DNA of 64,000 bases. Source: Koleobacter methoxysyntrophicus. GTDB taxonomy: Bacteria; Bacillota; Thermosediminibacteria; Koleobacterales; Koleobacteraceae. Within the stretch, counting starts at the first letter, position 1. Every line of letters starts with the position of its first letter. The stretch is from NCBI RefSeq assembly GCF_017301615.1, contig NZ_CP059066.1, forward strand, positions 1,285,001 through 1,349,000, written 5' to 3'. The notes beneath the pieces were generated by a model, which did not search any database, had not been told where the DNA came from, and saw only the letters and a program-made list of their open reading frames with translations. The position numbers and the translations under genes were made by a program. Positions 1 to 64,000 of the stretch are shown here, in pieces.

Positions 1-320
1 AAAGAGTGATGGAGGTAGAGCACTGAATGGGCTAGGGGCCCGACAAGGTTACCGAACCCTATCAAACTCCGAATGCCATCACTTGTTAGTTGGGAGTCAG
101 ACTATGGGAGATAAGTTTCATAGTCGAGAGGGAAACAGCCCAGACCGTCAGCTAAGGTCCCCAAGTATAGGCTAAGTGGCAAAGGATGTGGGATTGCCCA
201 GACAACCAGGATGTTGGCTTAGAAGCAGCCATTCATTTAAAGAGTGCGTAATAGCTCACTGGTCAAGTGATCCTGCGCCGAAAATGTAGCGGGGCTCAAG
301 CCTATCACCGAAGCTGCGGG

Positions 321-780
321 TACTAGAAGCTAGATACTAGAGGCTAGAAACTAGAACAAAGAAACTAGAACAAAAAGGAGAGGCAAGGTTTGATACGATC
401 ATACAAAGATTTAAGGGTATATCAAATATCGTATGAATTAGCCTTACAACTCCACCGGAAGACGTTGACACTTCCTGAATTTGAGAAATACGAATTAGGT
501 CAGCAGATAAGAAGAGCTACCAAATCCATTCCATTAAACATAGGAGAAGGATACGGCAGGAGAACAGCCAAAGAATTCAAGCATTTTCTAAGAAATGCAT
601 TGGGGTCCTGTGATGAGGTAGCCATATTACTGAGATTTATTAAAGACTTAGGATATATAACAGACGCTGAATATAACCATTATGCTGACCAGTATGACCA
701 ATTAGGGAAGCAGCTAACAAATCTAATTCAGAGATGGAAGGAGTTCTAGCACTCTAGTTTCCAGCATCTAGCTTCCAGTA
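321..780 (+). other. Intervening sequence (IVS) inside 23S rRNA helix 45
   Basis: The conserved rRNA runs up to ACCGAAGCTGCGG and resumes at CGGTAGGGGAGCGTTG. In most bacteria these two segments are joined by only a short helix-45 hairpin, but here 460 bp intervene. The ends are complementary: TACTAGAAGCTAGATA at the left pairs with TATCTAGCTTCCAGTA-like sequence at the right, so the insert closes into a long stem. IVSs of this kind are normally cut out by RNase III without religation, leaving a fragmented 23S rRNA. The stem strands are built of 7-nt units related to CTAGAAR. The insert carries one gene, at 390-749. Confidence 0.9.
390..749 (+). CDS. Four-helix-bundle protein of the S23/IVS family encoded in the 23S rRNA insert
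   Basis: The 119-residue protein matches the small family of 'four helix bundle proteins' found inside 23S rRNA intervening sequences. It begins with IRSYKDLRVYQISYELALQ, and it contains the family hallmark IRRATKSIPLNIGEGYGRR at about residues 40-58. The family averages 115-125 residues, so it is full length. It starts at TTG 390, preceded by AAGGAG about 9 nt upstream, so it could be translated from the excised IVS RNA. Family members form pentameric helical barrels. Their role is unknown; RNA binding or mobility of the IVS has been suggested. No transposase is associated. Confidence 0.9.
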   Translation: MIRSYKDLRVYQISYELALQLHRKTLTLPEFEKYELGQQIRRATKSIPLNIGEGYGRRTAKEFKHFLRNALGSCDEVAILLRFIKDLGYITDAEYNHYADQYDQLGKQLTNLIQRWKEF

Positions 781-1494
781 CGGTAGGGGAGCGTTGTATA
801 GCCGTCGAAGTCAGACCGAAAGGGCTGGTGGAGGTTATACAAGAGCGAATGCCGGTATAAGTAGCGAGAGGCAGGTGAGAAACCTGCCCGCCGGAAGCCT
901 AAGGTTTCCTGAGGAAGGTTTGTCCTCTCAGGGTAAGCCGGGGCCTAAGCCGAGGCGTAGAGCGTAGGCGATGGACAATCGGTTGAGAATCCGATGCCAC
1001 CTACTAACCGCAACGAGCGAAGGGGTGACACAGGAGGGTAGGTCAAGCGTGTGATTGGTGGTACACGTCCAAGCCATTAGGGAGCGGGGGCAGGCAAAAC
1101 CGTTTCCGCGATAATCCTGAGTGGTGATGGGGAGCGAAAATTAAAGTAGCGAAGTGACCGATCCCATACTGTTTAAAAAAGCCTCTAGCCAGGTTAGGGG
1201 TGCCCGTACCGCAAACCGACACAGGTAGGCAGGGAGAGAATCCCGAGGCGACCGGGAGAACCCTCGTTAAGGAACTCGGCAAACTGACCCCGTAACTTCG
1301 GGAGAAGGGGTGCCCGAGTAGCGTATGGTATAACTATATGCGAAAGGGCCGCAGAGAATAGGCCCAAGCGACTGTTTAGCAAAAACACAGGTCTCTGCCA
1401 AGGAGAAATCCGACGTATAGGGGCTGACGCCTGCCCGGTGCTGGAAGGTTAAGGGGAAGGCTTAGCGCAAGCGAAGGTCTGAACCGAAGCCCCA

Positions 1495-1581
<87 letters not shown>

Positions 1582-1829
1582 TGGGCGCTGTCTCGACGAG
1601 GGGCCCGGCGAAATTGTAGTACTCGTGAAGATGCGAGTTACCCGCGACAAGACGGAAAGACCCCGTGGAGCTTTACTGCAGCCTGACATTGGATCTTGGC
1701 ATTACATGTACAGGATAGGTGGGAGACAGAGAGCCTGGGCCGCCAGGTTCAGGGGAGTCGCCCTTGGGATACCACTCTTGTAGTGCTGGGGTTCTAACTA
1801 TATACCGTAAGCCGGTATTGGGACATTGT

Positions 1830-1862
<33 letters not shown>

Positions 1863-2018
1863 CAAAGAGTAACGGAGGCGCCCAAAGGTTACCTCAGTGC
1901 GGTCGGGAATCGCGCGTAGAGTGTAAAGGCAGAAGGTAGCCTAACTGTGAGAGAGACATCTCGAGCAGGGTCGAAAGACGGGCTTAGTGATCCGGCGGTA
2001 TCGAGTGGAAGAGCCGTC

Positions 2019-2071
<53 letters not shown>

Positions 2072-2072
2072 C

Positions 2073-2127
<55 letters not shown>

Positions 2128-2131
2128 GAGT

Positions 2132-2214
<83 letters not shown>

Positions 2215-2250
2215 TGTCGCGGGCGTAGGAAACTTGAGGGGAGCTGCCCT

Positions 2251-2287
<37 letters not shown>

Positions 2288-2500
2288 ACCAGTTGTCCCG
2301 CCAGGGGCACAGCTGGGTAGCCATGTCCGGCAGGGATAAGCGCTGAAGGCATCTAAGCGCGAAGCCCCCCCCAAGATTAGGTTTCCCACTCCTTAGGAGG
2401 TAAGACCCCAGGTAGATTACCTGGTCGATAGGTCGGAGGTGTAAGTGCAGCAATGCATTCAGCTGACCGATACTAATAGGTCGAGGGCTTGACCTCCTGC

Positions 2501-2549
2501 TAGAAGCTAGAAACTAGAAACTAGAAGCTAGAGGTTGGAGGTTAGACTG
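2501..2549 (+). repeat. Heptanucleotide (TAGAARC-type) tandem repeat in the 23S-5S spacer
   Basis: Immediately after the 23S 3' end the sequence runs in 7-nt units: TAGAAGC, TAGAAAC, TAGAAAC, TAGAAGC, TAGAGGT, TGGAGGT, TAGACTG. The same units make up both stem strands of the intervening sequence at 321-369 and 752-780. A different 7-nt run (CATCCAA) lies at about 2660-2680, just before the 5S gene. Confidence 0.8.
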
Positions 2550-2551
2550 GA

Positions 2552-2576
2552 AGAAAAAATGCACAGCATTTTTTCT
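2552..2576 (+). other. Perfect hairpin in the 23S-5S spacer
   Basis: AGAAAAAATGC pairs perfectly with GCATTTTTTCT around an ACA loop. No long U-run follows, so this is more likely an rRNA processing structure than a terminator. The rest of the spacer (2577-2681) shows no gene. Confidence 0.6.
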
Positions 2577-2681
2577 AAAGATTAACTCCAGCGTCTAACT
2601 CGATACACTGTGCAGTCTTCAGGGTGTATTTCATATTCCGGGGTTGGGGTATACTTTATCCAACATCCAACATCCAAAATT

Positions 2682-2798
2682 TCCGGTGGCCATAGCGGAG
2701 GGGTTACACCGGTTCCCATTCCGAACACACAGGTTAAGCCCTCCAGCGCCGATGGTACTCGGGTCGAAAGACCCCGGGAGAGTAGGTCGCCGCCGGAT
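2682..2798 (+). rRNA. 5S ribosomal RNA
   Basis: The sequence begins TCCGGTGGCCATAGCGGAGG and contains the diagnostic CCGTTCCCATTCCGAACAC-like loop and the AGAGTAGGTCGCCGCCGGA end. The terminal stem TCCGGTG/CGCCGGA closes properly and the length of about 117 nt is normal. It lies about 190 bp downstream of 23S and 50 bp upstream of tRNA-Asn, in the same transcript. Confidence 0.95.
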
Positions 2799-2847
2799 TT
2801 AGTTTATACTTCAAACCGTGGTACTAACACGGTCATTAAGAATGCGT

Positions 2848-2922
2848 TCCTCAGTAGCTCAATGGTAGAGCACTCGGCTGTTAACCGAGTGGTTGCAGGT
2901 TCGAGTCCTGCCTGGGGAGCCA
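2848..2922 (+). tRNA. tRNA-Asn (anticodon GTT), CCA encoded
   Basis: A full cloverleaf can be drawn: acceptor TCCTCAG/CTGGGGA, D-arm GCTC/GAGC, anticodon stem CTCGG/CCGAG with loop CTGTTAA (anticodon GTT), and T-arm GCAGG-TTCGAGT-CCTGC, followed by discriminator G and an encoded CCA. It is the last gene of the rRNA operon and is followed by an intrinsic terminator. Confidence 0.97.
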
Positions 2923-2932
2923 TTTTTTTTGG

Positions 2933-2960
2933 AGCGGGATTTCCCGCTTATTTTATTTAA
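2933..2960 (+). terminator. Rho-independent terminator of the rRNA-tRNA operon
   Basis: AGCGGGA pairs with TCCCGCT and is followed by TATTTTATTT. It sits 11 nt after the tRNA-Asn CCA end. Confidence 0.8.
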
Positions 2961-2961
2961 T

Positions 2962-3068
2962 GACTATATACTTTACTCAGGATAGGGCAAGTCCAGTTGA
3001 ATAAATGGCAAACACATAAGCGACTGTTAATTTGGCTCGCAAGCCTATAAAGGCGGAGAGCCAAACCT
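2962..3068 (+). repeat. Dispersed ~120-bp repeat, copy 1
   Basis: It begins GACTATATACTTTACTCAGG and ends in an inverted pair TTTGGCTC ... GAGCCAAA. Two further copies share most positions: 18211-18336 on the minus strand and 26762-26882 on the plus strand. It has no open frame of its own. It starts directly after the rRNA-operon terminator. The function is unknown; it could be a MITE-like repeat or a small structured RNA. Confidence 0.75.
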
Positions 3069-3140
3069 GAAAAAACAAACTTAACTTAAAATGAAACAGA
3101 AGTACAAGTTTTTTAGATGAAAGAAAGGGAAAAAATTTTC

Positions 3141-4487
3141 GGTTCATCTCCATTTCCGTTGGTAAAAAGCAGCTAAAATAGAAGGACATCTGCATACCTC
3201 GTCGTAATTAGATATTGACTCTAAAACATCTAAGGAGGTATTACAGATGTCCAATATAAGTATAACATCATTATTCCCCTTTCGTCGACTAAAATTTATA
3301 GGTTCAGAGGACATTGATTTCGAGCAGGGTACCGGAAAAGTAGTTGAATTAAAACCAGACCTGCGTTTTACGCCCATTTGTTCTAAATGTAGCAGTAAAG
3401 GAGTCGGTAAGCATTCTAACCATCAACGTTTCTTAAGAGACCTTTCCTTAGGTCCTCATAAAACGCTAATCCATCTACATTATCGCAAGATAGAGTGTCC
3501 TCTGTGCGGTCAAATAGTTGTAGAAGAGCTGGATATAGCCGAACCTGGTGGGCCAAGGGTAACCCGGCGTTTGGCTGTCTACATACAGGAACTCTGTAAA
3601 TTAATGACCGTAAAGGATGTAGCAGAACATCTCCAGCTGGATTGGAAAACGGTTAAAGAAATTGATAAACAGGGTCTTAAGCAGGAATTTGCCGATATAG
3701 ACTACAACGGATTACGGTATTTGGCAATAGATGAAATCTCTTATGGAAAACACCACCGGTATCTGACTAATGTCATCGATTTTGAAACCGGCCGGATTGT
3801 TTGGGTTGGTAAAGACCGTAAATATGAAACCTTAAAAGAGTTCTTCTTAAAGATGCCGGAGGAGGTACGAGACCAAATTAAGGCTGTTGCCATGGATATG
3901 TGGGACCCATTTATTAAAGCAGTTTCTGAATTTTGTCCCCAGGCTGCCATTGTCTTTGATGTATTTCATATAGTCGCTCAATACAATAAAGTAATTGACA
4001 AGGTCCGTAGAGTAGAAACCAGGGCTGCAATGGAAACTGATAAAAATGTCATTAAGGGCAGCCGCTGGATCCTGCTTAAAAATCCGGAGAATCTTAAAGA
4101 AAAGGAAATACCTCGTTTGGAAAAACTGCTTTCGATTAATAAGAACCTTTCCACCGTATACATTTTGAAAGATGAGCTAAAAACAATCTGGCAATGTAAT
4201 GACCGCCAGCAGGTGTCAAAAGCGCTTGATGAGTGGTGCACAAAAGCATTGGAATCCGGTATACCTGCATTAAAACGGTTTGTGAAAACCTTACGACGCC
4301 ATGAATACGGTATCCTTAATCACGCTGATTATCCAATACATACGAGTAAGCTGGAAGGGATAAACAATAAAATTAAGGTTATCAAACGTCAAGCTTATGG
4401 CTTCCATGACCTGGAGTATTTTATCTTAAAAGTTAAACAAGCCTGCTCATGAAAGCGTTAGTTCACCAACGCTTTTGGAGATGATCC
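3141..4487 (+). mobile_element. ISL3-family insertion sequence, copy 1 (1347 bp)
   Basis: The element runs from GGTTCATCTCC to GGAGATGATCC. Its imperfect terminal inverted repeats agree at about 18 of 23 positions when the right end is reversed. It is flanked on both sides by the 8-bp target duplication AAATTTTC, the duplication length expected for ISL3. The single gene is the transposase at 3247-4452. Two other copies (16566-17912 and 35188-36534) encode the same protein without a difference. Confidence 0.95.
3247..4452 (+). CDS. ISL3-family transposase, copy 1
   Basis: The 401-residue transposase has the family layout. An N-terminal zinc-binding region carries Cys45/Cys48 and Cys84/Cys87. 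It is followed by a helix-turn-helix (TVKDVAEHLQLDWKTVKEID, residues 121-140) and a DDE catalytic core. Likely catalytic acids are Asp162 in LAIDEISYGK, Asp217 in AMDMWDP, and the glutamate in SKLEGINNKIK near the C-terminus. An AGGAGG-type ribosome binding site lies 7 nt before the ATG. The length is normal and the frame intact, so the element is probably active. Confidence 0.95.
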   Translation: MSNISITSLFPFRRLKFIGSEDIDFEQGTGKVVELKPDLRFTPICSKCSSKGVGKHSNHQRFLRDLSLGPHKTLIHLHYRKIECPLCGQIVVEELDIAEPGGPRVTRRLAVYIQELCKLMTVKDVAEHLQLDWKTVKEIDKQGLKQEFADIDYNGLRYLAIDEISYGKHHRYLTNVIDFETGRIVWVGKDRKYETLKEFFLKMPEEVRDQIKAVAMDMWDPFIKAVSEFCPQAAIVFDVFHIVAQYNKVIDKVRRVETRAAMETDKNVIKGSRWILLKNPENLKEKEIPRLEKLLSINKNLSTVYILKDELKTIWQCNDRQQVSKALDEWCTKALESGIPALKRFVKTLRRHEYGILNHADYPIHTSKLEGINNKIKVIKRQAYGFHDLEYFILKVKQACS

Positions 4488-4567
4488 AAATTTTCTAAAT
4501 AGAAATAAAACAGTATGGAATGACCAGCTATCATATCAGCAGTAAGCAGACAGGAGGATAATTATTA

Positions 4568-4596
4568 TTGATATTTACAGGATATTATTGCATACT
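4568..4596 (+). promoter_or_regulatory. Candidate sigma-A promoter for the sensor kinase operon
   Basis: TTGATA and CATACT are separated by 17 bp, about 25 bp upstream of the kinase start. This is a weak match read by eye, supported by its position after the IS. Confidence 0.35.
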
Positions 4597-4620
4597 TAAT
4601 TCGGGGGAAGGTGATATCCC

Positions 4621-4715
4621 TTGAAACGCTATTTACATATATTAAAAATCATGCTTTTCATCCACCGTATCCGCATCCAGCCCGCCTTGAAACGCTATTT
4701 ACATATATTAAAAAT
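4621..4715 (+). repeat. 29-bp direct repeat duplicating the kinase start region
   Basis: The 29-bp sequence starting TTGAAACGCTATTTACATAT occurs at 4621-4649 and again at 4687-4715, offset 66 bp (22 codons), so the frame is kept. The encoded protein begins with KRYLHILK twice. Confidence 0.9.
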
Positions 4716-5820
4716 GTGTTTAAACCTTATAATATTCCTCCTGGCCCTTTCCTTTGAAAATGCTTCTTTCGAACGCACAGCCCGGATGGTGCTCCTTTTC
4801 ACGGGGCTGGTAACCTGGGGTCTGATAAGGCCGTATATACGGGCCGGGCAGCCCTGGTGGTACGGGGTGGATGTAATACTGATATATCTCCTGGAATACC
4901 AATCAAAATACCTGGTAAACTACTTTTTTCATATCCTTTATGTTTCTACTGTTCTTGAAGCAGGCATAAACCTTAATAGATATAAAGCCAATATTGTGGC
5001 GATGGCCGCTTCTGCTGCTGCACTGTCGAAATTTATTGCGGCAATGAAATTCGGCATTAATGCTGCTCTCATATCTCAGCTCCTTTTTAATATTTTTGCT
5101 TTAGCCTTTCTCATAACCCTTTTAAATTACGGGAAACTGCAGCAGGAGGAAAGACAGAAGAGTCAGTTCCTGTACGGGGAACTGGTGGAAGCTTACCGGA
5201 GACTTGAGGAGCTGTCGAGAGAAAAAGAAAAGGCTGCCGTTCTGGAAGAAAGAAACAGAATAGCCCGGGATATGCACGATGCCCTGGGGCACAGATTGAC
5301 GTCTCTAATCATGCAGCTGGAGATGGGCAAACAGGCCCTGAAGAAAAATCCTGAAGAAGTAGGGGAAGTTTTGGAACGCTGTGCCCGCGGAGCCCGGGAA
5401 GCCCTGGCAGATACCCGGAAGGTGGTAAAAGCCCTTAAAGGGAAGGAGAGCATCGACATAGAGCACATACGGAAGATGCTGGATGAATTCAAAGGGGATA
5501 CCGGCATTGAAATAAAAGCAAACCTTCCTCCGCTGGAGCTGAGTCTGGAGGAGGTTACAGCTTTATACAGGGTGATCCAGGAAGCCGTGACCAATGCAGT
5601 GCGCCACGGCAAGGCTACCAGAATCAGTGTGGATGTAAATGAAGAAGGAAAAAAATTAAAACTGTATATCAGGGATAATGGAACGGGCGGTGAATATAAA
5701 GAAGGTTTCGGGATTTCAGGAATGAGAAAGCGGTTTGAAGAACTGGGGGGCACCCTGCGGATCAATGCCGGAAACGGCTTTGAGGTTATAGGGGAATTCG
5801 AGAGGAGTGTTGACCGGTGA
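4621..5820 (+). CDS. Sensor histidine kinase of the NarL/DesK class
   Basis: This membrane sensor probably phosphorylates the response regulator encoded immediately downstream (ATGA-type 4-bp overlap). About 145 N-terminal residues form several hydrophobic segments. A coiled linker follows, then the HisKA_3 dimerisation box ARDMHDALGHRLTSL with the phosphoacceptor His near residue 219, and a C-terminal HATPase with DNGTGGEYKEGFGISGM. No extracytoplasmic sensing domain is evident, as in DesK-like kinases of membrane or drug stress. The TTG start at 4621 has GGGGGAAGG upstream. Codons 1-22 are followed by a second copy of the same 29-bp start sequence, so the kinase carries a duplicated N-terminus, and the second copy could be the ancestral start. 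It likely controls the ABC exporter downstream. Confidence 0.85.
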   Translation: MKRYLHILKIMLFIHRIRIQPALKRYLHILKMCLNLIIFLLALSFENASFERTARMVLLFTGLVTWGLIRPYIRAGQPWWYGVDVILIYLLEYQSKYLVNYFFHILYVSTVLEAGINLNRYKANIVAMAASAAALSKFIAAMKFGINAALISQLLFNIFALAFLITLLNYGKLQQEERQKSQFLYGELVEAYRRLEELSREKEKAAVLEERNRIARDMHDALGHRLTSLIMQLEMGKQALKKNPEEVGEVLERCARGAREALADTRKVVKALKGKESIDIEHIRKMLDEFKGDTGIEIKANLPPLELSLEEVTALYRVIQEAVTNAVRHGKATRISVDVNEEGKKLKLYIRDNGTGGEYKEGFGISGMRKRFEELGGTLRINAGNGFEVIGEFERSVDR

Positions 5821-6461
5821 TTAGGGTTGGTATTGTGGACGACCAGGAAATACTTAGACGGGGAATGAAGGCAATACTATCGACAGAAGAAGATATAGAA
5901 ATTATAGGGGAAGGCTGTCACGGCATGGAAGGCTACAGATTATGCGAATCCCATATCGTGGATATCATCCTTATGGATATAAAGATGCCGGTTATGGACG
6001 GGGTTGAAGCTACCCGTCGAATAAAAAGGGATTTTCCACAGGTGAAGATAATAATCCTTACTACATTTGATGACGATGAATACATCTTTGATGCTCTTAA
6101 ATACGGCGCTTCAGGATATATTTTAAAGGATGCTGCTCCGGAGGAAATAATACGGACCATAAGGGACGTCTATGGTGGTGGGGCCGGCATACAGCCCCGG
6201 ATAGCGGCAAAAGTGGTGGAACGCATCAGGCATATGGAAGATAAAACTACAGCACGGGACCCAAAGATAGACGTTCTTACCGACAGAGAAAGGGACATAG
6301 TTCAGCTGGTAGGTGAAGGCAAGAACAACAGGGAAATAGCCCGGCAGCTTTTTATAACGGAAGGCACGGTAAAGAACCATATAACGAACATACTTGAAAA
6401 GCTGGAACTCAGGGACAGAACTCAGCTTGCAATCTTTGCGGTAAAAAACAGGCTGGTATGA
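5817..6461 (+). CDS. NarL/LuxR-family response regulator
   Basis: The 214-residue DNA-binding response regulator pairs with the upstream kinase. The receiver domain (about residues 1-120) has acidic residues VDDQ near the N-terminus, the phosphoacceptor Asp54 in ILMDIKMPVMDG, and the conserved Lys in GYILKDAAPEE. The C-terminal LuxR-type helix-turn-helix (about 145-210) reads LTDRERDIVQLVGEGKNNRE and IFITEGTVKNHITNILEKL-like. It overlaps the kinase gene by 4 bp. Divergence or self-regulation cannot be read, but the next genes (lipoprotein plus ABC-2 exporter) are the natural targets. Confidence 0.92.
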   Translation: MIRVGIVDDQEILRRGMKAILSTEEDIEIIGEGCHGMEGYRLCESHIVDIILMDIKMPVMDGVEATRRIKRDFPQVKIIILTTFDDDEYIFDALKYGASGYILKDAAPEEIIRTIRDVYGGGAGIQPRIAAKVVERIRHMEDKTTARDPKIDVLTDRERDIVQLVGEGKNNREIARQLFITEGTVKNHITNILEKLELRDRTQLAIFAVKNRLV

Positions 6462-6561
6462 CTTTAGTCATAATGAATCAGCTAAAAGTATTACTTTTAA
6501 CAGAAGCAGCCTTTCCTCAACAGATATAAAATAATTTTAGAACGATTTGAGGAGGGTCTTT

Positions 6562-7569
6562 ATGAAGAGAATCATTTTAATAGCGGTACTGATTTTTCTG
6601 CTGGCAGCGGTAATGGCAGTGGTCGGGTGCAGCAGAAAGAGCCATTACCAGGTTTTCATGGAAGCTGTTGAACGCACAGAGGCATTAGAGAAAGGTAAAA
6701 TGAGCATGGATATGGTTATGGAAATAGGTTTTAATAAAGAAGGTCTACCGGAAGATGCTTTAGAGTTCTTAAAATTCTTTGAAAACCTAAAACTCAGCTT
6801 AAAGGATGAATTTGATAAAGGGAAGAATGAGAGCGTTAAAAAGATTTTCCTGCAGTCGGGGGAATTGGGCATAGATGCAAAAATATATACGAGAGGGGAT
6901 GTATCCTATGTAATAACCCCCCTTATCCCGAAAATACTGGTCATTAAGGGAGAAGAGCTTATACACATCGGTTCAGGCGACATTAATGACCTGAATATAC
7001 CTTCCCTCAGCGAAGAAAGTCTTGAACAGTTGAAAAATGTCTGGCAGTCCCTATATAGCCAGGAAAATGTAACGGCCCTGGAAGATATAGTGCTGGATAC
7101 ACCCGGAGGAAAGGTAAAGGCAAAGAAATACCGGGTTAAGCTAACAGACCAGCAGCTTAAACCAGCCCTGAAGAAATCAATGGAGATAATTAGTCAGGAT
7201 AAGGGATTTATGGATAGCCTTGAAATCATGATGGAATCGATGGACGAGGAAATTATAATAAGAGGTATATTAAGACAAAGTATAAAACTGCTTGATCAGG
7301 CAACAATCAACAGCTTTGACCAGCTGGCCTATATAGACCGGGATAATTATGTGATTGAAGAAACGGTGAATCTTGATATTACATTGCATTTTACAGAGCC
7401 GGGTACCCCCAGACAGTATAAATTTAATTTGATTATAGAGCGCTGGGATTTAAACAGGGAGCCAAAAATAGATTTCCCTGAAGTTACCCCTGAAAACAGT
7501 ATTACTCCGGGTCAGTTAAAAGAGGGGTTCCCTGACCCCGTCGAAAGTATGAAGGGAGAGAATCGCTAA
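6562..7569 (+). CDS. Putative lipoprotein of unknown function
   Basis: The 335-residue protein begins with a lipoprotein signal peptide: basic KR, a hydrophobic run, and a lipobox ending VVGC with Cys at residue 23. It should therefore be anchored on the outer face of the cytoplasmic membrane. The rest is hydrophilic and resembles the LppX/LolA-like fold seen in Bacillota lipoproteins, with beta-rich segments such as GKVKAKKYRVKLTDQQLKPA. That assignment is only a guess. The ATG at 6562 follows GAGGAGGG, which is better than the more upstream in-frame ATG. It overlaps the ABC ATPase gene by 1 nt, so it probably works with that exporter, for example as a substrate acceptor or sensor. Confidence 0.75.
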   Translation: MKRIILIAVLIFLLAAVMAVVGCSRKSHYQVFMEAVERTEALEKGKMSMDMVMEIGFNKEGLPEDALEFLKFFENLKLSLKDEFDKGKNESVKKIFLQSGELGIDAKIYTRGDVSYVITPLIPKILVIKGEELIHIGSGDINDLNIPSLSEESLEQLKNVWQSLYSQENVTALEDIVLDTPGGKVKAKKYRVKLTDQQLKPALKKSMEIISQDKGFMDSLEIMMESMDEEIIIRGILRQSIKLLDQATINSFDQLAYIDRDNYVIEETVNLDITLHFTEPGTPRQYKFNLIIERWDLNREPKIDFPEVTPENSITPGQLKEGFPDPVESMKGENR

Positions 7570-8501
7570 TGCTGATACAGGCCAGAAACCTGAAGAAATA
7601 TTACAAAAAGGTTCGAGCAGTAGATGGCGTAGATTTGGAGGTAAGGGAGGGAGAAATCCTCGGGATCCTGGGTCCCAACGGAGCGGGAAAGTCTACTACC
7701 ATTTCGATGATTTCTTCCCTGGTCAGGCCCGATGAAGGTGAAATACTCTACAGAGATAAGGATATAATAAAATACCCTCAGTACATAAGGAAAATCCTGG
7801 GACTAGTTCCTCAGGAAGTAGCTCTGTATCCTGACCTATCTGCCCGTGAAAATCTTACATTCTTCGGCAGACTTTACGGACTTAGGGGGAAAGAACTGAA
7901 CAGACGGATGAATGAAGTGCTTGACCTGTTGGGTCTTAACGGCAGGTCAGGGGATAGTATTAAAAACTATTCGGGAGGTATGAAAAGAAGGGTAAATATC
8001 GGAGCAGCCCTTCTTCACCACCCCGAATTGCTGATAATGGATGAACCCACCGTAGGTATTGACCCCCAATCCAGGAGCCATATTCTGAAAACGGTTAAAG
8101 AACTAAGTTCCAGGGGGATGACGGTAATATATACCAGCCACTATATGGAGGAAGTAGAATTTCTATGCCACAGGATCTACATAATGGATTACGGTAAGAT
8201 AATTGCTTCGGGGACCAAGGATGAACTGAGGGATATGGTCAGCAGGGATAATACGGTAGAGCTGCAGATTGATACCGTAACGGAACGGTTTATAGGGGAT
8301 TTAAAGAGGAATATTCATGTTAAACACATAAATGTGGAAGGCAGCAGGATATTTCTTGCAGTAGACAGGGATTACAATATATTGTCCCATATTTTCCATA
8401 CTTCTGAAAAAAGCGGTGTTAACCTGCAGTCCGTACAGATTAAAAAACCTACCCTGGAAGATGTATTCCTGCACCTGACCGGCCGGGGATTGAGGGACTA
8501 G
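7569..8501 (+). CDS. ABC-2 type exporter ATP-binding protein
   Basis: The 310-residue ATPase has Walker A GPNGAGKST (about 39-47), a Q-loop VPQEVALYPDLSARENL, signature NYSGGMKRRVNIGAALLH, Walker B LLIMDEPTVGID and the H-loop TSHYMEEVEFL. The C-terminal ~80 residues form the extra domain usual in DrrA/NatA-type exporters. It is encoded with two permease genes and a lipoprotein, immediately after a two-component system. This layout is typical of peptide- or drug-resistance exporters. The substrate is unknown. Confidence 0.92.
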   Translation: MLIQARNLKKYYKKVRAVDGVDLEVREGEILGILGPNGAGKSTTISMISSLVRPDEGEILYRDKDIIKYPQYIRKILGLVPQEVALYPDLSARENLTFFGRLYGLRGKELNRRMNEVLDLLGLNGRSGDSIKNYSGGMKRRVNIGAALLHHPELLIMDEPTVGIDPQSRSHILKTVKELSSRGMTVIYTSHYMEEVEFLCHRIYIMDYGKIIASGTKDELRDMVSRDNTVELQIDTVTERFIGDLKRNIHVKHINVEGSRIFLAVDRDYNILSHIFHTSEKSGVNLQSVQIKKPTLEDVFLHLTGRGLRD

Positions 8502-8513
8502 GGGGTTGTAACG

Positions 8514-9839
8514 GTGATATTATGGATAATATGGAAGGATCTGCTTGTAAGTTTTAAGGACAAAAAATCGTTGGTAATAACCATCCTTATGCCTGCTATT
8601 CTCACTGCAATCCTGGGTTTTGCCTTTAGCGGTATGATGGGCGGAAACAAAACTTTAGGCAGGGCGGAAGTGGCTGTTGTTAATATGGGAGACTGGCAGG
8701 AAGATATCAAGGAATTTGAAGGGTTTCTGAATAGCCCTATAGGAAGGCAAATAGAAGAAAGTCAGAAGGAGAAAATAATAGAATCAATTTATGAGTTTAA
8801 TTTTGAAGATATACTTTACAGGGAAGTCTTGAGCAACACCGAAGTGAGCAAATTTCTAAATTACAGAAAAATGCCTCTGAAAGAGGCAGAAGAGGCCCTT
8901 AAAGAAGGTGAAATTACAGCAATGATAGTTATCCCTGAAGGGTTTTTGTATAAAACCCTTATCAATTTATTGACGCCCTTTAGAACCCCGGTGGAGATAG
9001 AGGTTATAAAACACCCGGACCATCTTTTAAAAGGGGATATGGTTGAGGGTATACTGAAGGGCTTTACCGATGCCCTGTCGGCAGGGATAATTGCCAAGAA
9101 TACGTTTCTGGAGATTGCTATTGAGAATAATATAGGGGATAAGGCTTACGGGGAACTGGATAACATTATAAACGGTATGTACAGGACAGGAATCAGGGAT
9201 ATTAATCTAAACAAGGTAACCGAAGAGGGGAAAAAGACCATATCCAGTTTCCAGTATTACGCAGTGGGGATGGCTGTCATGTTCATACTTTATGCTGCTG
9301 CCGATGGGGCCCATTATACCATCGATGAGTTAAAAAACGGGACGTATAACAGGATGATACTGGCAAATACCGGTATATGCAGGATTATGGCCTCGCGGTT
9401 TATCTCCACTTCCATATTCTCTGCAGTGCAGATTACCGTATTAATGCTGTTCAGCCGATTCGCATTTAATACCCACTGGGGAGATTTTACAGGTATACTG
9501 GTACTGACTTTATTCCTTGCGTTAGCTGTGGGCAGCCTTTCGGTTTTCCTGTCCTCAATAAATTTGAGACTCAAGGATAACAGGGCTTCAATAGTGTTTC
9601 AGGCAGGGTTTATCCAGTTTTCGGCACTAATCGGGGGGAGCTTCTTCCCCATGGACGCTGTACCCCTGCTGAAAAAAATGGGCACTTTTACCGTCAACGG
9701 TGCTGCAATGCAGGGTTTTTTGAAACTTATGAGGGGCTACCATATTTGGGAAATAACCGGAATATTGTTGATCCTGACAGCTGTCACCGGGATATCCCTT
9801 GCAGCAGGGGCGGTTATCACCGCTGGAATTAAGGAGTGA
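8514..9839 (+). CDS. ABC-2 type exporter permease, first subunit
   Basis: The 441-residue membrane protein has the ABC-2 architecture. One N-terminal membrane helix (KSLVITILMPAILTAILGFAF) is followed by a large extracytoplasmic domain of about 200 residues. Five or six C-terminal helices follow from about residue 245 (YYAVGMAVMFILYAA onwards). The GTG start at 8514 has a G-rich Shine-Dalgarno 8 nt upstream and lies 12 nt after the ATPase gene. It ends within the start of the second permease (4-bp overlap). It probably forms a heterodimer with that subunit. Confidence 0.88.
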   Translation: MILWIIWKDLLVSFKDKKSLVITILMPAILTAILGFAFSGMMGGNKTLGRAEVAVVNMGDWQEDIKEFEGFLNSPIGRQIEESQKEKIIESIYEFNFEDILYREVLSNTEVSKFLNYRKMPLKEAEEALKEGEITAMIVIPEGFLYKTLINLLTPFRTPVEIEVIKHPDHLLKGDMVEGILKGFTDALSAGIIAKNTFLEIAIENNIGDKAYGELDNIINGMYRTGIRDINLNKVTEEGKKTISSFQYYAVGMAVMFILYAAADGAHYTIDELKNGTYNRMILANTGICRIMASRFISTSIFSAVQITVLMLFSRFAFNTHWGDFTGILVLTLFLALAVGSLSVFLSSINLRLKDNRASIVFQAGFIQFSALIGGSFFPMDAVPLLKKMGTFTVNGAAMQGFLKLMRGYHIWEITGILLILTAVTGISLAAGAVITAGIKE

Positions 9840-11035
9840 CGGATATGTGGAAGATTATTTACGTTAAAATTTTAAACCTGAAAAAGAATTATAAGCCTTA
9901 TCTGTTTATGCTGATGTTTCCCCTGATTTTTACCTTTATTTTTGGGTTAATGACAGAGGGGGAAAATTATAGAATAAAAGTTCCCGTTGTAGATATGGAC
10001 AATTCCGATCATTCCCGGTGGCTGCTGGAAGAACTGGATAAGATCGGCAGCTATCAAATAAACCTAACGGATAGGGAGAAGCTTTCGAACCTTGTTTCAG
10101 AAAACACTTCTCCCGTTGGTTTGATAATTCCGGAAAACTTCGGTGAGGATATTAACGGAGGAACTCCTCCCCGGCTGGACCTGGTTATAACCGCCGAAAG
10201 ACCTGAAGTATATTCCTTTGAAGGTGTGCTTAGAGCCAGCATTCAGAAGATTGCCTTTAATTCCCACATAGTTCACGGAACCTTAGATACATTAGCCGGG
10301 TATTTGACCTTAGGAAAGGATGAAAGAGAAGGTATTAAGAACAGGATTTATCGGCTTGCAATGGAAAAATGGGAAGAAGAAATTCCTATACGGGTTAAAG
10401 AAAAAGTGGCTGGAAGCAGTAGGAAAGATGCATCCTTTAATATGTATACCCAGAGTTCTGTAGGCTTTGCTATAGCCTTTTCCATGTTCACCTTTATATT
10501 TGCTATTGGAGAAATACTGGAAGAAAAGGAAAACGGGGTCTGGAACCGCATAAATATATCCCCTTTATCTAAATTTCAGATATATACAGGGAATTTACTA
10601 TATGCCTGTGCAGTTGGGTTTATACAGCTGTTAATTATGGCCTTTGTGGGAGATAGGGTTTTCGGAGTTGACTGGGGGGGCAATATCGGTGGGGTACTGG
10701 CCATCTTTGCTGCCTTTACCTTCTGTATCGTTTCACTGGGCCTCCTTATGTCATCGGTAATTAAAAACCGCCACCAGCTTCAGGTTATAGCACCGGTTGT
10801 AGTGGTGAGCACCAGCATGATCGGTGGGTGTTACTGGCCCCTTGAAATAGTGAGTTCCAGGATGCTCATTGCCGCATCAAAATTTGTCCCCCAGGGATGG
10901 GCCGTGAAAGCCCTGAAGGACTTAATAGTTTACAACCGCGGCTTTGAAGTGGTTTACCTCCCCGCTGCCGTCTTAATATTAATGGGTGTGGTGTTTTTGG
11001 GAACCGCTTTGCAGATAAGGGAGAAGGGGGAGTGA
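9836..11035 (+). CDS. ABC-2 type exporter permease, second subunit
   Basis: The 399-residue permease has the same plan as its neighbour: a first helix at about 20-38 (YLFMLMFPLIFTFIFGL), an external domain, then a helix cluster from about residue 205 (SVGFAIAFSMFTFIFAIG) to the C-terminus with the ABC-2 loop EEKENGVWNRINISPLSKF. It overlaps the upstream permease by 4 bp and is the last gene of the two-component/exporter operon. The substrate is not deducible. No clear terminator is seen in the ~100 bp that follow. Confidence 0.88.
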   Translation: MTDMWKIIYVKILNLKKNYKPYLFMLMFPLIFTFIFGLMTEGENYRIKVPVVDMDNSDHSRWLLEELDKIGSYQINLTDREKLSNLVSENTSPVGLIIPENFGEDINGGTPPRLDLVITAERPEVYSFEGVLRASIQKIAFNSHIVHGTLDTLAGYLTLGKDEREGIKNRIYRLAMEKWEEEIPIRVKEKVAGSSRKDASFNMYTQSSVGFAIAFSMFTFIFAIGEILEEKENGVWNRINISPLSKFQIYTGNLLYACAVGFIQLLIMAFVGDRVFGVDWGGNIGGVLAIFAAFTFCIVSLGLLMSSVIKNRHQLQVIAPVVVVSTSMIGGCYWPLEIVSSRMLIAASKFVPQGWAVKALKDLIVYNRGFEVVYLPAAVLILMGVVFLGTALQIREKGE

Positions 11036-11132
11036 TAAAAAAAGGCAATTAAATTTGTAAAAAAACGTATATGATTCTAGGAATATTAAATGATGTCAAC
11101 AATTTATATTGCCATAAAATAAAAAGAAATCC

Positions 11133-11161
11133 TTGATTTATAATGTATTATCCCTTACCAT
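11133..11161 (+). promoter_or_regulatory. Candidate promoter of the mannitol operon
   Basis: TTGATT and TACCAT are separated by 17 bp, about 100 bp upstream of mtlA, and directly precede the inverted repeat at 11169-11228. Weak match by eye. Confidence 0.3.
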
Positions 11162-11168
11162 AATGGTG

Positions 11169-11228
11169 AGACATAAGGGAATATATTAAATAATGGCACC
11201 ATTTTATTGCTGCCATCCCTTAATGTCT
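11169..11228 (+). promoter_or_regulatory. Inverted repeat in the mtl leader, possible MtlR operator or RNA element
   Basis: AGACATAAGGGA at 11169-11180 is matched by TCCCTTAATGTCT at 11216-11228 (one bulge). An inner AATGGTG/CACCATT pair is also present. It lies between the candidate promoter and mtlA. The rest of the 11036-11262 gap is AT-rich and shows no gene. Confidence 0.45.
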
Positions 11229-11262
11229 ATATATTATATTATGGTGAGGAGGAGAGATAACC

Positions 11263-12636
11263 GTGAGACAGCAAATTCAGAGATTCGGCAGATTCCTCAG
11301 CGGAATGGTGATGCCCAATATCGGTGCCTTTATTGCATGGGGGTTTATCACCGCTCTGTTTATCCCTACCGGGTGGATTCCCAATGAACACCTGGGTGCT
11401 CTGGTAGGGCCGATGATAATCTATCTGCTGCCCCTCTTGATAGGCTATACCGGGGGGAAGATGGTCGGCGGCCCCAGAGGCGGAGTTGTAGGCGCCGTTG
11501 CTACCATGGGTGTCGTTGTAGGGACTGATGTTCCTATGTTCATAGGTGCGATGATTATGGGGCCCCTTGGAGGCTGGGTGATCAGGAAATTCGATGAAGC
11601 AGTAGCGGGCAAGGTCCCTGCAGGCTTTGAAATGCTTGTCAACAATTTCTCTGCAGGTATTATAGGTATGATTATTACGCTCCTGGCATATGTGGCAATA
11701 GGGCCCGTGGTTCTGGCTCTGAACAATGTATTGAAATCCGGTGTGCAGGCCATAGTCAATGCGGGGCTTCTGCCTCTGGCATCCATTTTTATTGAGCCGG
11801 GGAAGATCCTCTTCCTGAATAATGCTATCAACCACGGAGTATTGGGGCCCTTAGGGGTTCAGCAGGTTCAGGAAGCGGGCAAATCCATATTTTTCCTGCT
11901 GGAAACTAATCCCGGCCCGGGCTTAGGTATACTTTTGGCTTACTGGCTGGTCGGCAGGGGTACGGCGAAGCAGTCGGCACCCGGGGCAATAATTATTCAC
12001 TTCTTGGGCGGGATCCACGAGATTTATTTCCCCTATGTTTTAATGAAACCGGTTATGCTTCTTGCCGTTATCGCCGGCGGTATGACAGGGGTATTCACCT
12101 TTGTTGTTACAAAAGCCGGTCTTGTTGCTACTCCATCTCCGGGAAGCATCTTTGCTGAAATTGCCATGGCTCCCAAGGGAGGGCTTCTGCCCGTTCTTCT
12201 CGGGATATTCCTATCTGCAGCGGTATCCTTTTTTGTCGGTTCAATAATTCTGAAAAGATCAGCAAAGGATGAACTGGATGACCTTGATTCTGCTACCCTG
12301 AAGGTAGAGGAACTGAAAGGCAAAAAGCTCAGTGTTTCACAGGTTAAGACCGGGAAAGTCAGCAAGATAGCTGTTGCATGTGACGGCGGTATGGGCTCCA
12401 GTGCTATGGCAGCTTCTGTAATCAGAAAGAAAATAAGGGATGCAGGCCTGAATATAGAGGTAATAAATTCTTCCCTCGAAGACATACCTAAAGATGTAGA
12501 TATAGTTATTACCCATAAGGAACTGACGGAGAGGGCTAAAAAGACTGCACCCGCTGCAGAGCATATTTCCATCACTTCTTTTGTAAATAATCCCTTATTT
12601 GATGAACTTGTAGAGAGGCTAAAAGACCAGCTGTAG
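11263..12636 (+). CDS. mtlA: PTS mannitol transporter subunit IICB
   Basis: It imports mannitol with concomitant phosphorylation to mannitol-1-phosphate. The 457-residue protein has a membrane EIIC domain (about 1-340; MPNIGAFIAWGFITALFIPTGW, GGIHEIYFPYVLM with the substrate-site GGIHE motif) and a cytosolic EIIB domain (about 368-457). The phosphorylatable Cys lies near residue 373 in ACDGGMGSSAM. The EIIA domain is encoded separately as mtlF, as in many Bacillota. The GTG start at 11263 follows GGAGGAGAG. It heads the operon mtlA-mtlR-mtlF-mtlD. Confidence 0.96.
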   Translation: MRQQIQRFGRFLSGMVMPNIGAFIAWGFITALFIPTGWIPNEHLGALVGPMIIYLLPLLIGYTGGKMVGGPRGGVVGAVATMGVVVGTDVPMFIGAMIMGPLGGWVIRKFDEAVAGKVPAGFEMLVNNFSAGIIGMIITLLAYVAIGPVVLALNNVLKSGVQAIVNAGLLPLASIFIEPGKILFLNNAINHGVLGPLGVQQVQEAGKSIFFLLETNPGPGLGILLAYWLVGRGTAKQSAPGAIIIHFLGGIHEIYFPYVLMKPVMLLAVIAGGMTGVFTFVVTKAGLVATPSPGSIFAEIAMAPKGGLLPVLLGIFLSAAVSFFVGSIILKRSAKDELDDLDSATLKVEELKGKKLSVSQVKTGKVSKIAVACDGGMGSSAMAASVIRKKIRDAGLNIEVINSSLEDIPKDVDIVITHKELTERAKKTAPAAEHISITSFVNNPLFDELVERLKDQL

Positions 12637-12684
12637 TTCATTAAAAAAATTAAAAAATGAATTATTTTATGGTATACTATAGTG

Positions 12685-12725
12685 TAGAGTAACAGGGAGC
12701 AACCTTCTTGTTACTCTATTTTATA
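12685..12725 (+). terminator. Intrinsic terminator or attenuator between mtlA and mtlR
   Basis: TAGAGTAAC pairs with GTTACTCTA around a 16-nt loop, followed by a T-rich run. It would reduce readthrough from mtlA into the regulator gene. Confidence 0.7.
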
Positions 12726-12772
12726 AATTTTTTACTCCCGGAATAAATAGTTGAGGGAGGGGGGAGATTCTC

Positions 12773-14902
12773 ATGGTTTTGAAAATGTTATCCCGCAGGC
12801 AGAGGGATATTATAGAAATGCTCTTAGAAGCCCCGGAGCCCGTTACTGTCCGCCGGCTGGCGGAAAAAACGGGTGTTAGCGGGAGGACCATCCACAGGGA
12901 ATTATCCCGGCTGAAGAGAATCTTGAAGGATTCAGGTTTATCCCTTAATCCAAAAGCAGGTGTGGGAATAACGATAGAGGGAAGGGAAGACGCAATAAGC
13001 ACCTTAAAAGGTCAGCTGCGCCAGACCCCTTTACGGGGAAGGGAGTTAACACCCTCAGAAAGGGATTTCTTTATAATCCAGGAGCTTTTATCATCTAAAG
13101 CCATCCATAAATTAACCTTTTTTGCACACAAGCTGTCGGTAACCGAGGCTACCATCAGCAATGATATGGATAGGATCGCACTGTGGTTTGAAAAACGGGG
13201 TCTTAGCCTTGTGAGAAAACCGGGGATAGGGGTTTACCTTAAAGGGTCTGAAACTGCTTTCAGGAGGGCTATACTTGACTTCCTGTATGAGAACCTGGGA
13301 GAAGACCGTTTGTTAACTCTTGTCCGCAGCAATCCCGAAAATATAACGGGAGAGAGAATTGATGTTAGGTCTGAAATTAAAAACAGGCTGCTGAATTTTA
13401 TAGATGGAGATGTTTTCACAAAATTGGAAGCAGCTGTGGATAAAACCCTTGAGGAAACGGGTTTTGAGATAGTTGACAGTTCATATGTAGGGCTTATGGT
13501 GCATCTCGCACTGGCTGTTGAGAGGCTCAAAATGGGGGAAAAAATATATTTTGATAAAGGGATTCTGGAAAAATTAAAATCAGCCAAAGAATATGAAATT
13601 GCAGTGAAAATATCGGATAGGCTGGAGGAAGTCTTCGGCATATCCGTTCCGATACATGAAATAGGCTATATTACCATGCACCTAAAGGGGGCAAAACTGC
13701 GGAAAGGTGTTGATTTGGACGGGTATATCATGGAATCTGAAGACCTTAAAACCTTAAAGATCGCCCGTATACTGGTGGATTGTGTGGAAGAGGAATTAAA
13801 TCTTTCTCTTTCAAAGGATTTAAAACTCATGTCGGGACTGGTGGCCCACCTCGAACCTGCCATAACGAGATTGACCATGGGAATGGATATTAGGAATCCT
13901 GTGCTGGGCCAATTAAAGGCCCAATACGGGCATATATTTTCGGCAACAAAGAGAGCTGGCGTCAGGATCCAGCGGTTAATAGGGGTTCCCATCCCCGATT
14001 CTGAAATAGGGTTTTTGACGATGCACATTGCTGCAGCCGTCGAAAGGGCCAACACGATGGACTTTAAAGCCAGGGTTTTGATAGTATGTTCCAGCGGTAT
14101 CGGGAGTTCCAGGATTCTTGCAGCCCGTCTGAAAAAGTCAGTAGATAATATAGAAATTGTTGACGAGGTATCGGCCCTTTCCTTTGAAAAAAACAAAACG
14201 GCCGGAAAAGATATAGACCTGGTAATATCAACGGTTCCATTGAATTACGAAGGGGAGGTGGTTGTTGTTACACCTGTTCTGTTCCCCGAGGAAATCGAGA
14301 AAATAAGAAGCATAATAAAAAATATTGCTGCAGGTCGTCGGCCGGCAGAAGAAAAGCGCCGGGGGAAATTCCTCCCAGGGTTAGAGGATAAGCTTGAAAT
14401 AACGGCAAGAATTGCCGGTGATATAGTCGGTATACTGAAGAACTTCAAGGTGGTAAAGGTCTCGAAGATTGAAACCCCGGCAGATATTATTAAACGGGCA
14501 TCTGAAAAAAACTTTTTACCGCAGGGGTCTGATTCGAAAGAGGTATTTGAGGCCCTGACCAGAAGGGAGAGACTGGGATCAACTTTAATACCCGAAGTGA
14601 ATCTCGCACTGCTGCATGCCAGAACGGATGGGGTAAAACAGCCTTTTATAGGCGTGCTTACCCTGGATAAATCGGTCTTAATCAGCGGAGATGAAGTGAA
14701 TAGAATTATTGTGCTTTTGGCACCTAAAAGCCTGCTGCCGGAAGAACTGGAATTGATAAGCAGTTTCAGCGCTTCGATAATAGAAAACCGGGAGTTCAAT
14801 GCTATTATCAGGGAAGCCGATGAAAACAAATTCCTTGAATATTTGAGAAACCTTATGGGTGGTTATTATAACGAGGTAATAAATAAAGGAGGAGAAAAAT
14901 GA
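12773..14902 (+). CDS. mtlR: PRD-containing transcriptional activator of the mannitol operon
   Basis: The 709-residue BglG/MtlR-type regulator has N-terminal HTH domains (RQRDIIEMLLEAPEPVTVRR; a second HTH near 115-145). Two PTS-regulation domains follow, with the conserved histidines in MVHLALAVERL/EIGYITMHLKG and VAHLEPAITRL/EIGFLTMHIAAA. Next come an EIIB-like domain (VLIVCSSGIGSSRILAARL, about 440) and a C-terminal EIIA-like domain with NLALLHARTDGV. Family knowledge: HPr phosphorylation of PRD2 activates the protein and MtlA/MtlF-dependent phosphorylation inhibits it, coupling transcription to mannitol uptake. The ATG at 12773 follows a GGGAGGGGGGAG run. It overlaps mtlF by 4 bp. Confidence 0.94.
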   Translation: MVLKMLSRRQRDIIEMLLEAPEPVTVRRLAEKTGVSGRTIHRELSRLKRILKDSGLSLNPKAGVGITIEGREDAISTLKGQLRQTPLRGRELTPSERDFFIIQELLSSKAIHKLTFFAHKLSVTEATISNDMDRIALWFEKRGLSLVRKPGIGVYLKGSETAFRRAILDFLYENLGEDRLLTLVRSNPENITGERIDVRSEIKNRLLNFIDGDVFTKLEAAVDKTLEETGFEIVDSSYVGLMVHLALAVERLKMGEKIYFDKGILEKLKSAKEYEIAVKISDRLEEVFGISVPIHEIGYITMHLKGAKLRKGVDLDGYIMESEDLKTLKIARILVDCVEEELNLSLSKDLKLMSGLVAHLEPAITRLTMGMDIRNPVLGQLKAQYGHIFSATKRAGVRIQRLIGVPIPDSEIGFLTMHIAAAVERANTMDFKARVLIVCSSGIGSSRILAARLKKSVDNIEIVDEVSALSFEKNKTAGKDIDLVISTVPLNYEGEVVVVTPVLFPEEIEKIRSIIKNIAAGRRPAEEKRRGKFLPGLEDKLEITARIAGDIVGILKNFKVVKVSKIETPADIIKRASEKNFLPQGSDSKEVFEALTRRERLGSTLIPEVNLALLHARTDGVKQPFIGVLTLDKSVLISGDEVNRIIVLLAPKSLLPEELELISSFSASIIENREFNAIIREADENKFLEYLRNLMGGYYNEVINKGGEK

Positions 14903-15363
14903 GGATTTTCGGAAAAAACGGAAAACAGATACCGGTACTGAAAAGAGAATCGATAATCATAGGAATGGAAACTGTGGAAAAGGAAAAGGCAATAGAAATG
15001 GCAGGTCAGATTCTGGTAGATGGGGGATATGTAACTCCGGAATATATTAAGGAAATGAAGAAAAGGGAAGAAGAAATATCCACTTATATAGGGAATGGTG
15101 TTGCAATTCCCCACGGTACAGGGGCTTCAAGGCAGTATATTAAAGCATCGGGTATTTCCGTTATTCAGTTTCCCGATGGCATAGATTTCGGCGGGGGGCA
15201 GACTGCATATCTAGTTATAGGAATTGCCGGGAAGGAAAATGAGCACCTTAAAATATTACAGAATCTCGCCCTGATATGTCAGGACCCTGAGGAGATAGAA
15301 GAGATGGTTAAAGCCAAAACAAAAGATGAGATCTATAGGAAACTTGCGGCTGTGGAGGAATAG
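14899..15363 (+). CDS. mtlF: PTS mannitol-specific EIIA component
   Basis: The 154-residue cytosolic phosphocarrier transfers phosphate from HPr to the EIIB domain of MtlA. The active-site His72 lies in GVAIPHGTGASRQYI, and the family core GQTAYLVIGIAGKENEHLKIL is present. The length is normal for a free-standing EIIA. It starts at ATG 14899 with AAAGGAGGAG upstream, overlaps mtlR by 4 bp, and is 3 bp from mtlD, so the genes are translationally coupled. Confidence 0.96.
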   Translation: MRIFGKNGKQIPVLKRESIIIGMETVEKEKAIEMAGQILVDGGYVTPEYIKEMKKREEEISTYIGNGVAIPHGTGASRQYIKASGISVIQFPDGIDFGGGQTAYLVIGIAGKENEHLKILQNLALICQDPEEIEEMVKAKTKDEIYRKLAAVEE

Positions 15364-15366
15364 ACC

Positions 15367-16518
15367 ATGAAGAAAGCAGTGCATTTCGGAGCTGGAAATA
15401 TAGGCAGGGGTTTTATAGGGCTGCTTCTCAACCTCTCAGGTTATGAAGTAACCTTTATAGATGTAGATGATAGAATTGTTACAGGCCTCAATAAGGCGAA
15501 GGGATACAGGGTTATAGAAGTAGGAGAAGGGGGCAGGGAATATACAGTATCAGGTGTAAAAGCCGTTAATGGAAAGGATATCCCAAATGCAGTCCAAAAA
15601 ATATCGAAAGCAGATATAGTTACTACCGCTGTAGGCCCCGGGGCATTGAGGGCCATTGCTCCTGTAATAGCCGAAGGGCTTGTCAGGAGATTTAAGGCCG
15701 AAGACCCCGGTTATCTAAACATTATTGCATGTGAAAACACCGTAAAGGCTTCGAGCCTCTTAAAAGATTATGTATATGAAGAACTTGATAAAAGGAACAG
15801 AGAAAAGGCCGACATGTATGCGGGCTTTCCCGATGCGGTTGTAGACAGGATAATTCCGCCCCAGGAAACGGAGGAAACACTGGATGTAAAGGTAGAAACC
15901 TTTAAAGAATGGATTGCAGATAGAAACCTTTTCAAAGGTGAAATTCCCGAAATTAAAGGAATGGAATTAACCGACAACCTTACGGCCTTTGTTGAGAGGA
16001 AAATCTTTACCCTCAATACGGGTCATGCAGGAACTGCTTACATGGCGTACTGTAAGGGACACCGGTATATCCATGAGGCTATTGAAGATAAAGAAATCTA
16101 TGATACTGTTAAGGGAGCCCTGTTAGAGTCGGGGATAAGCCTGATTGAACTGTATAATTTTTCCGCACAAGACCATAAAGAATATATTGAAAGGATATTG
16201 AGGAGATTCAAAAACCCAGAATTAATGGATTCGGTTGTAAGGGTAGGGCGTGATCCCTTAAGAAAGCTGGGGCCTGAGGACAGGCTGGTGAAGCCCGCTG
16301 AAAGAGCCCTTAAATACGGGGTTTTCCCCGAAAACCTGTGCAGGTGTATCGCTGCCGGCCTGTTTTTTGATGCAGAAGGTGATGAAGGGGCGAGGAAAAT
16401 GCAGGCTATCATAAAGGAAAAGGGGATAGAGAAGGGCTTAGAGGATATTACCGGGCTTGAGCCTTCTGAACCCCTGGGCCAAAGGATAATCAGCATATAT
16501 AGAGGGTTGACCCTTTAA
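15367..16518 (+). CDS. mtlD: Mannitol-1-phosphate 5-dehydrogenase
   Basis: It oxidises mannitol-1-phosphate to fructose-6-phosphate with NAD+. The 383-residue protein begins with the Rossmann signature KKAVHFGAGNIGRGFIG. It carries the long-chain mannitol dehydrogenase motif NTGHAGTAYMAY preceded by ERKIFTLN, and the conserved Lys/Asn region. The length is typical (380-390). It is the last gene of the mannitol operon. The downstream sequence is interrupted by the minus-strand ISL3 copy 48 bp beyond the stop, and no intact terminator is visible. Confidence 0.96.
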   Translation: MKKAVHFGAGNIGRGFIGLLLNLSGYEVTFIDVDDRIVTGLNKAKGYRVIEVGEGGREYTVSGVKAVNGKDIPNAVQKISKADIVTTAVGPGALRAIAPVIAEGLVRRFKAEDPGYLNIIACENTVKASSLLKDYVYEELDKRNREKADMYAGFPDAVVDRIIPPQETEETLDVKVETFKEWIADRNLFKGEIPEIKGMELTDNLTAFVERKIFTLNTGHAGTAYMAYCKGHRYIHEAIEDKEIYDTVKGALLESGISLIELYNFSAQDHKEYIERILRRFKNPELMDSVVRVGRDPLRKLGPEDRLVKPAERALKYGVFPENLCRCIAAGLFFDAEGDEGARKMQAIIKEKGIEKGLEDITGLEPSEPLGQRIISIYRGLTL

Positions 16519-16565
16519 ATGACCGTACTAAAACGTACTAAAATTTTTTGAAGCCATAATTTTTT

Positions 16566-17912
16566 GGATCATCTCCAAAAGCGTTGGTGAACTAACGCTT
16601 TCATGAGCAGGCTTGTTTAACTTTTAAGATAAAATACTCCAGGTCATGGAAGCCATAAGCTTGACGTTTGATAACCTTAATTTTATTGTTTATCCCTTCC
16701 AGCTTACTCGTATGTATTGGATAATCAGCGTGATTAAGGATACCGTATTCATGGCGTCGTAAGGTTTTCACAAACCGTTTTAATGCAGGTATACCGGATT
16801 CCAATGCTTTTGTGCACCACTCATCAAGCGCTTTTGACACCTGCTGGCGGTCATTACATTGCCAGATTGTTTTTAGCTCATCTTTCAAAATGTATACGGT
16901 GGAAAGGTTCTTATTAATCGAAAGCAGTTTTTCCAAACGAGGTATTTCCTTTTCTTTAAGATTCTCCGGATTTTTAAGCAGGATCCAGCGGCTGCCCTTA
17001 ATGACATTTTTATCAGTTTCCATTGCAGCCCTGGTTTCTACTCTACGGACCTTGTCAATTACTTTATTGTATTGAGCGACTATATGAAATACATCAAAGA
17101 CAATGGCAGCCTGGGGACAAAATTCAGAAACTGCTTTAATAAATGGGTCCCACATATCCATGGCAACAGCCTTAATTTGGTCTCGTACCTCCTCCGGCAT
17201 CTTTAAGAAGAACTCTTTTAAGGTTTCATATTTACGGTCTTTACCAACCCAAACAATCCGGCCGGTTTCAAAATCGATGACATTAGTCAGATACCGGTGG
17301 TGTTTTCCATAAGAGATTTCATCTATTGCCAAATACCGTAATCCGTTGTAGTCTATATCGGCAAATTCCTGCTTAAGACCCTGTTTATCAATTTCTTTAA
17401 CCGTTTTCCAATCCAGCTGGAGATGTTCTGCTACATCCTTTACGGTCATTAATTTACAGAGTTCCTGTATGTAGACAGCCAAACGCCGGGTTACCCTTGG
17501 CCCACCAGGTTCGGCTATATCCAGCTCTTCTACAACTATTTGACCGCACAGAGGACACTCTATCTTGCGATAATGTAGATGGATTAGCGTTTTATGAGGA
17601 CCTAAGGAAAGGTCTCTTAAGAAACGTTGATGGTTAGAATGCTTACCGACTCCTTTACTGCTACATTTAGAACAAATGGGCGTAAAACGCAGGTCTGGTT
17701 TTAATTCAACTACTTTTCCGGTACCCTGCTCGAAATCAATGTCCTCTGAACCTATAAATTTTAGTCGACGAAAGGGGAATAATGATGTTATACTTATATT
17801 GGACATCTGTAATACCTCCTTAGATGTTTTAGAGTCAATATCTAATTACGACGAGGTATGCAGATGTCCTTCTATTTTAGCTGCTTTTTACCAACGGAAA
17901 TGGAGATGAACC
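16566..17912 (-). mobile_element. ISL3-family insertion sequence, copy 2 (1347 bp)
   Basis: Same element and length as copies 1 and 3, in reverse orientation. It is flanked by a perfect 8-bp duplication AATTTTTT at 16558-16565 and 17913-17920. It lies between mtlD and the molybdenum hydroxylase region. Confidence 0.95.
16601..17806 (-). CDS. ISL3-family transposase, copy 2
   Basis: The 401-residue transposase is identical in sequence to the other two copies (see 3247-4452 for the domain layout). The frame is complete with its own ribosome binding site. Identity across three loci plus perfect target duplications indicates recent transposition or very recent copying. Confidence 0.95.
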   Translation of the reverse strand: MSNISITSLFPFRRLKFIGSEDIDFEQGTGKVVELKPDLRFTPICSKCSSKGVGKHSNHQRFLRDLSLGPHKTLIHLHYRKIECPLCGQIVVEELDIAEPGGPRVTRRLAVYIQELCKLMTVKDVAEHLQLDWKTVKEIDKQGLKQEFADIDYNGLRYLAIDEISYGKHHRYLTNVIDFETGRIVWVGKDRKYETLKEFFLKMPEEVRDQIKAVAMDMWDPFIKAVSEFCPQAAIVFDVFHIVAQYNKVIDKVRRVETRAAMETDKNVIKGSRWILLKNPENLKEKEIPRLEKLLSINKNLSTVYILKDELKTIWQCNDRQQVSKALDEWCTKALESGIPALKRFVKTLRRHEYGILNHADYPIHTSKLEGINNKIKVIKRQAYGFHDLEYFILKVKQACS

Positions 17913-18005
17913 AATTTTTTTAATGAAGCTAGAAATAGTAATGACGTAAAATGCAGTAAAATCAATGGTAGAAAATAAAGAAAAAGCCTTAAACAAAGAG
18001 AACGA

Positions 18006-18035
18006 AGAGGTGCTGTTTACGGCACCTTTTTCTTT
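18006..18035 (+). terminator. Terminator-like hairpin
   Basis: AGGTGC pairs with GCACCT, followed by TTTTTCTTTG. It stands in the 17913-18397 intergenic stretch and has no obvious gene upstream on the + strand, so it may be a relic separated from its gene by the IS. The remainder of that stretch holds dispersed repeat copy 2 and AT-rich sequence without a gene. Confidence 0.5.
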
Positions 18036-18210
18036 GTTACAAAACAATTCGCAGTTCGCCCCGTAATCCGGCCGTTCACGTTCGGTTTCAGAGGGTTGAG
18101 CCAAAGGCTATAGGTTTTTATTACAAAAAAAACAAACTTAATTTATTAACTTGTAATAAAGGAAAATATTAGGTTCATAAAGAAATGTATATTAAAAAAA
18201 TTAAGACAAA

Positions 18211-18336
18211 GCTCCGCTCACTTCACTCTGGAATTTGGCTCTCCGCCATCACAGGCTAGCAGCCAAATTAACAGTCGCTTATGTGTTTGCTATTTATTCA
18301 ACTGGACTTGTCGTATCCTGAGTGAAGTATATAGTC
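18211..18336 (-). repeat. Dispersed ~120-bp repeat, copy 2
   Basis: Reverse-strand copy of the repeat at 2962-3068 and 26762-26882. It retains the GACTATATACTT start, CAGGATACG..CAAGTCC, GCGACTGTTAATTTGGCT and GAGCCAAATTCCAGAGTGA segments. With copy 3 it forms an inverted pair flanking 18.4-26.7 kb. Confidence 0.75.
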
Positions 18337-18397
18337 ATATAAGGAAATATTTTTGTTTTGAAAAAATAGGATAAAATTCCCGAAAGGAGGGTTTTAT

Positions 18398-19210
18398 TTG
18401 ATAAGACCATTTGATTATTACAAGCCGGAAAATCTAGAAGAAGCTGCTGAGATGGTAAAACATGATGGAGCTAAGATATTGGCAGGGGGTACGGACCTGA
18501 TAGTATCTATGAGAAACGGTCTTGTAAGGCCCGAGAAGGTGGTCGATATCAAGGGTGTAAAGGAGTTGGAGGGTATAAATTTTGATAACGGTGAATTGGT
18601 TATAGGGGCAGCGGTGACAATAAACGACCTTGTTGAATCTGAAACCGTTAGAGAGAAGTTTCCTATTTTAGTCGAAGCGGGAAAGGTTCTAGCGTCATAC
18701 CAAGTAAGAAACAGGGCGACGGTAGCGGGAAACCTGTGTAATGCCTCCCCTGCCGCTGATATGGCCCCTGCCTTACTGGTCCTTAATTCAATGGTAGATG
18801 TATACAGCTTGCGGGGGCAAAGGGAAATTCCCCTGAGGGACCTATTTACAGGTGTCAAAAAGACGTGCCTTGCTCCCGATGAAATACTTGTAAGGATCAG
18901 GGTTCCCTTCACATCAGGAAAGGGGAGATATCTTAAAAAATCCAGGACAAGGGGTCATGACCTTTCAACGGTAGGAGTTGCGGCTTTTAAGGAAGATAAA
19001 AACTTGAAGGTGGCCGTCGGTGCCTGTGCACCTATACCAAAGTTGGTTGAACTGGATGTTACCGGGAAAAACAGCAGTGATATACTAACCGAGGCCAAGA
19101 ATAAGGTGATGGGTGTTATTAACCCCATCGATGATGTTAGAGGGTCTAAGGAATACCGAAGGGCTATGGTTGAAGTTTACCTGGAAAAAATCCTGGGAGA
19201 AATATTATAG
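18398..19210 (+). CDS. Molybdenum hydroxylase FAD-binding subunit (xanthine dehydrogenase type)
   Basis: The 270-residue CoxM/XdhB-like subunit passes electrons from the Fe-S subunit to FAD. FAD-binding motifs are AKILAGGTDLIVSMRNG (about 25-40) and NRATVAGNLCNASPAADMAPALL (about 108-130), followed by the C-terminal CO dehydrogenase flavoprotein domain. The TTG start at 18398 has AAAGGAGG 8 nt upstream. It is the first gene of a FAD / 2Fe-2S / Mo-subunit operon, an order usual for clostridial purine hydroxylases. Confidence 0.94.
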   Translation: MIRPFDYYKPENLEEAAEMVKHDGAKILAGGTDLIVSMRNGLVRPEKVVDIKGVKELEGINFDNGELVIGAAVTINDLVESETVREKFPILVEAGKVLASYQVRNRATVAGNLCNASPAADMAPALLVLNSMVDVYSLRGQREIPLRDLFTGVKKTCLAPDEILVRIRVPFTSGKGRYLKKSRTRGHDLSTVGVAAFKEDKNLKVAVGACAPIPKLVELDVTGKNSSDILTEAKNKVMGVINPIDDVRGSKEYRRAMVEVYLEKILGEIL

Positions 19211-19225
19211 TGCGGGGGTGAACTC

Positions 19226-19696
19226 ATGAAGAGGGAGATAACCGTTACTGTTAACGGTGAAAAATATACTGCAACGGTATCTGATAACAAAACACTGCTT
19301 TCCTTTTTAAGGGAAGACCTGAACCTGACGGGTACCAAAGAAGGATGCGGCGCCGGCGAATGCGGGGCATGTACGGTGCTGATGAACGGGAAACCGGTGA
19401 ATTCCTGTCTAGTCCTTGCTGTCGAGGCAGATGGATGCGAGATAACGACTATCGAAGGTTTGGCGAAGGACGGGGAACTGCATCCCATCCAGGAAGCCTT
19501 TATAAAGCACCAGGGGGTTCAGTGCGGGTTCTGCACACCGGGGATGATCATGTCTGCCAAAGCCCTGCTGGACAGAAAACCGCACCCTACCGAAGATGAC
19601 ATAAAGGAAGCCATTGCCGGTAATCTGTGCCGCTGTACAGGTTACTATCCCATAATTGAAGCCATAAAGGAAGCGGCTGAAGGGAGGAGCGAATAA
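19226..19696 (+). CDS. Molybdenum hydroxylase [2Fe-2S] subunit
   Basis: The 156-residue ferredoxin-like subunit has two [2Fe-2S] clusters. The plant-type cluster is bound by the Cys residues in [13 protein letters not shown] and the Cys of PVNSCLVL; the second cluster is bound by [10 protein letters not shown] and CRCTGYYPI. The length and motif order are those of CoxS/XdhC-type small subunits. It overlaps the Mo-subunit gene by 1 nt and follows the FAD subunit by 15 bp. Confidence 0.97.
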
Positions 19697-22050
19697 TGGG
19701 AAAATATATAGGCGAAAGCATACCCAGGATGGAAAGTTTTGAAAAGGTTACGGGCACGGCCAGGTACGTTCATGATATGGCACTGCCGGGGATGCTTTAT
19801 GCCAGGATTCTAACCAGCCCCCATGCCCATGCCAGAATAGTAAACATAGATGTAAGCAAGGCCGAAAAACTGCCCGGTGTTAAGGCCGTTTTAGTGGGGT
19901 CTGAGCTTCCGTACAAACTCGGTCTCTATCTGGTGGATAAGGATATATTGGCTAAGGGCAAGGTGAGGTATCAGGGAGAGGCAGTAGCAGCAGTAGCGGC
20001 GGTGAGTGAAGAGGTGGCTCAGGAAGCCATAGACCTCATCGATGTGGAATATGATGTTTTGCCTGCTGTATTCGATCCTGTGAAAGCAATTGAAGGGGAT
20101 GCCCCGCTGGTTCATGAAGACCTGGGCAGTTACGATTACATGAAAGGTGTTTTCCATCCTGTACCTAATACCAATATTGCTAACCACTTTAAATTAAGAA
20201 AAGGGGATGTGGAAAAGGGTTTCAAAGGATCACAGCACATTATCGAAAACCAGTTTACCATGCCGCAGGTCGGGCATTCCCCCATGGAAACCCATGGAGT
20301 TATCGCTGAATGGCTGCCCGGCGGCAGGATAAACATATATACTTCGGCCCAATCGCCCTTTGCGGTGAGGAATCTCATGAGTGTTGCCTTTAATATTCCC
20401 CATTCGAAGATCCATGTAGTTGTACCTTATGTGGGGGGCGGATTCGGCGGCAAGGCGGGGATCCACCTTGAGCCCCTGGCTGCATGCCTGTCTAAAAAGG
20501 CCGGCGGCCGACCTGTTAAGATAGTGGCCAGGAGGGAGGAGGAATTCAATACAATCCCCTGCCGTCAAGGGCTGGTAGCCAGAATCAAAACGGGGGTATC
20601 AAAAGAGGGAAGGATAATGGCCCAGGAGATAACCTATTACTGGGATGCCGGTGCTTATGCAGACTACGGGGTAAATATCGGCAGGGCATCGGGTTATTCC
20701 GGTGCTGGGCCCTATGATATTGAGAACATTAAACTGGATTCATATACTGTATATACCAACCACCCCTTTGGAACGGCTTATAGAGGGTTTGGACATGTTG
20801 AATTTTTCTGGGCTGTTGAACGTCAGATGGATATAATAGCCCGGGAATTGGGAATAGATCCTTACGAATTTCGCATGAAAAACCTCTTAAAGCCGGGTTC
20901 AATAACAATAACCGGGGAAAAGATAAGAGAGAATACAGGAAGGGTCGATAAATGCCTGAAGATGGCTGCCGAAGAGATCGGATGGGGAAAGAAAAAGACC
21001 GAAGCAGAGAGGATAAAAGAGCTTAAAGAAGGCAGGGTAACGGGCAGGGGGATCGCTGTGCTCCACAAGGCTCCTGCAATGCCCACATTTACATCTTCTT
21101 CAGCTGTTATAAAATTTAATGAGGATGGGTCTGTAAATATAACAACCAGCGGTGTGGACTACGGCCAGGGGACTTATACTGCTCTGGCTCAAATCGCCGC
21201 TGAGGTCCTGAAAATGCCCCTGGAAAAAGTAAATGTAGTTTGGGAATCTGATACCGATACGGGTCCCTATGACTGGCAGACCGTTGCAAGCCGTTTCCTC
21301 CTTATGGGCGGAAATGCGGTGATTAATGCTGCCCTGGACCTTATCGAACAGATGAAAGAGGTAGCATCTGCCGTTCTCAGGGCTCCCAAGGAAGAGCTTG
21401 AGATAGGGGATGAAAAGATATATATCAGGCATAACCCGGATGAGTTTTTAACCTACAGGCAGGTGGCCATGGGGTATTGTTATCCGAACGGAAATGCCAT
21501 CGGCGGGCCCCTTATCGGGAGAGGAAAATATATAGCACAGGGCCTAACAAATCTGGACCCTGAAACGGGCCAGGGCTTACCTGCACTGGACTGGACCTAT
21601 GGAGCTCACGGTGTGGAGGTAGAAATCGATATAAAGACGGGAGAAATTAATATAAAAAAGATAGTATCGGTTTTCGATGTTGGGAAGGTTATTAACAGGA
21701 TCCTCTGTGAGGGTCAGGTTACAGGGGGAGTTGTGCAGGGCGTAGGGACCGCCCTGTATGAAGGATATGTATACAGCCCTGACGGCAGACTCCTGAATAA
21801 TTCTTTTACCGATTATAAGATTCCTACAGCAATGGATATCCCCGAAAAGGTAAAACCCCTATTTGTTGAGACGCCGCAGCTGGACGGACCATTCGGTGCA
21901 CGGGGAGTGGCCGAACATCCCATGATATCGGTGAATTCAGCTATAGGTAATGCCATATATGATGCTTTAGGTATCGATATCATGGACCTTCCGATAACCT
22001 CTGAAAGGGTATGGAGGGCAATTCAGGATAAAAAAACTGTCGGGTCTTGA
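19696..22050 (+). CDS. Molybdenum hydroxylase catalytic (molybdopterin) subunit, xanthine dehydrogenase family
   Basis: The 784-residue catalytic subunit hydroxylates a heterocycle, most likely a purine given the adjacent NCS2 permease. It begins IGESIPRMESFEKVTGTARY, contains the Moco-binding VVPYVGGGFGGKAG and AYRGFGHVEFFWAVE, and ends with the GPFGARGVAEHPMI motif. That motif holds the glutamate expected to act as catalytic base. The neighbouring yqeB and yqeC genes mark selenium-dependent molybdenum hydroxylases, so a labile selenium ligand on Mo is inferred. No in-frame TGA is present. Confidence 0.93.
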   Translation: MGKYIGESIPRMESFEKVTGTARYVHDMALPGMLYARILTSPHAHARIVNIDVSKAEKLPGVKAVLVGSELPYKLGLYLVDKDILAKGKVRYQGEAVAAVAAVSEEVAQEAIDLIDVEYDVLPAVFDPVKAIEGDAPLVHEDLGSYDYMKGVFHPVPNTNIANHFKLRKGDVEKGFKGSQHIIENQFTMPQVGHSPMETHGVIAEWLPGGRINIYTSAQSPFAVRNLMSVAFNIPHSKIHVVVPYVGGGFGGKAGIHLEPLAACLSKKAGGRPVKIVARREEEFNTIPCRQGLVARIKTGVSKEGRIMAQEITYYWDAGAYADYGVNIGRASGYSGAGPYDIENIKLDSYTVYTNHPFGTAYRGFGHVEFFWAVERQMDIIARELGIDPYEFRMKNLLKPGSITITGEKIRENTGRVDKCLKMAAEEIGWGKKKTEAERIKELKEGRVTGRGIAVLHKAPAMPTFTSSSAVIKFNEDGSVNITTSGVDYGQGTYTALAQIAAEVLKMPLEKVNVVWESDTDTGPYDWQTVASRFLLMGGNAVINAALDLIEQMKEVASAVLRAPKEELEIGDEKIYIRHNPDEFLTYRQVAMGYCYPNGNAIGGPLIGRGKYIAQGLTNLDPETGQGLPALDWTYGAHGVEVEIDIKTGEINIKKIVSVFDVGKVINRILCEGQVTGGVVQGVGTALYEGYVYSPDGRLLNNSFTDYKIPTAMDIPEKVKPLFVETPQLDGPFGARGVAEHPMISVNSAIGNAIYDALGIDIMDLPITSERVWRAIQDKKTVGS

Positions 22051-22137
22051 CAGGAAACAAAACTGCTATAAAGTAGAAGGGAGGGAAAGCGAAAATAATT
22101 TTATAGCCATAAAATTACAATCATAAGGAGGAATACT

Positions 22138-23373
22138 ATGTCAGACGGTCAAACCAGTATCAGGACACAGATAAGGGGACCGATAAGGCCCGGGGACACT
22201 CTGCCCGCTCACCAGCTTTTGATTTTGGGGCTGCAGCACACCTTTACCATGTTCGGAGCAACGATACTTGTGCCCATCTTAACGGGATTGAATGTCAGTG
22301 TTGCCCTGTTTACAGCCGGAATCGGGACATTATGGTTCCACCTCGTTACCAAAAGGAAGGTTCCGGTTTTCCTCGGTTCGTCCTTTGCCTTTATAGCCCC
22401 TGTAGCTCTTGTAATAAAGGAATGGGGTATCCCCGCAGCCCAGGGCGGGATAATAGTGGCAGGTATTTTATACTGTATAATGGCTATCCTTGTGTATTAT
22501 TTGGGCCCCAGATTCATGGAATCCCTTTTACCTCCTGTGGTAACAGGGCCGATAATAATGGTAATAGGCCTTAATCTGGCCCCTGTAGCTATCGGCAGTG
22601 CCAGCGAGAACTGGGTAATCGCCATAATCGTTTTGGTCACGGTAATCATTGTTAACATTTATATTAAGGGATTCTTCCGGTTGATCCCGGTACTAATAGG
22701 TTTATTAGTAGGATATATAGTTTCGCTGACAGCGGGGATAGTTGACCTTACTCCTGTCAAAGAAGCAGCAGTATTAGCGGTGCCCGATTTTACCTGGCCG
22801 GTTTTTAATGCAGCAGCTATCGGCCTGATTGCCCCTGTGGCAGTAGCTACTATGGTAGAGCACGTGGGTGATATCCTGGCCGTAGGGGCAACCGTCGAAC
22901 AGGACTTTATAAAAGACCCGGGCCTCCACAGGACCATGATCGGAGACGGCATAGCCACATCACTGGCCGGTATCTTCGGCGGGCCTGCAAATACCACTTA
23001 TTCCGAGAACACAGGGGTCTTGGCCCTTACCAAGGTGTGGAAGCCAGAAGTTATGCAGATAGCAGCCCTAATGGCAATAGGTCTTTCCTTTATCCAGAAA
23101 CTGGGAGCAGCTATAATGACCATACCGGCACCGGTAATAGGGGGCATTTCAATAGTGCTGTTCGGAATGATAGCCAGCATAGGGGTAAGGACCGTTGTCG
23201 AAAATAGGGTGGATTTTAAGCAGTCACGAAACCTCATTATCTCCAGTGTAATTCTGGTCATCGGTATAGGGGGAGCCGTTCTCAGGCTGTGGGGTAATGT
23301 GCAGTTTGGCGGAATGGGCCTTGCAGCAATTATCGGGATAATATTAAATCAAATTCTGCCTAAAGAGAGTTAA
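22138..23373 (+). CDS. Nucleobase:cation symporter-2 family permease (xanthine/uracil type)
   Basis: The 411-residue membrane protein has the NCS2 fold. It begins with LPAHQLLILGLQHTFTMFGA, and the family motif around ENTGVLALTKVW and the FGMIASIGVRTVVENRVDF segment are present. Twelve to fourteen hydrophobic segments can be traced. It lies 88 bp downstream of the hydroxylase catalytic subunit with a GGAGGAA ribosome binding site, so it probably imports the purine that the enzyme oxidises. A strong terminator follows. Confidence 0.93.
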   Translation: MSDGQTSIRTQIRGPIRPGDTLPAHQLLILGLQHTFTMFGATILVPILTGLNVSVALFTAGIGTLWFHLVTKRKVPVFLGSSFAFIAPVALVIKEWGIPAAQGGIIVAGILYCIMAILVYYLGPRFMESLLPPVVTGPIIMVIGLNLAPVAIGSASENWVIAIIVLVTVIIVNIYIKGFFRLIPVLIGLLVGYIVSLTAGIVDLTPVKEAAVLAVPDFTWPVFNAAAIGLIAPVAVATMVEHVGDILAVGATVEQDFIKDPGLHRTMIGDGIATSLAGIFGGPANTTYSENTGVLALTKVWKPEVMQIAALMAIGLSFIQKLGAAIMTIPAPVIGGISIVLFGMIASIGVRTVVENRVDFKQSRNLIISSVILVIGIGGAVLRLWGNVQFGGMGLAAIIGIILNQILPKES

Positions 23374-23382
23374 AAACTCACG

Positions 23383-23412
23383 GGTGGGGGGTTTACCCCA
23401 CCTGTTGCTTTT
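23383..23412 (+). terminator. Intrinsic terminator after the purine permease
   Basis: GGTGGGG pairs with CCCCACC around GGTTTA, followed by TGTTGCTTTT. It ends the hydroxylase-permease transcript. Confidence 0.8.
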
Positions 23413-23462
23413 AAATTTAAATTCCTTAAGGCTGGTGGTCCTAAAGGTTTTCTCCAAACTGT

Positions 23463-23492
23463 TTGTTAAATCGACAGTTGTTATTGTATAAT
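23463..23492 (+). promoter_or_regulatory. Candidate promoter for the hydroxylase maturation genes
   Basis: TTGTTA and a perfect TATAAT are separated by 18 bp, upstream of yqeC. The leader between it and the start contains a hairpin formed by TTGCAAATCC and GGTGATTTTGCAA. Confidence 0.45.
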
Positions 23493-23629
23493 AATTGTAT
23501 ATATGGAAGAGAAAAGCTGAAATGTGCAGGACTAGCGGTTGCAAATCCAAGTGCTGGTGATTTTGCAATGTTAACTTGAAGTTGACTTTTATAAGCTGCA
23601 AACATGCGCCATTACAAGGGGGAATTTAC

Positions 23630-24424
23630 TTGAAACTGGCGGAAGCCCTTAATCTTAGTGACAGGGGATTGATCTCCGCAGTGGGCGGCGGCGGCAAGAC
23701 ATCACTGATTTTCAAACTCGCACGGGAACTCAAAGCTCGGAGCAAAACCGTTTTGATCACTACCACTACGAAGATCTACCTGCCTTATACGGAAAGTGAT
23801 ATTGCATTGGTGATAGAAAATGACTGCATAAAGGCTTTAAAACTTATGAAACAGGTGTTAATGAGCGATAAGATTTCAGGGGTAAAGAACAGCAGAATTA
23901 TCGTGTGTGGAAGGAAAACCCTTAAAGGAGAAAAGATGCAAGGTATAAACACAGATACGGCCGATGGGATATTCAGTGATGGAATATTCGATTTTATCCT
24001 GGTTGAAGCCGATGGAGCAAAAAGAAAATCTGTAAAGGCCCCTGCTCCCCATGAACCTCAGGTCCCTAAGAAGACTACCCATTTGCTGGGGATAGTGGGG
24101 CTGGATGCAGTAGGGAGCCCCCTGTCGGAGGAATTTTTCCACAGGCCGGAGTTAGTCTATAAAGAACTGCCGTACTCTCCGAGCTCTATAATAGATGAAG
24201 AACTGATCTCCTTTCTCGTTACCTGGGAAAACGGCCTTTTTAAAAATGCCCCTATAAACGCCCAAAAGGTACTGGTTTTAAACAAAGCCGATGATGAAGA
24301 GGCAAAAAGAACAGCTGAACGAATTTCCAAAAGGATTTTAATGCTGGGAAAGGGCATTATCCCTGACAGGATAATATTCACATCGCTCATTACCGAGCCC
24401 CCTGTAATGGAGGTGTTTTTGTGA
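23630..24424 (+). CDS. yqeC: Selenium-dependent hydroxylase maturation protein YqeC
   Basis: The 264-residue putative NTPase of the YqeC family is a genomic marker of selenium-dependent molybdenum hydroxylases. A P-loop lies near the N-terminus (ISAVGGGGKTSLIFKLA), and the family segment DFILVEADGAKRKSVKAP with a following HEPQVP lies near the middle. The TTG start at 23630 is chosen because AAGGGGGA precedes it by about 8 nt and the conserved domain begins just after. The ORF could extend upstream to 23576 but without a ribosome binding site. It overlaps the next gene by 4 bp. Confidence 0.88.
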   Translation: MKLAEALNLSDRGLISAVGGGGKTSLIFKLARELKARSKTVLITTTTKIYLPYTESDIALVIENDCIKALKLMKQVLMSDKISGVKNSRIIVCGRKTLKGEKMQGINTDTADGIFSDGIFDFILVEADGAKRKSVKAPAPHEPQVPKKTTHLLGIVGLDAVGSPLSEEFFHRPELVYKELPYSPSSIIDEELISFLVTWENGLFKNAPINAQKVLVLNKADDEEAKRTAERISKRILMLGKGIIPDRIIFTSLITEPPVMEVFL

Positions 24425-24999
24425 GGGTTTACAGTATTATTCTTGCTGCAGGAGAAGGCAGGAGGGCAGGAGGATGCAAACTGACAAAAGAAATAAAGGG
24501 GAAACCGATGCTCGAATGGGTTGTAGAAAAGGCTTCGGTGTCTGACTTTTCGGGAACCATCCTGGTAACGGGGAAGGAAAGGGAACTCGGGGAAATGCTG
24601 GCAGAAAGATACGGGGTAGTATGTGTATACAATGAAAAATATAAAGAAGGGATGAGTTCATCGCTTAAAAAAGGCATTTCAATGCTTCCCCCGGATGCTG
24701 AAGGTTTTGCTGTTATGCTCGGGGATATGCCGTTTATAGAGGTTGACACCATAAACATGCTGATTGATGAATTTTGTAAATGGCCTGAGATAGTGGTTCC
24801 GATATTTCGCGGCAAAAAAGGCCATCCCCCCATTATATCCGTCCGCTACGTAGAAGAGATTTTTTCCGCATCCGGTGATAAAGGTGCAAGGGATGTTATT
24901 AAAAAAAATGATCGGATGGTGAGGTATATAGAAGTAAATGATGAAGGGACGGTTCTAGATATTGACTTTCAGTCTGACTTTAAGGTTAAAAAAATTTGA
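24421..24999 (+). CDS. Molybdenum cofactor nucleotidyltransferase, MocA-like
   Basis: The 192-residue NTP-transferase fold begins YSIILAAGEGRRAGGCKLTKEIKGKPML, the signature of MocA/MobA-type enzymes, and has the AVMLGDMPFIE metal-binding aspartate motif and RGKKGHPPIIS. MocA adds CMP to molybdopterin to form the dinucleotide cofactor MCD used by many xanthine dehydrogenase-family enzymes. In this cluster it likely serves the hydroxylase encoded upstream. It overlaps yqeC by 4 bp (start GTG). Whether CTP or GTP is used cannot be decided by eye. Confidence 0.88.
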   Translation: MRVYSIILAAGEGRRAGGCKLTKEIKGKPMLEWVVEKASVSDFSGTILVTGKERELGEMLAERYGVVCVYNEKYKEGMSSSLKKGISMLPPDAEGFAVMLGDMPFIEVDTINMLIDEFCKWPEIVVPIFRGKKGHPPIISVRYVEEIFSASGDKGARDVIKKNDRMVRYIEVNDEGTVLDIDFQSDFKVKKI

Positions 25000-25108
25000 C
25001 TTTTTTGAAGCTTTCCTTTAAAATTGATTTAGCTGTAAGTAAAACTTTTTGGAAAACTATAGGCTAAAAATGTGCTGGTTTTGCGGCGGGTTGGAGGTGT
25101 ATCTCACT

Positions 25109-25918
25109 GTGAACATATTTGAAGAGATAGTTAAAGCCCAAAAAGCAAAAAGGGACTTTGCAGTGGCAACTGTCGTGAAGGCGGAAGGCTCGGCGCCCCG
25201 CCGTGATACTGCTAAGATGCTGGTGTTTTCTGATGGCAGTTCTATAGGGACCGTAGGAGGAGGGGTGCTGGAAGCAAGGATTATAAGAGATGCCCGGGAA
25301 GCCATAAAAAAAGGGGAGTCGAGGCTTGTAAGATACGGCCTCGACGAACAAAAAGAAAGCGGTCTTCCCATGATGTGCGGCGGCGATGTGGAAATATTTA
25401 TTGAAGCATATAAAGCGAGGCCGCAGCTTATAATAGCGGGTGCGGGTCATGTGGGAAAAGCGCTTAGTACCATGGGAGCCGTATTGGGTTTTGGAATAAC
25501 TGTAATTGATGACAGAAAGGAGTGGGCTAATAAAGATAGATTCCCGGAAGCCGAAGAGGTGATAGTAACTGCGGATATGACAAAAGGCCTTGAAGACTGC
25601 AATATAAGTGAAGATACATATATTGTGATAGCGACCAGAGGGCATAACCATGACAAAGAAGCCCTAAAAGGGGCGCTGAAGAGGAATGCCCGATATGTAG
25701 GCATGATAGGAAGCCTTAATAAAGTAAAAGAAGTCTTCAACCAGCTAGTTAAGGAAGGAATAGACAGAGGAACACTCGAGAAGGTCCATGCACCTATAGG
25801 CTTAGACCTTGGGGGACAGACGCCTGAAGAGATAGCCCTGAGCATCCTCGCCGAGATATTAATGGTTAAAAACAATACAACGGGAAAACCCCTTTGCTTC
25901 AGGAGAGATGAAATATGA
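25109..25918 (+). CDS. xdhC: XdhC/CoxI-family molybdenum hydroxylase maturation factor
   Basis: The 269-residue protein has the XdhC plan. An N-terminal CoxI domain carries ATVVKAEGSAPRRDTAKMLV and IGTVGGGVLEARI. A Rossmann domain carries LIIAGAGHVGKALSTMGAVL, VIDDRKEWANKDRFPEA and YVGMIGSLNKVKEVF. XdhC proteins bind and sulfurate or otherwise load Moco before insertion. The GTG start at 25109 follows GGAGGTG by 9 nt; an upstream extension to 25049 has no ribosome binding site. It overlaps yqeB by 4 bp. Confidence 0.92.
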   Translation: MNIFEEIVKAQKAKRDFAVATVVKAEGSAPRRDTAKMLVFSDGSSIGTVGGGVLEARIIRDAREAIKKGESRLVRYGLDEQKESGLPMMCGGDVEIFIEAYKARPQLIIAGAGHVGKALSTMGAVLGFGITVIDDRKEWANKDRFPEAEEVIVTADMTKGLEDCNISEDTYIVIATRGHNHDKEALKGALKRNARYVGMIGSLNKVKEVFNQLVKEGIDRGTLEKVHAPIGLDLGGQTPEEIALSILAEILMVKNNTTGKPLCFRRDEI

Positions 25919-26736
25919 GCATTTTTAAAAACTGGGGAAAACCAAGGGTTTTGATCAGGGGTGCGGGCGACATCGCTACCGGCATAGGGCACAGGCTCTT
26001 TAGATGCGGGTTTGAGGTCATGATGACGGAAATAGCCAGCCCGACCTGTATAAGGAGAAAGGTGGCATTTTCAGAAGCCGTTTACGACGGAATGACACAG
26101 GTGGAAGGTATTAACTCTGTACTTGTCAGAGATCCGGAAGAAGCAGTTTTACAGGCAAAGAGCGGTTACATACCCATTTTGATTGACCCTGAGGCCAGAT
26201 GCAGGGAGGAATTAAAACCACAGGTTTTGGTTGATGCCATCCTGGCAAAGAAAAACCTCGGGACATTCAAGGAAATGGCTCCTATTGTAATCGGAGTGGG
26301 CCCGGGATTTCTTGCAGGTAATGACTGCCATGCCGTTGTTGAGACCATGAGGGGGCACAATCTGGGTAGGGTTATACTTGATGGAGAAGCAGAGAAAAAC
26401 ACAGGGGTTCCCGGTGATATAATCGGTTTTTCACGGGAACGGGTAATCTATGCAGACAGGTCGGGCACGCTCAATCTTATTAAAGATATAGGGGATATGG
26501 TTGAGGAAAAGGAAGCGGTTGCAGAAATCGACGGAGACCCCGTTTTTTCCCCTATCAGAGGGGTATTAAGGGGAATAATACGTGACGGGCTCCATGTAAA
26601 TAAAGGTATGAAAATAGGGGATGTAGACCCCAGGGGTGCTGCCGAAAACTGCTTTACTATTTCAGATAAGGCCAGGGCTGTGGCTGGGGGGGTGTTAGAA
26701 GCCGTACTGTTTTTCATGAATCAGATTCTTAATTGA
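25915..26736 (+). CDS. yqeB: Selenium-dependent molybdenum hydroxylase accessory protein YqeB
   Basis: The 273-residue protein of the EF2563/YqeB family starts with the typical VLIRGAGDIATGIGHRLFR and includes EIASPTCIRRKVAFSEAVYDG and PIVIGVGPGFLAGNDCHAVV. The family co-occurs with yqeC and selenophosphate synthetase in genomes with selenium-dependent Mo hydroxylases. The biochemical role is not settled. It is the last gene of the maturation group, followed by dispersed repeat copy 3. selD is not in this window. Confidence 0.9.
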   Translation: MSIFKNWGKPRVLIRGAGDIATGIGHRLFRCGFEVMMTEIASPTCIRRKVAFSEAVYDGMTQVEGINSVLVRDPEEAVLQAKSGYIPILIDPEARCREELKPQVLVDAILAKKNLGTFKEMAPIVIGVGPGFLAGNDCHAVVETMRGHNLGRVILDGEAEKNTGVPGDIIGFSRERVIYADRSGTLNLIKDIGDMVEEKEAVAEIDGDPVFSPIRGVLRGIIRDGLHVNKGMKIGDVDPRGAAENCFTISDKARAVAGGVLEAVLFFMNQILN

Positions 26737-26761
26737 TTTTCCCTAATTGAAAATAGAAAAA

Positions 26762-26882
26762 GACTATATACTTTGCTCAGGATACGGCAAGTCCGGTTGA
26801 AGAAATGGCAAATCCCGGAGCGACTGTTAATTTGGCTCGAAGCCATGGATGGCGAAGAGCCAAATTCCAGAGTGAGCGGAGC
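26762..26882 (+). repeat. Dispersed ~120-bp repeat, copy 3
   Basis: Plus-strand copy of the repeat at 2962-3068. It shares GACTATATACTTTGCTCAGG, CGGCAAGTCC, GCGACTGTTAATTTGGCTCG and GAGCCAAATTCCAGAGTGAG. It is inverted relative to copy 2. G-rich low-complexity sequence with GGCGGAGCG-like units follows to about 26930. Confidence 0.75.
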
Positions 26883-26959
26883 ATGGAGGCGGAGCGAACG
26901 GCAAGCGGAGGGATGCCATTTATAATTCTCTCTGAGCTAAGGGGATAGCCATAAAATAG

Positions 26960-27238
26960 AATATTCAGGTGCGGGACATCAGTCCTTCCTCTCTAAGGAG
27001 AAATTTCCAGAGCCTTGAACCGGGATAATCCATAAGCCGGGGAGCCGAGGGAAGGAGCGATGAGTTAGAGAGGTACTGCGGCACGACAGTTGCAAAACTG
27101 TTATCGGCAGGGAAGGAGATTGGGCGACCAATAATTTTATTTACCTTGTATTTAGGTTTATTAGGGGTGTACTTTTTTAGAACACCTTTCTGTAAATTTT
27201 TTACTCCTTCCCTGTTAATTCGGGAAGGGGTATTTTTT
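26960..27238 (+). promoter_or_regulatory. Structured leader RNA with alternative antiterminator/terminator pairing; candidate riboswitch
   Basis: CCTCTCTAA at 26988-26996 pairs perfectly with TTAGAGAGG at 27065-27073, closing a multi-hairpin region. ACAGTT-GCAA-AACTGT forms a further hairpin. CAGGGAAGGAG at 27108-27118 is exactly complementary to CTCCTTCCCTG at 27204-27214. The same CCTTCCC (27206-27212) is also the left arm of a terminator with GGGAAGG at 27222-27228 and a TATTTTTTAT tail. The two pairings exclude each other. The terminator arm GGGAAGGGG also contains the Shine-Dalgarno of the THEP1 gene, so translation could be controlled too. I do not match it to a known class by eye. A Moco/Tuco-type or other metal-cofactor switch is suggested only by context. 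Confidence 0.65.
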
Positions 27239-27778
27239 ATGATCAATATTTTTTTAACAGGTCCGGTTAATATAGGGAAAAGCACTATTGTAAATACGGT
27301 GCTAGACGATCTGCAAGCAGCCGGGGTGCATACTGCAGGATTTTACACCCTGCCCTATGTGATAAATGAAGAACTGAGAGGGTTTTATATTGAACCGCTT
27401 AATTACCCTTATTTTGTCCCTGAAAAGAGGGAAAGATTGATAGCGTACGGCATCGGTGATAAGTGGTATGCCGTTAAAGAAACCTTTGATAAGTTCGGGG
27501 CGGATATTTTAGATTACTGCTTAAACAGCACTGCAGATTTAATAATAATGGACGAGCTCGGTTTTTTCGAATCAGAGGCTTTTAGATTTCAGGAGATGGT
27601 TTTTACCCTGCTTTCAAGCCCAAAGCTGGTTTTCGGTGTAATAAAGCCTATTATTATACCGTTTATGGATAAGATAAGGGGGCATAAAGACGTAATCCTC
27701 TTTGAAATAACGGATACAAACAGGGATAGGCTCCCGAATAAAATACTTAAAATCATAAAAAAGGAGATGGGGATATGA
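27239..27778 (+). CDS. THEP1-family nucleoside-triphosphatase
   Basis: The 179-residue protein matches the THEP1/NTPase_1 family. The P-loop GPVNIGKST lies at residues 8-16, followed by the family's GFYTLPYVINEELRGF segment, and Walker B is DLIIMDELGFFESEAF. The physiological role of the family is not established. The ATG at 27239 is preceded by GGGAAGGGG, which is also the right arm of the leader terminator, so expression depends on that hairpin. The longer ORF from 27146 would start inside the leader and is rejected. It is the first gene of the transporter operon. Confidence 0.85.
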   Translation: MINIFLTGPVNIGKSTIVNTVLDDLQAAGVHTAGFYTLPYVINEELRGFYIEPLNYPYFVPEKRERLIAYGIGDKWYAVKETFDKFGADILDYCLNSTADLIIMDELGFFESEAFRFQEMVFTLLSSPKLVFGVIKPIIIPFMDKIRGHKDVILFEITDTNRDRLPNKILKIIKKEMGI

Positions 27779-27866
27779 GCTTTTTATGGTCCGATAGATA
27801 GACGAAAATTTGAGGGTAAGCGGGGGAAAAGGGGAATTAAAGTTAAGCAGGGGAGGAAGTTAAAAA

Positions 27867-28604
27867 ATGGAACAATCTGCGGTTTACCGGAGACTAAAAA
27901 CCTTTTTAGATAGACAGGCACACTCTTATAATCTCCTGGGAGAAAGGGTTTCGATCCAGGGGAAAGTCCTTTCGACAGAGGAAGCTATTGGGAAACCGCA
28001 GCGACAGGACTTTCCTTTAATAAAAGGAAAGGAAAAGCTGCTTCAAGCCGAATTTAAAGGGGCTTTGGGCCAGGCATTTACAGACAGCCCTGATTCCTTT
28101 GAAGGGACATTGAATGGGTTTTTAAAAATGCCTCTAGAAACGAATTTTCAGAGGGCTGCTTTTACAGCCGTATTAAACGCAGTAATGCGTCATCTGGGTA
28201 TGGTTGAGGGAACGATCCATTGTAAGGGTGATGAACCCAATAAATGTGCTCAAAAATTAGTTGATTATATTCGAAAAAATTTCAATAAACCCAAAATAGC
28301 GTTAATCGGTTTTCAACCGGCCCTACTAGATTTTTGCAGTAGAGAGTTTCCCGTCCGTGTAGTTGATCTGAATCCTGAAAATATCGGCAGGGAGAAATAT
28401 GGTGTATTGGTAGAAGATGCTGAGTTTAAAACACGGGAATTGTTAGGGTGGTGTGACCTTCTTCTTGTTACTGGAAGCACCCTGACTAATGGAACAATCG
28501 TTAATTTTCTGGAATTGGATAAACAGGTTATATTTTATGGGACAACAATTGCAGGAGCCGCAAAGATTTTAGGGCTGAAGCGCTTCTGTGAATGTGCAAA
28601 ATGA
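27867..28604 (+). CDS. DUF364 protein (putative heavy-metal chelation domain)
   Basis: The 245-residue protein resembles the DUF364 / putative heavy-metal-chelation family. It has an N-terminal region with GLGQAFTDSP-like sequence and FQRAAFTAVLNAVMRHLGM. A Rossmann-like C-terminal half carries KIALIGFQPALLDF, RVVDLNPENIG, CDLLLVTGSTLTNGTIVNFLEL and the family ending IFYGTTIAGAAKILGL. Structures of relatives show a site able to hold a metal or small ligand, but the function is unproven. It lies between the THEP1 gene and an ABC transporter, suggesting a role linked to the imported substrate. ATG 27867 follows GGGGAGG. Confidence 0.8.
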   Translation: MEQSAVYRRLKTFLDRQAHSYNLLGERVSIQGKVLSTEEAIGKPQRQDFPLIKGKEKLLQAEFKGALGQAFTDSPDSFEGTLNGFLKMPLETNFQRAAFTAVLNAVMRHLGMVEGTIHCKGDEPNKCAQKLVDYIRKNFNKPKIALIGFQPALLDFCSREFPVRVVDLNPENIGREKYGVLVEDAEFKTRELLGWCDLLLVTGSTLTNGTIVNFLELDKQVIFYGTTIAGAAKILGLKRFCECAK

Positions 28605-28652
28605 AAAGTAAAGTGAAATATAACGTTGCAGTGTAAAAGGGGGAGATTAAAG

Positions 28653-29681
28653 TTGATTAAAAGGATAATCACGATTCTGCTTTTGATGGTGATGATAATT
28701 TCAGCATGTTTTGCAATTGCTGGATGCAGCAGGCCAAAAAAAAATCCCGGATTTGCATTAGCAGTAGAATACAACACCCATGCAGCTTGTGCTTATGTGG
28801 CGCAGAGCAAAGGTTGGCTGAGTGAAAAAGGCTATGATCAAGGGGCATTTGATGTTTATGCTACTGGAGTAGCCCTTGCCGGGGCTCTGACCAAGGGCGG
28901 TGTAGATGCAGCTTATATTTGTTTGATTCCAGCTATAGCAGCTTATGCAAATGCAGATGTTCCAATAAAGATTGTCTGCGGCACCCATAAATACGGTTAT
29001 GCATTGGTGGTTGATCCATCTAAAGTTAGCACAATTAAAGATTTAGAAAAAGGGAGTGTTAAGATAGGTTGTGTGAGAGAGGGGGGGACTACAGACATCC
29101 TCCTGCATAAAATTATCGAACGCTACGGATTAGACAAAAAAAAGGTATTGGGTAATGTTTTGCGAATGAACCCGGCGAAGCAAATTATGGCTATTAAGGC
29201 AAAAAAATTAGATGCAGTCGTAGTTCCAGAACATTTCGCTACCATAGCTGAACAAAAGCTGGGGCTTAAAATGCTGGTAAAGAGCCAGGATGTCTGGCCG
29301 CAAATGCAGGGGAGCGTTTTGATAGTAACGGATAGACTGCTTAGAGAAAATCCCACGGCTGTAAGAGACCTTTTTAAAATAACTTCTATGGCAACAGATT
29401 ATATAAACGAACACCCTTCTGAAGCGGCAGAAATCGTGGCCAACAAACTTAATGCCTTTCAGGAAGCGGTTAATTTAAAAGAAATGGCCGATGGCAACAG
29501 CGATTTCGATGTTACTTTAGACCTTCTTTCTTGTTCTATGGCTAATTTGGAGTATACTACTCAGATAGATCAGGCGGAAGTGCAGGAAGTTATTGATTTT
29601 ATGCTGCAGCTTGGTTATATAAAAGAAAGATTTTCAGCATCAGACATTTTATTAGAGCAAAGTCATTTTACGGGGGAATAA
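28653..29681 (+). CDS. ABC transporter substrate-binding lipoprotein, NitT/TauT (NMT1-like) family
   Basis: The 342-residue lipoprotein has a signal sequence ending in a lipobox IAGC (Cys about residue 20). The mature part has the NMT1/SsuA two-lobe fold: ALAVEYNTHAACAYVAQSKGWL, GGVDAAYICLIPAIAAYANAD, and SVKIGCVREGGTTDILLHKII. Ligand-contacting residues cannot be read. The TTG start at 28653 follows GGGGGAG; the ORF extends upstream without a signal. With the permease and ATPase it forms a complete importer. Context (Mo enzymes, DUF364, MoeA-like protein) suggests a metal- or cofactor-related substrate rather than taurine or nitrate, but this is inference. Confidence 0.87.
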   Translation: MIKRIITILLLMVMIISACFAIAGCSRPKKNPGFALAVEYNTHAACAYVAQSKGWLSEKGYDQGAFDVYATGVALAGALTKGGVDAAYICLIPAIAAYANADVPIKIVCGTHKYGYALVVDPSKVSTIKDLEKGSVKIGCVREGGTTDILLHKIIERYGLDKKKVLGNVLRMNPAKQIMAIKAKKLDAVVVPEHFATIAEQKLGLKMLVKSQDVWPQMQGSVLIVTDRLLRENPTAVRDLFKITSMATDYINEHPSEAAEIVANKLNAFQEAVNLKEMADGNSDFDVTLDLLSCSMANLEYTTQIDQAEVQEVIDFMLQLGYIKERFSASDILLEQSHFTGE

Positions 29682-29684
29682 AAA

Positions 29685-30443
29685 ATGAATAAGGAGAATC
29701 TGCTTTTGGGCAAAACGATGCATTTCATACCCATATTTATTTTCGCAGCAGGTTGGGAAATTTTAGCGCGTCTTGCAGGCAGCCCCCTTTTTCCGCCCAT
29801 TTCTGCAGTAATACAGGAATTTTACTCGCTGCTTGTGCCTAATGGCTTGTTAGTGCACCATTTTACTGCAAGTTTGATTAGGGTCATAACCGGCTTTGCT
29901 ATGGGAAGTATTGCAGGCTTACTGGTAGGGATTCTTATAGGATGGAACCAGATTGCCGAAAGGGCACTTAGTCCGCTAATCAGCATTTTATATCCCATCC
30001 CAGCTCTTGGTTGGCTACCATTACTGATGCTGTGGGTAGGTATTAACGAAATTTTACCAATCTTGATCATTTTTATATGTTCCTTTTTCCCTATTCTATA
30101 TAACACAGTAACAGGTGTAAAAAGCGTAGATGTTAGGTTTATCAAAGCAGCCAGGGTGCTTGGCGCATCGGACAGTCAGATACTATGGAGGGTTATTTTG
30201 CCTTTGGCGCTTCCTAACATATTTACCGGTCTTAAGTTGGAAGCTGGTATGGCATGGCGCGTTATCGTTGCAGCCGAGATGGTTGCTATACCTACAGGAA
30301 TCGGTGTTCTGTTGATGAAAGCAGAGAGCATAATTCGGGTAGATATTATTATGGTTTGCCTGCTTATTCTATCACTGATGTGTCTTTCTTTCGAAAAATT
30401 CTTCCATTACCTTGAAGCTAAATTTACCCATCATTGGAGGTAA
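29685..30443 (+). CDS. ABC transporter permease, NitT/TauT family
   Basis: The 252-residue permease has about six membrane segments. The conserved cytoplasmic loop FIKAARVLGASDSQILWRVILPLALPNIFTGL (about 150-182) contains the EAA-type motif that docks the ATPase. SsuC/TauC-type sequences such as YPIPALGWLPLLMLWVG and GMAWRVIVAAEMVA are present. It starts 3 bp after the binding-protein gene and overlaps the ribosome binding region of the ATPase gene. Confidence 0.93.
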   Translation: MNKENLLLGKTMHFIPIFIFAAGWEILARLAGSPLFPPISAVIQEFYSLLVPNGLLVHHFTASLIRVITGFAMGSIAGLLVGILIGWNQIAERALSPLISILYPIPALGWLPLLMLWVGINEILPILIIFICSFFPILYNTVTGVKSVDVRFIKAARVLGASDSQILWRVILPLALPNIFTGLKLEAGMAWRVIVAAEMVAIPTGIGVLLMKAESIIRVDIIMVCLLILSLMCLSFEKFFHYLEAKFTHHWR

Positions 30444-30447
30444 ACAT

Positions 30448-31497
30448 ATGTCTTCGGTTGAGCTTATGAATATATCTACTCCTTACAGCCTTAAAAATAT
30501 AAATCTAAAGGTTAGAGATGGAGAACTGCTGGTGCTGCTGGGTCCTACAGGTGCCGGCAAAACCACTATGCTGAATGTTATTGCCGGTCTGGAGAATTAC
30601 AGCGGTTCGGTTTTGTTTGATGGTGTACCGATAGATGGAATTCCGACGGGCAGGAGGAATGTAGGATATCTGTTTCAGGACCTCAACCTGTTTCCCCATT
30701 TAAACGTTTTTTGGAATATTGCCTTTGGACTAAAAATGCAAGGGCTGAACAAAACTGAAATCCAGGATAAAGTTGATAAAATGCTGCATCTATTGAAAAT
30801 TGAACCACTTAGGGACCGTTTCCCTAAAAACTTAAGCGGAGGAGAGAAACAGCGGGTGGCTTTGGCAAGGGCCTTGATCAATTTGCCCTGCATTTTGCTG
30901 CTTGATGAACCGATGAGCAGTTTGGATTACCGCACTTCTAAATACCTGAGGACCGAACTGAGGATGCTGCAGAAAAAGCTCGGCATTACTACGGTGTATG
31001 TCACCCACAACTTGTACGAGGCTGAAGAAATGGCGGATAGAATTGCTGTAATTGATAAAGGTAGATTGGAGCAAATAGGCTCCCCGGAGGATGTATTTTT
31101 TCATCCCCAAGAAACAGTCAGCAGCTTCATCGGAGCGCCAAATATTTTGAACTGCGAATACTGCCGTCTATTGAACCCAAGTTTAATGGAAGTCGAATGT
31201 GGCGGCATTTCTCTGATAATACCAAATGAAGGCAAACAGGTCAGGAAACTTGCCATTTTACCGGAAGATATTTATATCTCTGCTGCTAAACCGCCCGGAC
31301 CCAATATAAACAGAGTTAAAGGCATCTTAATGAAGGTCGATGAATCTACCCATACTGTCTGCTGCACTGTCCTCGCAGGTGAAAATTATTTAAGGGCGGA
31401 GCTACCTAAGGAGATATTTAAAACCATGGGTTTGGATATTGGTGGTGAAGTATGGCTGATCCTTAATCTGCGAAAGTTAAAAGTTGCAAATAAATAA
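30448..31497 (+). CDS. ABC transporter ATP-binding protein with C-terminal TOBE-like domain (ModC/WtpC-like)
   Basis: The 349-residue ATPase has Walker A GPTGAGKTT, Q-loop LFQDLNLFPHLNVFWNIAFGL, signature LSGGEKQRVALARALI and Walker B ILLLDEPMSSLD. A long C-terminal extension (about 235-349) includes LAILPEDIYISAAKP, the kind of oligosaccharide/anion-binding TOBE domain found in ModC, WtpC and PotA-type ATPases but usually missing from SsuB/TauB. This hybrid character (TauT-like permease, ModC-like ATPase) supports an oxyanion or metal-related substrate. Start ATG 30448 follows GGAGG. Confidence 0.88.
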   Translation: MSSVELMNISTPYSLKNINLKVRDGELLVLLGPTGAGKTTMLNVIAGLENYSGSVLFDGVPIDGIPTGRRNVGYLFQDLNLFPHLNVFWNIAFGLKMQGLNKTEIQDKVDKMLHLLKIEPLRDRFPKNLSGGEKQRVALARALINLPCILLLDEPMSSLDYRTSKYLRTELRMLQKKLGITTVYVTHNLYEAEEMADRIAVIDKGRLEQIGSPEDVFFHPQETVSSFIGAPNILNCEYCRLLNPSLMEVECGGISLIIPNEGKQVRKLAILPEDIYISAAKPPGPNINRVKGILMKVDESTHTVCCTVLAGENYLRAELPKEIFKTMGLDIGGEVWLILNLRKLKVANK

Positions 31498-31512
31498 ACG
31501 GGAGGGGAAAAC

Positions 31513-32532
31513 GTGAAAAAAGTACCGGTCGAAAAAGCAATAGGAATGGTTTTGTGCCATGATATAACGAAAATCATACCTGGCCAGTTTAAAGGCAGGG
31601 CTTTTAAAAAGGGTCATATTATTCAAAAGGAAGATATAGATGAACTCCTAAGACTCGGGAAGGAACATGTTTATGTTTGGGAACAAAATTCTGGTGAAAT
31701 ACATGAGGACGAAGCAGCCCTTAGAATTGCCAGAGCGGTAGCAGGGGAAAATATAGAATACTGCGAACCTAAGGAGGGGAAGGTTACTCTTAAGGCCGCG
31801 GTAAAGGGCTTATTTAAGGTTGATAGCAAGCTTCTGCAGGAGATAAATTCTATTGAATATATTTCAATCGCATCCCTTCCTGGGGATTTTGCGGTGGAAG
31901 AAGGCCAAAAAGTGGCCGGAGCCCGCATTATACCCCTTATGATTGAAGAAAAAAGGGTAAAAGAGGTTGAGAATCTGTGCGGGGAGAAAGGCTCTGTTTT
32001 TCAAGTGTTCCAGTACAAAAAGCTGAAAGTTTCGGTCATAACAACGGGAAATGAGGTTTACAAGGGGAGGATTCAGGATAAATTCGGCCCTGTTATTTTA
32101 AAAAAGTTAGATTACTTTAATGCCGATTATTTAGGCCAAACCTTTTGCCCTGACAGCATCGAAGAGATTAAGAAGGCAATTCTGGGCTGCAGGGAGCGGG
32201 GAGCCGATTTGATAATTCTAACGGGGGGCATGTCAGTAGATCCGGATGATGTGACACCGAGTGCCATACGAAACACCGGGGCCCGGGTGGTGACTTATGG
32301 AGCTCCTGTTCAGCCCGGCAATATGTTTATGATGGCTTACCTCGACACGACGGCTATCTTAGGTGTGCCTGGATGTGCTATGTATTACAAAACTACTATT
32401 TTAGATTCGGTCCTGCCGAAAATATTTGCCGGCCAAATCTTAACAAGAGACGATTTCGTGAGGATGGGTGAAGGTGGATTTTGCCTTAACTGTGAAGTAT
32501 GTCGTTACCCTAATTGCTATTTCTGCAGATGA
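31513..32532 (+). CDS. MoeA/MogA-like molybdopterin-binding protein with Cys-rich C-terminus
   Basis: The 339-residue protein begins KVPVEKAIGMVLCHDITKIIPGQFKGRAFKKGHII, as in clostridial molybdopterin-binding (MoeA-like) proteins. It contains the MPT-binding fold motif LTGGMSVDPDDVTPSAIRNTG and the partner motif GVPGCAMYYKTTILDSVLP. MoeA inserts molybdate or tungstate into adenylylated molybdopterin; this variant lacks the full MoeA domain set. The C-terminus ends in GFCLNCEVCRYPNCYFCR, five closely spaced Cys that could bind a metal. It is the last gene of the ABC operon, 16 bp after the ATPase, which ties that transporter to Mo/W metabolism. Confidence 0.85.
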   Translation: MKKVPVEKAIGMVLCHDITKIIPGQFKGRAFKKGHIIQKEDIDELLRLGKEHVYVWEQNSGEIHEDEAALRIARAVAGENIEYCEPKEGKVTLKAAVKGLFKVDSKLLQEINSIEYISIASLPGDFAVEEGQKVAGARIIPLMIEEKRVKEVENLCGEKGSVFQVFQYKKLKVSVITTGNEVYKGRIQDKFGPVILKKLDYFNADYLGQTFCPDSIEEIKKAILGCRERGADLIILTGGMSVDPDDVTPSAIRNTGARVVTYGAPVQPGNMFMMAYLDTTAILGVPGCAMYYKTTILDSVLPKIFAGQILTRDDFVRMGEGGFCLNCEVCRYPNCYFCR

Positions 32533-32653
32533 TTTACGTTAAGGAATCTTTAAGTTAGCGGAAGAGGAATTTTGCACATAATGTAGAAAATATTAAAATA
32601 GCCTCTCATCTAAAAATAGTTTGTTAAATCTAAAAAGGGGAAAGAGAGATGTA

Positions 32654-32812
32654 ATGAAAGGTTTTGATTTAGAAAAAACAGGTTGGCTGGGGCTGCCCTT
32701 AAAGACATGGCTGATAGTAATTATTCCCTTTATACTTACATCATTAGCTCCATGGTTTGTTGCTATAATAATTAACAAACGCAGGGCTAAGGAGAGCGAT
32801 TTCCATGAATAA
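32654..32812 (+). CDS. Small membrane protein, probable accessory partner of the sodium:solute symporter
   Basis: The 52-residue protein has one clear membrane helix (TWLIVIIPFILTSLAPWFVAIII) followed by a basic NKRRAK tail. It overlaps the symporter gene by 8 bp. Small one- or two-helix proteins frequently precede SSS-family symporters (for example YhdT with PanF), so a subunit role is likely. The exact family is not recognised. The ATG at 32654 is chosen because the earlier in-frame start lacks a ribosome binding site. Confidence 0.65.
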   Translation: MKGFDLEKTGWLGLPLKTWLIVIIPFILTSLAPWFVAIIINKRRAKESDFHE

Positions 32813-34286
32813 GTCGATTATATACCTGTTGTATTTCACCTTTTATACTATATTAATACTGTGGTTTGGGAAGTTCGGTTTTGACAGGGTCAAGAATATA
32901 AGGGATTTTTATGTTGCCGGCAATTCTCTGGGATTATTCACGAGCATATGCACATTTGGAGGGACATGGTTTTCTGCAGCTTCCATGCTGGGCTTAACCG
33001 GTTCCCTCTATGTCTTCGGCTATTCATCGGTTTTATATAGTGTAATTCCCTGGTTCCTCGGTGCCCTCTTAATTGTCATCCTTTCAGGGAAATTCAAGGA
33101 ATATTCGATTGTTACTATACCGGAATTTTTTAGAATAAGGTATAATAGCCAATTACTGCAGGCTATGGGCGGCTTTATAATAATTATCGGCTACATATTG
33201 TATATTGTAATCCAAATCAGAGGTTTCGGAATAGTAATGACCCGGTTATTAAATATTCCATATACCCTTTCAATTTTCCTTGTATACCTTTTTATTTTAT
33301 ATACAACCTTTGGAGGTCTGTACTCTGTTGCCAGAACCGATGCAGTTAATTTTATACTGATAATATTAGGTTCTGCAGCAGCAGCCCTATTTATATTAAC
33401 GGAAGTAGGCGGTATAACGGCTATGCACAAAGGGGCTGCAGCTATAAATTCGGAGGCATTAAAGGGTTCAGGCTTTTATACACCTAAAGGGGCAATGCTG
33501 GATCCCTTTACTAAAGGGCTTCAACCCCCAATACTGCTGGGTACGTCCTTCTTCGGTTGGGGCCTCGGCCTCGCAACGAATCCCCAGTATGCCATAAGGA
33601 TAATTTCAGCTAAAGACAGACGAACAGCTTCCAGTATGATAGGGATTACAGTTTTGGTGCTGATGGTTATTTACTGCTCCTGCATAATTATAGGTATAGG
33701 TTCCAGGGTGCTTATCCCTACTGCACAGGGAATAGCATCAGTGGATGAAATTTTCCCGTACATTATAGAAAACGTAATCGATTCCCCTTTCAGCGGTTTT
33801 ATCCTTATAAGTATAATTGCCGCAGCTATATCTACTGCAAATTCCCAATTGCTGATCCTTGCCAGCGGTTTCTGCTATGATATATATAAGAATGTTATAA
33901 ACCGAGACATAAATGAAGAAAAATTTTTGAATCTCAACAGAATTCTGATATGTATTGGAGGAACCCTTTCACTGATCTTAGCAATAAAGCCGCCTGAAGG
34001 ACTGCTGGTTTTCGGCGGCCATATCTGGGGAATCTTCGCCTCAACCTTCCTGTTGCCTTTGTTCGGAGGGGTTTTTTGGCAGAAAGCGACCCGAGAGGGG
34101 GCTATTGGCTCTTTTGTAGGAGGGCTTGCAGCATATATGACATTTTATCTTTTAAAAATCGGATATGTTGAATTTAATCCCCTTTCCAGAGATTATATAA
34201 TCCATCCTGCATTACCGGGGGTATTAACATCCGGTATTTTTTTCATAACAATAAGCCTTTTGACCGATAACCTTAAAAAGGCTTAA
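32805..34286 (+). CDS. Sodium:solute symporter family transporter
   Basis: The 493-residue SSS-family permease has about 13 hydrophobic segments. The family start is KNIRDFYVAGNSLGLFTSICTFGGTWFSAASMLG, and the Na+-binding region near SIIAAAISTANSQLLILAS is conserved. It lies directly upstream of a sensor kinase/NtrC pair and the 5-oxoprolinase operon, so 5-oxoproline or a related amino acid is a reasonable guess for the substrate. Symporter-kinase adjacency is common in substrate-sensing systems. It starts inside the small membrane protein gene. Confidence 0.9.
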   Translation: MNKSIIYLLYFTFYTILILWFGKFGFDRVKNIRDFYVAGNSLGLFTSICTFGGTWFSAASMLGLTGSLYVFGYSSVLYSVIPWFLGALLIVILSGKFKEYSIVTIPEFFRIRYNSQLLQAMGGFIIIIGYILYIVIQIRGFGIVMTRLLNIPYTLSIFLVYLFILYTTFGGLYSVARTDAVNFILIILGSAAAALFILTEVGGITAMHKGAAAINSEALKGSGFYTPKGAMLDPFTKGLQPPILLGTSFFGWGLGLATNPQYAIRIISAKDRRTASSMIGITVLVLMVIYCSCIIIGIGSRVLIPTAQGIASVDEIFPYIIENVIDSPFSGFILISIIAAAISTANSQLLILASGFCYDIYKNVINRDINEEKFLNLNRILICIGGTLSLILAIKPPEGLLVFGGHIWGIFASTFLLPLFGGVFWQKATREGAIGSFVGGLAAYMTFYLLKIGYVEFNPLSRDYIIHPALPGVLTSGIFFITISLLTDNLKKA

Positions 34287-34314
34287 ATATTTTTACGGGA
34301 ACAGGGGTGCAGGT

Positions 34315-35187
34315 ATGAAGTTGGATATAGAGAATAAGATTTTAATACCCTTTCTAATCCTTGTAATTGTCCCTGTCATAGCTGTTGGAATTGTATCATA
34401 TATCGGAGGGTATCAGATATTTACCGAAGCAAAGAAAAAAGAATTAAATAATAGCCTTAATGAAACCATCAGCATCCTTGAGTTAATTGAAAAGGATGTA
34501 TCAAATGGGATTATAACGGAGGAAGAAGCGCAAATTAAGGCATTGGAGTATCTATCAAATTTTAAAAAAAATAACCTTTGCATTGTTGATATAAATGGGA
34601 ACACCGTTTTCGATAATTCTTCAGAAAAAATAGAGATAGAAGACTTAATTCACCAAATATTAAAGGATAAAAAGGGAAGATTTGAAGGAAATCAAAATTT
34701 CCAAACAAGCCTAATCTCATACAGGTCCTTTGAAAAGTGGGGTTGGGTTATTATTATGCAGGCAGAACTAGAACAGTTTATGTCTGCCCTGCTTGAAGTG
34801 CAAAAATATACCCTGCTTGTTGCAATAATTGCCGCGATAATTGCAGTTGAACTGACTATTATTATTGCCCACAATATCTCAAAGCCTATTAAGAAACTGG
34901 CGGAAATATGCAATTCCATTTCAACAGAGGGATTCAGGGGGAAATTAGAATATAAAAGAAACGATGAAATCGGGATACTGGTTTCTGCATTCAATGAGAT
35001 GATTGTAAAATTAGAGAATAATACCAGAGAACTTATAAGAATGAAGGATTTTAACGAAGATATACTTCGAAGCACTACAACCGGGATCATTACCATTGAT
35101 AACAGAGGCGAGTTTATTTCCATGAACAGGGCTGCTGAAAGGGTTTTAGGAATAAGAGGAAAGAATAAAAACGGTGTTATATATCAT
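34315..35187 (+). pseudogene. Sensor histidine kinase, 5' part, split by ISL3 copy 3
   Basis: It encodes the first 291 residues of a membrane sensor kinase. TM1 lies at about 9-30 (ILIPFLILVIVPVIAVGIV), then an extracytoplasmic cache-like sensing region, TM2 at about 158-180, a HAMP domain (SKPIKKLAEICNSI), and the beginning of a PAS domain (DILRSTTTGIITIDNRGEF). The coding frame runs intact to the target duplication TATATCAT, then enters the IS and stops at 35223. Joining 35187 to 36543 (removing the IS and one duplication) restores a continuous 593-residue kinase, so the gene was whole until this insertion. Confidence 0.93.
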
Positions 35188-36534
35188 GGTTCATCTCCAT
35201 TTCCGTTGGTAAAAAGCAGCTAAAATAGAAGGACATCTGCATACCTCGTCGTAATTAGATATTGACTCTAAAACATCTAAGGAGGTATTACAGATGTCCA
35301 ATATAAGTATAACATCATTATTCCCCTTTCGTCGACTAAAATTTATAGGTTCAGAGGACATTGATTTCGAGCAGGGTACCGGAAAAGTAGTTGAATTAAA
35401 ACCAGACCTGCGTTTTACGCCCATTTGTTCTAAATGTAGCAGTAAAGGAGTCGGTAAGCATTCTAACCATCAACGTTTCTTAAGAGACCTTTCCTTAGGT
35501 CCTCATAAAACGCTAATCCATCTACATTATCGCAAGATAGAGTGTCCTCTGTGCGGTCAAATAGTTGTAGAAGAGCTGGATATAGCCGAACCTGGTGGGC
35601 CAAGGGTAACCCGGCGTTTGGCTGTCTACATACAGGAACTCTGTAAATTAATGACCGTAAAGGATGTAGCAGAACATCTCCAGCTGGATTGGAAAACGGT
35701 TAAAGAAATTGATAAACAGGGTCTTAAGCAGGAATTTGCCGATATAGACTACAACGGATTACGGTATTTGGCAATAGATGAAATCTCTTATGGAAAACAC
35801 CACCGGTATCTGACTAATGTCATCGATTTTGAAACCGGCCGGATTGTTTGGGTTGGTAAAGACCGTAAATATGAAACCTTAAAAGAGTTCTTCTTAAAGA
35901 TGCCGGAGGAGGTACGAGACCAAATTAAGGCTGTTGCCATGGATATGTGGGACCCATTTATTAAAGCAGTTTCTGAATTTTGTCCCCAGGCTGCCATTGT
36001 CTTTGATGTATTTCATATAGTCGCTCAATACAATAAAGTAATTGACAAGGTCCGTAGAGTAGAAACCAGGGCTGCAATGGAAACTGATAAAAATGTCATT
36101 AAGGGCAGCCGCTGGATCCTGCTTAAAAATCCGGAGAATCTTAAAGAAAAGGAAATACCTCGTTTGGAAAAACTGCTTTCGATTAATAAGAACCTTTCCA
36201 CCGTATACATTTTGAAAGATGAGCTAAAAACAATCTGGCAATGTAATGACCGCCAGCAGGTGTCAAAAGCGCTTGATGAGTGGTGCACAAAAGCATTGGA
36301 ATCCGGTATACCTGCATTAAAACGGTTTGTGAAAACCTTACGACGCCATGAATACGGTATCCTTAATCACGCTGATTATCCAATACATACGAGTAAGCTG
36401 GAAGGGATAAACAATAAAATTAAGGTTATCAAACGTCAAGCTTATGGCTTCCATGACCTGGAGTATTTTATCTTAAAAGTTAAACAAGCCTGCTCATGAA
36501 AGCGTTAGTTCACCAACGCTTTTGGAGATGATCC
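35188..36534 (+). mobile_element. ISL3-family insertion sequence, copy 3 (1347 bp), inside the sensor kinase gene
   Basis: Same ends and length as the other two copies. It is flanked by a perfect 8-bp duplication TATATCAT at 35180-35187 and 36535-36542. The orientation is the same as the disrupted gene. Confidence 0.97.
35294..36499 (+). CDS. ISL3-family transposase, copy 3
   Basis: The 401-residue transposase is identical to the copies at 3247-4452 and 16601-17806, with intact zinc-binding cysteines and DDE residues. It is transcribed in the direction of the interrupted kinase, so readthrough from the kinase promoter may drive it. Confidence 0.95.
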   Translation: MSNISITSLFPFRRLKFIGSEDIDFEQGTGKVVELKPDLRFTPICSKCSSKGVGKHSNHQRFLRDLSLGPHKTLIHLHYRKIECPLCGQIVVEELDIAEPGGPRVTRRLAVYIQELCKLMTVKDVAEHLQLDWKTVKEIDKQGLKQEFADIDYNGLRYLAIDEISYGKHHRYLTNVIDFETGRIVWVGKDRKYETLKEFFLKMPEEVRDQIKAVAMDMWDPFIKAVSEFCPQAAIVFDVFHIVAQYNKVIDKVRRVETRAAMETDKNVIKGSRWILLKNPENLKEKEIPRLEKLLSINKNLSTVYILKDELKTIWQCNDRQQVSKALDEWCTKALESGIPALKRFVKTLRRHEYGILNHADYPIHTSKLEGINNKIKVIKRQAYGFHDLEYFILKVKQACS

Positions 36535-36542
36535 TATATCAT

Positions 36543-37451
36543 GAATTGATAGAACTGTTGAAAAATACCTTAAAAGAAGATAATCCGGTAAAGAATATAG
36601 TCAGGACGTTTTCCGACGAATCGGGGAAAAGTAGATTTATAGAAATCAATACTTCACTATTAAAAAACGAAGAAGGCAATATTAAGGGTGCTTTATGCAG
36701 TTTCAATGATATTACTGAAAGGAAGGAATTTGAAAGCAAAATCGATAAGATTGACAGACTGGCATCGCTAGGAGAGCTTGCGGCCGGTTTGGCCCATGAA
36801 ATAAGGAATCCTTTAGCAGGCATAAAAACCAGCACCCAGGTGCTTGCTAATAGAACAGAGCAGAATGACGCTAATGTTCTTCTTTTTGATAAAATAATTT
36901 CTGAAATTGACAGAATGAATAAACTGATAACGGATTTATTAAACTTTGCAAAACCTCCGGCTTCAAGGCTTGAAAAAAGGGATATAACTAAAATAATAAG
37001 GGAATCGGCAAAATTTCTGGAAGAACATTTTAGAAAATGTAAAGTTAATATAACCTTCAATTTCCCTTTGAAGGAATATTTTGTACTGGTAGATGGTTAC
37101 CAGATGAAACAAATATTCCTTAATCTATTTATGAATGCTATAAAAGCGATGCCCGAGGGGGGGAGAATTTCGGTCTATATTGCTGCTAAAGGGGATTTTA
37201 TTGAAATCTATGTAAGAGATACAGGGAAAGGTATCTCTCAAGAGAATTTGCCCAGGATATTCGATCCTTTTTTTACAACAGATCCTAAAGGCACGGGTTT
37301 AGGTCTTTCGGTGGTGCAGAAACTGGTGATACAAAACGGAGGAGAAATAGATGTTAAAAGTGAGTTAAATAAAGGGACTACATTCTGTATAAAATTACCA
37401 GTTATAAGAGGGGAGAAGTCATATGAAAAAGAAGATTTTAGTAATAGATGA
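36543..37451 (+). pseudogene. Sensor histidine kinase, 3' part (PAS end and catalytic core)
   Basis: It continues the kinase in frame after the IS and encodes 302 residues: the end of the PAS domain, the H-box ELAAGLAHEIRNPLAG, the N-box LFMNAIKAMPEGG, the G1/F boxes DTGKGISQENLPRIFDPFF and G2 GTGLGLSVVQKL. A start inside the IS right end (ATG 36528 or TTG 36522) would add a few residues and could in principle yield a soluble, sensor-less kinase, but the Shine-Dalgarno spacing there is poor. The kinase is NtrB-like and its partner is the NtrC-type regulator that overlaps its 3' end by 29 bp. Confidence 0.92.
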
Positions 37452-38817
37452 CGAAGAGTCCATCAGATTATCCCTGAAAGAGGGGTTGCAGGACTTAGGT
37501 TATGAGGTGTACACCGCTGTTGACGGGCATCAGGGTTTAACCGAAGTTAGAGAAATGGAACCTAACCTTGTACTCCTCGACATAAGACTGCCTCGAGGCA
37601 ATGGAATGGAGATATTACAGCAAATCAAGGGTATAGATAGGGACATAGCCGTAATAATGATAACAGCATATGGAGAAACTAAAGAAGCTGTAAAGGCTAT
37701 AAAAAACGGGGCCTTCGATTATGTTGAAAAGCCCTTCGATTTTAATGATTTGAGCCTAACTATTAAAAAAGCCCTTGAGGCACAGGAAATGAAGAGAGAG
37801 CTCTGCTATTTGCGCAGCCAGCAGAAAAAATTTATGAAGGACAAAAATATAATCGGTAATAGTCCTGCTATGAAAGAGGTTATGCATAAAATAGACATAC
37901 TTGCCGAAAACGACGTAACGGTCTTGATAAGGGGAGAAACAGGGGTGGGAAAAGAACTTGTTGCTAGAGAAATACATTCCAGGAGCAGAAGGGCGGGGAA
38001 GCCCTTTTTGGACATTAACTGTGGTGCTATTCCGGGAGATTTGCTGGAAAGCGAGCTGTTCGGGTTTGAAAAAAGTGCTTTTACCGGAGCGGTTACAGGG
38101 AAAAAAGGCCTCCTGGAAATCGCAGATGGAGGAACCGTATTCCTTGATGAGATAGGTGAACTCCCCGTTGATATTCAGGTGAAGCTTCTTAGATTCCTGG
38201 AAGATAGGAGGTTTAAAAGAATAGGGGGGTTAAAAGATGTAAAGGTAGATGTCAGAATCCTTGCTGCGACTAACAAAAACCTGGAAAAAGCTATTGAAGA
38301 GAACAAATTCAGGGAGGACCTTTTTTATAGACTTAATGTGGTGCCGGTATATGTCCCGCCCCTGAGAGAAAGGGGGGAGGATATTAAACTCCTTGCTGAG
38401 TTTTTCCTGGCATATTTCAGTGAGACCCTCGGTAAGGAGAAGGGCACTTTTTCACAGGAAGTATTAAAGGCTTTTATGAAATATAATTGGCCCGGAAATG
38501 TGCGGGAATTAAGAAATGTAATCGAGCGATTGGTTATATTTAATACCGGCGGTGGAGAAATCACAATTGAGCAGCTGCCGGCAGAATTCTTAAGTTTGCC
38601 TGAAAAACCTGCAGCAAATGAAAAAAGGCAGAGCGAACGGGATACCGGCCTACCCGTTAATTTGTCCCTTGAGCGGGAAATAGAGAGGCTTGAAAAGCAG
38701 TATATTAAGAGGGCTCTTATTGAAGCAAGGGGAAATAAAACTAAAGCGGCGGAAATCTTAGGCATAAGCAGATTTGCTCTCTTGAGGAGGTTAGAAAAAT
38801 ACGGTAACCGGTTTTAA
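37423..38817 (+). CDS. NtrC-family sigma-54-dependent response regulator
   Basis: This 464-residue activator has a receiver domain (1-120; ILVIDDEESIRLSLKEGL, phosphoacceptor in NLVLLDIRLPRGNG), an AAA+ domain and a Fis-type HTH. The AAA+ domain carries Walker A GETGVGKE, the sigma-54 contact loop as SAFTGA rather than the more common GAFTGA, and Walker B GGTVFLDEIGEL; the HTH is ARGNKTKAAEILGISRFALLRRL. It is intact although its kinase is split. The perfect sigma-54 promoter 150 bp downstream in front of pxpA is its obvious target. The ATG at 37423 follows GGGGAGA. Confidence 0.94.
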   Translation: MKKKILVIDDEESIRLSLKEGLQDLGYEVYTAVDGHQGLTEVREMEPNLVLLDIRLPRGNGMEILQQIKGIDRDIAVIMITAYGETKEAVKAIKNGAFDYVEKPFDFNDLSLTIKKALEAQEMKRELCYLRSQQKKFMKDKNIIGNSPAMKEVMHKIDILAENDVTVLIRGETGVGKELVAREIHSRSRRAGKPFLDINCGAIPGDLLESELFGFEKSAFTGAVTGKKGLLEIADGGTVFLDEIGELPVDIQVKLLRFLEDRRFKRIGGLKDVKVDVRILAATNKNLEKAIEENKFREDLFYRLNVVPVYVPPLRERGEDIKLLAEFFLAYFSETLGKEKGTFSQEVLKAFMKYNWPGNVRELRNVIERLVIFNTGGGEITIEQLPAEFLSLPEKPAANEKRQSERDTGLPVNLSLEREIERLEKQYIKRALIEARGNKTKAAEILGISRFALLRRLEKYGNRF

Positions 38818-38852
38818 ACAGCCGGATTGTGCGGAACAGCTCGTTTGAAAAA

Positions 38853-38865
38853 GCACATATTGTGC
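38853..38865 (+). promoter_or_regulatory. Palindrome, candidate NtrC-type enhancer site
   Basis: GCACATATTGTGC is a perfect inverted repeat about 100 bp upstream of the sigma-54 promoter, the usual position for an activator site. A second ATTGTGCG half-site lies about 35 bp further upstream, near 38826. Confidence 0.55.
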
Positions 38866-38875
38866 GTTTGCGAAC

Positions 38876-38920
38876 AAAAAGCCCGTTTAACCTTTAATAA
38901 GAGAGGGCTTTTTATTTTTT
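38876..38920 (+). terminator. Intrinsic terminator after the NtrC-type regulator gene
   Basis: AAAAAGCCC pairs with GGGCTTTTT, followed by ATTTTTT. It separates the regulator transcript from the pxp operon promoter. Confidence 0.8.
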
Positions 38921-38963
38921 AAACAGCAGGGACACTGATAATTATTGTAAACTCCGAAAGGAA

Positions 38964-38979
38964 TGGCATAAATATTGCA
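38964..38979 (+). promoter_or_regulatory. Sigma-54 promoter of the 5-oxoprolinase operon
   Basis: TGGCATAAATATTGCA matches the -24/-12 consensus TGGCAYRNNNNTTGCW at every defined position, with the required 10 bp between GG and GC. It lies 26 bp upstream of the pxpA ATG and downstream of an NtrC-type activator gene. Confidence 0.85.
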
Positions 38980-39004
38980 AGCTTTATTAAAAGGGGTGAT
39001 TTAT

Positions 39005-39778
39005 ATGATGAACAGGGTTGATTTAAATTGTGATATGGGGGAGAGTTTCGGAGTGTATAAACTCGGATTGGATGAAGAGGTTATAAAGTTTATTTCTTCA
39101 GCAAACATAGCGTGCGGTTTCCATGCAGGAGATCCAGTGGTTATGGACTATACTGTAAAACTAGCCAAGCAAAATGGTGTAGGGATTGGGGCTCATCCCA
39201 GCTTTCCCGATTTATCCGGATTTGGTAGAAGAAAAATCGAATTTGACCCGGATGAACTGGAAAAATATATAATTTATCAGATAGGTGCTTTAATGGCCTT
39301 CTGTTTGGGTAATGGGGCCGAACTTCAGCATGTTAAAGCCCATGGTTCTTTAAATAATATGGCATCTACCGATGAAAAACTGGCTATGGCTATAGCTACG
39401 GCAATCAAAAAGGTGGACAGGAACTTAATCTTTGTAGCACCGGCATGCTCATCTATGTATAAAGCCGGAAAGGAAGCGGGAATAAAGGTAGCCAGCGAAG
39501 TATTTGCAGATAGGGCATATAACCCTGACGGGACCCTTGTTTCCCGGAAATTAACGGGTGCTGTAATAAAAGACCCGGATAAAGCGGCAGAAAGGGCTAT
39601 AAAGATGATAAAGGACTGCAGGATAACTGCTGTAGACGGCAGTGAGTTCGAAGTGGAAGTTGATACCATATGTGTTCATGGCGATAATCCCGAGGCGATA
39701 AACCTGGTCAAGAAGATAAGAGAGGAACTTCGAAAAGAGGACATCAGGGTAATGCCTATGAGGGAATTTATTAAATAG
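39005..39778 (+). CDS. pxpA: 5-oxoprolinase subunit A (LamB/YcsF family)
   Basis: With PxpB and PxpC it cleaves 5-oxoproline (pyroglutamate) to glutamate using ATP. The 257-residue protein carries the LamB/YcsF signature VDLNCDMGESFGVYKLG followed by SSANIACGFHAGDPVVM, ALMAFC, HVKAHGSLNNM and SEVFADRAYNPDGTLVSR. The ATG at 39005 follows AAGGGGTGAT. An in-frame TTG further upstream (38975) lies inside the -12 element and cannot be used from the sigma-54 promoter. It is first in an operon whose order matches Bacillus ycsF-ycsG/ycsI-kipI-kipA. Confidence 0.95.
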   Translation: MMNRVDLNCDMGESFGVYKLGLDEEVIKFISSANIACGFHAGDPVVMDYTVKLAKQNGVGIGAHPSFPDLSGFGRRKIEFDPDELEKYIIYQIGALMAFCLGNGAELQHVKAHGSLNNMASTDEKLAMAIATAIKKVDRNLIFVAPACSSMYKAGKEAGIKVASEVFADRAYNPDGTLVSRKLTGAVIKDPDKAAERAIKMIKDCRITAVDGSEFEVEVDTICVHGDNPEAINLVKKIREELRKEDIRVMPMREFIK

Positions 39779-39790
39779 CGGAAAGGGGGG

Positions 39791-40591
39791 ATGGATATTT
39801 TGGAAAACTTGAAGACTATGAATCCTCGGGAGGTGAGACAGTTAATAAGAAAAGGGGATTTTACCGGCCCTACGTCGGGCCTCTGCCCCGGGTATGTTCA
39901 GGCAAACCTGGTTATACTGCCCAAAGAAATTGCTTTTGACTTCATGATTTTTGCTAACAGAAACCCCAAACCCTGTCCCGTAATTGATATAACGGAACCG
40001 GGAAAACCAGTACCTTCATTAGTTGCTCCTGATGCTAGTATAATTACCGACCTACCAAAATATAGAATTTACTTGAGGGGAGAATTAAGTGAAGAGGTGC
40101 TGAATATCGGAGATTACTGGAGGGAGGATTTTGTTGGTTTCCTTTTAGGGTGCAGTTTTACCTTTGAATCGGCCCTTATTAGAGCAGGCATTCCTATCAG
40201 ACATATCGAAGAGAATAAAAATGTGCCTATGTATATAACCAATATAAAATGCAAAAATGCAGGCATTTTTGAAGGCCCCATGGTAGTTTCTATGAGACCG
40301 GTACATTATGACCTTGTTGTTAAAGCGGTCCAGGTTACTTCCAGATTCCCTTCAGTGCACGGGGCACCGGTGCATATAGGGAATCCAAAAGCAATAGGGA
40401 TAAAAGATATAGATAGGCCCGATTTCGGTGATCCTGTTACAATAAAAGATGGAGAGGTTCCGGTATTCTGGGCATGTGGTGTAACTCCTCAGGCCGTAGC
40501 TATGAGAGCAAAGCCTGATATTATGATAACCCATTCTCCGGGGCATATGTTTATTTCCGATATCAGTGAAGAGGAATTATCGATATTTTGA
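39791..40591 (+). CDS. ycsI: YcsI/DUF1445-family putative hydro-lyase
   Basis: This 266-residue member of the DUF1445 (D-glutamate cyclase-like) family has the typical sequences RQLIRKGDFTGPTSGLCPGYVQANLVILP, NPKPCPVIDI and FLLGCSFTFESALIRAGIPIRHI. It ends with ITHSPGHMFISDI. The family is regularly linked to 5-oxoprolinase genes; a mammalian relative turns D-glutamate into 5-oxo-D-proline. A role in handling D- or L-5-oxoproline is plausible. The ATG at 39791 sits immediately after the Shine-Dalgarno, so TTG 39800 is an alternative start. Confidence 0.88.
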   Translation: MDILENLKTMNPREVRQLIRKGDFTGPTSGLCPGYVQANLVILPKEIAFDFMIFANRNPKPCPVIDITEPGKPVPSLVAPDASIITDLPKYRIYLRGELSEEVLNIGDYWREDFVGFLLGCSFTFESALIRAGIPIRHIEENKNVPMYITNIKCKNAGIFEGPMVVSMRPVHYDLVVKAVQVTSRFPSVHGAPVHIGNPKAIGIKDIDRPDFGDPVTIKDGEVPVFWACGVTPQAVAMRAKPDIMITHSPGHMFISDISEEELSIF

Positions 40592-40618
40592 TATTCGATT
40601 CTTGAGAGGAGGTTTAAA

Positions 40619-41842
40619 ATGAAATTTATAGAAAGAATGAAAAGCATAGGACCGGGGGCCCTTGTTGCAGCTGCATTTATAGGCCCCGGTACGGTAACGA
40701 CGTGTACCGTTTCAGGGGCCAGTTATGGGTATGTACTGTTATGGGCAATGGCTTTTTCTATTATAGCAACAATAATATTGCAAGAAATGTCAATGAGATT
40801 GGGGATAGTTTCACGGGAAGGCCTTGGTGAAGCCTTAAGAAACCAGTTTAAAAATCCCGTAGCCAAAAATATCAGCATATTTTTGGTTATATCAGCTATA
40901 GGAATAGGATGTGCCGCTTATGAAACGGGGAACATACTGGGGGGAGCTATGGGTCTATCTACGGTATCCCGTATATCTTCTAATGTATGGGGTCCCATTC
41001 TCGGCATAGTAGCCCTCATTATATTATGGACAGGCAGCTACAAGGTGGTTGAAAGGGTTCTGATAGGTTTGGTTATTGTTATGAGTGTTGCCTTCATCCT
41101 AACTGCTATAGTTATTAAACCGAATTTGGCTGAGATATTTATGGGAATGATAATTCCCAGACTGCCTGATGGTGCAGGTCTAACCGTTGCCGTTGCCCTT
41201 ATCGGAACAACTGTTGTGCCTTATAATCTGTTTTTACACTCTTCTGCCGTTCAGGAAAAATGGAAAGACGCAAAGGACCTGGGTATAGCAAGATTTGATG
41301 CAGTTTTTTCAATAATTCTTGGTGGGATAATTTCAATGGCAATTATCGTTACAGCAGCAGCCGCTTTCTACGGCACAGATATTGAGATTAAAAACGCAGG
41401 ACAGATGGCGGTTCAACTGGAACCCCTATTAGGGGCGTGGGCGAAATGGTTTTTCTCAATAGGATTGTTTTCTGCAGGTTTTTCATCTGCAGTAACGGCA
41501 CCCCTTGCTGCTGCCTTTGCAACTTCAGGTGCCCTTGGTTGGAAGAGGGACCTTAGAGCTAAAAATTTCAGAAGCATATGGTTAATAGTGCTTTTGGTCG
41601 GAATAATAGGTTCCAGCCTGGGATACTCACCCGTTCAGGTAATCATTTTTGCTCAAGCAGCAAACGGAATACTCCTGCCTATTTCAGCTATATATCTGGT
41701 TTGGGTAATGAACAATAGAGAGCGCCTTGGGCAATATGTCAATACTTCTCTTTCTAATATTTTGGGAGCACTGGTAATCTTGGTCACAATAGTTTTAGGG
41801 GCCAGGTCTCTTCTGTCGGTTATTTCGAAGATTTTCGGATAA
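40619..41842 (+). CDS. Nramp-family divalent metal transporter homologue (YcsG-like)
   Basis: The 407-residue protein has the Nramp fold with about 11 membrane segments. The N-terminal helix-1 motif is GPGALVAAAFIGPGTVTTC, and helix 6 is NLFLHSSAVQEKW preceded by GTTVVP. In canonical metal transporters helix 1 carries DPGN; here the equivalent reads GPGT, so the metal-binding Asp and Asn are missing. This is seen in the Nramp-related branch found in pxp (YcsG) operons. Its substrate may therefore be something other than Mn2+, possibly 5-oxoproline or another organic compound (inference). GGAGG precedes ATG 40619. Confidence 0.85.
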   Translation: MKFIERMKSIGPGALVAAAFIGPGTVTTCTVSGASYGYVLLWAMAFSIIATIILQEMSMRLGIVSREGLGEALRNQFKNPVAKNISIFLVISAIGIGCAAYETGNILGGAMGLSTVSRISSNVWGPILGIVALIILWTGSYKVVERVLIGLVIVMSVAFILTAIVIKPNLAEIFMGMIIPRLPDGAGLTVAVALIGTTVVPYNLFLHSSAVQEKWKDAKDLGIARFDAVFSIILGGIISMAIIVTAAAAFYGTDIEIKNAGQMAVQLEPLLGAWAKWFFSIGLFSAGFSSAVTAPLAAAFATSGALGWKRDLRAKNFRSIWLIVLLVGIIGSSLGYSPVQVIIFAQAANGILLPISAIYLVWVMNNRERLGQYVNTSLSNILGALVILVTIVLGARSLLSVISKIFG

Positions 41843-41898
41843 CCGGAGCTAACGACTTGGCCGTAATAACTATTAAATAAATATATAATAATAAATAA

Positions 41899-41928
41899 AA
41901 AAGGGAGCTTTATTAAAGGCTCCCTTTA
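41899..41928 (+). other. Hairpin between the Nramp-like gene and pxpB
   Basis: AAGGGAGC pairs with GCTCCCTT around a 10-nt loop. No U-run follows and the pxpB Shine-Dalgarno is 6 nt downstream. It may lower expression or protect the downstream mRNA. Confidence 0.5.
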
Positions 41929-41944
41929 ATGCGGAGGTGAAGGA

Positions 41945-42688
41945 ATGTATAAACAGGCAAAGTATCTGATAGCAGGAGATAGGGCAATAATTGTAGAGTT
42001 AGGAAACGAAATTTCCAGGGAAATCAACAGGAGGGTTATGAATTTAGCACATGGAATTGAAAAAACGGGATTAAGGGGTGTATCAGAAGTAGTCCCTACA
42101 TACAGGTCATTGCTGATCAATTATGACCCTTTGGCAATTTCTATGGAAGAACTGGTGGAAGAAATTAGAAAAATAGAGGGTCAATTAGATGAACTCGATA
42201 TGCCTAAACCCCGGGTAATTGAGATACCAACGGCCTATGGAGGTGATTTCGGACCTGACATTGGATTTGTTGCTCGATACAACGGGCTTACCGTTGATGA
42301 AGTGATAGAAATTCATTCGAAAGGCGAATATCTGATTTACATGCTGGGGTTCACACCGGGGTTTCCCTATTTAGGAGGGATGTCGGAAAGGATCGCTGCA
42401 CCCAGATTAAAAAATCCCAGAGTTAAGATCCCTGCGGGTAGTGTTGGAATTGCCGAGACCCAGACGGGGATATATTCTATTGAAAGCCCCGGGGGATGGC
42501 AGCTGATCGGCAGAACCCCTGTGAGGTTGTTTGACCCGCATAAAAAACCCTATATTTTACTTAATGCAGGTGATTATATTAGATTTAGACCTATAACAGA
42601 GACGGAGTACTATCAAATTGAAAAACAGGTAAAAGAAGGAACATATAAGGTCAGAGATTTTGAAAAGAGTAATTCCTTTGATTTATAG
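41945..42688 (+). CDS. pxpB: 5-oxoprolinase subunit B (KipI family)
   Basis: The 247-residue cyclophilin-like subunit of the PxpABC 5-oxoprolinase matches KipI/allophanate hydrolase subunit 1. Motifs are AGDRAIIVELGNEIS near the start, YGGDFGPDIGFVA, YLIYMLGFTPGFPYLGGM, PRVKIPAGSVGIAETQTGIY and SPGGWQLIGRTP. The length is normal. It lies 68 bp before pxpC and is part of the same operon. In Bacillus the homologue also inhibits the sporulation kinase KinA, which cannot be inferred here. Confidence 0.95.
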   Translation: MYKQAKYLIAGDRAIIVELGNEISREINRRVMNLAHGIEKTGLRGVSEVVPTYRSLLINYDPLAISMEELVEEIRKIEGQLDELDMPKPRVIEIPTAYGGDFGPDIGFVARYNGLTVDEVIEIHSKGEYLIYMLGFTPGFPYLGGMSERIAAPRLKNPRVKIPAGSVGIAETQTGIYSIESPGGWQLIGRTPVRLFDPHKKPYILLNAGDYIRFRPITETEYYQIEKQVKEGTYKVRDFEKSNSFDL

Positions 42689-42756
42689 AAGGATTCATTT
42701 CGGAAATAGCAATATTTTCGATTACAAAGTGAACAAATTGAACAGGAGGGAATTAT

Positions 42757-43773
42757 ATGGGGATAATAAAAGTTAATAACCCCGGTTTACTGACTACGGT
42801 TCAGGATATGGGGAGATACGGTTACCAAAAATTCGGTATGCCCACAGCCGGTGCCGCTGACCCTTTTGCTTACAGGGTAGCAAATTTACTGGTAGGCAAT
42901 ACCGGGAATTCTTCCGTCCTTGAAATGACATATATAGGACCTGAGCTTCACTTTATTACCGAGGCTGTTATAGCAATTACAGGTGCGAATATGAATCCGG
43001 TATTAGATGGGGTTCCTATTCCGATGTGGGAAACGGTCACAGTCCCGCAGAACAGTATCCTGAAATTTGAAAGGGCTCTACAGGGGTTCAGGTCGTATCT
43101 GGCGGTCAGAGGCGGCATAGATGTGCCGTTGGTTATGGGGAGCAGGTCAACGTATTTAAGGGGTAAGATCGGCGGATATAAGGGAAGAAAACTGCAGAAA
43201 GGCGATGAAATAAAGTTTTTGGATATGGGCGATAAGTTCAAATCCTTTATAAAAAAGAGACTGCCTAAAGCCCTAATACCAGATTACAAACCTTTTAGGG
43301 AGCTTCGTGTCATATTAGGACCTCAGGATGATTACTTTTTAGAAGAGAGCATAAATACCTTTTTTAGTGCAGCATATACCCTGACCGGAGAGATCGACAG
43401 GATGGGCTGCAGACTTGAGGGGCCACCCCTGAAACATAAAAAAGGGGCTGATATAATATCGGACGGCATACCTTTAGGAGGCATTCAGGTTCCGGGACAC
43501 GGCAAACCCATAATCATGCTTTGTGACCGCCAGACGACAGGAGGATATGCAAAGATAGCTACGGTCATAAGTGCGGATATTCCTTTTGCAGCCCAGCTTA
43601 AACCGGGAGATGAAGTAAAGTTCAAAGAGGTATCGCTGCAGGAAGCTTACCGTATTATAGAGGAACAGGAAGAGGCAATAAAATCGATTGAAACTGTGCG
43701 GGCTGAGAGCAGGTATTTTAAGGTTAGGGTAAATAATAGGGATTATTTTGTGGAGTTTGAGGAGTTGAAGTGA
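42757..43773 (+). CDS. pxpC: 5-oxoprolinase subunit C (KipA family)
   Basis: The 338-residue biotin-dependent-carboxyltransferase-like subunit has the family sequences NPGLLTTVQDMGRYGYQKFGMPTAGAADPFA, NPVLDGVPIPMWE, RSYLAVRGGIDVPLVMGSRSTYLRG and DGIPLGGIQVPGHGKPIIMLCDRQTTGGYAKI. It completes the PxpABC enzyme. Start ATG 42757 has AGGAGGG. It is the last gene of the operon, closed by the terminator at 43780. Confidence 0.95.
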   Translation: MGIIKVNNPGLLTTVQDMGRYGYQKFGMPTAGAADPFAYRVANLLVGNTGNSSVLEMTYIGPELHFITEAVIAITGANMNPVLDGVPIPMWETVTVPQNSILKFERALQGFRSYLAVRGGIDVPLVMGSRSTYLRGKIGGYKGRKLQKGDEIKFLDMGDKFKSFIKKRLPKALIPDYKPFRELRVILGPQDDYFLEESINTFFSAAYTLTGEIDRMGCRLEGPPLKHKKGADIISDGIPLGGIQVPGHGKPIIMLCDRQTTGGYAKIATVISADIPFAAQLKPGDEVKFKEVSLQEAYRIIEEQEEAIKSIETVRAESRYFKVRVNNRDYFVEFEELK

Positions 43774-43779
43774 AAATAT

Positions 43780-43807
43780 CGCACATAATTTCTGTGCGTT
43801 TTTTTTT
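43780..43807 (+). terminator. Intrinsic terminator of the 5-oxoprolinase operon
   Basis: CGCACA pairs with TGTGCG, followed by nine Ts. It starts 7 nt after the pxpC stop, and it shows that the small open frame running through it is not a gene. Confidence 0.88.
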
Positions 43808-43931
43808 GGTTAGCAGCTCCTGTTTTGCAGACCTTAGCGTAACTAAAAATGTAACCTCCAGAAGCTTTTCTGTAAAACATAATGCCGATTTCAGACTTTT
43901 GATAGGTTTACAAAATATTTTTTTTTCATTA

Positions 43932-45250
<1,319 letters not shown>

Positions 45251-45378
45251 GAACCCAAAATATTTTTTTATAAATTTGTGTTAAAAAGGAGGAAAATTAA
45301 GTTTAATGTCGCAAAACTTTTTATATAGCATAAATTTAAAACAGCGTTTCATAATAAGAAACAAAAGGGGCGGTTTTT

Positions 45379-46061
45379 TTGGATAAATTGAATGTTATAA
45401 AAAGAATAATAAATACCGGTATTATTGCTGTAGTTAGGGCCAGAACACCGGAGCAGGCTGTGAAAATTGCAGAGGCTGTGAAGGCAGGAGGAATAGATAC
45501 TATAGAAATTACAATGACAGTACCGGGTGCTATTGATGTAATTCGCCAGATGAAAAAAATTATCAAAATCATGAGGTTTTAGTTGGGGCAGGAACGGTAT
45601 TGGATGCGGAAACTGCAAGGTTGGCCATGCTTTCGGGGGCGGAATTCTTTGTAAGCCCGAGCTTTAACCCTGAAACTGTTAAGCTCTGCAATCGCTACAG
45701 GAAGGTAATTATGGCGGGTGCCATGACTGTAAAAGAGGTCATAGAGGTTATGGAATCCGGAGCCGATTTTGTGAAGCTATTTCCCGGGAATGCTTTTGGC
45801 CCGTCCATGGTTAGGGCTATTTTAGGTCCCCTACCTTATGCTCAACTGGTTCCTACTGGTGGTGTAAGCCTTGAAAATGTTGGCGAATGAATTAAGGCGG
45901 GTTGTACGGCAGTTGGGGTGGAAGGAGAATTGACAAAAGGAGCTGAGTCGGGGAACTACAAAGAAGTTGAGGAAACTGCAAGGAAGTTTGTTGAAGCGGT
46001 AAACGAGGCGAGAAGGTGTAAAGGGGGTGAAAATAATAAGTATTCCATAGAAGTAATTTAG
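45379..46061 (+). pseudogene. 2-dehydro-3-deoxyphosphogluconate aldolase, inactivated by frameshift and nonsense
   Basis: The N-terminal part (KRIINTGIIAVVRARTPEQAV ... IEITMTVPGAIDVI) and the C-terminal part (VGAGTVLDAETARLAMLSGA, FVKLFPGNAFGPSMVRAI, PTGGVSLENVGE) are clearly KDPG/KHG aldolase. They lie in different frames. The shift is at the A-run around 45550-45557, where one added A would restore the frame. A second lesion changes the expected Trp in VGEWIKAGC to TGA at 45888-45890, after which the original frame continues to TAG at 46061. An intact paralogue follows at 46482. Confidence 0.88.
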
Positions 46062-46481
46062 TTCAGGGAAAATAAATCTCCAAATTTTATTGATTTCAAT
46101 ATTGCTATTTTGCGGAATTATCATACTTTCGGGAAGGGAACAACTTAAGCTTTACAAGCTGATACCTCTGACAATTACAAAGTAGAAAAATGTCTGCATC
46201 ATTTGCCCACTCATATCAAAAGATTCTACTTTAAGTAACATTTATAAGAACTTTGTAACCTCTTATTCATACGGATACAGTATTGAAGATGTTTTACGTT
46301 TTTGGAAAGACTGAAGGAACATATTACTATTACCTGCTGTGCAATACAACCGCTGAGAAGATTATTTGCTCAATTTGAGTGAATGCACTATTTTGGCAAC
46401 TATTTGAGTTTTTTTACTTTAATGAAAAAATATTGGACTCATAGCTTTCATTATACAACGACAAAAACAGGGGGATACACA
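46062..46481 (+). other. Intergenic stretch, no recognised gene
   Basis: This AT-rich sequence is broken by stops in all frames. The conceptual fragment FLERLKEHITITCCAIQPLRR near 46290-46370 may be a relic of a decayed gene, but no family is recognised. The ribosome binding site of the next gene (AGGGGGA) is at its end. Confidence 0.4.
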
Positions 46482-47129
46482 ATGTCTGATATACTAAACC
46501 AAATTTACGAAAATAAAATTATCGCAATCATAAGGGGGATTGGTTCGGACAGGATTATTGATACCGTTGCTGCCCTTTTAGAAGGAGGCATAAAACTGCT
46601 TGAAGTAACCTTTAATAATGAAGACAAAAGTAAATTTTTAGATACATTAAAATGTTTAGACCTAGTTAAAAAGGAGTTTGGTGATAAGGTTTGTCTAGGT
46701 GCAGGCACTGTGATGACACCAGATCAAGTAGTGATGGCGGTAGATGCGGGAGCGGAATATATTGTATCTCCCAATACAGATATAAAAGTAATTCAAAAGA
46801 CAAAGGAGCTCGGCAGAGTTTCTGTACCCGGCGCTTTTACCCCCTCAGAAATTGTAAATGCTTTTGATGCAGGGGCGGATATTATAAAGCTTTTTCCGGC
46901 AGGCGTATTAGGTATTGATTATATAAAAGCACTGCTCGCTCCGTTAATTCATATACCCGTAATTGCTGTTGGCAGGATTAATCTGAACAATGTCGAACAA
47001 TTTATTAAGGCAGGTGCAAAAGGAATCGGGGTGGGTGGCAGCCTGGTGGACATAGAAGCAATTTACTCAGGAAATTACAGTAAAATTACACAATTGGCGC
47101 AGGCATATGTTAGGAAACTTAAGGGATGA
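46482..47129 (+). CDS. eda: KDPG/KHG aldolase
   Basis: The 215-residue class I aldolase cleaves 2-keto-3-deoxy-6-phosphogluconate to pyruvate and glyceraldehyde-3-phosphate. Hallmarks are KIIAIIRGI near the start, the [26 protein letters not shown] block, and the Schiff-base lysine in [13 protein letters not shown]. The start is taken at ATG 46482, just after AGGGGGA; the longer ORF from 46383 has no ribosome binding site. It is followed by an IclR regulator and KDG kinase, together a KDG utilisation unit. Confidence 0.93.
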
Positions 47130-47189
47130 CATTTTCTAAGTTCAATCGTCAGGATATTGAAAAATAAAAAAATCAGAAGGGTGAAAAAA

Positions 47190-47945
47190 ATGGCAGTTCA
47201 GTCTTTGGAACGAGCATTAAAAATATTAGACGTTTTAGCTAAAAATCCAGATGGCTTGGGGGTTACGGAAATATCCCGTGAGATTGACCTTCATAAAAGC
47301 ACCGTATACCGCCTTTTAAGCACTTTTGCAAAATGGGGTTATGTTGAGCAGAACAAAAAGTTGGAAAAGTACAAGCTAGGCTTGAAAATCGTTGAACTCA
47401 GCAACTGTATTTTAAGTAGTCTTGGGCTTAGGGAAGTAGCCCGCCCTTATTTAGAAGAATTGATGAAATATGCCAATGAAGTCGTTCATCTCTGTGTTTT
47501 GAGCGATGGTGAGGTCGTTTACATCGATAAGGTCGAATGCCCCAGCACGATTAGAATGTACTCACAAATAGGTAAACGGGCACCGGTTCATTGTACCGGC
47601 GTAGGAAAGGCCATATTAGCATTTTTACCGGAAGAGGAAGCCATAAGGATTCTAAAAGCTAAAGGTCTGCCTCAAAAAACGCCAAACACTATAACCAACT
47701 TAGAAGAAATGCTTAAACATCTAGAAAAAATTAGGGAGTTAGAATATGCAGTTGACAATGTTGAACACGAAGAGGGTATTCGCTGTGTAGCCACACCGCT
47801 CTTTGATCATACAAACAAAGTAGTAGCGTCTATAAGTATTTCTGGTCCTGATTACAGGGTAACGGGGGATAGAATACCAGAACTCGCTGAAAAGATTAAA
47901 GAAATAGCTCAACAAATTTCGCGGAAACTTGGCTATTTCGGTTAG
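47190..47945 (+). CDS. IclR-family transcriptional regulator (KdgR-like)
   Basis: The 251-residue regulator has an N-terminal winged HTH (AVQSLERALKILDVLAKNPDGL, ISREIDLHKSTVYRLLSTF) and an IclR effector domain (GVGKAILAFLPEEEA; DNVEHEEGIRCVATPLFDH). In Bacillota with this neighbourhood, IclR proteins repress kdgA/kdgK until ketodeoxygluconate or a derivative binds. ATG 47190 follows AGAAGGGTG; the upstream extension to 47157 is not needed. Confidence 0.92.
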   Translation: MAVQSLERALKILDVLAKNPDGLGVTEISREIDLHKSTVYRLLSTFAKWGYVEQNKKLEKYKLGLKIVELSNCILSSLGLREVARPYLEELMKYANEVVHLCVLSDGEVVYIDKVECPSTIRMYSQIGKRAPVHCTGVGKAILAFLPEEEAIRILKAKGLPQKTPNTITNLEEMLKHLEKIRELEYAVDNVEHEEGIRCVATPLFDHTNKVVASISISGPDYRVTGDRIPELAEKIKEIAQQISRKLGYFG

Positions 47946-47998
47946 TTTGTTATATAAAAATGTTCTTTTTGTTGTGAAAAAGAAGGGGGATGGATTGA

Positions 47999-48949
47999 AT
48001 GCTTGATGTAGTTACATTCGGAGAAACAATGGTCCTTATGAGCCATGAGATTTCAGGACCTCTTAGATATGTTAACAGGTTTATGAAACAAATAGGTGGA
48101 GCTGAGTCTAATTTTGCAATCGGCATTGTCAGGCTGGGGCATAAGGCGGGTTGGATCAGCAAATTAGGGAATGATGAATTTGGAAAATATATTGTTTCAT
48201 TTATTCGAGGTGAAGGTGTAGATACATCTAGGGTTAAATTTGACTCCGAAGCTCCGACAGGTGTGTATTTCAAAGAGCGTCGGGAATGGGGAGAAAGCAA
48301 AGTCTACTATTACCGGAAGGGTTCAGCTGCAAGCCGCTTAACACCGATGGATCTTGATTTTGAATATATCGGTTCAGCAAAATACCTGCATATTACCGGT
48401 ATTACTCCTGCACTAAGTGAATCGTGTTATCAGACTACAAAAGAAGCGATTAAAATAGCAAAGAGTAAAGGTGTAAAAATTATATTGGACCCCAATATAC
48501 GGCTGAAACTATGGACTAAGGAACGAGCAAGAGAAGTAATATTGGAGTTAGCATCTAAAGCGGACATTATTTTGCCGGGTGTTGGAGAAGGGGAAATACT
48601 AGTGGGCGAAAATGAACCGGAAAGAATTGCTGAAAAATTTTTGGAATTAGGGATAGGGATTGTTGTGGTAAAGTTGGGCAAACAAGGTGCTTACTATGCA
48701 ACGGCATCCGAAAACAAATATGTTACTGGATTTCATGTTGAAAGGGTAGTAGATACAATTGGTGCTGGTGATGGTTTTGCGGCAGGGTTTGTAGCAGGGC
48801 TGCTTAAAGGGTACAGTTTAGAAAAGGCCGTTAGACTTGCAAATGCGGTGGGAGCTATTGTAACTACAGTTATTGGCGATGTCGAAGGGTTGCCAACAAT
48901 GGATGAGGTTTTGGTTTTTATGGGTGAAAAAGATGGAATTGATAGATGA
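47999..48949 (+). CDS. kdgK: 2-dehydro-3-deoxygluconokinase (PfkB family)
   Basis: This 316-residue sugar kinase phosphorylates 2-keto-3-deoxygluconate to KDPG, the aldolase substrate. PfkB motifs are FGETMVLMS and GGAESNFAIGIVRLGHKAGWISKLG near the N-terminus and DTIGAGDGFAAGFVAG, containing the catalytic Asp, near residue 255. AGGGGGAT precedes ATG 47999. It is the last gene of the KDG unit and a terminator follows. Another PfkB substrate is possible, but the neighbours fit KDG best. Confidence 0.9.
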   Translation: MLDVVTFGETMVLMSHEISGPLRYVNRFMKQIGGAESNFAIGIVRLGHKAGWISKLGNDEFGKYIVSFIRGEGVDTSRVKFDSEAPTGVYFKERREWGESKVYYYRKGSAASRLTPMDLDFEYIGSAKYLHITGITPALSESCYQTTKEAIKIAKSKGVKIILDPNIRLKLWTKERAREVILELASKADIILPGVGEGEILVGENEPERIAEKFLELGIGIVVVKLGKQGAYYATASENKYVTGFHVERVVDTIGAGDGFAAGFVAGLLKGYSLEKAVRLANAVGAIVTTVIGDVEGLPTMDEVLVFMGEKDGIDR

Positions 48950-48996
48950 GGAACGTTTTGGGAAATTTTAAGGAACTTTTAAGTATTATCTTTTTT

Positions 48997-49028
48997 AAGG
49001 CAGGTATATAAGTATAAGCCTGCCTTTT
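48997..49028 (+). terminator. Intrinsic terminator after kdgK
   Basis: AAGGCAGG pairs with CCTGCCTT, followed by TT. The TTG that could start a longer methylase ORF is inside this tail, supporting the internal ATG at 49150 as the true start. Confidence 0.75.
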
Positions 49029-49149
49029 GATAATTGATAATCCGCATTTGTCAGTAGAAAACCAGAATTATTATTATGAGCGACACTTTTTAAAATCGAA
49101 AATTGATGATATAATTTTAAAGGACAGCTTTAAGGGAAGTGATAAAGAA

Positions 49150-50115
49150 ATGCAGATATTAAATTCAATAGAAGCGATTGCAGATAAATCATTAGGTGGT
49201 TTTAATAATGCTAAACCATTTTTAAAGTGGGCAGGTGGGAAAACCCAGTTATTAGATGAGTTATATAAGAGGTTACCCTCCTCTTTGATTCAAAATGGTG
49301 AGATAGAAAGATATGTTGAGCCTTTTGTTGGTGGTGGTGCATTTTTCTTCTTTTTAAAAAGAAATTTCAAAATTAAGGAATCGCTTTTAATCGATATAAA
49401 TAAAGAACTAATAATAGGTTTTAAAGTAATTCAAAGTAATATGAATGAGTTGATTGATGAGTTAAATAGTCTTGAAGGGAAATATTTAAAATTATCAGAA
49501 GAACAAAGGAAAGATTTTTACTATAGTATTAGAGATGAGTACAATAGACAAAAGGATAATTTTGATTATGTAAATTACAATTTGAACTGGGTAAGAAGGG
49601 CAGCATACTTGATTTTTTTAAATAAAACCTGTTTTAATGGATTATACAGATTGAATAAAAAAGGCGAATTTAATGTCCCTTTTGGGAAATATAAAAACCC
49701 TACCATTTGCGATAGTGAAAATATAATAGAAGTTCATAAAGCATTAGAGCATACAGAGATTATTTGCGCAGACTTTGAAGAAAGTAAAAATTATATACGT
49801 AAAAACACTTTAGTTTATCTTGATCCTCCTTATCGTCCTTTAAACACTACTTCTAATTTTACAAGTTATAATGAAGACGGGTTTGATGATGATGACCAGA
49901 GAAGGTTAGCTGATTTTTTTAAAGAAATGAATAAAAGAGGTGCTTATCTTATACTTAGTAATTCAGACCCCAAGAACGAAAATGAAAATGATAATTTTTT
50001 TGATGAGCTATATTCGGGGTTTATCATTGAAAGGGTAAAAGCGAAAAGGTATATCAACAGTGATGGGAATAAACGTGGAGATATAAATGAGTTGATTATA
50101 AGAAATTATGATTGA
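49150..50115 (+). CDS. DNA adenine methyltransferase, D12 class (Dam/DpnM-like)
   Basis: The 321-residue N6-adenine methylase has the class-alpha D12 layout. The SAM motif KPFLKWAGGKTQLLDEL lies near the N-terminus, YVEPFVGGGAFFF carries the FxGG element, FNGLYRLNKKGEFNVPFGKYK is typical of GATC methylases, and the catalytic LVYLDPPYRPL follows. It is paired with a DpnII-like endonuclease and so is expected to methylate GATC. The ATG at 49150 is chosen because it starts shortly before the domain and follows AAGGGAAG. A TTG at 49027 lies in the upstream terminator. The gene is markedly AT-richer than its neighbours. Confidence 0.9.
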   Translation: MQILNSIEAIADKSLGGFNNAKPFLKWAGGKTQLLDELYKRLPSSLIQNGEIERYVEPFVGGGAFFFFLKRNFKIKESLLIDINKELIIGFKVIQSNMNELIDELNSLEGKYLKLSEEQRKDFYYSIRDEYNRQKDNFDYVNYNLNWVRRAAYLIFLNKTCFNGLYRLNKKGEFNVPFGKYKNPTICDSENIIEVHKALEHTEIICADFEESKNYIRKNTLVYLDPPYRPLNTTSNFTSYNEDGFDDDDQRRLADFFKEMNKRGAYLILSNSDPKNENENDNFFDELYSGFIIERVKAKRYINSDGNKRGDINELIIRNYD

Positions 50116-50126
50116 GGGGACTTAAA

Positions 50127-51044
50127 ATGAAGGAATTATATATTGAATTTTTAAATGCAGAAAATGAGGAAAGTATAATAGAAAAATTTCACAATACACT
50201 TGTGGATACAAACAGGGGTTATGATTTTTTTGTTGATTGGGACAAAATAAGAAAACATGTTGAAAAGCACAAGATTGAATTTAATATATTAAACAGTTTA
50301 ATAGGAAGTAAACAATTTGATAATGACTTAAGGGAAATTTTATTAAATTATCCTCGAGTGCTTCCTGTTATACCAATTTTATTAGCAATACGGGACCTTA
50401 ATTTTAAAGTAATCCGCGATTTTACAGATAAAAACTTGGATATTGTGAATTATGATTTCAACATTAGACCCCTTACATTAGAAGAGATTGATGGTATTGT
50501 CGAATTTTTTGATAAGACAGGTTTAAAGAGATTTTTCCTTGAAATGGGGACGAAGAGTATACTAGATTATGTGATGGGTGTAGAAGTAGGTATGGATACA
50601 CATGCGAGGAAAAATAGAAGTGGGAATAGGATGGAACTATTATTAAAGCCAATTATTGAGGATATAGCAGTAAAAAACGGATTTGAAGAGGTTTTATTTC
50701 AGAAAAATTTCAAATATATAGAAACTAATTATGGTATAGAGGTTAACTCTTCAATTAAAAATAGAAAAGCCGATTTCATTTTAATCAAAGATAATAAAAA
50801 AGTTAATATCGAAGTAAATTTTTATTCAGGAACTGGTTCAAAACCTCAAGAAATAGTGGATTCCTACATAGAACGACAGAATGAACTTAAAAATAATGGA
50901 TTTGAATTTATTTGGATTACAGACGGAGAGGGATGGAGAGGACAAAAGAACCAAATTCATAAAGGTTTTGAAAAAATAGATTATTTGTTAAATCTTCATT
51001 TTGTGCGTCTTGGTTTGTTGGAGGGAATATTATGCAGGATATAG
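50127..51044 (+). CDS. DpnII-family type II restriction endonuclease
   Basis: The 305-residue protein matches the DpnII/MboI endonuclease family. The conserved block DTHARKNRSGNRMELLLKPII lies at about 157-177, and the PD-(D/E)xK-like site has Asp216 in KADFILIK and Glu229 in NIEVNFYSGTGSKPQEI. The family cuts GATC; adenine methylation by the upstream enzyme should protect the host. The ATG at 50127 follows GAGGGGAC. It lies 11 bp after the methylase gene and overlaps the second methylase by 13 bp. Confidence 0.9.
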   Translation: MKELYIEFLNAENEESIIEKFHNTLVDTNRGYDFFVDWDKIRKHVEKHKIEFNILNSLIGSKQFDNDLREILLNYPRVLPVIPILLAIRDLNFKVIRDFTDKNLDIVNYDFNIRPLTLEEIDGIVEFFDKTGLKRFFLEMGTKSILDYVMGVEVGMDTHARKNRSGNRMELLLKPIIEDIAVKNGFEEVLFQKNFKYIETNYGIEVNSSIKNRKADFILIKDNKKVNIEVNFYSGTGSKPQEIVDSYIERQNELKNNGFEFIWITDGEGWRGQKNQIHKGFEKIDYLLNLHFVRLGLLEGILCRI

Positions 51045-51811
51045 ATTTTAAAAAAGAAATAACTACAGTGTGGTCATTTCCTGAAAGGGGAAAGTGGAAG
51101 ACACATAATGGAAGTTACAGGGGTAATTTTGCTCCGCAAATTCCGAGAAATGTTATATTAAGATACTCCCGTGAAGGCGATATTGTGCTTGACCCTATGG
51201 TTGGAAGTGGCACAACGTTAATAGAAACTAAAATATTAAATAGAAAAGGTATAGGTTTTGATATCAATCCAGATAGTGTAGAACTGACTAAAAGAAATCT
51301 AGATTTTGATGGAGATTATAAGTATGAACAGATTGTAAGGGTAGGGGATGTGAGAAATTTAAGAAAGATTGAAGCCAATAGTATTGATTTGATAATAACG
51401 CATCCACCGTATTTAAATATTATAAAGTATTCAAATGGGAGAATAGAAGGGGACTTATCAAATATCTCTGATGTTAAAAAATTTTGCGATGAGTTGGAAA
51501 AAGGAGTCATCGAACTTTATAGAGTTTTGAAAGAAGCCAGACATTGTGCTATTTTAATAGGAGATACAAGAAAAAGTGGACATTATATTCCTCTTGCATA
51601 TTATGTAATGAGACTTTTCCTTAAGAATGGCTTTGTATTAAAGGAGGACATCATAAAAGTTCAGCATAATTGTAAGTCTACACCTTATTGGGAAAAACAA
51701 GTAGAAAGATATAATTTTTATATGATTATGCATGAACATTTATTTGTATTTAGAAAGCCTAAAAAAGATGAGAACTTAAATAGAATAAAATATAGCACGG
51801 GATTATACTAA
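51032..51811 (+). CDS. Second DNA methyltransferase of the restriction-modification cassette
   Basis: The 259-residue SAM-dependent methylase has the SAM-binding DPMVGSGTT at residues 54-62 and the catalytic THPPYLNI at 123-130, an order different from the D12 enzyme. It ends in a HLFVFRKPKK strand like N4/N6 amino-methylases of the COG0863 type. In DpnII systems a second methylase (DpnA) can act on single-stranded DNA, and a similar supporting role is possible here. It is translationally coupled to the endonuclease (13-bp overlap). Its target is not proven. Confidence 0.82.
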   Translation: MQDIDFKKEITTVWSFPERGKWKTHNGSYRGNFAPQIPRNVILRYSREGDIVLDPMVGSGTTLIETKILNRKGIGFDINPDSVELTKRNLDFDGDYKYEQIVRVGDVRNLRKIEANSIDLIITHPPYLNIIKYSNGRIEGDLSNISDVKKFCDELEKGVIELYRVLKEARHCAILIGDTRKSGHYIPLAYYVMRLFLKNGFVLKEDIIKVQHNCKSTPYWEKQVERYNFYMIMHEHLFVFRKPKKDENLNRIKYSTGLY

Positions 51812-51825
51812 ATGGCTGGGGTTTC

Positions 51826-51886
51826 CTTATATGGACTCCTAATTAATTTGGAGCAAATCCTTCTCTAAAGGCGGAGGGTAGTTCAC
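51826..51886 (+). mobile_element. Possible remnant right end of an IS200/IS605-type element
   Basis: The stretch containing TTTGGAGCAAATCC, AAAGGCGGAGGG and TAGTTCAC resembles the right end / omega-RNA tail of IS605-type elements in Bacillota. No tnpA or tnpB is left. Recognised by eye only. The rest of 51812-52309 is AT-rich with one terminator and no gene. Confidence 0.3.
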
Positions 51887-52132
51887 TGCGCCAAATCAGT
51901 AATGAAGAACACCGGCAAAAATTTTCTTAACCCGCTTTTCATTTTCAAGATTATATGTTAACATTAAATATAATCGAGTAAGTTTTTTGATTTAACATTT
52001 TATTTATTATTTTTCATGATTATATTATTATAATTGGAAGGTTGTTCAAATTATATGAAAACAGGAAACAGGAAGATGTATAAATCTGTTGATGCTTTAA
52101 CCTATATAAATAAAGTTTATGGATCCAGATTG

Positions 52133-52172
52133 AAAGGGGGCAATACCGGATTGATCGGTTTGCCTCTTTTAT
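52133..52172 (+). terminator. Intrinsic terminator upstream of hutH
   Basis: AAAGGGGGCAATACCG pairs with CGGTTTGCCTCTTT around GATTGAT, followed by TTATGTTTT. Confidence 0.65.
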
Positions 52173-52309
52173 GTTTTAAATCAATACAGCTTATATAAAG
52201 CTGGTTTGTAATCTAGGGCATCCTTTCACTTTTGAGTGGATTTTGTATTTATACTTTTACAAACATTTAATACTTTAAGATTAAAAAGCCGGGGGAGGGA
52301 AAGAAAAAT

Positions 52310-53866
52310 ATGAAAACAGTTCGCCAAACATGTGAGGAAACCGATTGCCTGGTAATTGATGGCAGCTCTCTTAAAATCGAGGACGTTGTAAGGGTGGCTC
52401 GATTTGGGCAGAGAGTAAAGATATCGGAGCACGGTTACAAAAACATGGAAAAGTCACGTTGCTTTATTGAAGAAATCATCAGAGATCGTAAAGCCATATA
52501 CGGCGTCAATACAGGTTTCGGGCAGTTCAGCAACGTAAGCATTGAACAGGAAAAACTAGAAGCCCTGCAGGAAAACCTAATAGTAAGCCATGCGGTAGGG
52601 GTTGGAGACCCTCTGCCGGAAGAAGTAGTAAGGGCAATATTACTCCTTCGCGCAAACGCGCTGGTAAAAGGCTTTTCCGGAATAAGGCCCGAAGTTGTAG
52701 AAACACTTATAGAAATGCTTAACAAAGGAGTGCACCCGGTAGTTCCCGAAAAGGGTTCCCTTGGAGCAAGCGGTGATCTGGCACCTTTAGCACATATCGT
52801 TCTGGTTATGATCGGCAAAGGAGAGGCCTACTTTATGGGCAAAAAGCTGCCCGGCAAGACGGCCATGGAAAGGGCAGGAATCCCCTTGGTAAAACTGAAG
52901 GCAAAAGAAGGTTTAGCACTTATCAACGGCACACAGGCCATGACGGCTATCGGTGTACTGGCTTATTATGATGCCGAGTGTTTGGCAAAGACAGCGGATA
53001 TTATAGCATCTATGACTATTGAAGCCCTGGAGGGTTTGATGCCTGCATTTGACTCAAAGGTACATGAGGTTAGACCGCATCCCGGTCAGATTGCAGTAGC
53101 AGCCAACCTAAGAAAATTATTAGAAGGAAGTGAAATAATTTCTAACGCATCTCACGGCAGGGTTCAGGACGCATATGCGCTTCGATGTATTCCGCAGATC
53201 CACGGAGCCGCAAGGGATGCCTTAAACTACGTAAGGGGTGTTCTTGAGATTGAAATCAATTCTGTTACAGATAATCCGATTATATATGCAGAAGACGGAG
53301 ATGTAATATCGGGAGGCAATTTTCACGGGCAGCCCGTTGCCCTTGCAATGGATTTATTAGGGATAGCGGTAGCGGAAATAGCTAATCTTTCGGAGCGGAG
53401 GCTGGAACGCCTTGTTAACCCCTTCTTAAATGGCGGTCTGCCGCCCTTTCTTTCGAAAGATGGCGGATTGAATTCCGGTTTTATGATATGCCAGTATAGT
53501 GCGGCATCCTTGGTTTCAGAAAATAAGGTTCTGGCTCATCCGGCAAGCGTAGATTCTATTCCCAGTTCAGGCAACCAGGAAGACCATGTAAGCATGGGTA
53601 CAATAGCTGCCCGTAAAGCCAGGGTTATCGTTGAAAATGCCCAGAGTGTACTGGCCTTTGAGCTGTTAGGGGCTGCTCAGGCCATCGACATGCGCGGTGG
53701 AACCCCGGGAATAGGCTCCGGTACAGCATATAGGACTGTGCGAAGGGAAATCCCCTTTATGGATCGGGATAGGGAATTGAGGCTTGATATTGTGAAAGCG
53801 CAAAACCTGATTAAAAGCGGGGCAATACTCAATGAGGTAATTAAAGTTATTGGGGAACTGAATTAA
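52310..53866 (+). CDS. hutH: Histidine ammonia-lyase
   Basis: It deaminates L-histidine to urocanate and ammonia. The 518-residue protein has the MIO-forming Ala153-Ser154-Gly155 in GSLGASGDLAPLAH, the catalytic Tyr in IYGVNTGFGQFSNV (about 62-75), and the C-terminal core INSVTDNPIIYAEDGDVISGGNFHGQP and GNQEDHVSMGTIAARKA. It is slightly longer than most HutH (about 505). GGGGGAGGGA precedes the ATG at 52310. It opens a histidine-degradation region that continues with urocanate hydratases to the window end. Confidence 0.95.
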   Translation: MKTVRQTCEETDCLVIDGSSLKIEDVVRVARFGQRVKISEHGYKNMEKSRCFIEEIIRDRKAIYGVNTGFGQFSNVSIEQEKLEALQENLIVSHAVGVGDPLPEEVVRAILLLRANALVKGFSGIRPEVVETLIEMLNKGVHPVVPEKGSLGASGDLAPLAHIVLVMIGKGEAYFMGKKLPGKTAMERAGIPLVKLKAKEGLALINGTQAMTAIGVLAYYDAECLAKTADIIASMTIEALEGLMPAFDSKVHEVRPHPGQIAVAANLRKLLEGSEIISNASHGRVQDAYALRCIPQIHGAARDALNYVRGVLEIEINSVTDNPIIYAEDGDVISGGNFHGQPVALAMDLLGIAVAEIANLSERRLERLVNPFLNGGLPPFLSKDGGLNSGFMICQYSAASLVSENKVLAHPASVDSIPSSGNQEDHVSMGTIAARKARVIVENAQSVLAFELLGAAQAIDMRGGTPGIGSGTAYRTVRREIPFMDRDRELRLDIVKAQNLIKSGAILNEVIKVIGELN

Positions 53867-54586
53867 AGTTCTTAATTACCTTTTCTCACTGTTAACCTTG
53901 CAAATTTCTAGCTTTCACGGCTTTTCTGCAACTTCAATAGGAACTTCTACCACTTTTTTTAGACTGTTCTGAATAGCCCTGCGGCGAACAGCTTTTTATT
54001 CTTCAGTGACTTTGGCATTTTAACCTCCGCTTCGGGAAATCTTGCGTTTGGGAATTTTTTGGCAAATAAATTTGGGTATACCGGGAAATTATGATTCAAC
54101 AACCGGGAGAAACCATTGCGTAGAAATCAGTGATGAATTTTATATTTCATACGATGTTAAATTTGCTTGTAAGGGAGTAGCCCTATTATAAAACTCAAAA
54201 GGAATTTATCTAAAATCCAGTGGAGGAAACTTTCTGGATTTTATTTTTATTAGTTTACCATAGTAATATTTTAACTAAATAATCAGAAAAATCAAAAAAA
54301 GCAAGATAATGCCAACATATAAAATTAAATGCGAAGGAAATATTATTTTTATATGGAATATTTACAATAAAATTAAATGGTTCTTCTCCAAAACAGTTGG
54401 TTAAGGATGAAGTTAATATATCTAACAAACTTTATCTAGAGAAATACGTGTGTTGGTTAGATAGCCCTGCCCGCATTTTGCTCCACTTCATCTACCAAAA
54501 AAATATTATAACTATATCGACGTTTCTTTGACGATTATTTGAAATAATTAAAATAAGGGGCTTAAATTTAATTAGGAGGGAACATA
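53867..54586 (+). other. Intergenic region between hutH and the racemase-like gene, with decayed sequence
   Basis: No intact gene is present in this 720-bp stretch. On the minus strand a 19-codon frame starting at 54018 (MPKSLKNKKLFAAGLFRTV), preceded by GGAGG and followed out of frame by KKVVEVPIEVAEKP, could be the start of a decayed transposase. A terminator lies at 54212-54250, and the last ~330 bp are very AT-rich. Confidence 0.4.
54212..54250 (+). terminator. Terminator-like hairpin downstream of hutH
   Basis: AAAATCCAG pairs with CTGGATTTT around a 13-nt loop, followed by ATTTTTAT. Confidence 0.65.
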
Positions 54587-55197
54587 GTGATATTAGATTT
54601 TGTAAAACTCAGTCCGGCAGAGAATACTACAGTTCTTGTAACAAATTATATACATCCCTGTTATTATCAATCTGCAGCAAAAGATATTATGTCCTATTCA
54701 CATTTGAATGCTGAACAAGTAGGGTTTATAACAGAACCACAGCATAAAAATTCTGTTATAAGATTGGAAATGGCTGGAGGAGAGTTTTGTGGTAATGGTG
54801 TTCTTGCTGCTGGAGCATTATCCAAATATCTGGGCTTAACTAAAGGTGATGTTTTCAAAATCGAGTCTTCTGGAAGTGATGAACTCCTGGAATGTCATGT
54901 TAAAAAACTAGAAGACAGGGTTTTTAGTGTGAAGTCTACAATGCCAGTAGATTACAAACACAAAGAATACAGGTTATTTACTGAGAATATGGGTATTGAT
55001 GGATTTTTGGCTGAATTTAAAGGCATTACACATTTTGTTTTTGAACTTAAAACAAATATAAATGAACAATTGATGGAAAAACTGGTAAAAAACCTTTCTA
55101 GAAAAATATCTGCAGACGCAGTTGGAATCATACCGTATACTCGAAGAAATGATTATGTATTTATAAAACCCTGTGTTTATGTTCAGAAGACAGGGAG
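54587..55197 (+). pseudogene. DapF-like amino-acid racemase/epimerase, 3'-truncated by deletion
   Basis: About 204 residues of a diaminopimelate-epimerase-fold protein remain. The first catalytic Cys motif MAGGEFCGNGVLAAGAL is at about residues 64-80. The second half begins normally (AVGIIPYTRRNDYVFIKPCVYVQKTGSL), but the sequence then runs out of frame into a histidine ammonia-lyase gene, losing the second catalytic Cys region. Its own frame stops at 55255. The GTG start has TAGGAGGGA upstream. Relatives include DapF and the histidine racemase CntK; beside hutH a histidine racemase is an attractive guess but unproven. Confidence 0.82.
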
Positions 55198-55895
55198 CCT
55201 TGCGTTGTGCTCCTCAGGTTCATGGTGCCTCAAGGGATGCAATAGATCATGTTAAAGATATTATTCAAAGAGAGATCAATTCAGTAACGGATAATCCGTT
55301 GTTGTTTCCAGATAAGGACAAAGTAATCTCAGGAGGCAATTTTCATGGTCAACCACTGGCTTTGGGTCTGGATTATCTCGGTATGGCGGTAAGTGAACTG
55401 GGTAATATTGCTGAAAGAAGGATAGCCCGTCTGCTTGATTCTTCTCTGAATAATGGCCTCAATATGTTTTTAACAAAACATGGAGGTCTTAATTCCGGGT
55501 ACATGATAACACAATACACTGCTGCTTCTCTGGTAGCAGAAAACAAAATTTTATCAAATCCAGCATGCGTAGATTCTATACCTACATCTGCAAATCAGGA
55601 GGATCATGTAAGTTTTGGATCGATCAGTGCCCGCAAAGTCAGGCAGATAGTAGAAAATACAGAGCAGATTTTATCGATAGAATTGATCACTGCATGCCAG
55701 GGAGTAGATCTGAGGTCTTGCAATCCTCTAAAAGATTTGGGAATAGGGAATAGAATAGTTTACCAGACTGTAAGGGAACTGGTACCAACTTTGCATGAAG
55801 ATAGAATCCTTTATTTGGAAATTAAAGAGGTTAAGGATTTGATTCATACAGGACAATTGGTAAAGAGAGTAAAACAAAAATTAACTCTTTTATAA
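55198..55895 (+). pseudogene. Histidine ammonia-lyase C-terminal fragment, fused out of frame to the racemase-like gene
   Basis: From about 55198 the sequence encodes ALRCAPQVHGASRDAIDHV, VTDNPLLFPDKDKVISGGNF, and NQEDHVSFGSISARKVRQIVE to the end of a HAL-family enzyme (about 230 residues). The whole N-terminal half, including the Ala-Ser-Gly that forms the MIO cofactor, is missing, so it cannot be active. It is recognisably related to the intact HutH at 52310 but clearly different at many positions, so it is a diverged second lyase rather than a recent copy. Confidence 0.88.
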
Positions 55896-56042
55896 ATTGG
55901 ACGGATGACAGCAGCTATGATTAATCGGTTGATACATCACAGCTACCCCTTGATCTTTGATGGTTAGGCTGCGAAATGCGGCAATCATTTTTGCCGCAAT
56001 TAAGTTAACATAAAAAATTTAAGTATAAAAGGGAGAGAGCTC

Positions 56043-57686
56043 ATGGAAATATTTAAATCTCCTGTCGGAAACAAAATATCCTGCAAAGGCTGGCAGCAGG
56101 AGGGGCTTTTGCGGCTCCTCCTCAACTGTCTAAACCCGGATATAGCAAAAAATCCCAAAGAACTGGAGGCCTATGGCGGGACGGGAAAAGTTGCAAGAGA
56201 TATAAACTCACTTAAAGCTATAATTAAAGCACTCAAGACTCTAGAGAATGATGAAACCCTGTTGATACAGTCGGGGAAACCCGTGGGCATTTTCCGGACG
56301 TTTGAATTTGCACCCAGGGTCATAATGGCAGGCGCTTTAGTGGTCCCTCGCTGGGCCAGCTGGGATTATTTCCGGGAACTTGTCCGAAAAGGTCTTACTG
56401 CTTATGGCCAGTCTACAGCAGGCTCATGGGCTTATATCGGAACACAGGGCATTCTTCAGGGGACCTGGGAAACCTTTTCTCAGGTAGCAAAAAGGCATTT
56501 TGGCGGCAGTTTAAGAGGCAGACTGGTACTCACATCGGGTCTTGGCGAAATGGGTAGTGCTCAACCTATTGCCATAACCGCTAACGGCGGTGCAGCCATT
56601 GTGGTAGATGTGGATAGAGCCGTAGTGAAGAAAAGGTTGATTTCCAGTATGATTGATATCATGGCATCTTCACTTGAAGAAGCCTGTGATATGGCAAAGG
56701 AGTACGTCAAAAAATCCGAACCCGTTTCAATCGGCGTTATTGCCAACGCGGCCGATGCCTACGAGACACTTGTATCCTATCACATTACTCCCGATGTGGT
56801 AACCGATCAGACTCCTGCCCATGACCTGAAAAGCTACATACCATCCGGTCTTTCGCCGGATGAGGCCAGAGAACTGAGGGAGAACAACCCTCTGAAATAT
56901 GAAAAACTCGCACAGGACAGCGTAAGGCGGCATGTAAGGGCCATGATTGAATTTAAAAAGCGCGGGTCAGTAGTCTTCGACTATGGCAACAATCTTCGGG
57001 AGCAGGGGTACAGGGTGGGTGTAAAAGACGCTTTCTGTTTTCCGGGTTTTGCATCGGGGTACATACGGTCCCTGTTTTGTGAGGGCAGAGGGCCGTTTCG
57101 GTGGGTTGCCTTGTCCGGGGATCCTGAAGACATATACCGCACCGATGAAATAATCCTTTCGATATTCAAAGGAGACAGGAGACTCAAGGAATGGATTGAT
57201 TTTGTAGAAAGGAGATTTGCCTTTCACGGGCTTCCTGCCAGGGTGTGCTGGTTAAATTATAAGGAGAGATCGGTTTTTGGAAATATTATAAATGAGATGG
57301 TAAAACTCGGCGAACTTAAAGCGCCTGTGGCCATCACCAGGGATCACATGGATGCGGCAGCGGTGGCTTCACCTTTCAGGGAAACCGAAGCTATGCAAGA
57401 TGGTAGCGACGCCGTTGCCGACTGGCCGGTTTTGAACGCTTTGCTGAACTGCGCTTCCGGTGCTTCCCTTGTGGGTCTGTATCACGGTGGGGGCGTGGGA
57501 ATAGGCTACTCCATACATTCTGGAGTCACTGTTATAGCCGATGGTTCCGAAGAAGCCCGGAAACGACTTGACCTTGTTTTAAAGGCGGATCCGGCTCTAG
57601 GGGTTATACGCTACGCAGATGCAGGGTATGATATAGCAAAGGATATTATAAAATCGCCTGTTTTCCCCGCAAAGGCCGTGGAATGA
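56043..57686 (+). CDS. hutU: Urocanate hydratase paralogue 1 (divergent)
   Basis: It adds water to urocanate to give imidazolonepropionate using NAD+ as an electrophile. The 547-residue protein has the family frame: [49 protein letters not shown], and HGLPARVCWL with the presumed catalytic Cys402. Several usually invariant positions differ. GLGEMGSAQ (167-175) replaces the GLGGMGGAQ pattern, DHMDAAAVASP (434-444) replaces a DH.D.GSVASP pattern, and YHGGGVG (480-486) replaces HHGGGVG. It may have altered substrate use or activity. ATG 56043 follows GGGAGAGAG. The AraC-type regulator gene follows after 12 bp. Confidence 0.88.
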   Translation: MEIFKSPVGNKISCKGWQQEGLLRLLLNCLNPDIAKNPKELEAYGGTGKVARDINSLKAIIKALKTLENDETLLIQSGKPVGIFRTFEFAPRVIMAGALVVPRWASWDYFRELVRKGLTAYGQSTAGSWAYIGTQGILQGTWETFSQVAKRHFGGSLRGRLVLTSGLGEMGSAQPIAITANGGAAIVVDVDRAVVKKRLISSMIDIMASSLEEACDMAKEYVKKSEPVSIGVIANAADAYETLVSYHITPDVVTDQTPAHDLKSYIPSGLSPDEARELRENNPLKYEKLAQDSVRRHVRAMIEFKKRGSVVFDYGNNLREQGYRVGVKDAFCFPGFASGYIRSLFCEGRGPFRWVALSGDPEDIYRTDEIILSIFKGDRRLKEWIDFVERRFAFHGLPARVCWLNYKERSVFGNIINEMVKLGELKAPVAITRDHMDAAAVASPFRETEAMQDGSDAVADWPVLNALLNCASGASLVGLYHGGGVGIGYSIHSGVTVIADGSEEARKRLDLVLKADPALGVIRYADAGYDIAKDIIKSPVFPAKAVE

Positions 57687-57698
57687 GGTGGTCGGGCA

Positions 57699-58943
57699 AT
57701 GAAAAAAAGTAATTGTCATGAGAACGATCCTTTAGAAGTATATGCCCGGCGCGGATTTTTACGAGACTTGCTTTTTAACAACATTACCAGTGCGAAAGAT
57801 ATTTGGAATTTACAAAAAAAGTTGAACATAACCACACAGCCCAATGCCGTAATGGCCGTAACAGTTGATAATTATTATTCCGAGACCTGCAATAAAAGCG
57901 AAATTCAGAAACAAAATCTCCGTCTAAAAGTTTTACAGAGCCTTGAAAAATGTGCAGAAGACTTTAACGCCCTGGCTGTCAATATGGATGAAAACCTTTA
58001 TGCTGTGCTCTTTAGGGTTGAAAATGTCATTGTATCTGAGGCAGAGTGGGCGATAGAGTTAGGTAGATTCATAAAAGATAATGTAGAAGAAGAGACGGGA
58101 ATATCGGTTTCTATCGGAATAGGCCGGCGGTATAAGGATATACTGGATTTACACCTGTCATATAAGGACGCCATTACGGCCTGCCATCACAAGTTTTTTT
58201 TAGGTAAGAGTCAGATCATTCACATCGAAAATGTTATCCCTTTTTCCGAGGAGCTCAGCCTTTTTTCGATTGAAGTAGAATCGCAGTTATCGGTAAAAGT
58301 TATGAGCTGTGATGAAGAGGGGGCATTTAGCATAGTTGACGAATTGTTCAGCAATGCCGTGCAGGAACGGTCAGTTAACCCCCTGATAATGAAAACTCGA
58401 CTTATCGAGATTATCACTACCCTCATAAAAATTGCCTTTGAAGCTGGAGCGGATCAGGAAAAACTTGCGGCTTTAAGCGGACGTTCGGTGGAAGAAATTT
58501 TGCGTAGTGATACCATTTCAGAACTGAGAAGCCAGATGAGGGAAGTTTTACGGGGGATTATCGAAGAAGTTTCCCTGGGCCGTAAGCGCATGAACCTTCA
58601 GGTCTTTGAAAAGGCAGTTTCCTATATCCACGAAAATTTTAGGAGGCCCATTACCCTTGAAGAGGTGGCCGAACACGTTTACATCAGCTCCTATTATTTC
58701 AGCCGCCACTTTAAAAATTTTACCGGAATGAACTTCATTGACTACCTCACGAAAGTAAGGATAGAAGAAGCCAAAAAGCTTCTGCTTACTACGGATTTGA
58801 ATATCAGTCAAATAAGCAGACAGGTGGGGTACCATGACCCCAGTTATTTCGGAAGAGTTTTCAAAAAGGTGGTGGGAATGCCGCCAAGCAAATTCAAAGT
58901 TAACAAAAAAGTCCATATAGACCGGATTTTTTCCGAAGGCTAA
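57699..58943 (+). CDS. AraC-family transcriptional regulator with GGDEF-like domain
   Basis: The 414-residue regulator has a C-terminal AraC DNA-binding domain (about 310-405). Its first HTH is PITLEEVAEHVYISSYYFSRHFK, and the second is NISQISRQVGYHDPSYFGRVFKK with the GMPPSKFK ending. The middle part (ISVSIGIGRRYKDILDLHLSYKDAI, about 125-150) resembles the degenerate GGDEF-like domain of CdaR/YesN-type regulators. No membrane segment or receiver is evident. Being sandwiched between two urocanate hydratase genes, it probably controls histidine catabolism, with an intermediate such as urocanate as effector (inference). Confidence 0.88.
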   Translation: MKKSNCHENDPLEVYARRGFLRDLLFNNITSAKDIWNLQKKLNITTQPNAVMAVTVDNYYSETCNKSEIQKQNLRLKVLQSLEKCAEDFNALAVNMDENLYAVLFRVENVIVSEAEWAIELGRFIKDNVEEETGISVSIGIGRRYKDILDLHLSYKDAITACHHKFFLGKSQIIHIENVIPFSEELSLFSIEVESQLSVKVMSCDEEGAFSIVDELFSNAVQERSVNPLIMKTRLIEIITTLIKIAFEAGADQEKLAALSGRSVEEILRSDTISELRSQMREVLRGIIEEVSLGRKRMNLQVFEKAVSYIHENFRRPITLEEVAEHVYISSYYFSRHFKNFTGMNFIDYLTKVRIEEAKKLLLTTDLNISQISRQVGYHDPSYFGRVFKKVVGMPPSKFKVNKKVHIDRIFSEG

Positions 58944-59012
58944 ATGAATTCTGCATAGAATATAAATATATATGATTATCAGATAAATAAATTTTTTGGG
59001 GAGGCAAAAATC

Positions 59013-60659
59013 GTGTCGAGATTAATTCGCACCCCAAGAGGCAGGGAAATCACGTGCAAAAGCTGGATGCAGGAGGCGGCCCTGCGGATGCTCATGAACA
59101 ACCTGGACCCAGAGGTGGCCGAAAAGCCTGACGAGCTTATAATTTACGGAGGTGCGGGGAAAGTTGCCAGGAACTGGGAATGTTTTTATAAAATAGTAGG
59201 GTTGCTAAAGAGTCTTGAAAACGATGAAACTCTTCTTATTCAATCAGGCAAACCTGTAGGGATTTTTAAGACTCATACCATGGCTCCCCGTGTAATCATG
59301 TCAAATGCAATGCTGGTGCCGGCTTGGGCCACCTGGGAAAATTTCTGGGAGCTGGAAAAAAAGGAACTTACCATGTACGGGCAGGCGACCGCGGGAAGCT
59401 GGATGTATATAGGATCCCAAGGTATCCTTCAGGGGGCTTTCGAGACTTTCGGGGCGTGTGCCCGGAAGTACTTCGGCGGGAGTTTGAAAGGCAGGCTGGT
59501 TTTGACCGCCGGCCTTGGTGGCATAGGCGGAGCCCAGCCGCTAGCCGTTACAATGAACGATGGCGTGGCTCTGATAGTTGAGGTTGACAGGAAGAGAATA
59601 GAAAGAAGAGTAAATACCAGATACTGCGATGTAATTTCAGATAACCTGGACGGGGCTTTGAACATGGCTCTGAAGGCCAGGGAAGAAGGGAAGCCACTGT
59701 CCATAGGCCTTGTGGGAAATGCCGCGGAGATTTATCCGAAAATCCTGCGCCAGGGCATTGTACCCGATGTGGTTACCGATCAGACTTCTGCCCATGACCT
59801 CTTAAACGGCTACGTGCCGGCTAGCATGAGCCTTGAAGAGGCCCTGGAACTCAGGAAGACGGATCCCTACAAATATATTTCTCTCGCCAAAGAGAGCCTT
59901 GTCACCCATGTAAGAGCCATGCTGGAGATGCAAAAGAGGGGAGCCGTAGTATTTGAGTACGGTAACAACATTCGACGGCAGGCGTATAACGAAGGGGTAA
60001 AAGACGCCTTCAACATCCCCGGATATGTACCGAAATTTATAAGAGATCTTTTCTGCGAGGGCAGTGGACCTTTCAGATGGGTTGCATTATCCGGTGATCC
60101 CGAGGATATTTATAGGACCGACGAGAAGGTTCTGGAACTGTTCCCAGAAAACAGGCACCTGAAGCGATGGATTAAAATGGCAAGAAAACGCGTGGCGTTT
60201 CAAGGCCTTCCCGCCCGAATATGCTGGCTGCGCTATGGTGAGAGGGCTGAATTCGGCCTTGCCATAAATGAGATGGTGAAGAAAGGTGAGATTTCTGCGC
60301 CCGTTGTTATTGGCAGGGACCATTACGATACCGGTTCTGTGGCATCGCCCTATTGCGAAACCGAGGCAATGAAAGATGGCAGTGATGCCATTGCTGACTG
60401 GCCCATTCTCAATGCCCTTTTAAATGTGGCGTCAGGAACTGCATGGGTTTCTGTCCACCACGGCGGCGGCGTTGGAATCGGTTATTCCATTCATGCCGGT
60501 ATGGCGGTAGTGGCCGACGGTACCGACGAAGCCGCTAGGAGAATCGAACGGGTGCTGAACAACGATCCGGCGAGCGGAGTCATACGCTATGCCAATGCGG
60601 GTTATGAAATGGCCGTTAAGACGGCAAAGGAAAGGGGCATAAAAATACCCATGCTATAA
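59013..60659 (+). CDS. hutU: Urocanate hydratase paralogue 2 (canonical motifs)
   Basis: The 548-residue urocanate hydratase is of usual length. Motifs are [36 protein letters not shown], the NAD-binding-type [16 protein letters not shown] (168-182), [31 protein letters not shown] with the presumed catalytic Cys404, [13 protein letters not shown] and [15 protein letters not shown]. It keeps the signatures that paralogue 1 has lost, so it is the likelier bona fide HutU. The start codon is GTG at 59013, preceded by TTGGGGAGG. Confidence 0.94.
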
Positions 60660-60806
60660 AGCAGTTTCAACGGAACGTTTACTAAAAAGCGAGGTCAATA
60701 CGAGGCTTTTGCTTCACAGCGGTTAGGATATAGACAACTACAATTAATGGCATCTATTGCAAGGAAATACGTTACACTTATGTTTGTAAGAGAAGGAGGA
60801 GTCTAA

Positions 60807-62492
60807 ATGAGCGGAAAAATTCCGGCGGACATAGAAATTGCCCAAAGTGCATCTATGAAGCCAATACAGGAAATAGCGGAGGACATAGGGCTTAGTGAAG
60901 AATACCTGGACCTATACGGGAAGTATAAGGCCAAAATTTCTTTAGATGTGCTGGAAGACTTCAAGGATAAGCCCGATGGGCACCTTATACTGGTAACCGC
61001 TATAAACCCTACCCCTGCAGGAGAGGGAAAGACCACTACCAATGTGGGGCTAAGCATGGCACTAAACAGGATAGGCAAAAAGGCTATTACGACCCTCAGG
61101 GAACCCTCCCTTGGGCCGTGTTTTGGGGTGAAAGGGGGGGCTGCAGGAGGCGGATATTCCCAGGTTGTACCTATGGAGGACATTAACCTTCACTTTACCG
61201 GGGATATTCACGCGGTTACTACGGCAAATAATCTTCTTGCAGCACTGCTTGACAACCACCTCCACCAGGGAAATGCCCTCGGCATAGACCCAAGAATGGT
61301 AGTATGGAAAAGATGTCTTGACATGAATGACAGGGCTCTTCGTAACGTTGTGATAGGCCTTGGAGGTAAGGCTAACGGGGTACCCAGGGAAGATAGGTTC
61401 GATATTTCGGTGGCATCCGAAATAATGGCTATACTGTGCCTTGCTACGGATATTGAGGACCTTAAAGAAAGGCTAACCAGGATGATCGTTGCTTACAATT
61501 ATGAGGGCAAGCCTGTAACAGCAGGGGATTTAGAGGCTACGGGGGCCCTTGCGTTATTATTAAAAGATGCAATTAAGCCAAACCTGGTGCAGACCCTTGA
61601 AAATACACCGGCAATAATCCACGGAGGCCCCTTTGCAAATATTGCCCATGGCTGCAATAGTGTAGTAGCAACAAAAGTTGCTTTGAAACTAGCAGATTAT
61701 GTTGTGACAGAGGCGGGTTTCGGTGCAGACCTGGGCGCAGAAAAATTCTTCAATATAAAATGCCGCTTTGCAGGTCTCAAGCCCAGTGCTGCAGTAATAG
61801 TAGCTTCGGTTAGGGCTCTTAAAAACCACGGTGGCGTTAAGAAGAAAGACCTGGCTGTCGAAAACCTTGAAGCCCTTGAGAAGGGTTTCGGGAATCTTGA
61901 AAAGCAAATAGAAAATATAACGAAGTTCGGTGTACCTGTAGTGGTAGCAGTAAACAGATTCCCTACAGATACCGAAAGGGAATTGCGGATGGTTGAGGAA
62001 AAATGCAGCGACCTCGAAGTGAAAGCGGTGCTTTCAGAAGTATGGGCAAAAGGCAGCGAAGGCGGAACTGACCTTGCACGGGAGGTAGTGAGGCTGGCAG
62101 AGAATAATGAAGGATCACGATTCAAGTTCTTATATGACCCCGGTGAATCTATAAGGGATAAGATTGAAAAAATCGCCAGGGAGATTTACGGAGCAGATGG
62201 TGTAGAATTCACTTCTAAAGCAGAGAAGGATATCAAGCTTTATGAGAAACTCGGGCTGGACAGTATGCCTGTGTGTATGGCAAAGACCCAGTATTCACTA
62301 TCCGATAACCCGAAACTGCTGGGCCGCCCGACAGGTTTTAAGATAACCGTGAGGGAGATAAGGGTATCTGCCGGTGCAGGATTTTTGGTAGTGCTGACAG
62401 GGGATGTAATGACTATGCCCGGTTTGCCTAAGATACCAGCAGCTACAAGGATGAATATTGATAAAAAAGGCAGTATAGAAGGTTTGTTCTGA
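60807..62492 (+). CDS. fhs: Formate--tetrahydrofolate ligase
   Basis: This 561-residue enzyme interconverts formate + THF + ATP and 10-formyl-THF + ADP + Pi. Signatures are the P-loop-like [16 protein letters not shown] (about 66-82), [45 protein letters not shown] and [16 protein letters not shown]. The length is typical. Histidine breakdown passes a formimino group to THF, so Fhs running backwards could regenerate ATP and release formate, as in clostridial histidine and purine fermentation. GAAGGAGGAG precedes the ATG. It lies between two urocanate hydratase genes. Confidence 0.97.
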
Positions 62493-62524
62493 TTTTAAGA
62501 AAAAAACTGCTTGGAGGTAATTGT

Positions 62525-62817
62525 ATGGGAGAGCAGCTAATGAAGGCGATGCTGCAGGTTTTACCATTTTTAGGAGAGTTAATAGATGAAGATATGGTTG
62601 TAAGCGTTTCAGATACGGAAAAAATAATCGATATAGCCCAGGGGAATAAGCTGAAGATGCCGATAAAACCGGGTGATGTGCGTGGGATGTAATTAAAAAG
62701 ATAGAGAAACTGGGCGGGATGTCCTAGGAACAGGCGGCAGTCACCCAGCAATTATCTGCCAGCATTGCAGAGCTCAGAAAGCTGGCAGGATATCTGAATA
62801 AACTGGCGAAAGAGTAA
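62525..62817 (+). pseudogene. Remnant of a short chemotaxis-receptor-like (MCP-type) protein
   Basis: The first 57 codons (MGEQLMKAMLQVLPFLGELI, then VVSVSDTEKIIDIAQGNKLKMPIKPGD) resemble the N-terminus of short cytoplasmic methyl-accepting proteins of Clostridia, which continue KPGDP...GS. Here the frame stops at 62692 after GDVRGM. Sequence in another frame resumes WDVIKKIEKLGGMS, a TAG, then EQAAVTQQLSASIAELRKL to 62817, resembling the family's C-terminus. A large internal deletion plus a frameshift and stop explain this. A good GGAGG site is retained upstream. Confidence 0.6.
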
Positions 62818-62855
62818 TATGTTAACGAAAAACTAAGGTGAAGGAGGAGATGTAA

Positions 62856-64000
62856 GTGATTAGCAACACAGATATTTCGGGCGCAATGACTGTAAAGCTG
62901 GATGACATATTCGAAGAGCTTCCCGAGATGCCTGAATTTGTAGAAGGTATTAGAAGGGCACCCAAAAGGGAGTTCACATTAACAATGGAAGAGACAGAAC
63001 TTGCCCTAAAAAATGCCCTCAGATATATCCCAGAAAAATGGCATGAAGAGCTGGCACCCGAATTTTTAGAAGAACTGCTGACAAGGGGTAGGATTTACGG
63101 CTACCGTTTCAGGCCGGAAGGGAACATAAAGGCAAAACCGATCTACGAATACAGGGGTAACTGTATAGAAGGAAAGGCGTTTCAGGTTATGATTGACAAC
63201 AATCTGGATTTCGATATAGCGCTTTATCCCTATGAACTCGTTACCTATGGAGAGACAGGCCAGGTATGCCAGAACTGGATGCAGTACAGGCTTATTAAGA
63301 GGTATCTTGAGATAATGACACAGGACCAGACCCTTGTAGTAATGTCGGGTCATCCATTAGGCCTGTTCAAGTCATCACCTGAAGCACCGAGGGTCATTAT
63401 AACCAACGGTTTAATGGTTGGTATGTTCGATAATCAGGAGGACTGGCACAGGGCAGCAGCCCTTGGAGTGGCAAACTACGGCCAGATGACTGCAGGGGGG
63501 TGGATGTATATAGGACCCCAGGGGATAGTGCACGGTACCTATTCGACTATTTTAAATGCCGGCAGGACTAAGCTTGGTATACCTGCAGACCGGGACTTAA
63601 GGGGGCATCTATACGTAACATCAGGTCTTGGAGGTATGAGCGGTGCACAGGGTAAGGCAGTAGAGATAGCAAACGGTGTAGGTTTAATAGCAGAAGTAGA
63701 CTATTCAAGGATACAGACCAGGCACGAACAGGGCTGGGTAAGCAAGATAGTAGATGACCCGAAAGAAGCCTTCAGACTTGCCAAAGAATATCAGCAGAAA
63801 AAAGAAGGGATTGCTATAGCCTTCTACGGGAATATAGTAGACCTTCTCGAGTATGCCGTTGAACACAATATCCATATAGACCTGTTATCCGACCAGACAT
63901 CCTGCCATGCAGTATATGACGGCGGGTACTGCCCGCAGGGATTAACCTTTGAAGAAAGAACAGAGCTCCTCAAAAAAGACAAGGCCAGGTTTAAGGAGCT
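62856..64000 (+). CDS. hutU: Urocanate hydratase paralogue 3, long type (3' end outside window)
   Basis: 381 residues are visible of a urocanate hydratase of the long type found in Clostridia and related anaerobes (about 670 residues). It begins AMTVKLDDIFEELPEMPEFVEGIRRAP, with an N-terminal extension of about 110 residues absent from the two shorter paralogues. The shared core follows: CQNWMQYRLIKRYL, QTLVVMSGHPLGLF, YGQMTAGGWMYIGPQGIVHGT, VTSGLGGMSGAQGKA and LLSDQTSCHAVYDGGY. The start is GTG 62856, 6 nt after AAGGAGGAG; ATG 62886 is an alternative. The frame is open to the window edge. Confidence 0.92.
   Translation, partial: MISNTDISGAMTVKLDDIFEELPEMPEFVEGIRRAPKREFTLTMEETELALKNALRYIPEKWHEELAPEFLEELLTRGRIYGYRFRPEGNIKAKPIYEYRGNCIEGKAFQVMIDNNLDFDIALYPYELVTYGETGQVCQNWMQYRLIKRYLEIMTQDQTLVVMSGHPLGLFKSSPEAPRVIITNGLMVGMFDNQEDWHRAAALGVANYGQMTAGGWMYIGPQGIVHGTYSTILNAGRTKLGIPADRDLRGHLYVTSGLGGMSGAQGKAVEIANGVGLIAEVDYSRIQTRHEQGWVSKIVDDPKEAFRLAKEYQQKKEGIAIAFYGNIVDLLEYAVEHNIHIDLLSDQTSCHAVYDGGYCPQGLTFEERTELLKKDKARFKE

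What the first reader, a model, noticed from the sequence alone, without database searches (positions are those of the whole stretch)
26960..27238. Candidate riboswitch/attenuator with mutually exclusive pairings ahead of a transporter-NTPase operon
An 11-nt segment (CTCCTTCCCTG, 27204-27214) is perfectly complementary to an upstream segment at 27108-27118, and it also contains the left arm of a terminator (27206-27212 with 27222-27228, then a U-rich run). These two structures cannot coexist. Upstream, a 9-bp closing stem (26988-26996 with 27065-27073) encloses smaller hairpins, as an aptamer would. The terminator arm also carries the Shine-Dalgarno of the first gene. The downstream genes are of unclear function but lie beside a selenium/molybdenum hydroxylase cluster. 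I do not recognise the aptamer as any known class.
Basis: partly seen in the sequence, partly recalled or inferred. Interest (0 to 1): 0.8.

Follow-up and report, generated by a model that had tools for sequence, protein, structure and literature searches.

The report
Possible new molybdenum-linked riboswitch
A folded RNA switch ahead of a bacterial transporter operon recurs in one distantly related bacterium and sits where sister operons carry the known molybdenum-cofactor riboswitch, so it may be a second, unrelated RNA sensor for the same nutrient.

Summary
All stated pairings are at the stated coordinates, and the terminator and antiterminator states have almost equal computed energy (-85.9 and -85.4 kcal/mol). 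No Rfam family matches, even at E<=10. A clear homologue turned up in a genome of another class (G253), again ahead of a THEP1 gene. Over 102 nt the two leaders are 79% identical. All 34 consensus pairs are kept, seven by changes on both sides, and G253 has its own terminator and antiterminator. So this is a conserved cis-regulatory RNA, most likely a transcription-attenuating riboswitch.

Context points to its signal. Homologous THEP1-ABC operons in three other genomes, and 7 of 29 foreign DUF364 genes, follow the known Moco RNA (RF01055). The window leader is not a Moco RNA by covariance models run in both directions, yet it occupies that place, next to molybdenum-hydroxylase genes in both genomes. 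Best guess: a rare, structurally distinct sensor of molybdenum/tungsten cofactor status.

Not shown: ligand, direct binding, direction of switching. Only two members were found in two overlapping draws of 399 genomes, so covariation support is thin. The overlap of terminator and Shine-Dalgarno is not shared by the homologue.

The parts
26973..26986 (+). P1 hairpin (26973-26977 with 26982-26986)
   Evidence: kept in the G253 homologue with an A-U to G-C change
26988..27073 (+). Aptamer-like domain closed by P2 (26988-26996 with 27065-27073)
   Evidence: 9 bp; two double changes (U-A to A-U, C-G to U-A) and one A-U to G-U between the two members
27004..27053 (+). P3 (27004-27008 with 27049-27053), with P3a (27012-27013 with 27044-27045) inside
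   Evidence: two double changes and one single-side change, all pairs kept
27020..27040 (+). P4 (27020-27023 with 27037-27040) with a 13-nt loop GATAATCCATAAG that differs at one base between members
   Evidence: C-G to U-A double change in the stem
27076..27110 (+). P5 (27076-27079 with 27107-27110) enclosing a variable hairpin
   Evidence: invariant CUGC/GCAG; its 3' strand overlaps the antiterminator strand at 27108-27110
27108..27118 (+). Antiterminator 5' strand
   Evidence: perfect 11-bp complement of 27204-27214; conserved GGRAGGA segment in G253
27119..27132 (+). P6 hairpin (27119-27123 with 27128-27132) with GNRA-type loop GCGA (GTGA in G253)
   Evidence: G-C to A-U double change
27154..27199 (+). 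Long spacer hairpin inside the antiterminator
   Evidence: predicted in prefix folds; G253 has a different hairpin at the same place
27204..27214 (+). Antiterminator 3' strand, which is also the terminator 5' arm
   Evidence: prefix folds switch between the two helices
27203..27238 (+). Intrinsic terminator (27203-27212 with 27222-27231) and U-run 27233-27238; its 3' arm carries the Shine-Dalgarno of THEP1
   Evidence: read directly; folds
27048..27057 (+). Second purine-rich segment complementary to the terminator 5' arm (rival partner)
   Evidence: 10 of 10 with 27204-27213
27239..27778 (+). THEP1-type NTPase, first gene of the controlled operon
   Evidence: PF03266, E 3.8e-28
27867..28604 (+). 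DUF364 protein
   Evidence: PF04016, E 1.1e-10; relatives sit behind Moco RNAs
28626..31497 (+). ABC importer: NMT1-type substrate-binding protein, permease, ATPase
   Evidence: PF13379/PF09084, PF00528, PF00005
31513..32532 (+). MoeA-like molybdopterin-binding protein at the end of the operon
   Evidence: PF00994, E 5.6e-24; beside THEP1 also in G005

Best explanation
The stretch 26966-27238 is the 5' leader of a THEP1-DUF364-ABC-MoeA-like operon and acts as a transcription attenuator. A conserved aptamer-like domain (P1-P6) decides whether GGGAAGGAG pairs with CTCCTTCCC (antiterminator, operon on) or leaves that strand free for the intrinsic terminator (off). The most likely signal is molybdenum or tungsten cofactor status: Moco, Tuco, a nucleotide or selenium form of it, or molybdate/tungstate. 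A sufficient supply would favour the terminator and shut down import. Shown here: a conserved, covarying structured RNA at the same gene in two genomes; mutually exclusive computed folds; exchange with Moco RNA ahead of homologous operons. Inferred: that it binds a small molecule itself, which one, and that the ligand turns the operon off. In the window, stabilising P5 would withhold 27108-27110 from the antiterminator, a plausible link that G253 does not clearly share.
For: Homologous leader (L047 1156-1316, start codon at 1495) upstream of a THEP1 gene in G253, 79% identity over 102 nt. 34 of 34 consensus pairs kept, 7 with double changes, and sliding the partners destroys this. RNAalifold energy z -3.9, 0 of 500 column shuffles as good. 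Prefix folds of both leaders form the antiterminator first and the terminator last. Terminator and antiterminator states at -85.9 and -85.4 kcal/mol. By the A1 columns the antiterminator keeps 6 of 6 pairs in G253, one changed from A-U to G-C. Moco RNA RF01055 precedes homologous THEP1-BtuF-FecCD-ATPase operons in L116, L118 and L119 at 75.8, 72.1 and 86.8 bits, and precedes 7 of 29 foreign DUF364 genes, from four families of genomes. Mo-hydroxylase or Moco maturation genes adjoin the operon in the window (YqeB, YqeC, XdhC, MocA-like) and in G253 (MoCoBD_1/2 proteins upstream, MocA as last gene).
Against: Only two members exist, so covariation counts are small (7 of 500 pair shuffles reach the score). 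Ligand identity rests on gene company, and most DUF364/THEP1 genes occur without a Moco RNA close by. The terminator arm has other purine-rich partners: 27048-27057 in the window, and in G253 the strongest partner by duplex energy is 1180-1197 rather than the homologous site. G002, of the same order, keeps remnants of the operon without this leader. An alternative pairing, CCUUCC (26984-26989) with GGAAGG (27111-27116), would allow a ligand-ON switch.
Confidence: 0.58

Rival explanations
1. A riboswitch for another compound linked to these clusters, such as a purine, nicotinate, a selenium species or another metal. The Mo link would then be coincidental neighbourhood.
For: The window cluster carries a nucleobase permease and a xanthine-dehydrogenase-type protein. 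G253's operon lies in a catabolic cluster beside another Mo hydroxylase. Selenium-dependent maturation genes YqeB and YqeC lie just upstream in the window.
Against: The substrates of the two clusters seem to differ, while Mo-hydroxylase genes, THEP1 and an ABC importer are shared. Homologous operons are under Moco RNA.
Confidence: 0.2
2. An attenuator worked by an RNA-binding protein or another trans factor, with the conserved fold as its binding site.
For: A conserved RNA domain with a GNRA hairpin and purine-rich junctions suits protein binding as well. No ligand has been tested.
Against: The domain of about 110 nt with a nearly invariant 13-nt loop and several invariant junctions is larger and more constrained than typical protein-bound attenuators (general knowledge). 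Equivalent operons use a riboswitch candidate.
Confidence: 0.15
3. Leader-peptide attenuation: a short GTG-started frame (26969 in the window, 1160 in L047) ends at the same conserved TAA in both.
For: The two predicted peptides resemble each other.
Against: No Shine-Dalgarno ahead of either GTG. Substitutions fall 6/2/4 on codon positions 1/2/3, not on the third. Conservation continues past the stop and follows base pairs. No frame is open throughout in both.
Confidence: 0.02
4. A simple terminator with chance complementarity and no sensor.
For: Purine- and pyrimidine-rich tracts make helices easily; a helix of 11 bp or more appears in 1% of shuffles.
Against: The upstream domain, not the terminator, is what is best conserved across classes.
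Confidence: 0.03

Closest known systems
Moco RNA, molybdenum/tungsten riboswitch candidate (RF01055; PMC2408646)
   Same: 5' leaders of Mo/W transport and cofactor operons, here including homologous THEP1 and DUF364 operons; some members use an intrinsic terminator
   Different: No covariance-model match in either direction; different conserved sequences and helix order
Moco-II motif (RF01713; PMC2864571)
   Same: rare candidate RNA proposed for Moco genes (own knowledge)
   Different: listed for Proteobacteria; no match in the Rfam scan
TPP riboswitch (RF00059)
   Same: a stretch resembling UUGAACC..GG.UAAU.CC; an NMT1/THI5-like binding protein lies downstream
   Different: no match at E<=10, while three TPP riboswitches are found in the same genome at 67-74 bits
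Terminator/antiterminator riboswitches in general, such as the yxjA purine riboswitch
   Same: aptamer-like domain followed by mutually exclusive antiterminator and terminator
   Different: unknown fold and ligand; a long spacer hairpin and a GNRA hairpin lie inside the antiterminator

Membership tests
Riboswitch (kind) | conserved structured domain in the 5' leader of a related gene in different lineages | tested here: met
   window and G253, same first gene; only two members
Riboswitch (kind) | expression platform with mutually exclusive structures | tested here: met
   computed folds; antiterminator partner ambiguous
Riboswitch (kind) | direct binding of a small ligand by the RNA alone | not testable with these tools
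   needs in-line probing or SHAPE
Moco RNA RF01055 | match to the covariance model | tested here: not met
   no match at E<=10, while the same library finds true Moco RNAs at 61-87 bits
Moco RNA RF01055 | reciprocal similarity | tested here: not met
   R1 finds nothing in loci holding Moco RNAs; Moco model R2 gives only the terminator stem, 12 bits, in the leader
Moco RNA RF01055 | gene context of Mo/W transport or cofactor genes | tested here: met
Moco-II RF01713 | match to the covariance model | tested here: not met
   no match, assuming RF01713 is among the 4227 models
TPP riboswitch RF00059 | match to the covariance model | tested here: not met
   positive control
Any other Rfam leader, such as T-box | match at or above the gathering score | tested here: not met
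   sub-threshold matches rest mostly on the terminator region

The most novel reading that the evidence does not exclude
A second, structurally unrelated riboswitch class for the molybdenum/tungsten cofactor (or a form of it such as the selenium-dependent or cytosine-dinucleotide cofactor), which replaces Moco RNA ahead of homologous operons in rare anaerobic Bacillota.
Probability: 0.45. Interest if true: 0.85.

Novelty: new variant of a known kind. Interest (0 to 1): 0.66.

Why it matters
As far as I know the Moco RNA has not been shown to bind its ligand in vitro, because the cofactor is unstable (own knowledge). A second RNA with a different fold for the same signal would allow comparison of how RNA can read this cofactor. 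It would also tie the uncharacterised THEP1 and DUF364 families to molybdenum/tungsten homeostasis.

Tried and rejected
L007 shares only 28 nt with the leader and lacks the rest of the domain. R1 hits of 15-20 bits: the two looked at closely are chance, inside murG-like and hpf-like coding sequence (L105, L107); the others score no better. Plasmids, phages and viral contigs gave no homologue. The close relative G410 (DUF364 83% identical) breaks off at DUF364, and neither THEP1 nor the leader was found in it. I took 1.2 Mb as stretches and then stopped rather than rebuild the whole genome that way. There is no Moco RNA in that 1.26 Mb including the window; the rest was not examined. Two discovery surveys of bacterial ncRNAs do not mention molybdenum, tungsten or NTPase in their main text, and no held paper has both THEP1 and riboswitch.

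Full report
Observation. The 27108-27118 / 27204-27214 helix is 11 perfect pairs; 3 of 300 dinucleotide shuffles of the leader contain a helix that long. The whole leader folds better than its shuffles (z -2.9). The terminator is 10 bp (27203-27212 with 27222-27231) followed by six U and the ATG of THEP1 at 27239.

Known families. The Rfam 15 scan finds nothing in the leader at gathering thresholds and only weak matches, mostly in the terminator region or on the opposite strand, at E<=10. In the same genome three TPP riboswitches are found easily, and in other loci true Moco RNAs score 61-87 bits, so the method works.

Homologue. The leader is single-copy in its genome. Looking upstream of THEP1 relatives found by protein search gave one clear homologue, in G253, a genome of another class of the same phylum (L047). 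The two leaders are 79% identical over 102 nt although the THEP1 proteins are only about 40% identical. On alignment A1 a consensus of seven helices keeps 34 of 34 pairs in both, with seven double changes; sliding partners by one to three columns drops pairing to 32-59%. The consensus energy beats all 500 column shuffles (z -3.9). Constant parts include the loop G(A/G)TAATCCATAAG, GGAGCCGAG, ATGAGTTA and GGTACTGC. With two sequences the counts are small, and 7 of 500 pair shuffles reach the same score. The leader is not coding: no frame is open throughout in both, and substitutions do not favour third codon positions.

Switch. Prefix folding of both leaders, without constraints, keeps the P1-P4 domain throughout. 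It forms an antiterminator between the conserved GGRAGGA segment and the incoming terminator arm, enclosing P6 and a tall spacer hairpin, and replaces it with the terminator when transcription has gone far enough. In the window the two end states differ by 0.5 kcal/mol. By the A1 columns, the antiterminator in G253 has six pairs, one of them A-U in the window and G-C in G253. In G253 the terminator lies about 100 nt before the start codon, so overlap with the Shine-Dalgarno is local to the window and termination is the shared mechanism. Direction is not settled. P5 competes with the antiterminator in the window, which suits ligand-OFF, but an alternative CCUUCC/GGAAGG pairing could give ligand-ON. 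In G253 the arm's strongest partner by duplex energy is another purine-rich segment, at 1180-1197.

Signal. The window operon is THEP1, DUF364, an NMT1-type ABC importer and a MoeA-like protein, right after YqeC, a MocA-like protein, XdhC and YqeB, maturation proteins of selenium-dependent molybdenum hydroxylases. In G253 it is THEP1, a BtuF-like protein, FecCD, an ATPase and MocA, shortly after molybdopterin-binding hydroxylase subunits. Homologous THEP1-BtuF-FecCD-ATPase operons in G182, G094 and G083 (27-42% identical proteins) carry Moco RNA upstream. Seven of 29 foreign DUF364 genes have a Moco RNA just upstream on the same strand; four of the seven come from one family of genomes, so they are not all independent. 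The unknown leader therefore stands where relatives have a Mo/W cofactor riboswitch, with no detectable kinship to it in either direction. According to Regulski et al. (PMC2408646), Moco RNA control depends on Moco in vivo, and variants are proposed to sense the tungsten cofactor.

Rarity. R1 was run on two overlapping draws of 399 genomes from the phylum, on G253's class and on 39 chosen genomes; only the two members are convincing. G002, from the same order, has remnants of the operon without the leader. Other phyla could not be reached with the searches available.

Verdict. A real, conserved, attenuator-type RNA of no known family; probably a riboswitch; probably tied to molybdenum/tungsten cofactor status. 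It would be a new class within a known kind.

Noticed in passing
window 26750-26960 (also 18223-18336 on the minus strand and 2959-3065): A dispersed repeat of about 200 bp ends just before the leader; the search listed 40 places in the genome, several at 92-100% identity. It contains a TATAAT at 26921-26926 that might serve the leader as a promoter.
   Followed up: partly
L111 (G253) 22-13278: The homologous leader and operon lie inside what looks, by gene order, like a nicotinate fermentation cluster: Mo hydroxylase subunits upstream, dehydrogenase and B12-dependent mutase genes downstream.
   Followed up: partly
L034 2363-3462: Three Moco RNAs in about 1.1 kb ahead of a DUF364 gene, like the triple arrangement reported for Syntrophomonas wolfei (PMC2408646).
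   Followed up: no
L037 820-3669 (G002): THEP1-DUF364-ABC operon with a broken THEP1 frame and no substrate-binding protein; decayed or misassembled.
   Followed up: no
window 28626-29681: The substrate-binding protein has distant, sub-threshold matches to NCBIfam SsuA and SaoX families; its substrate is unknown.
   Followed up: no
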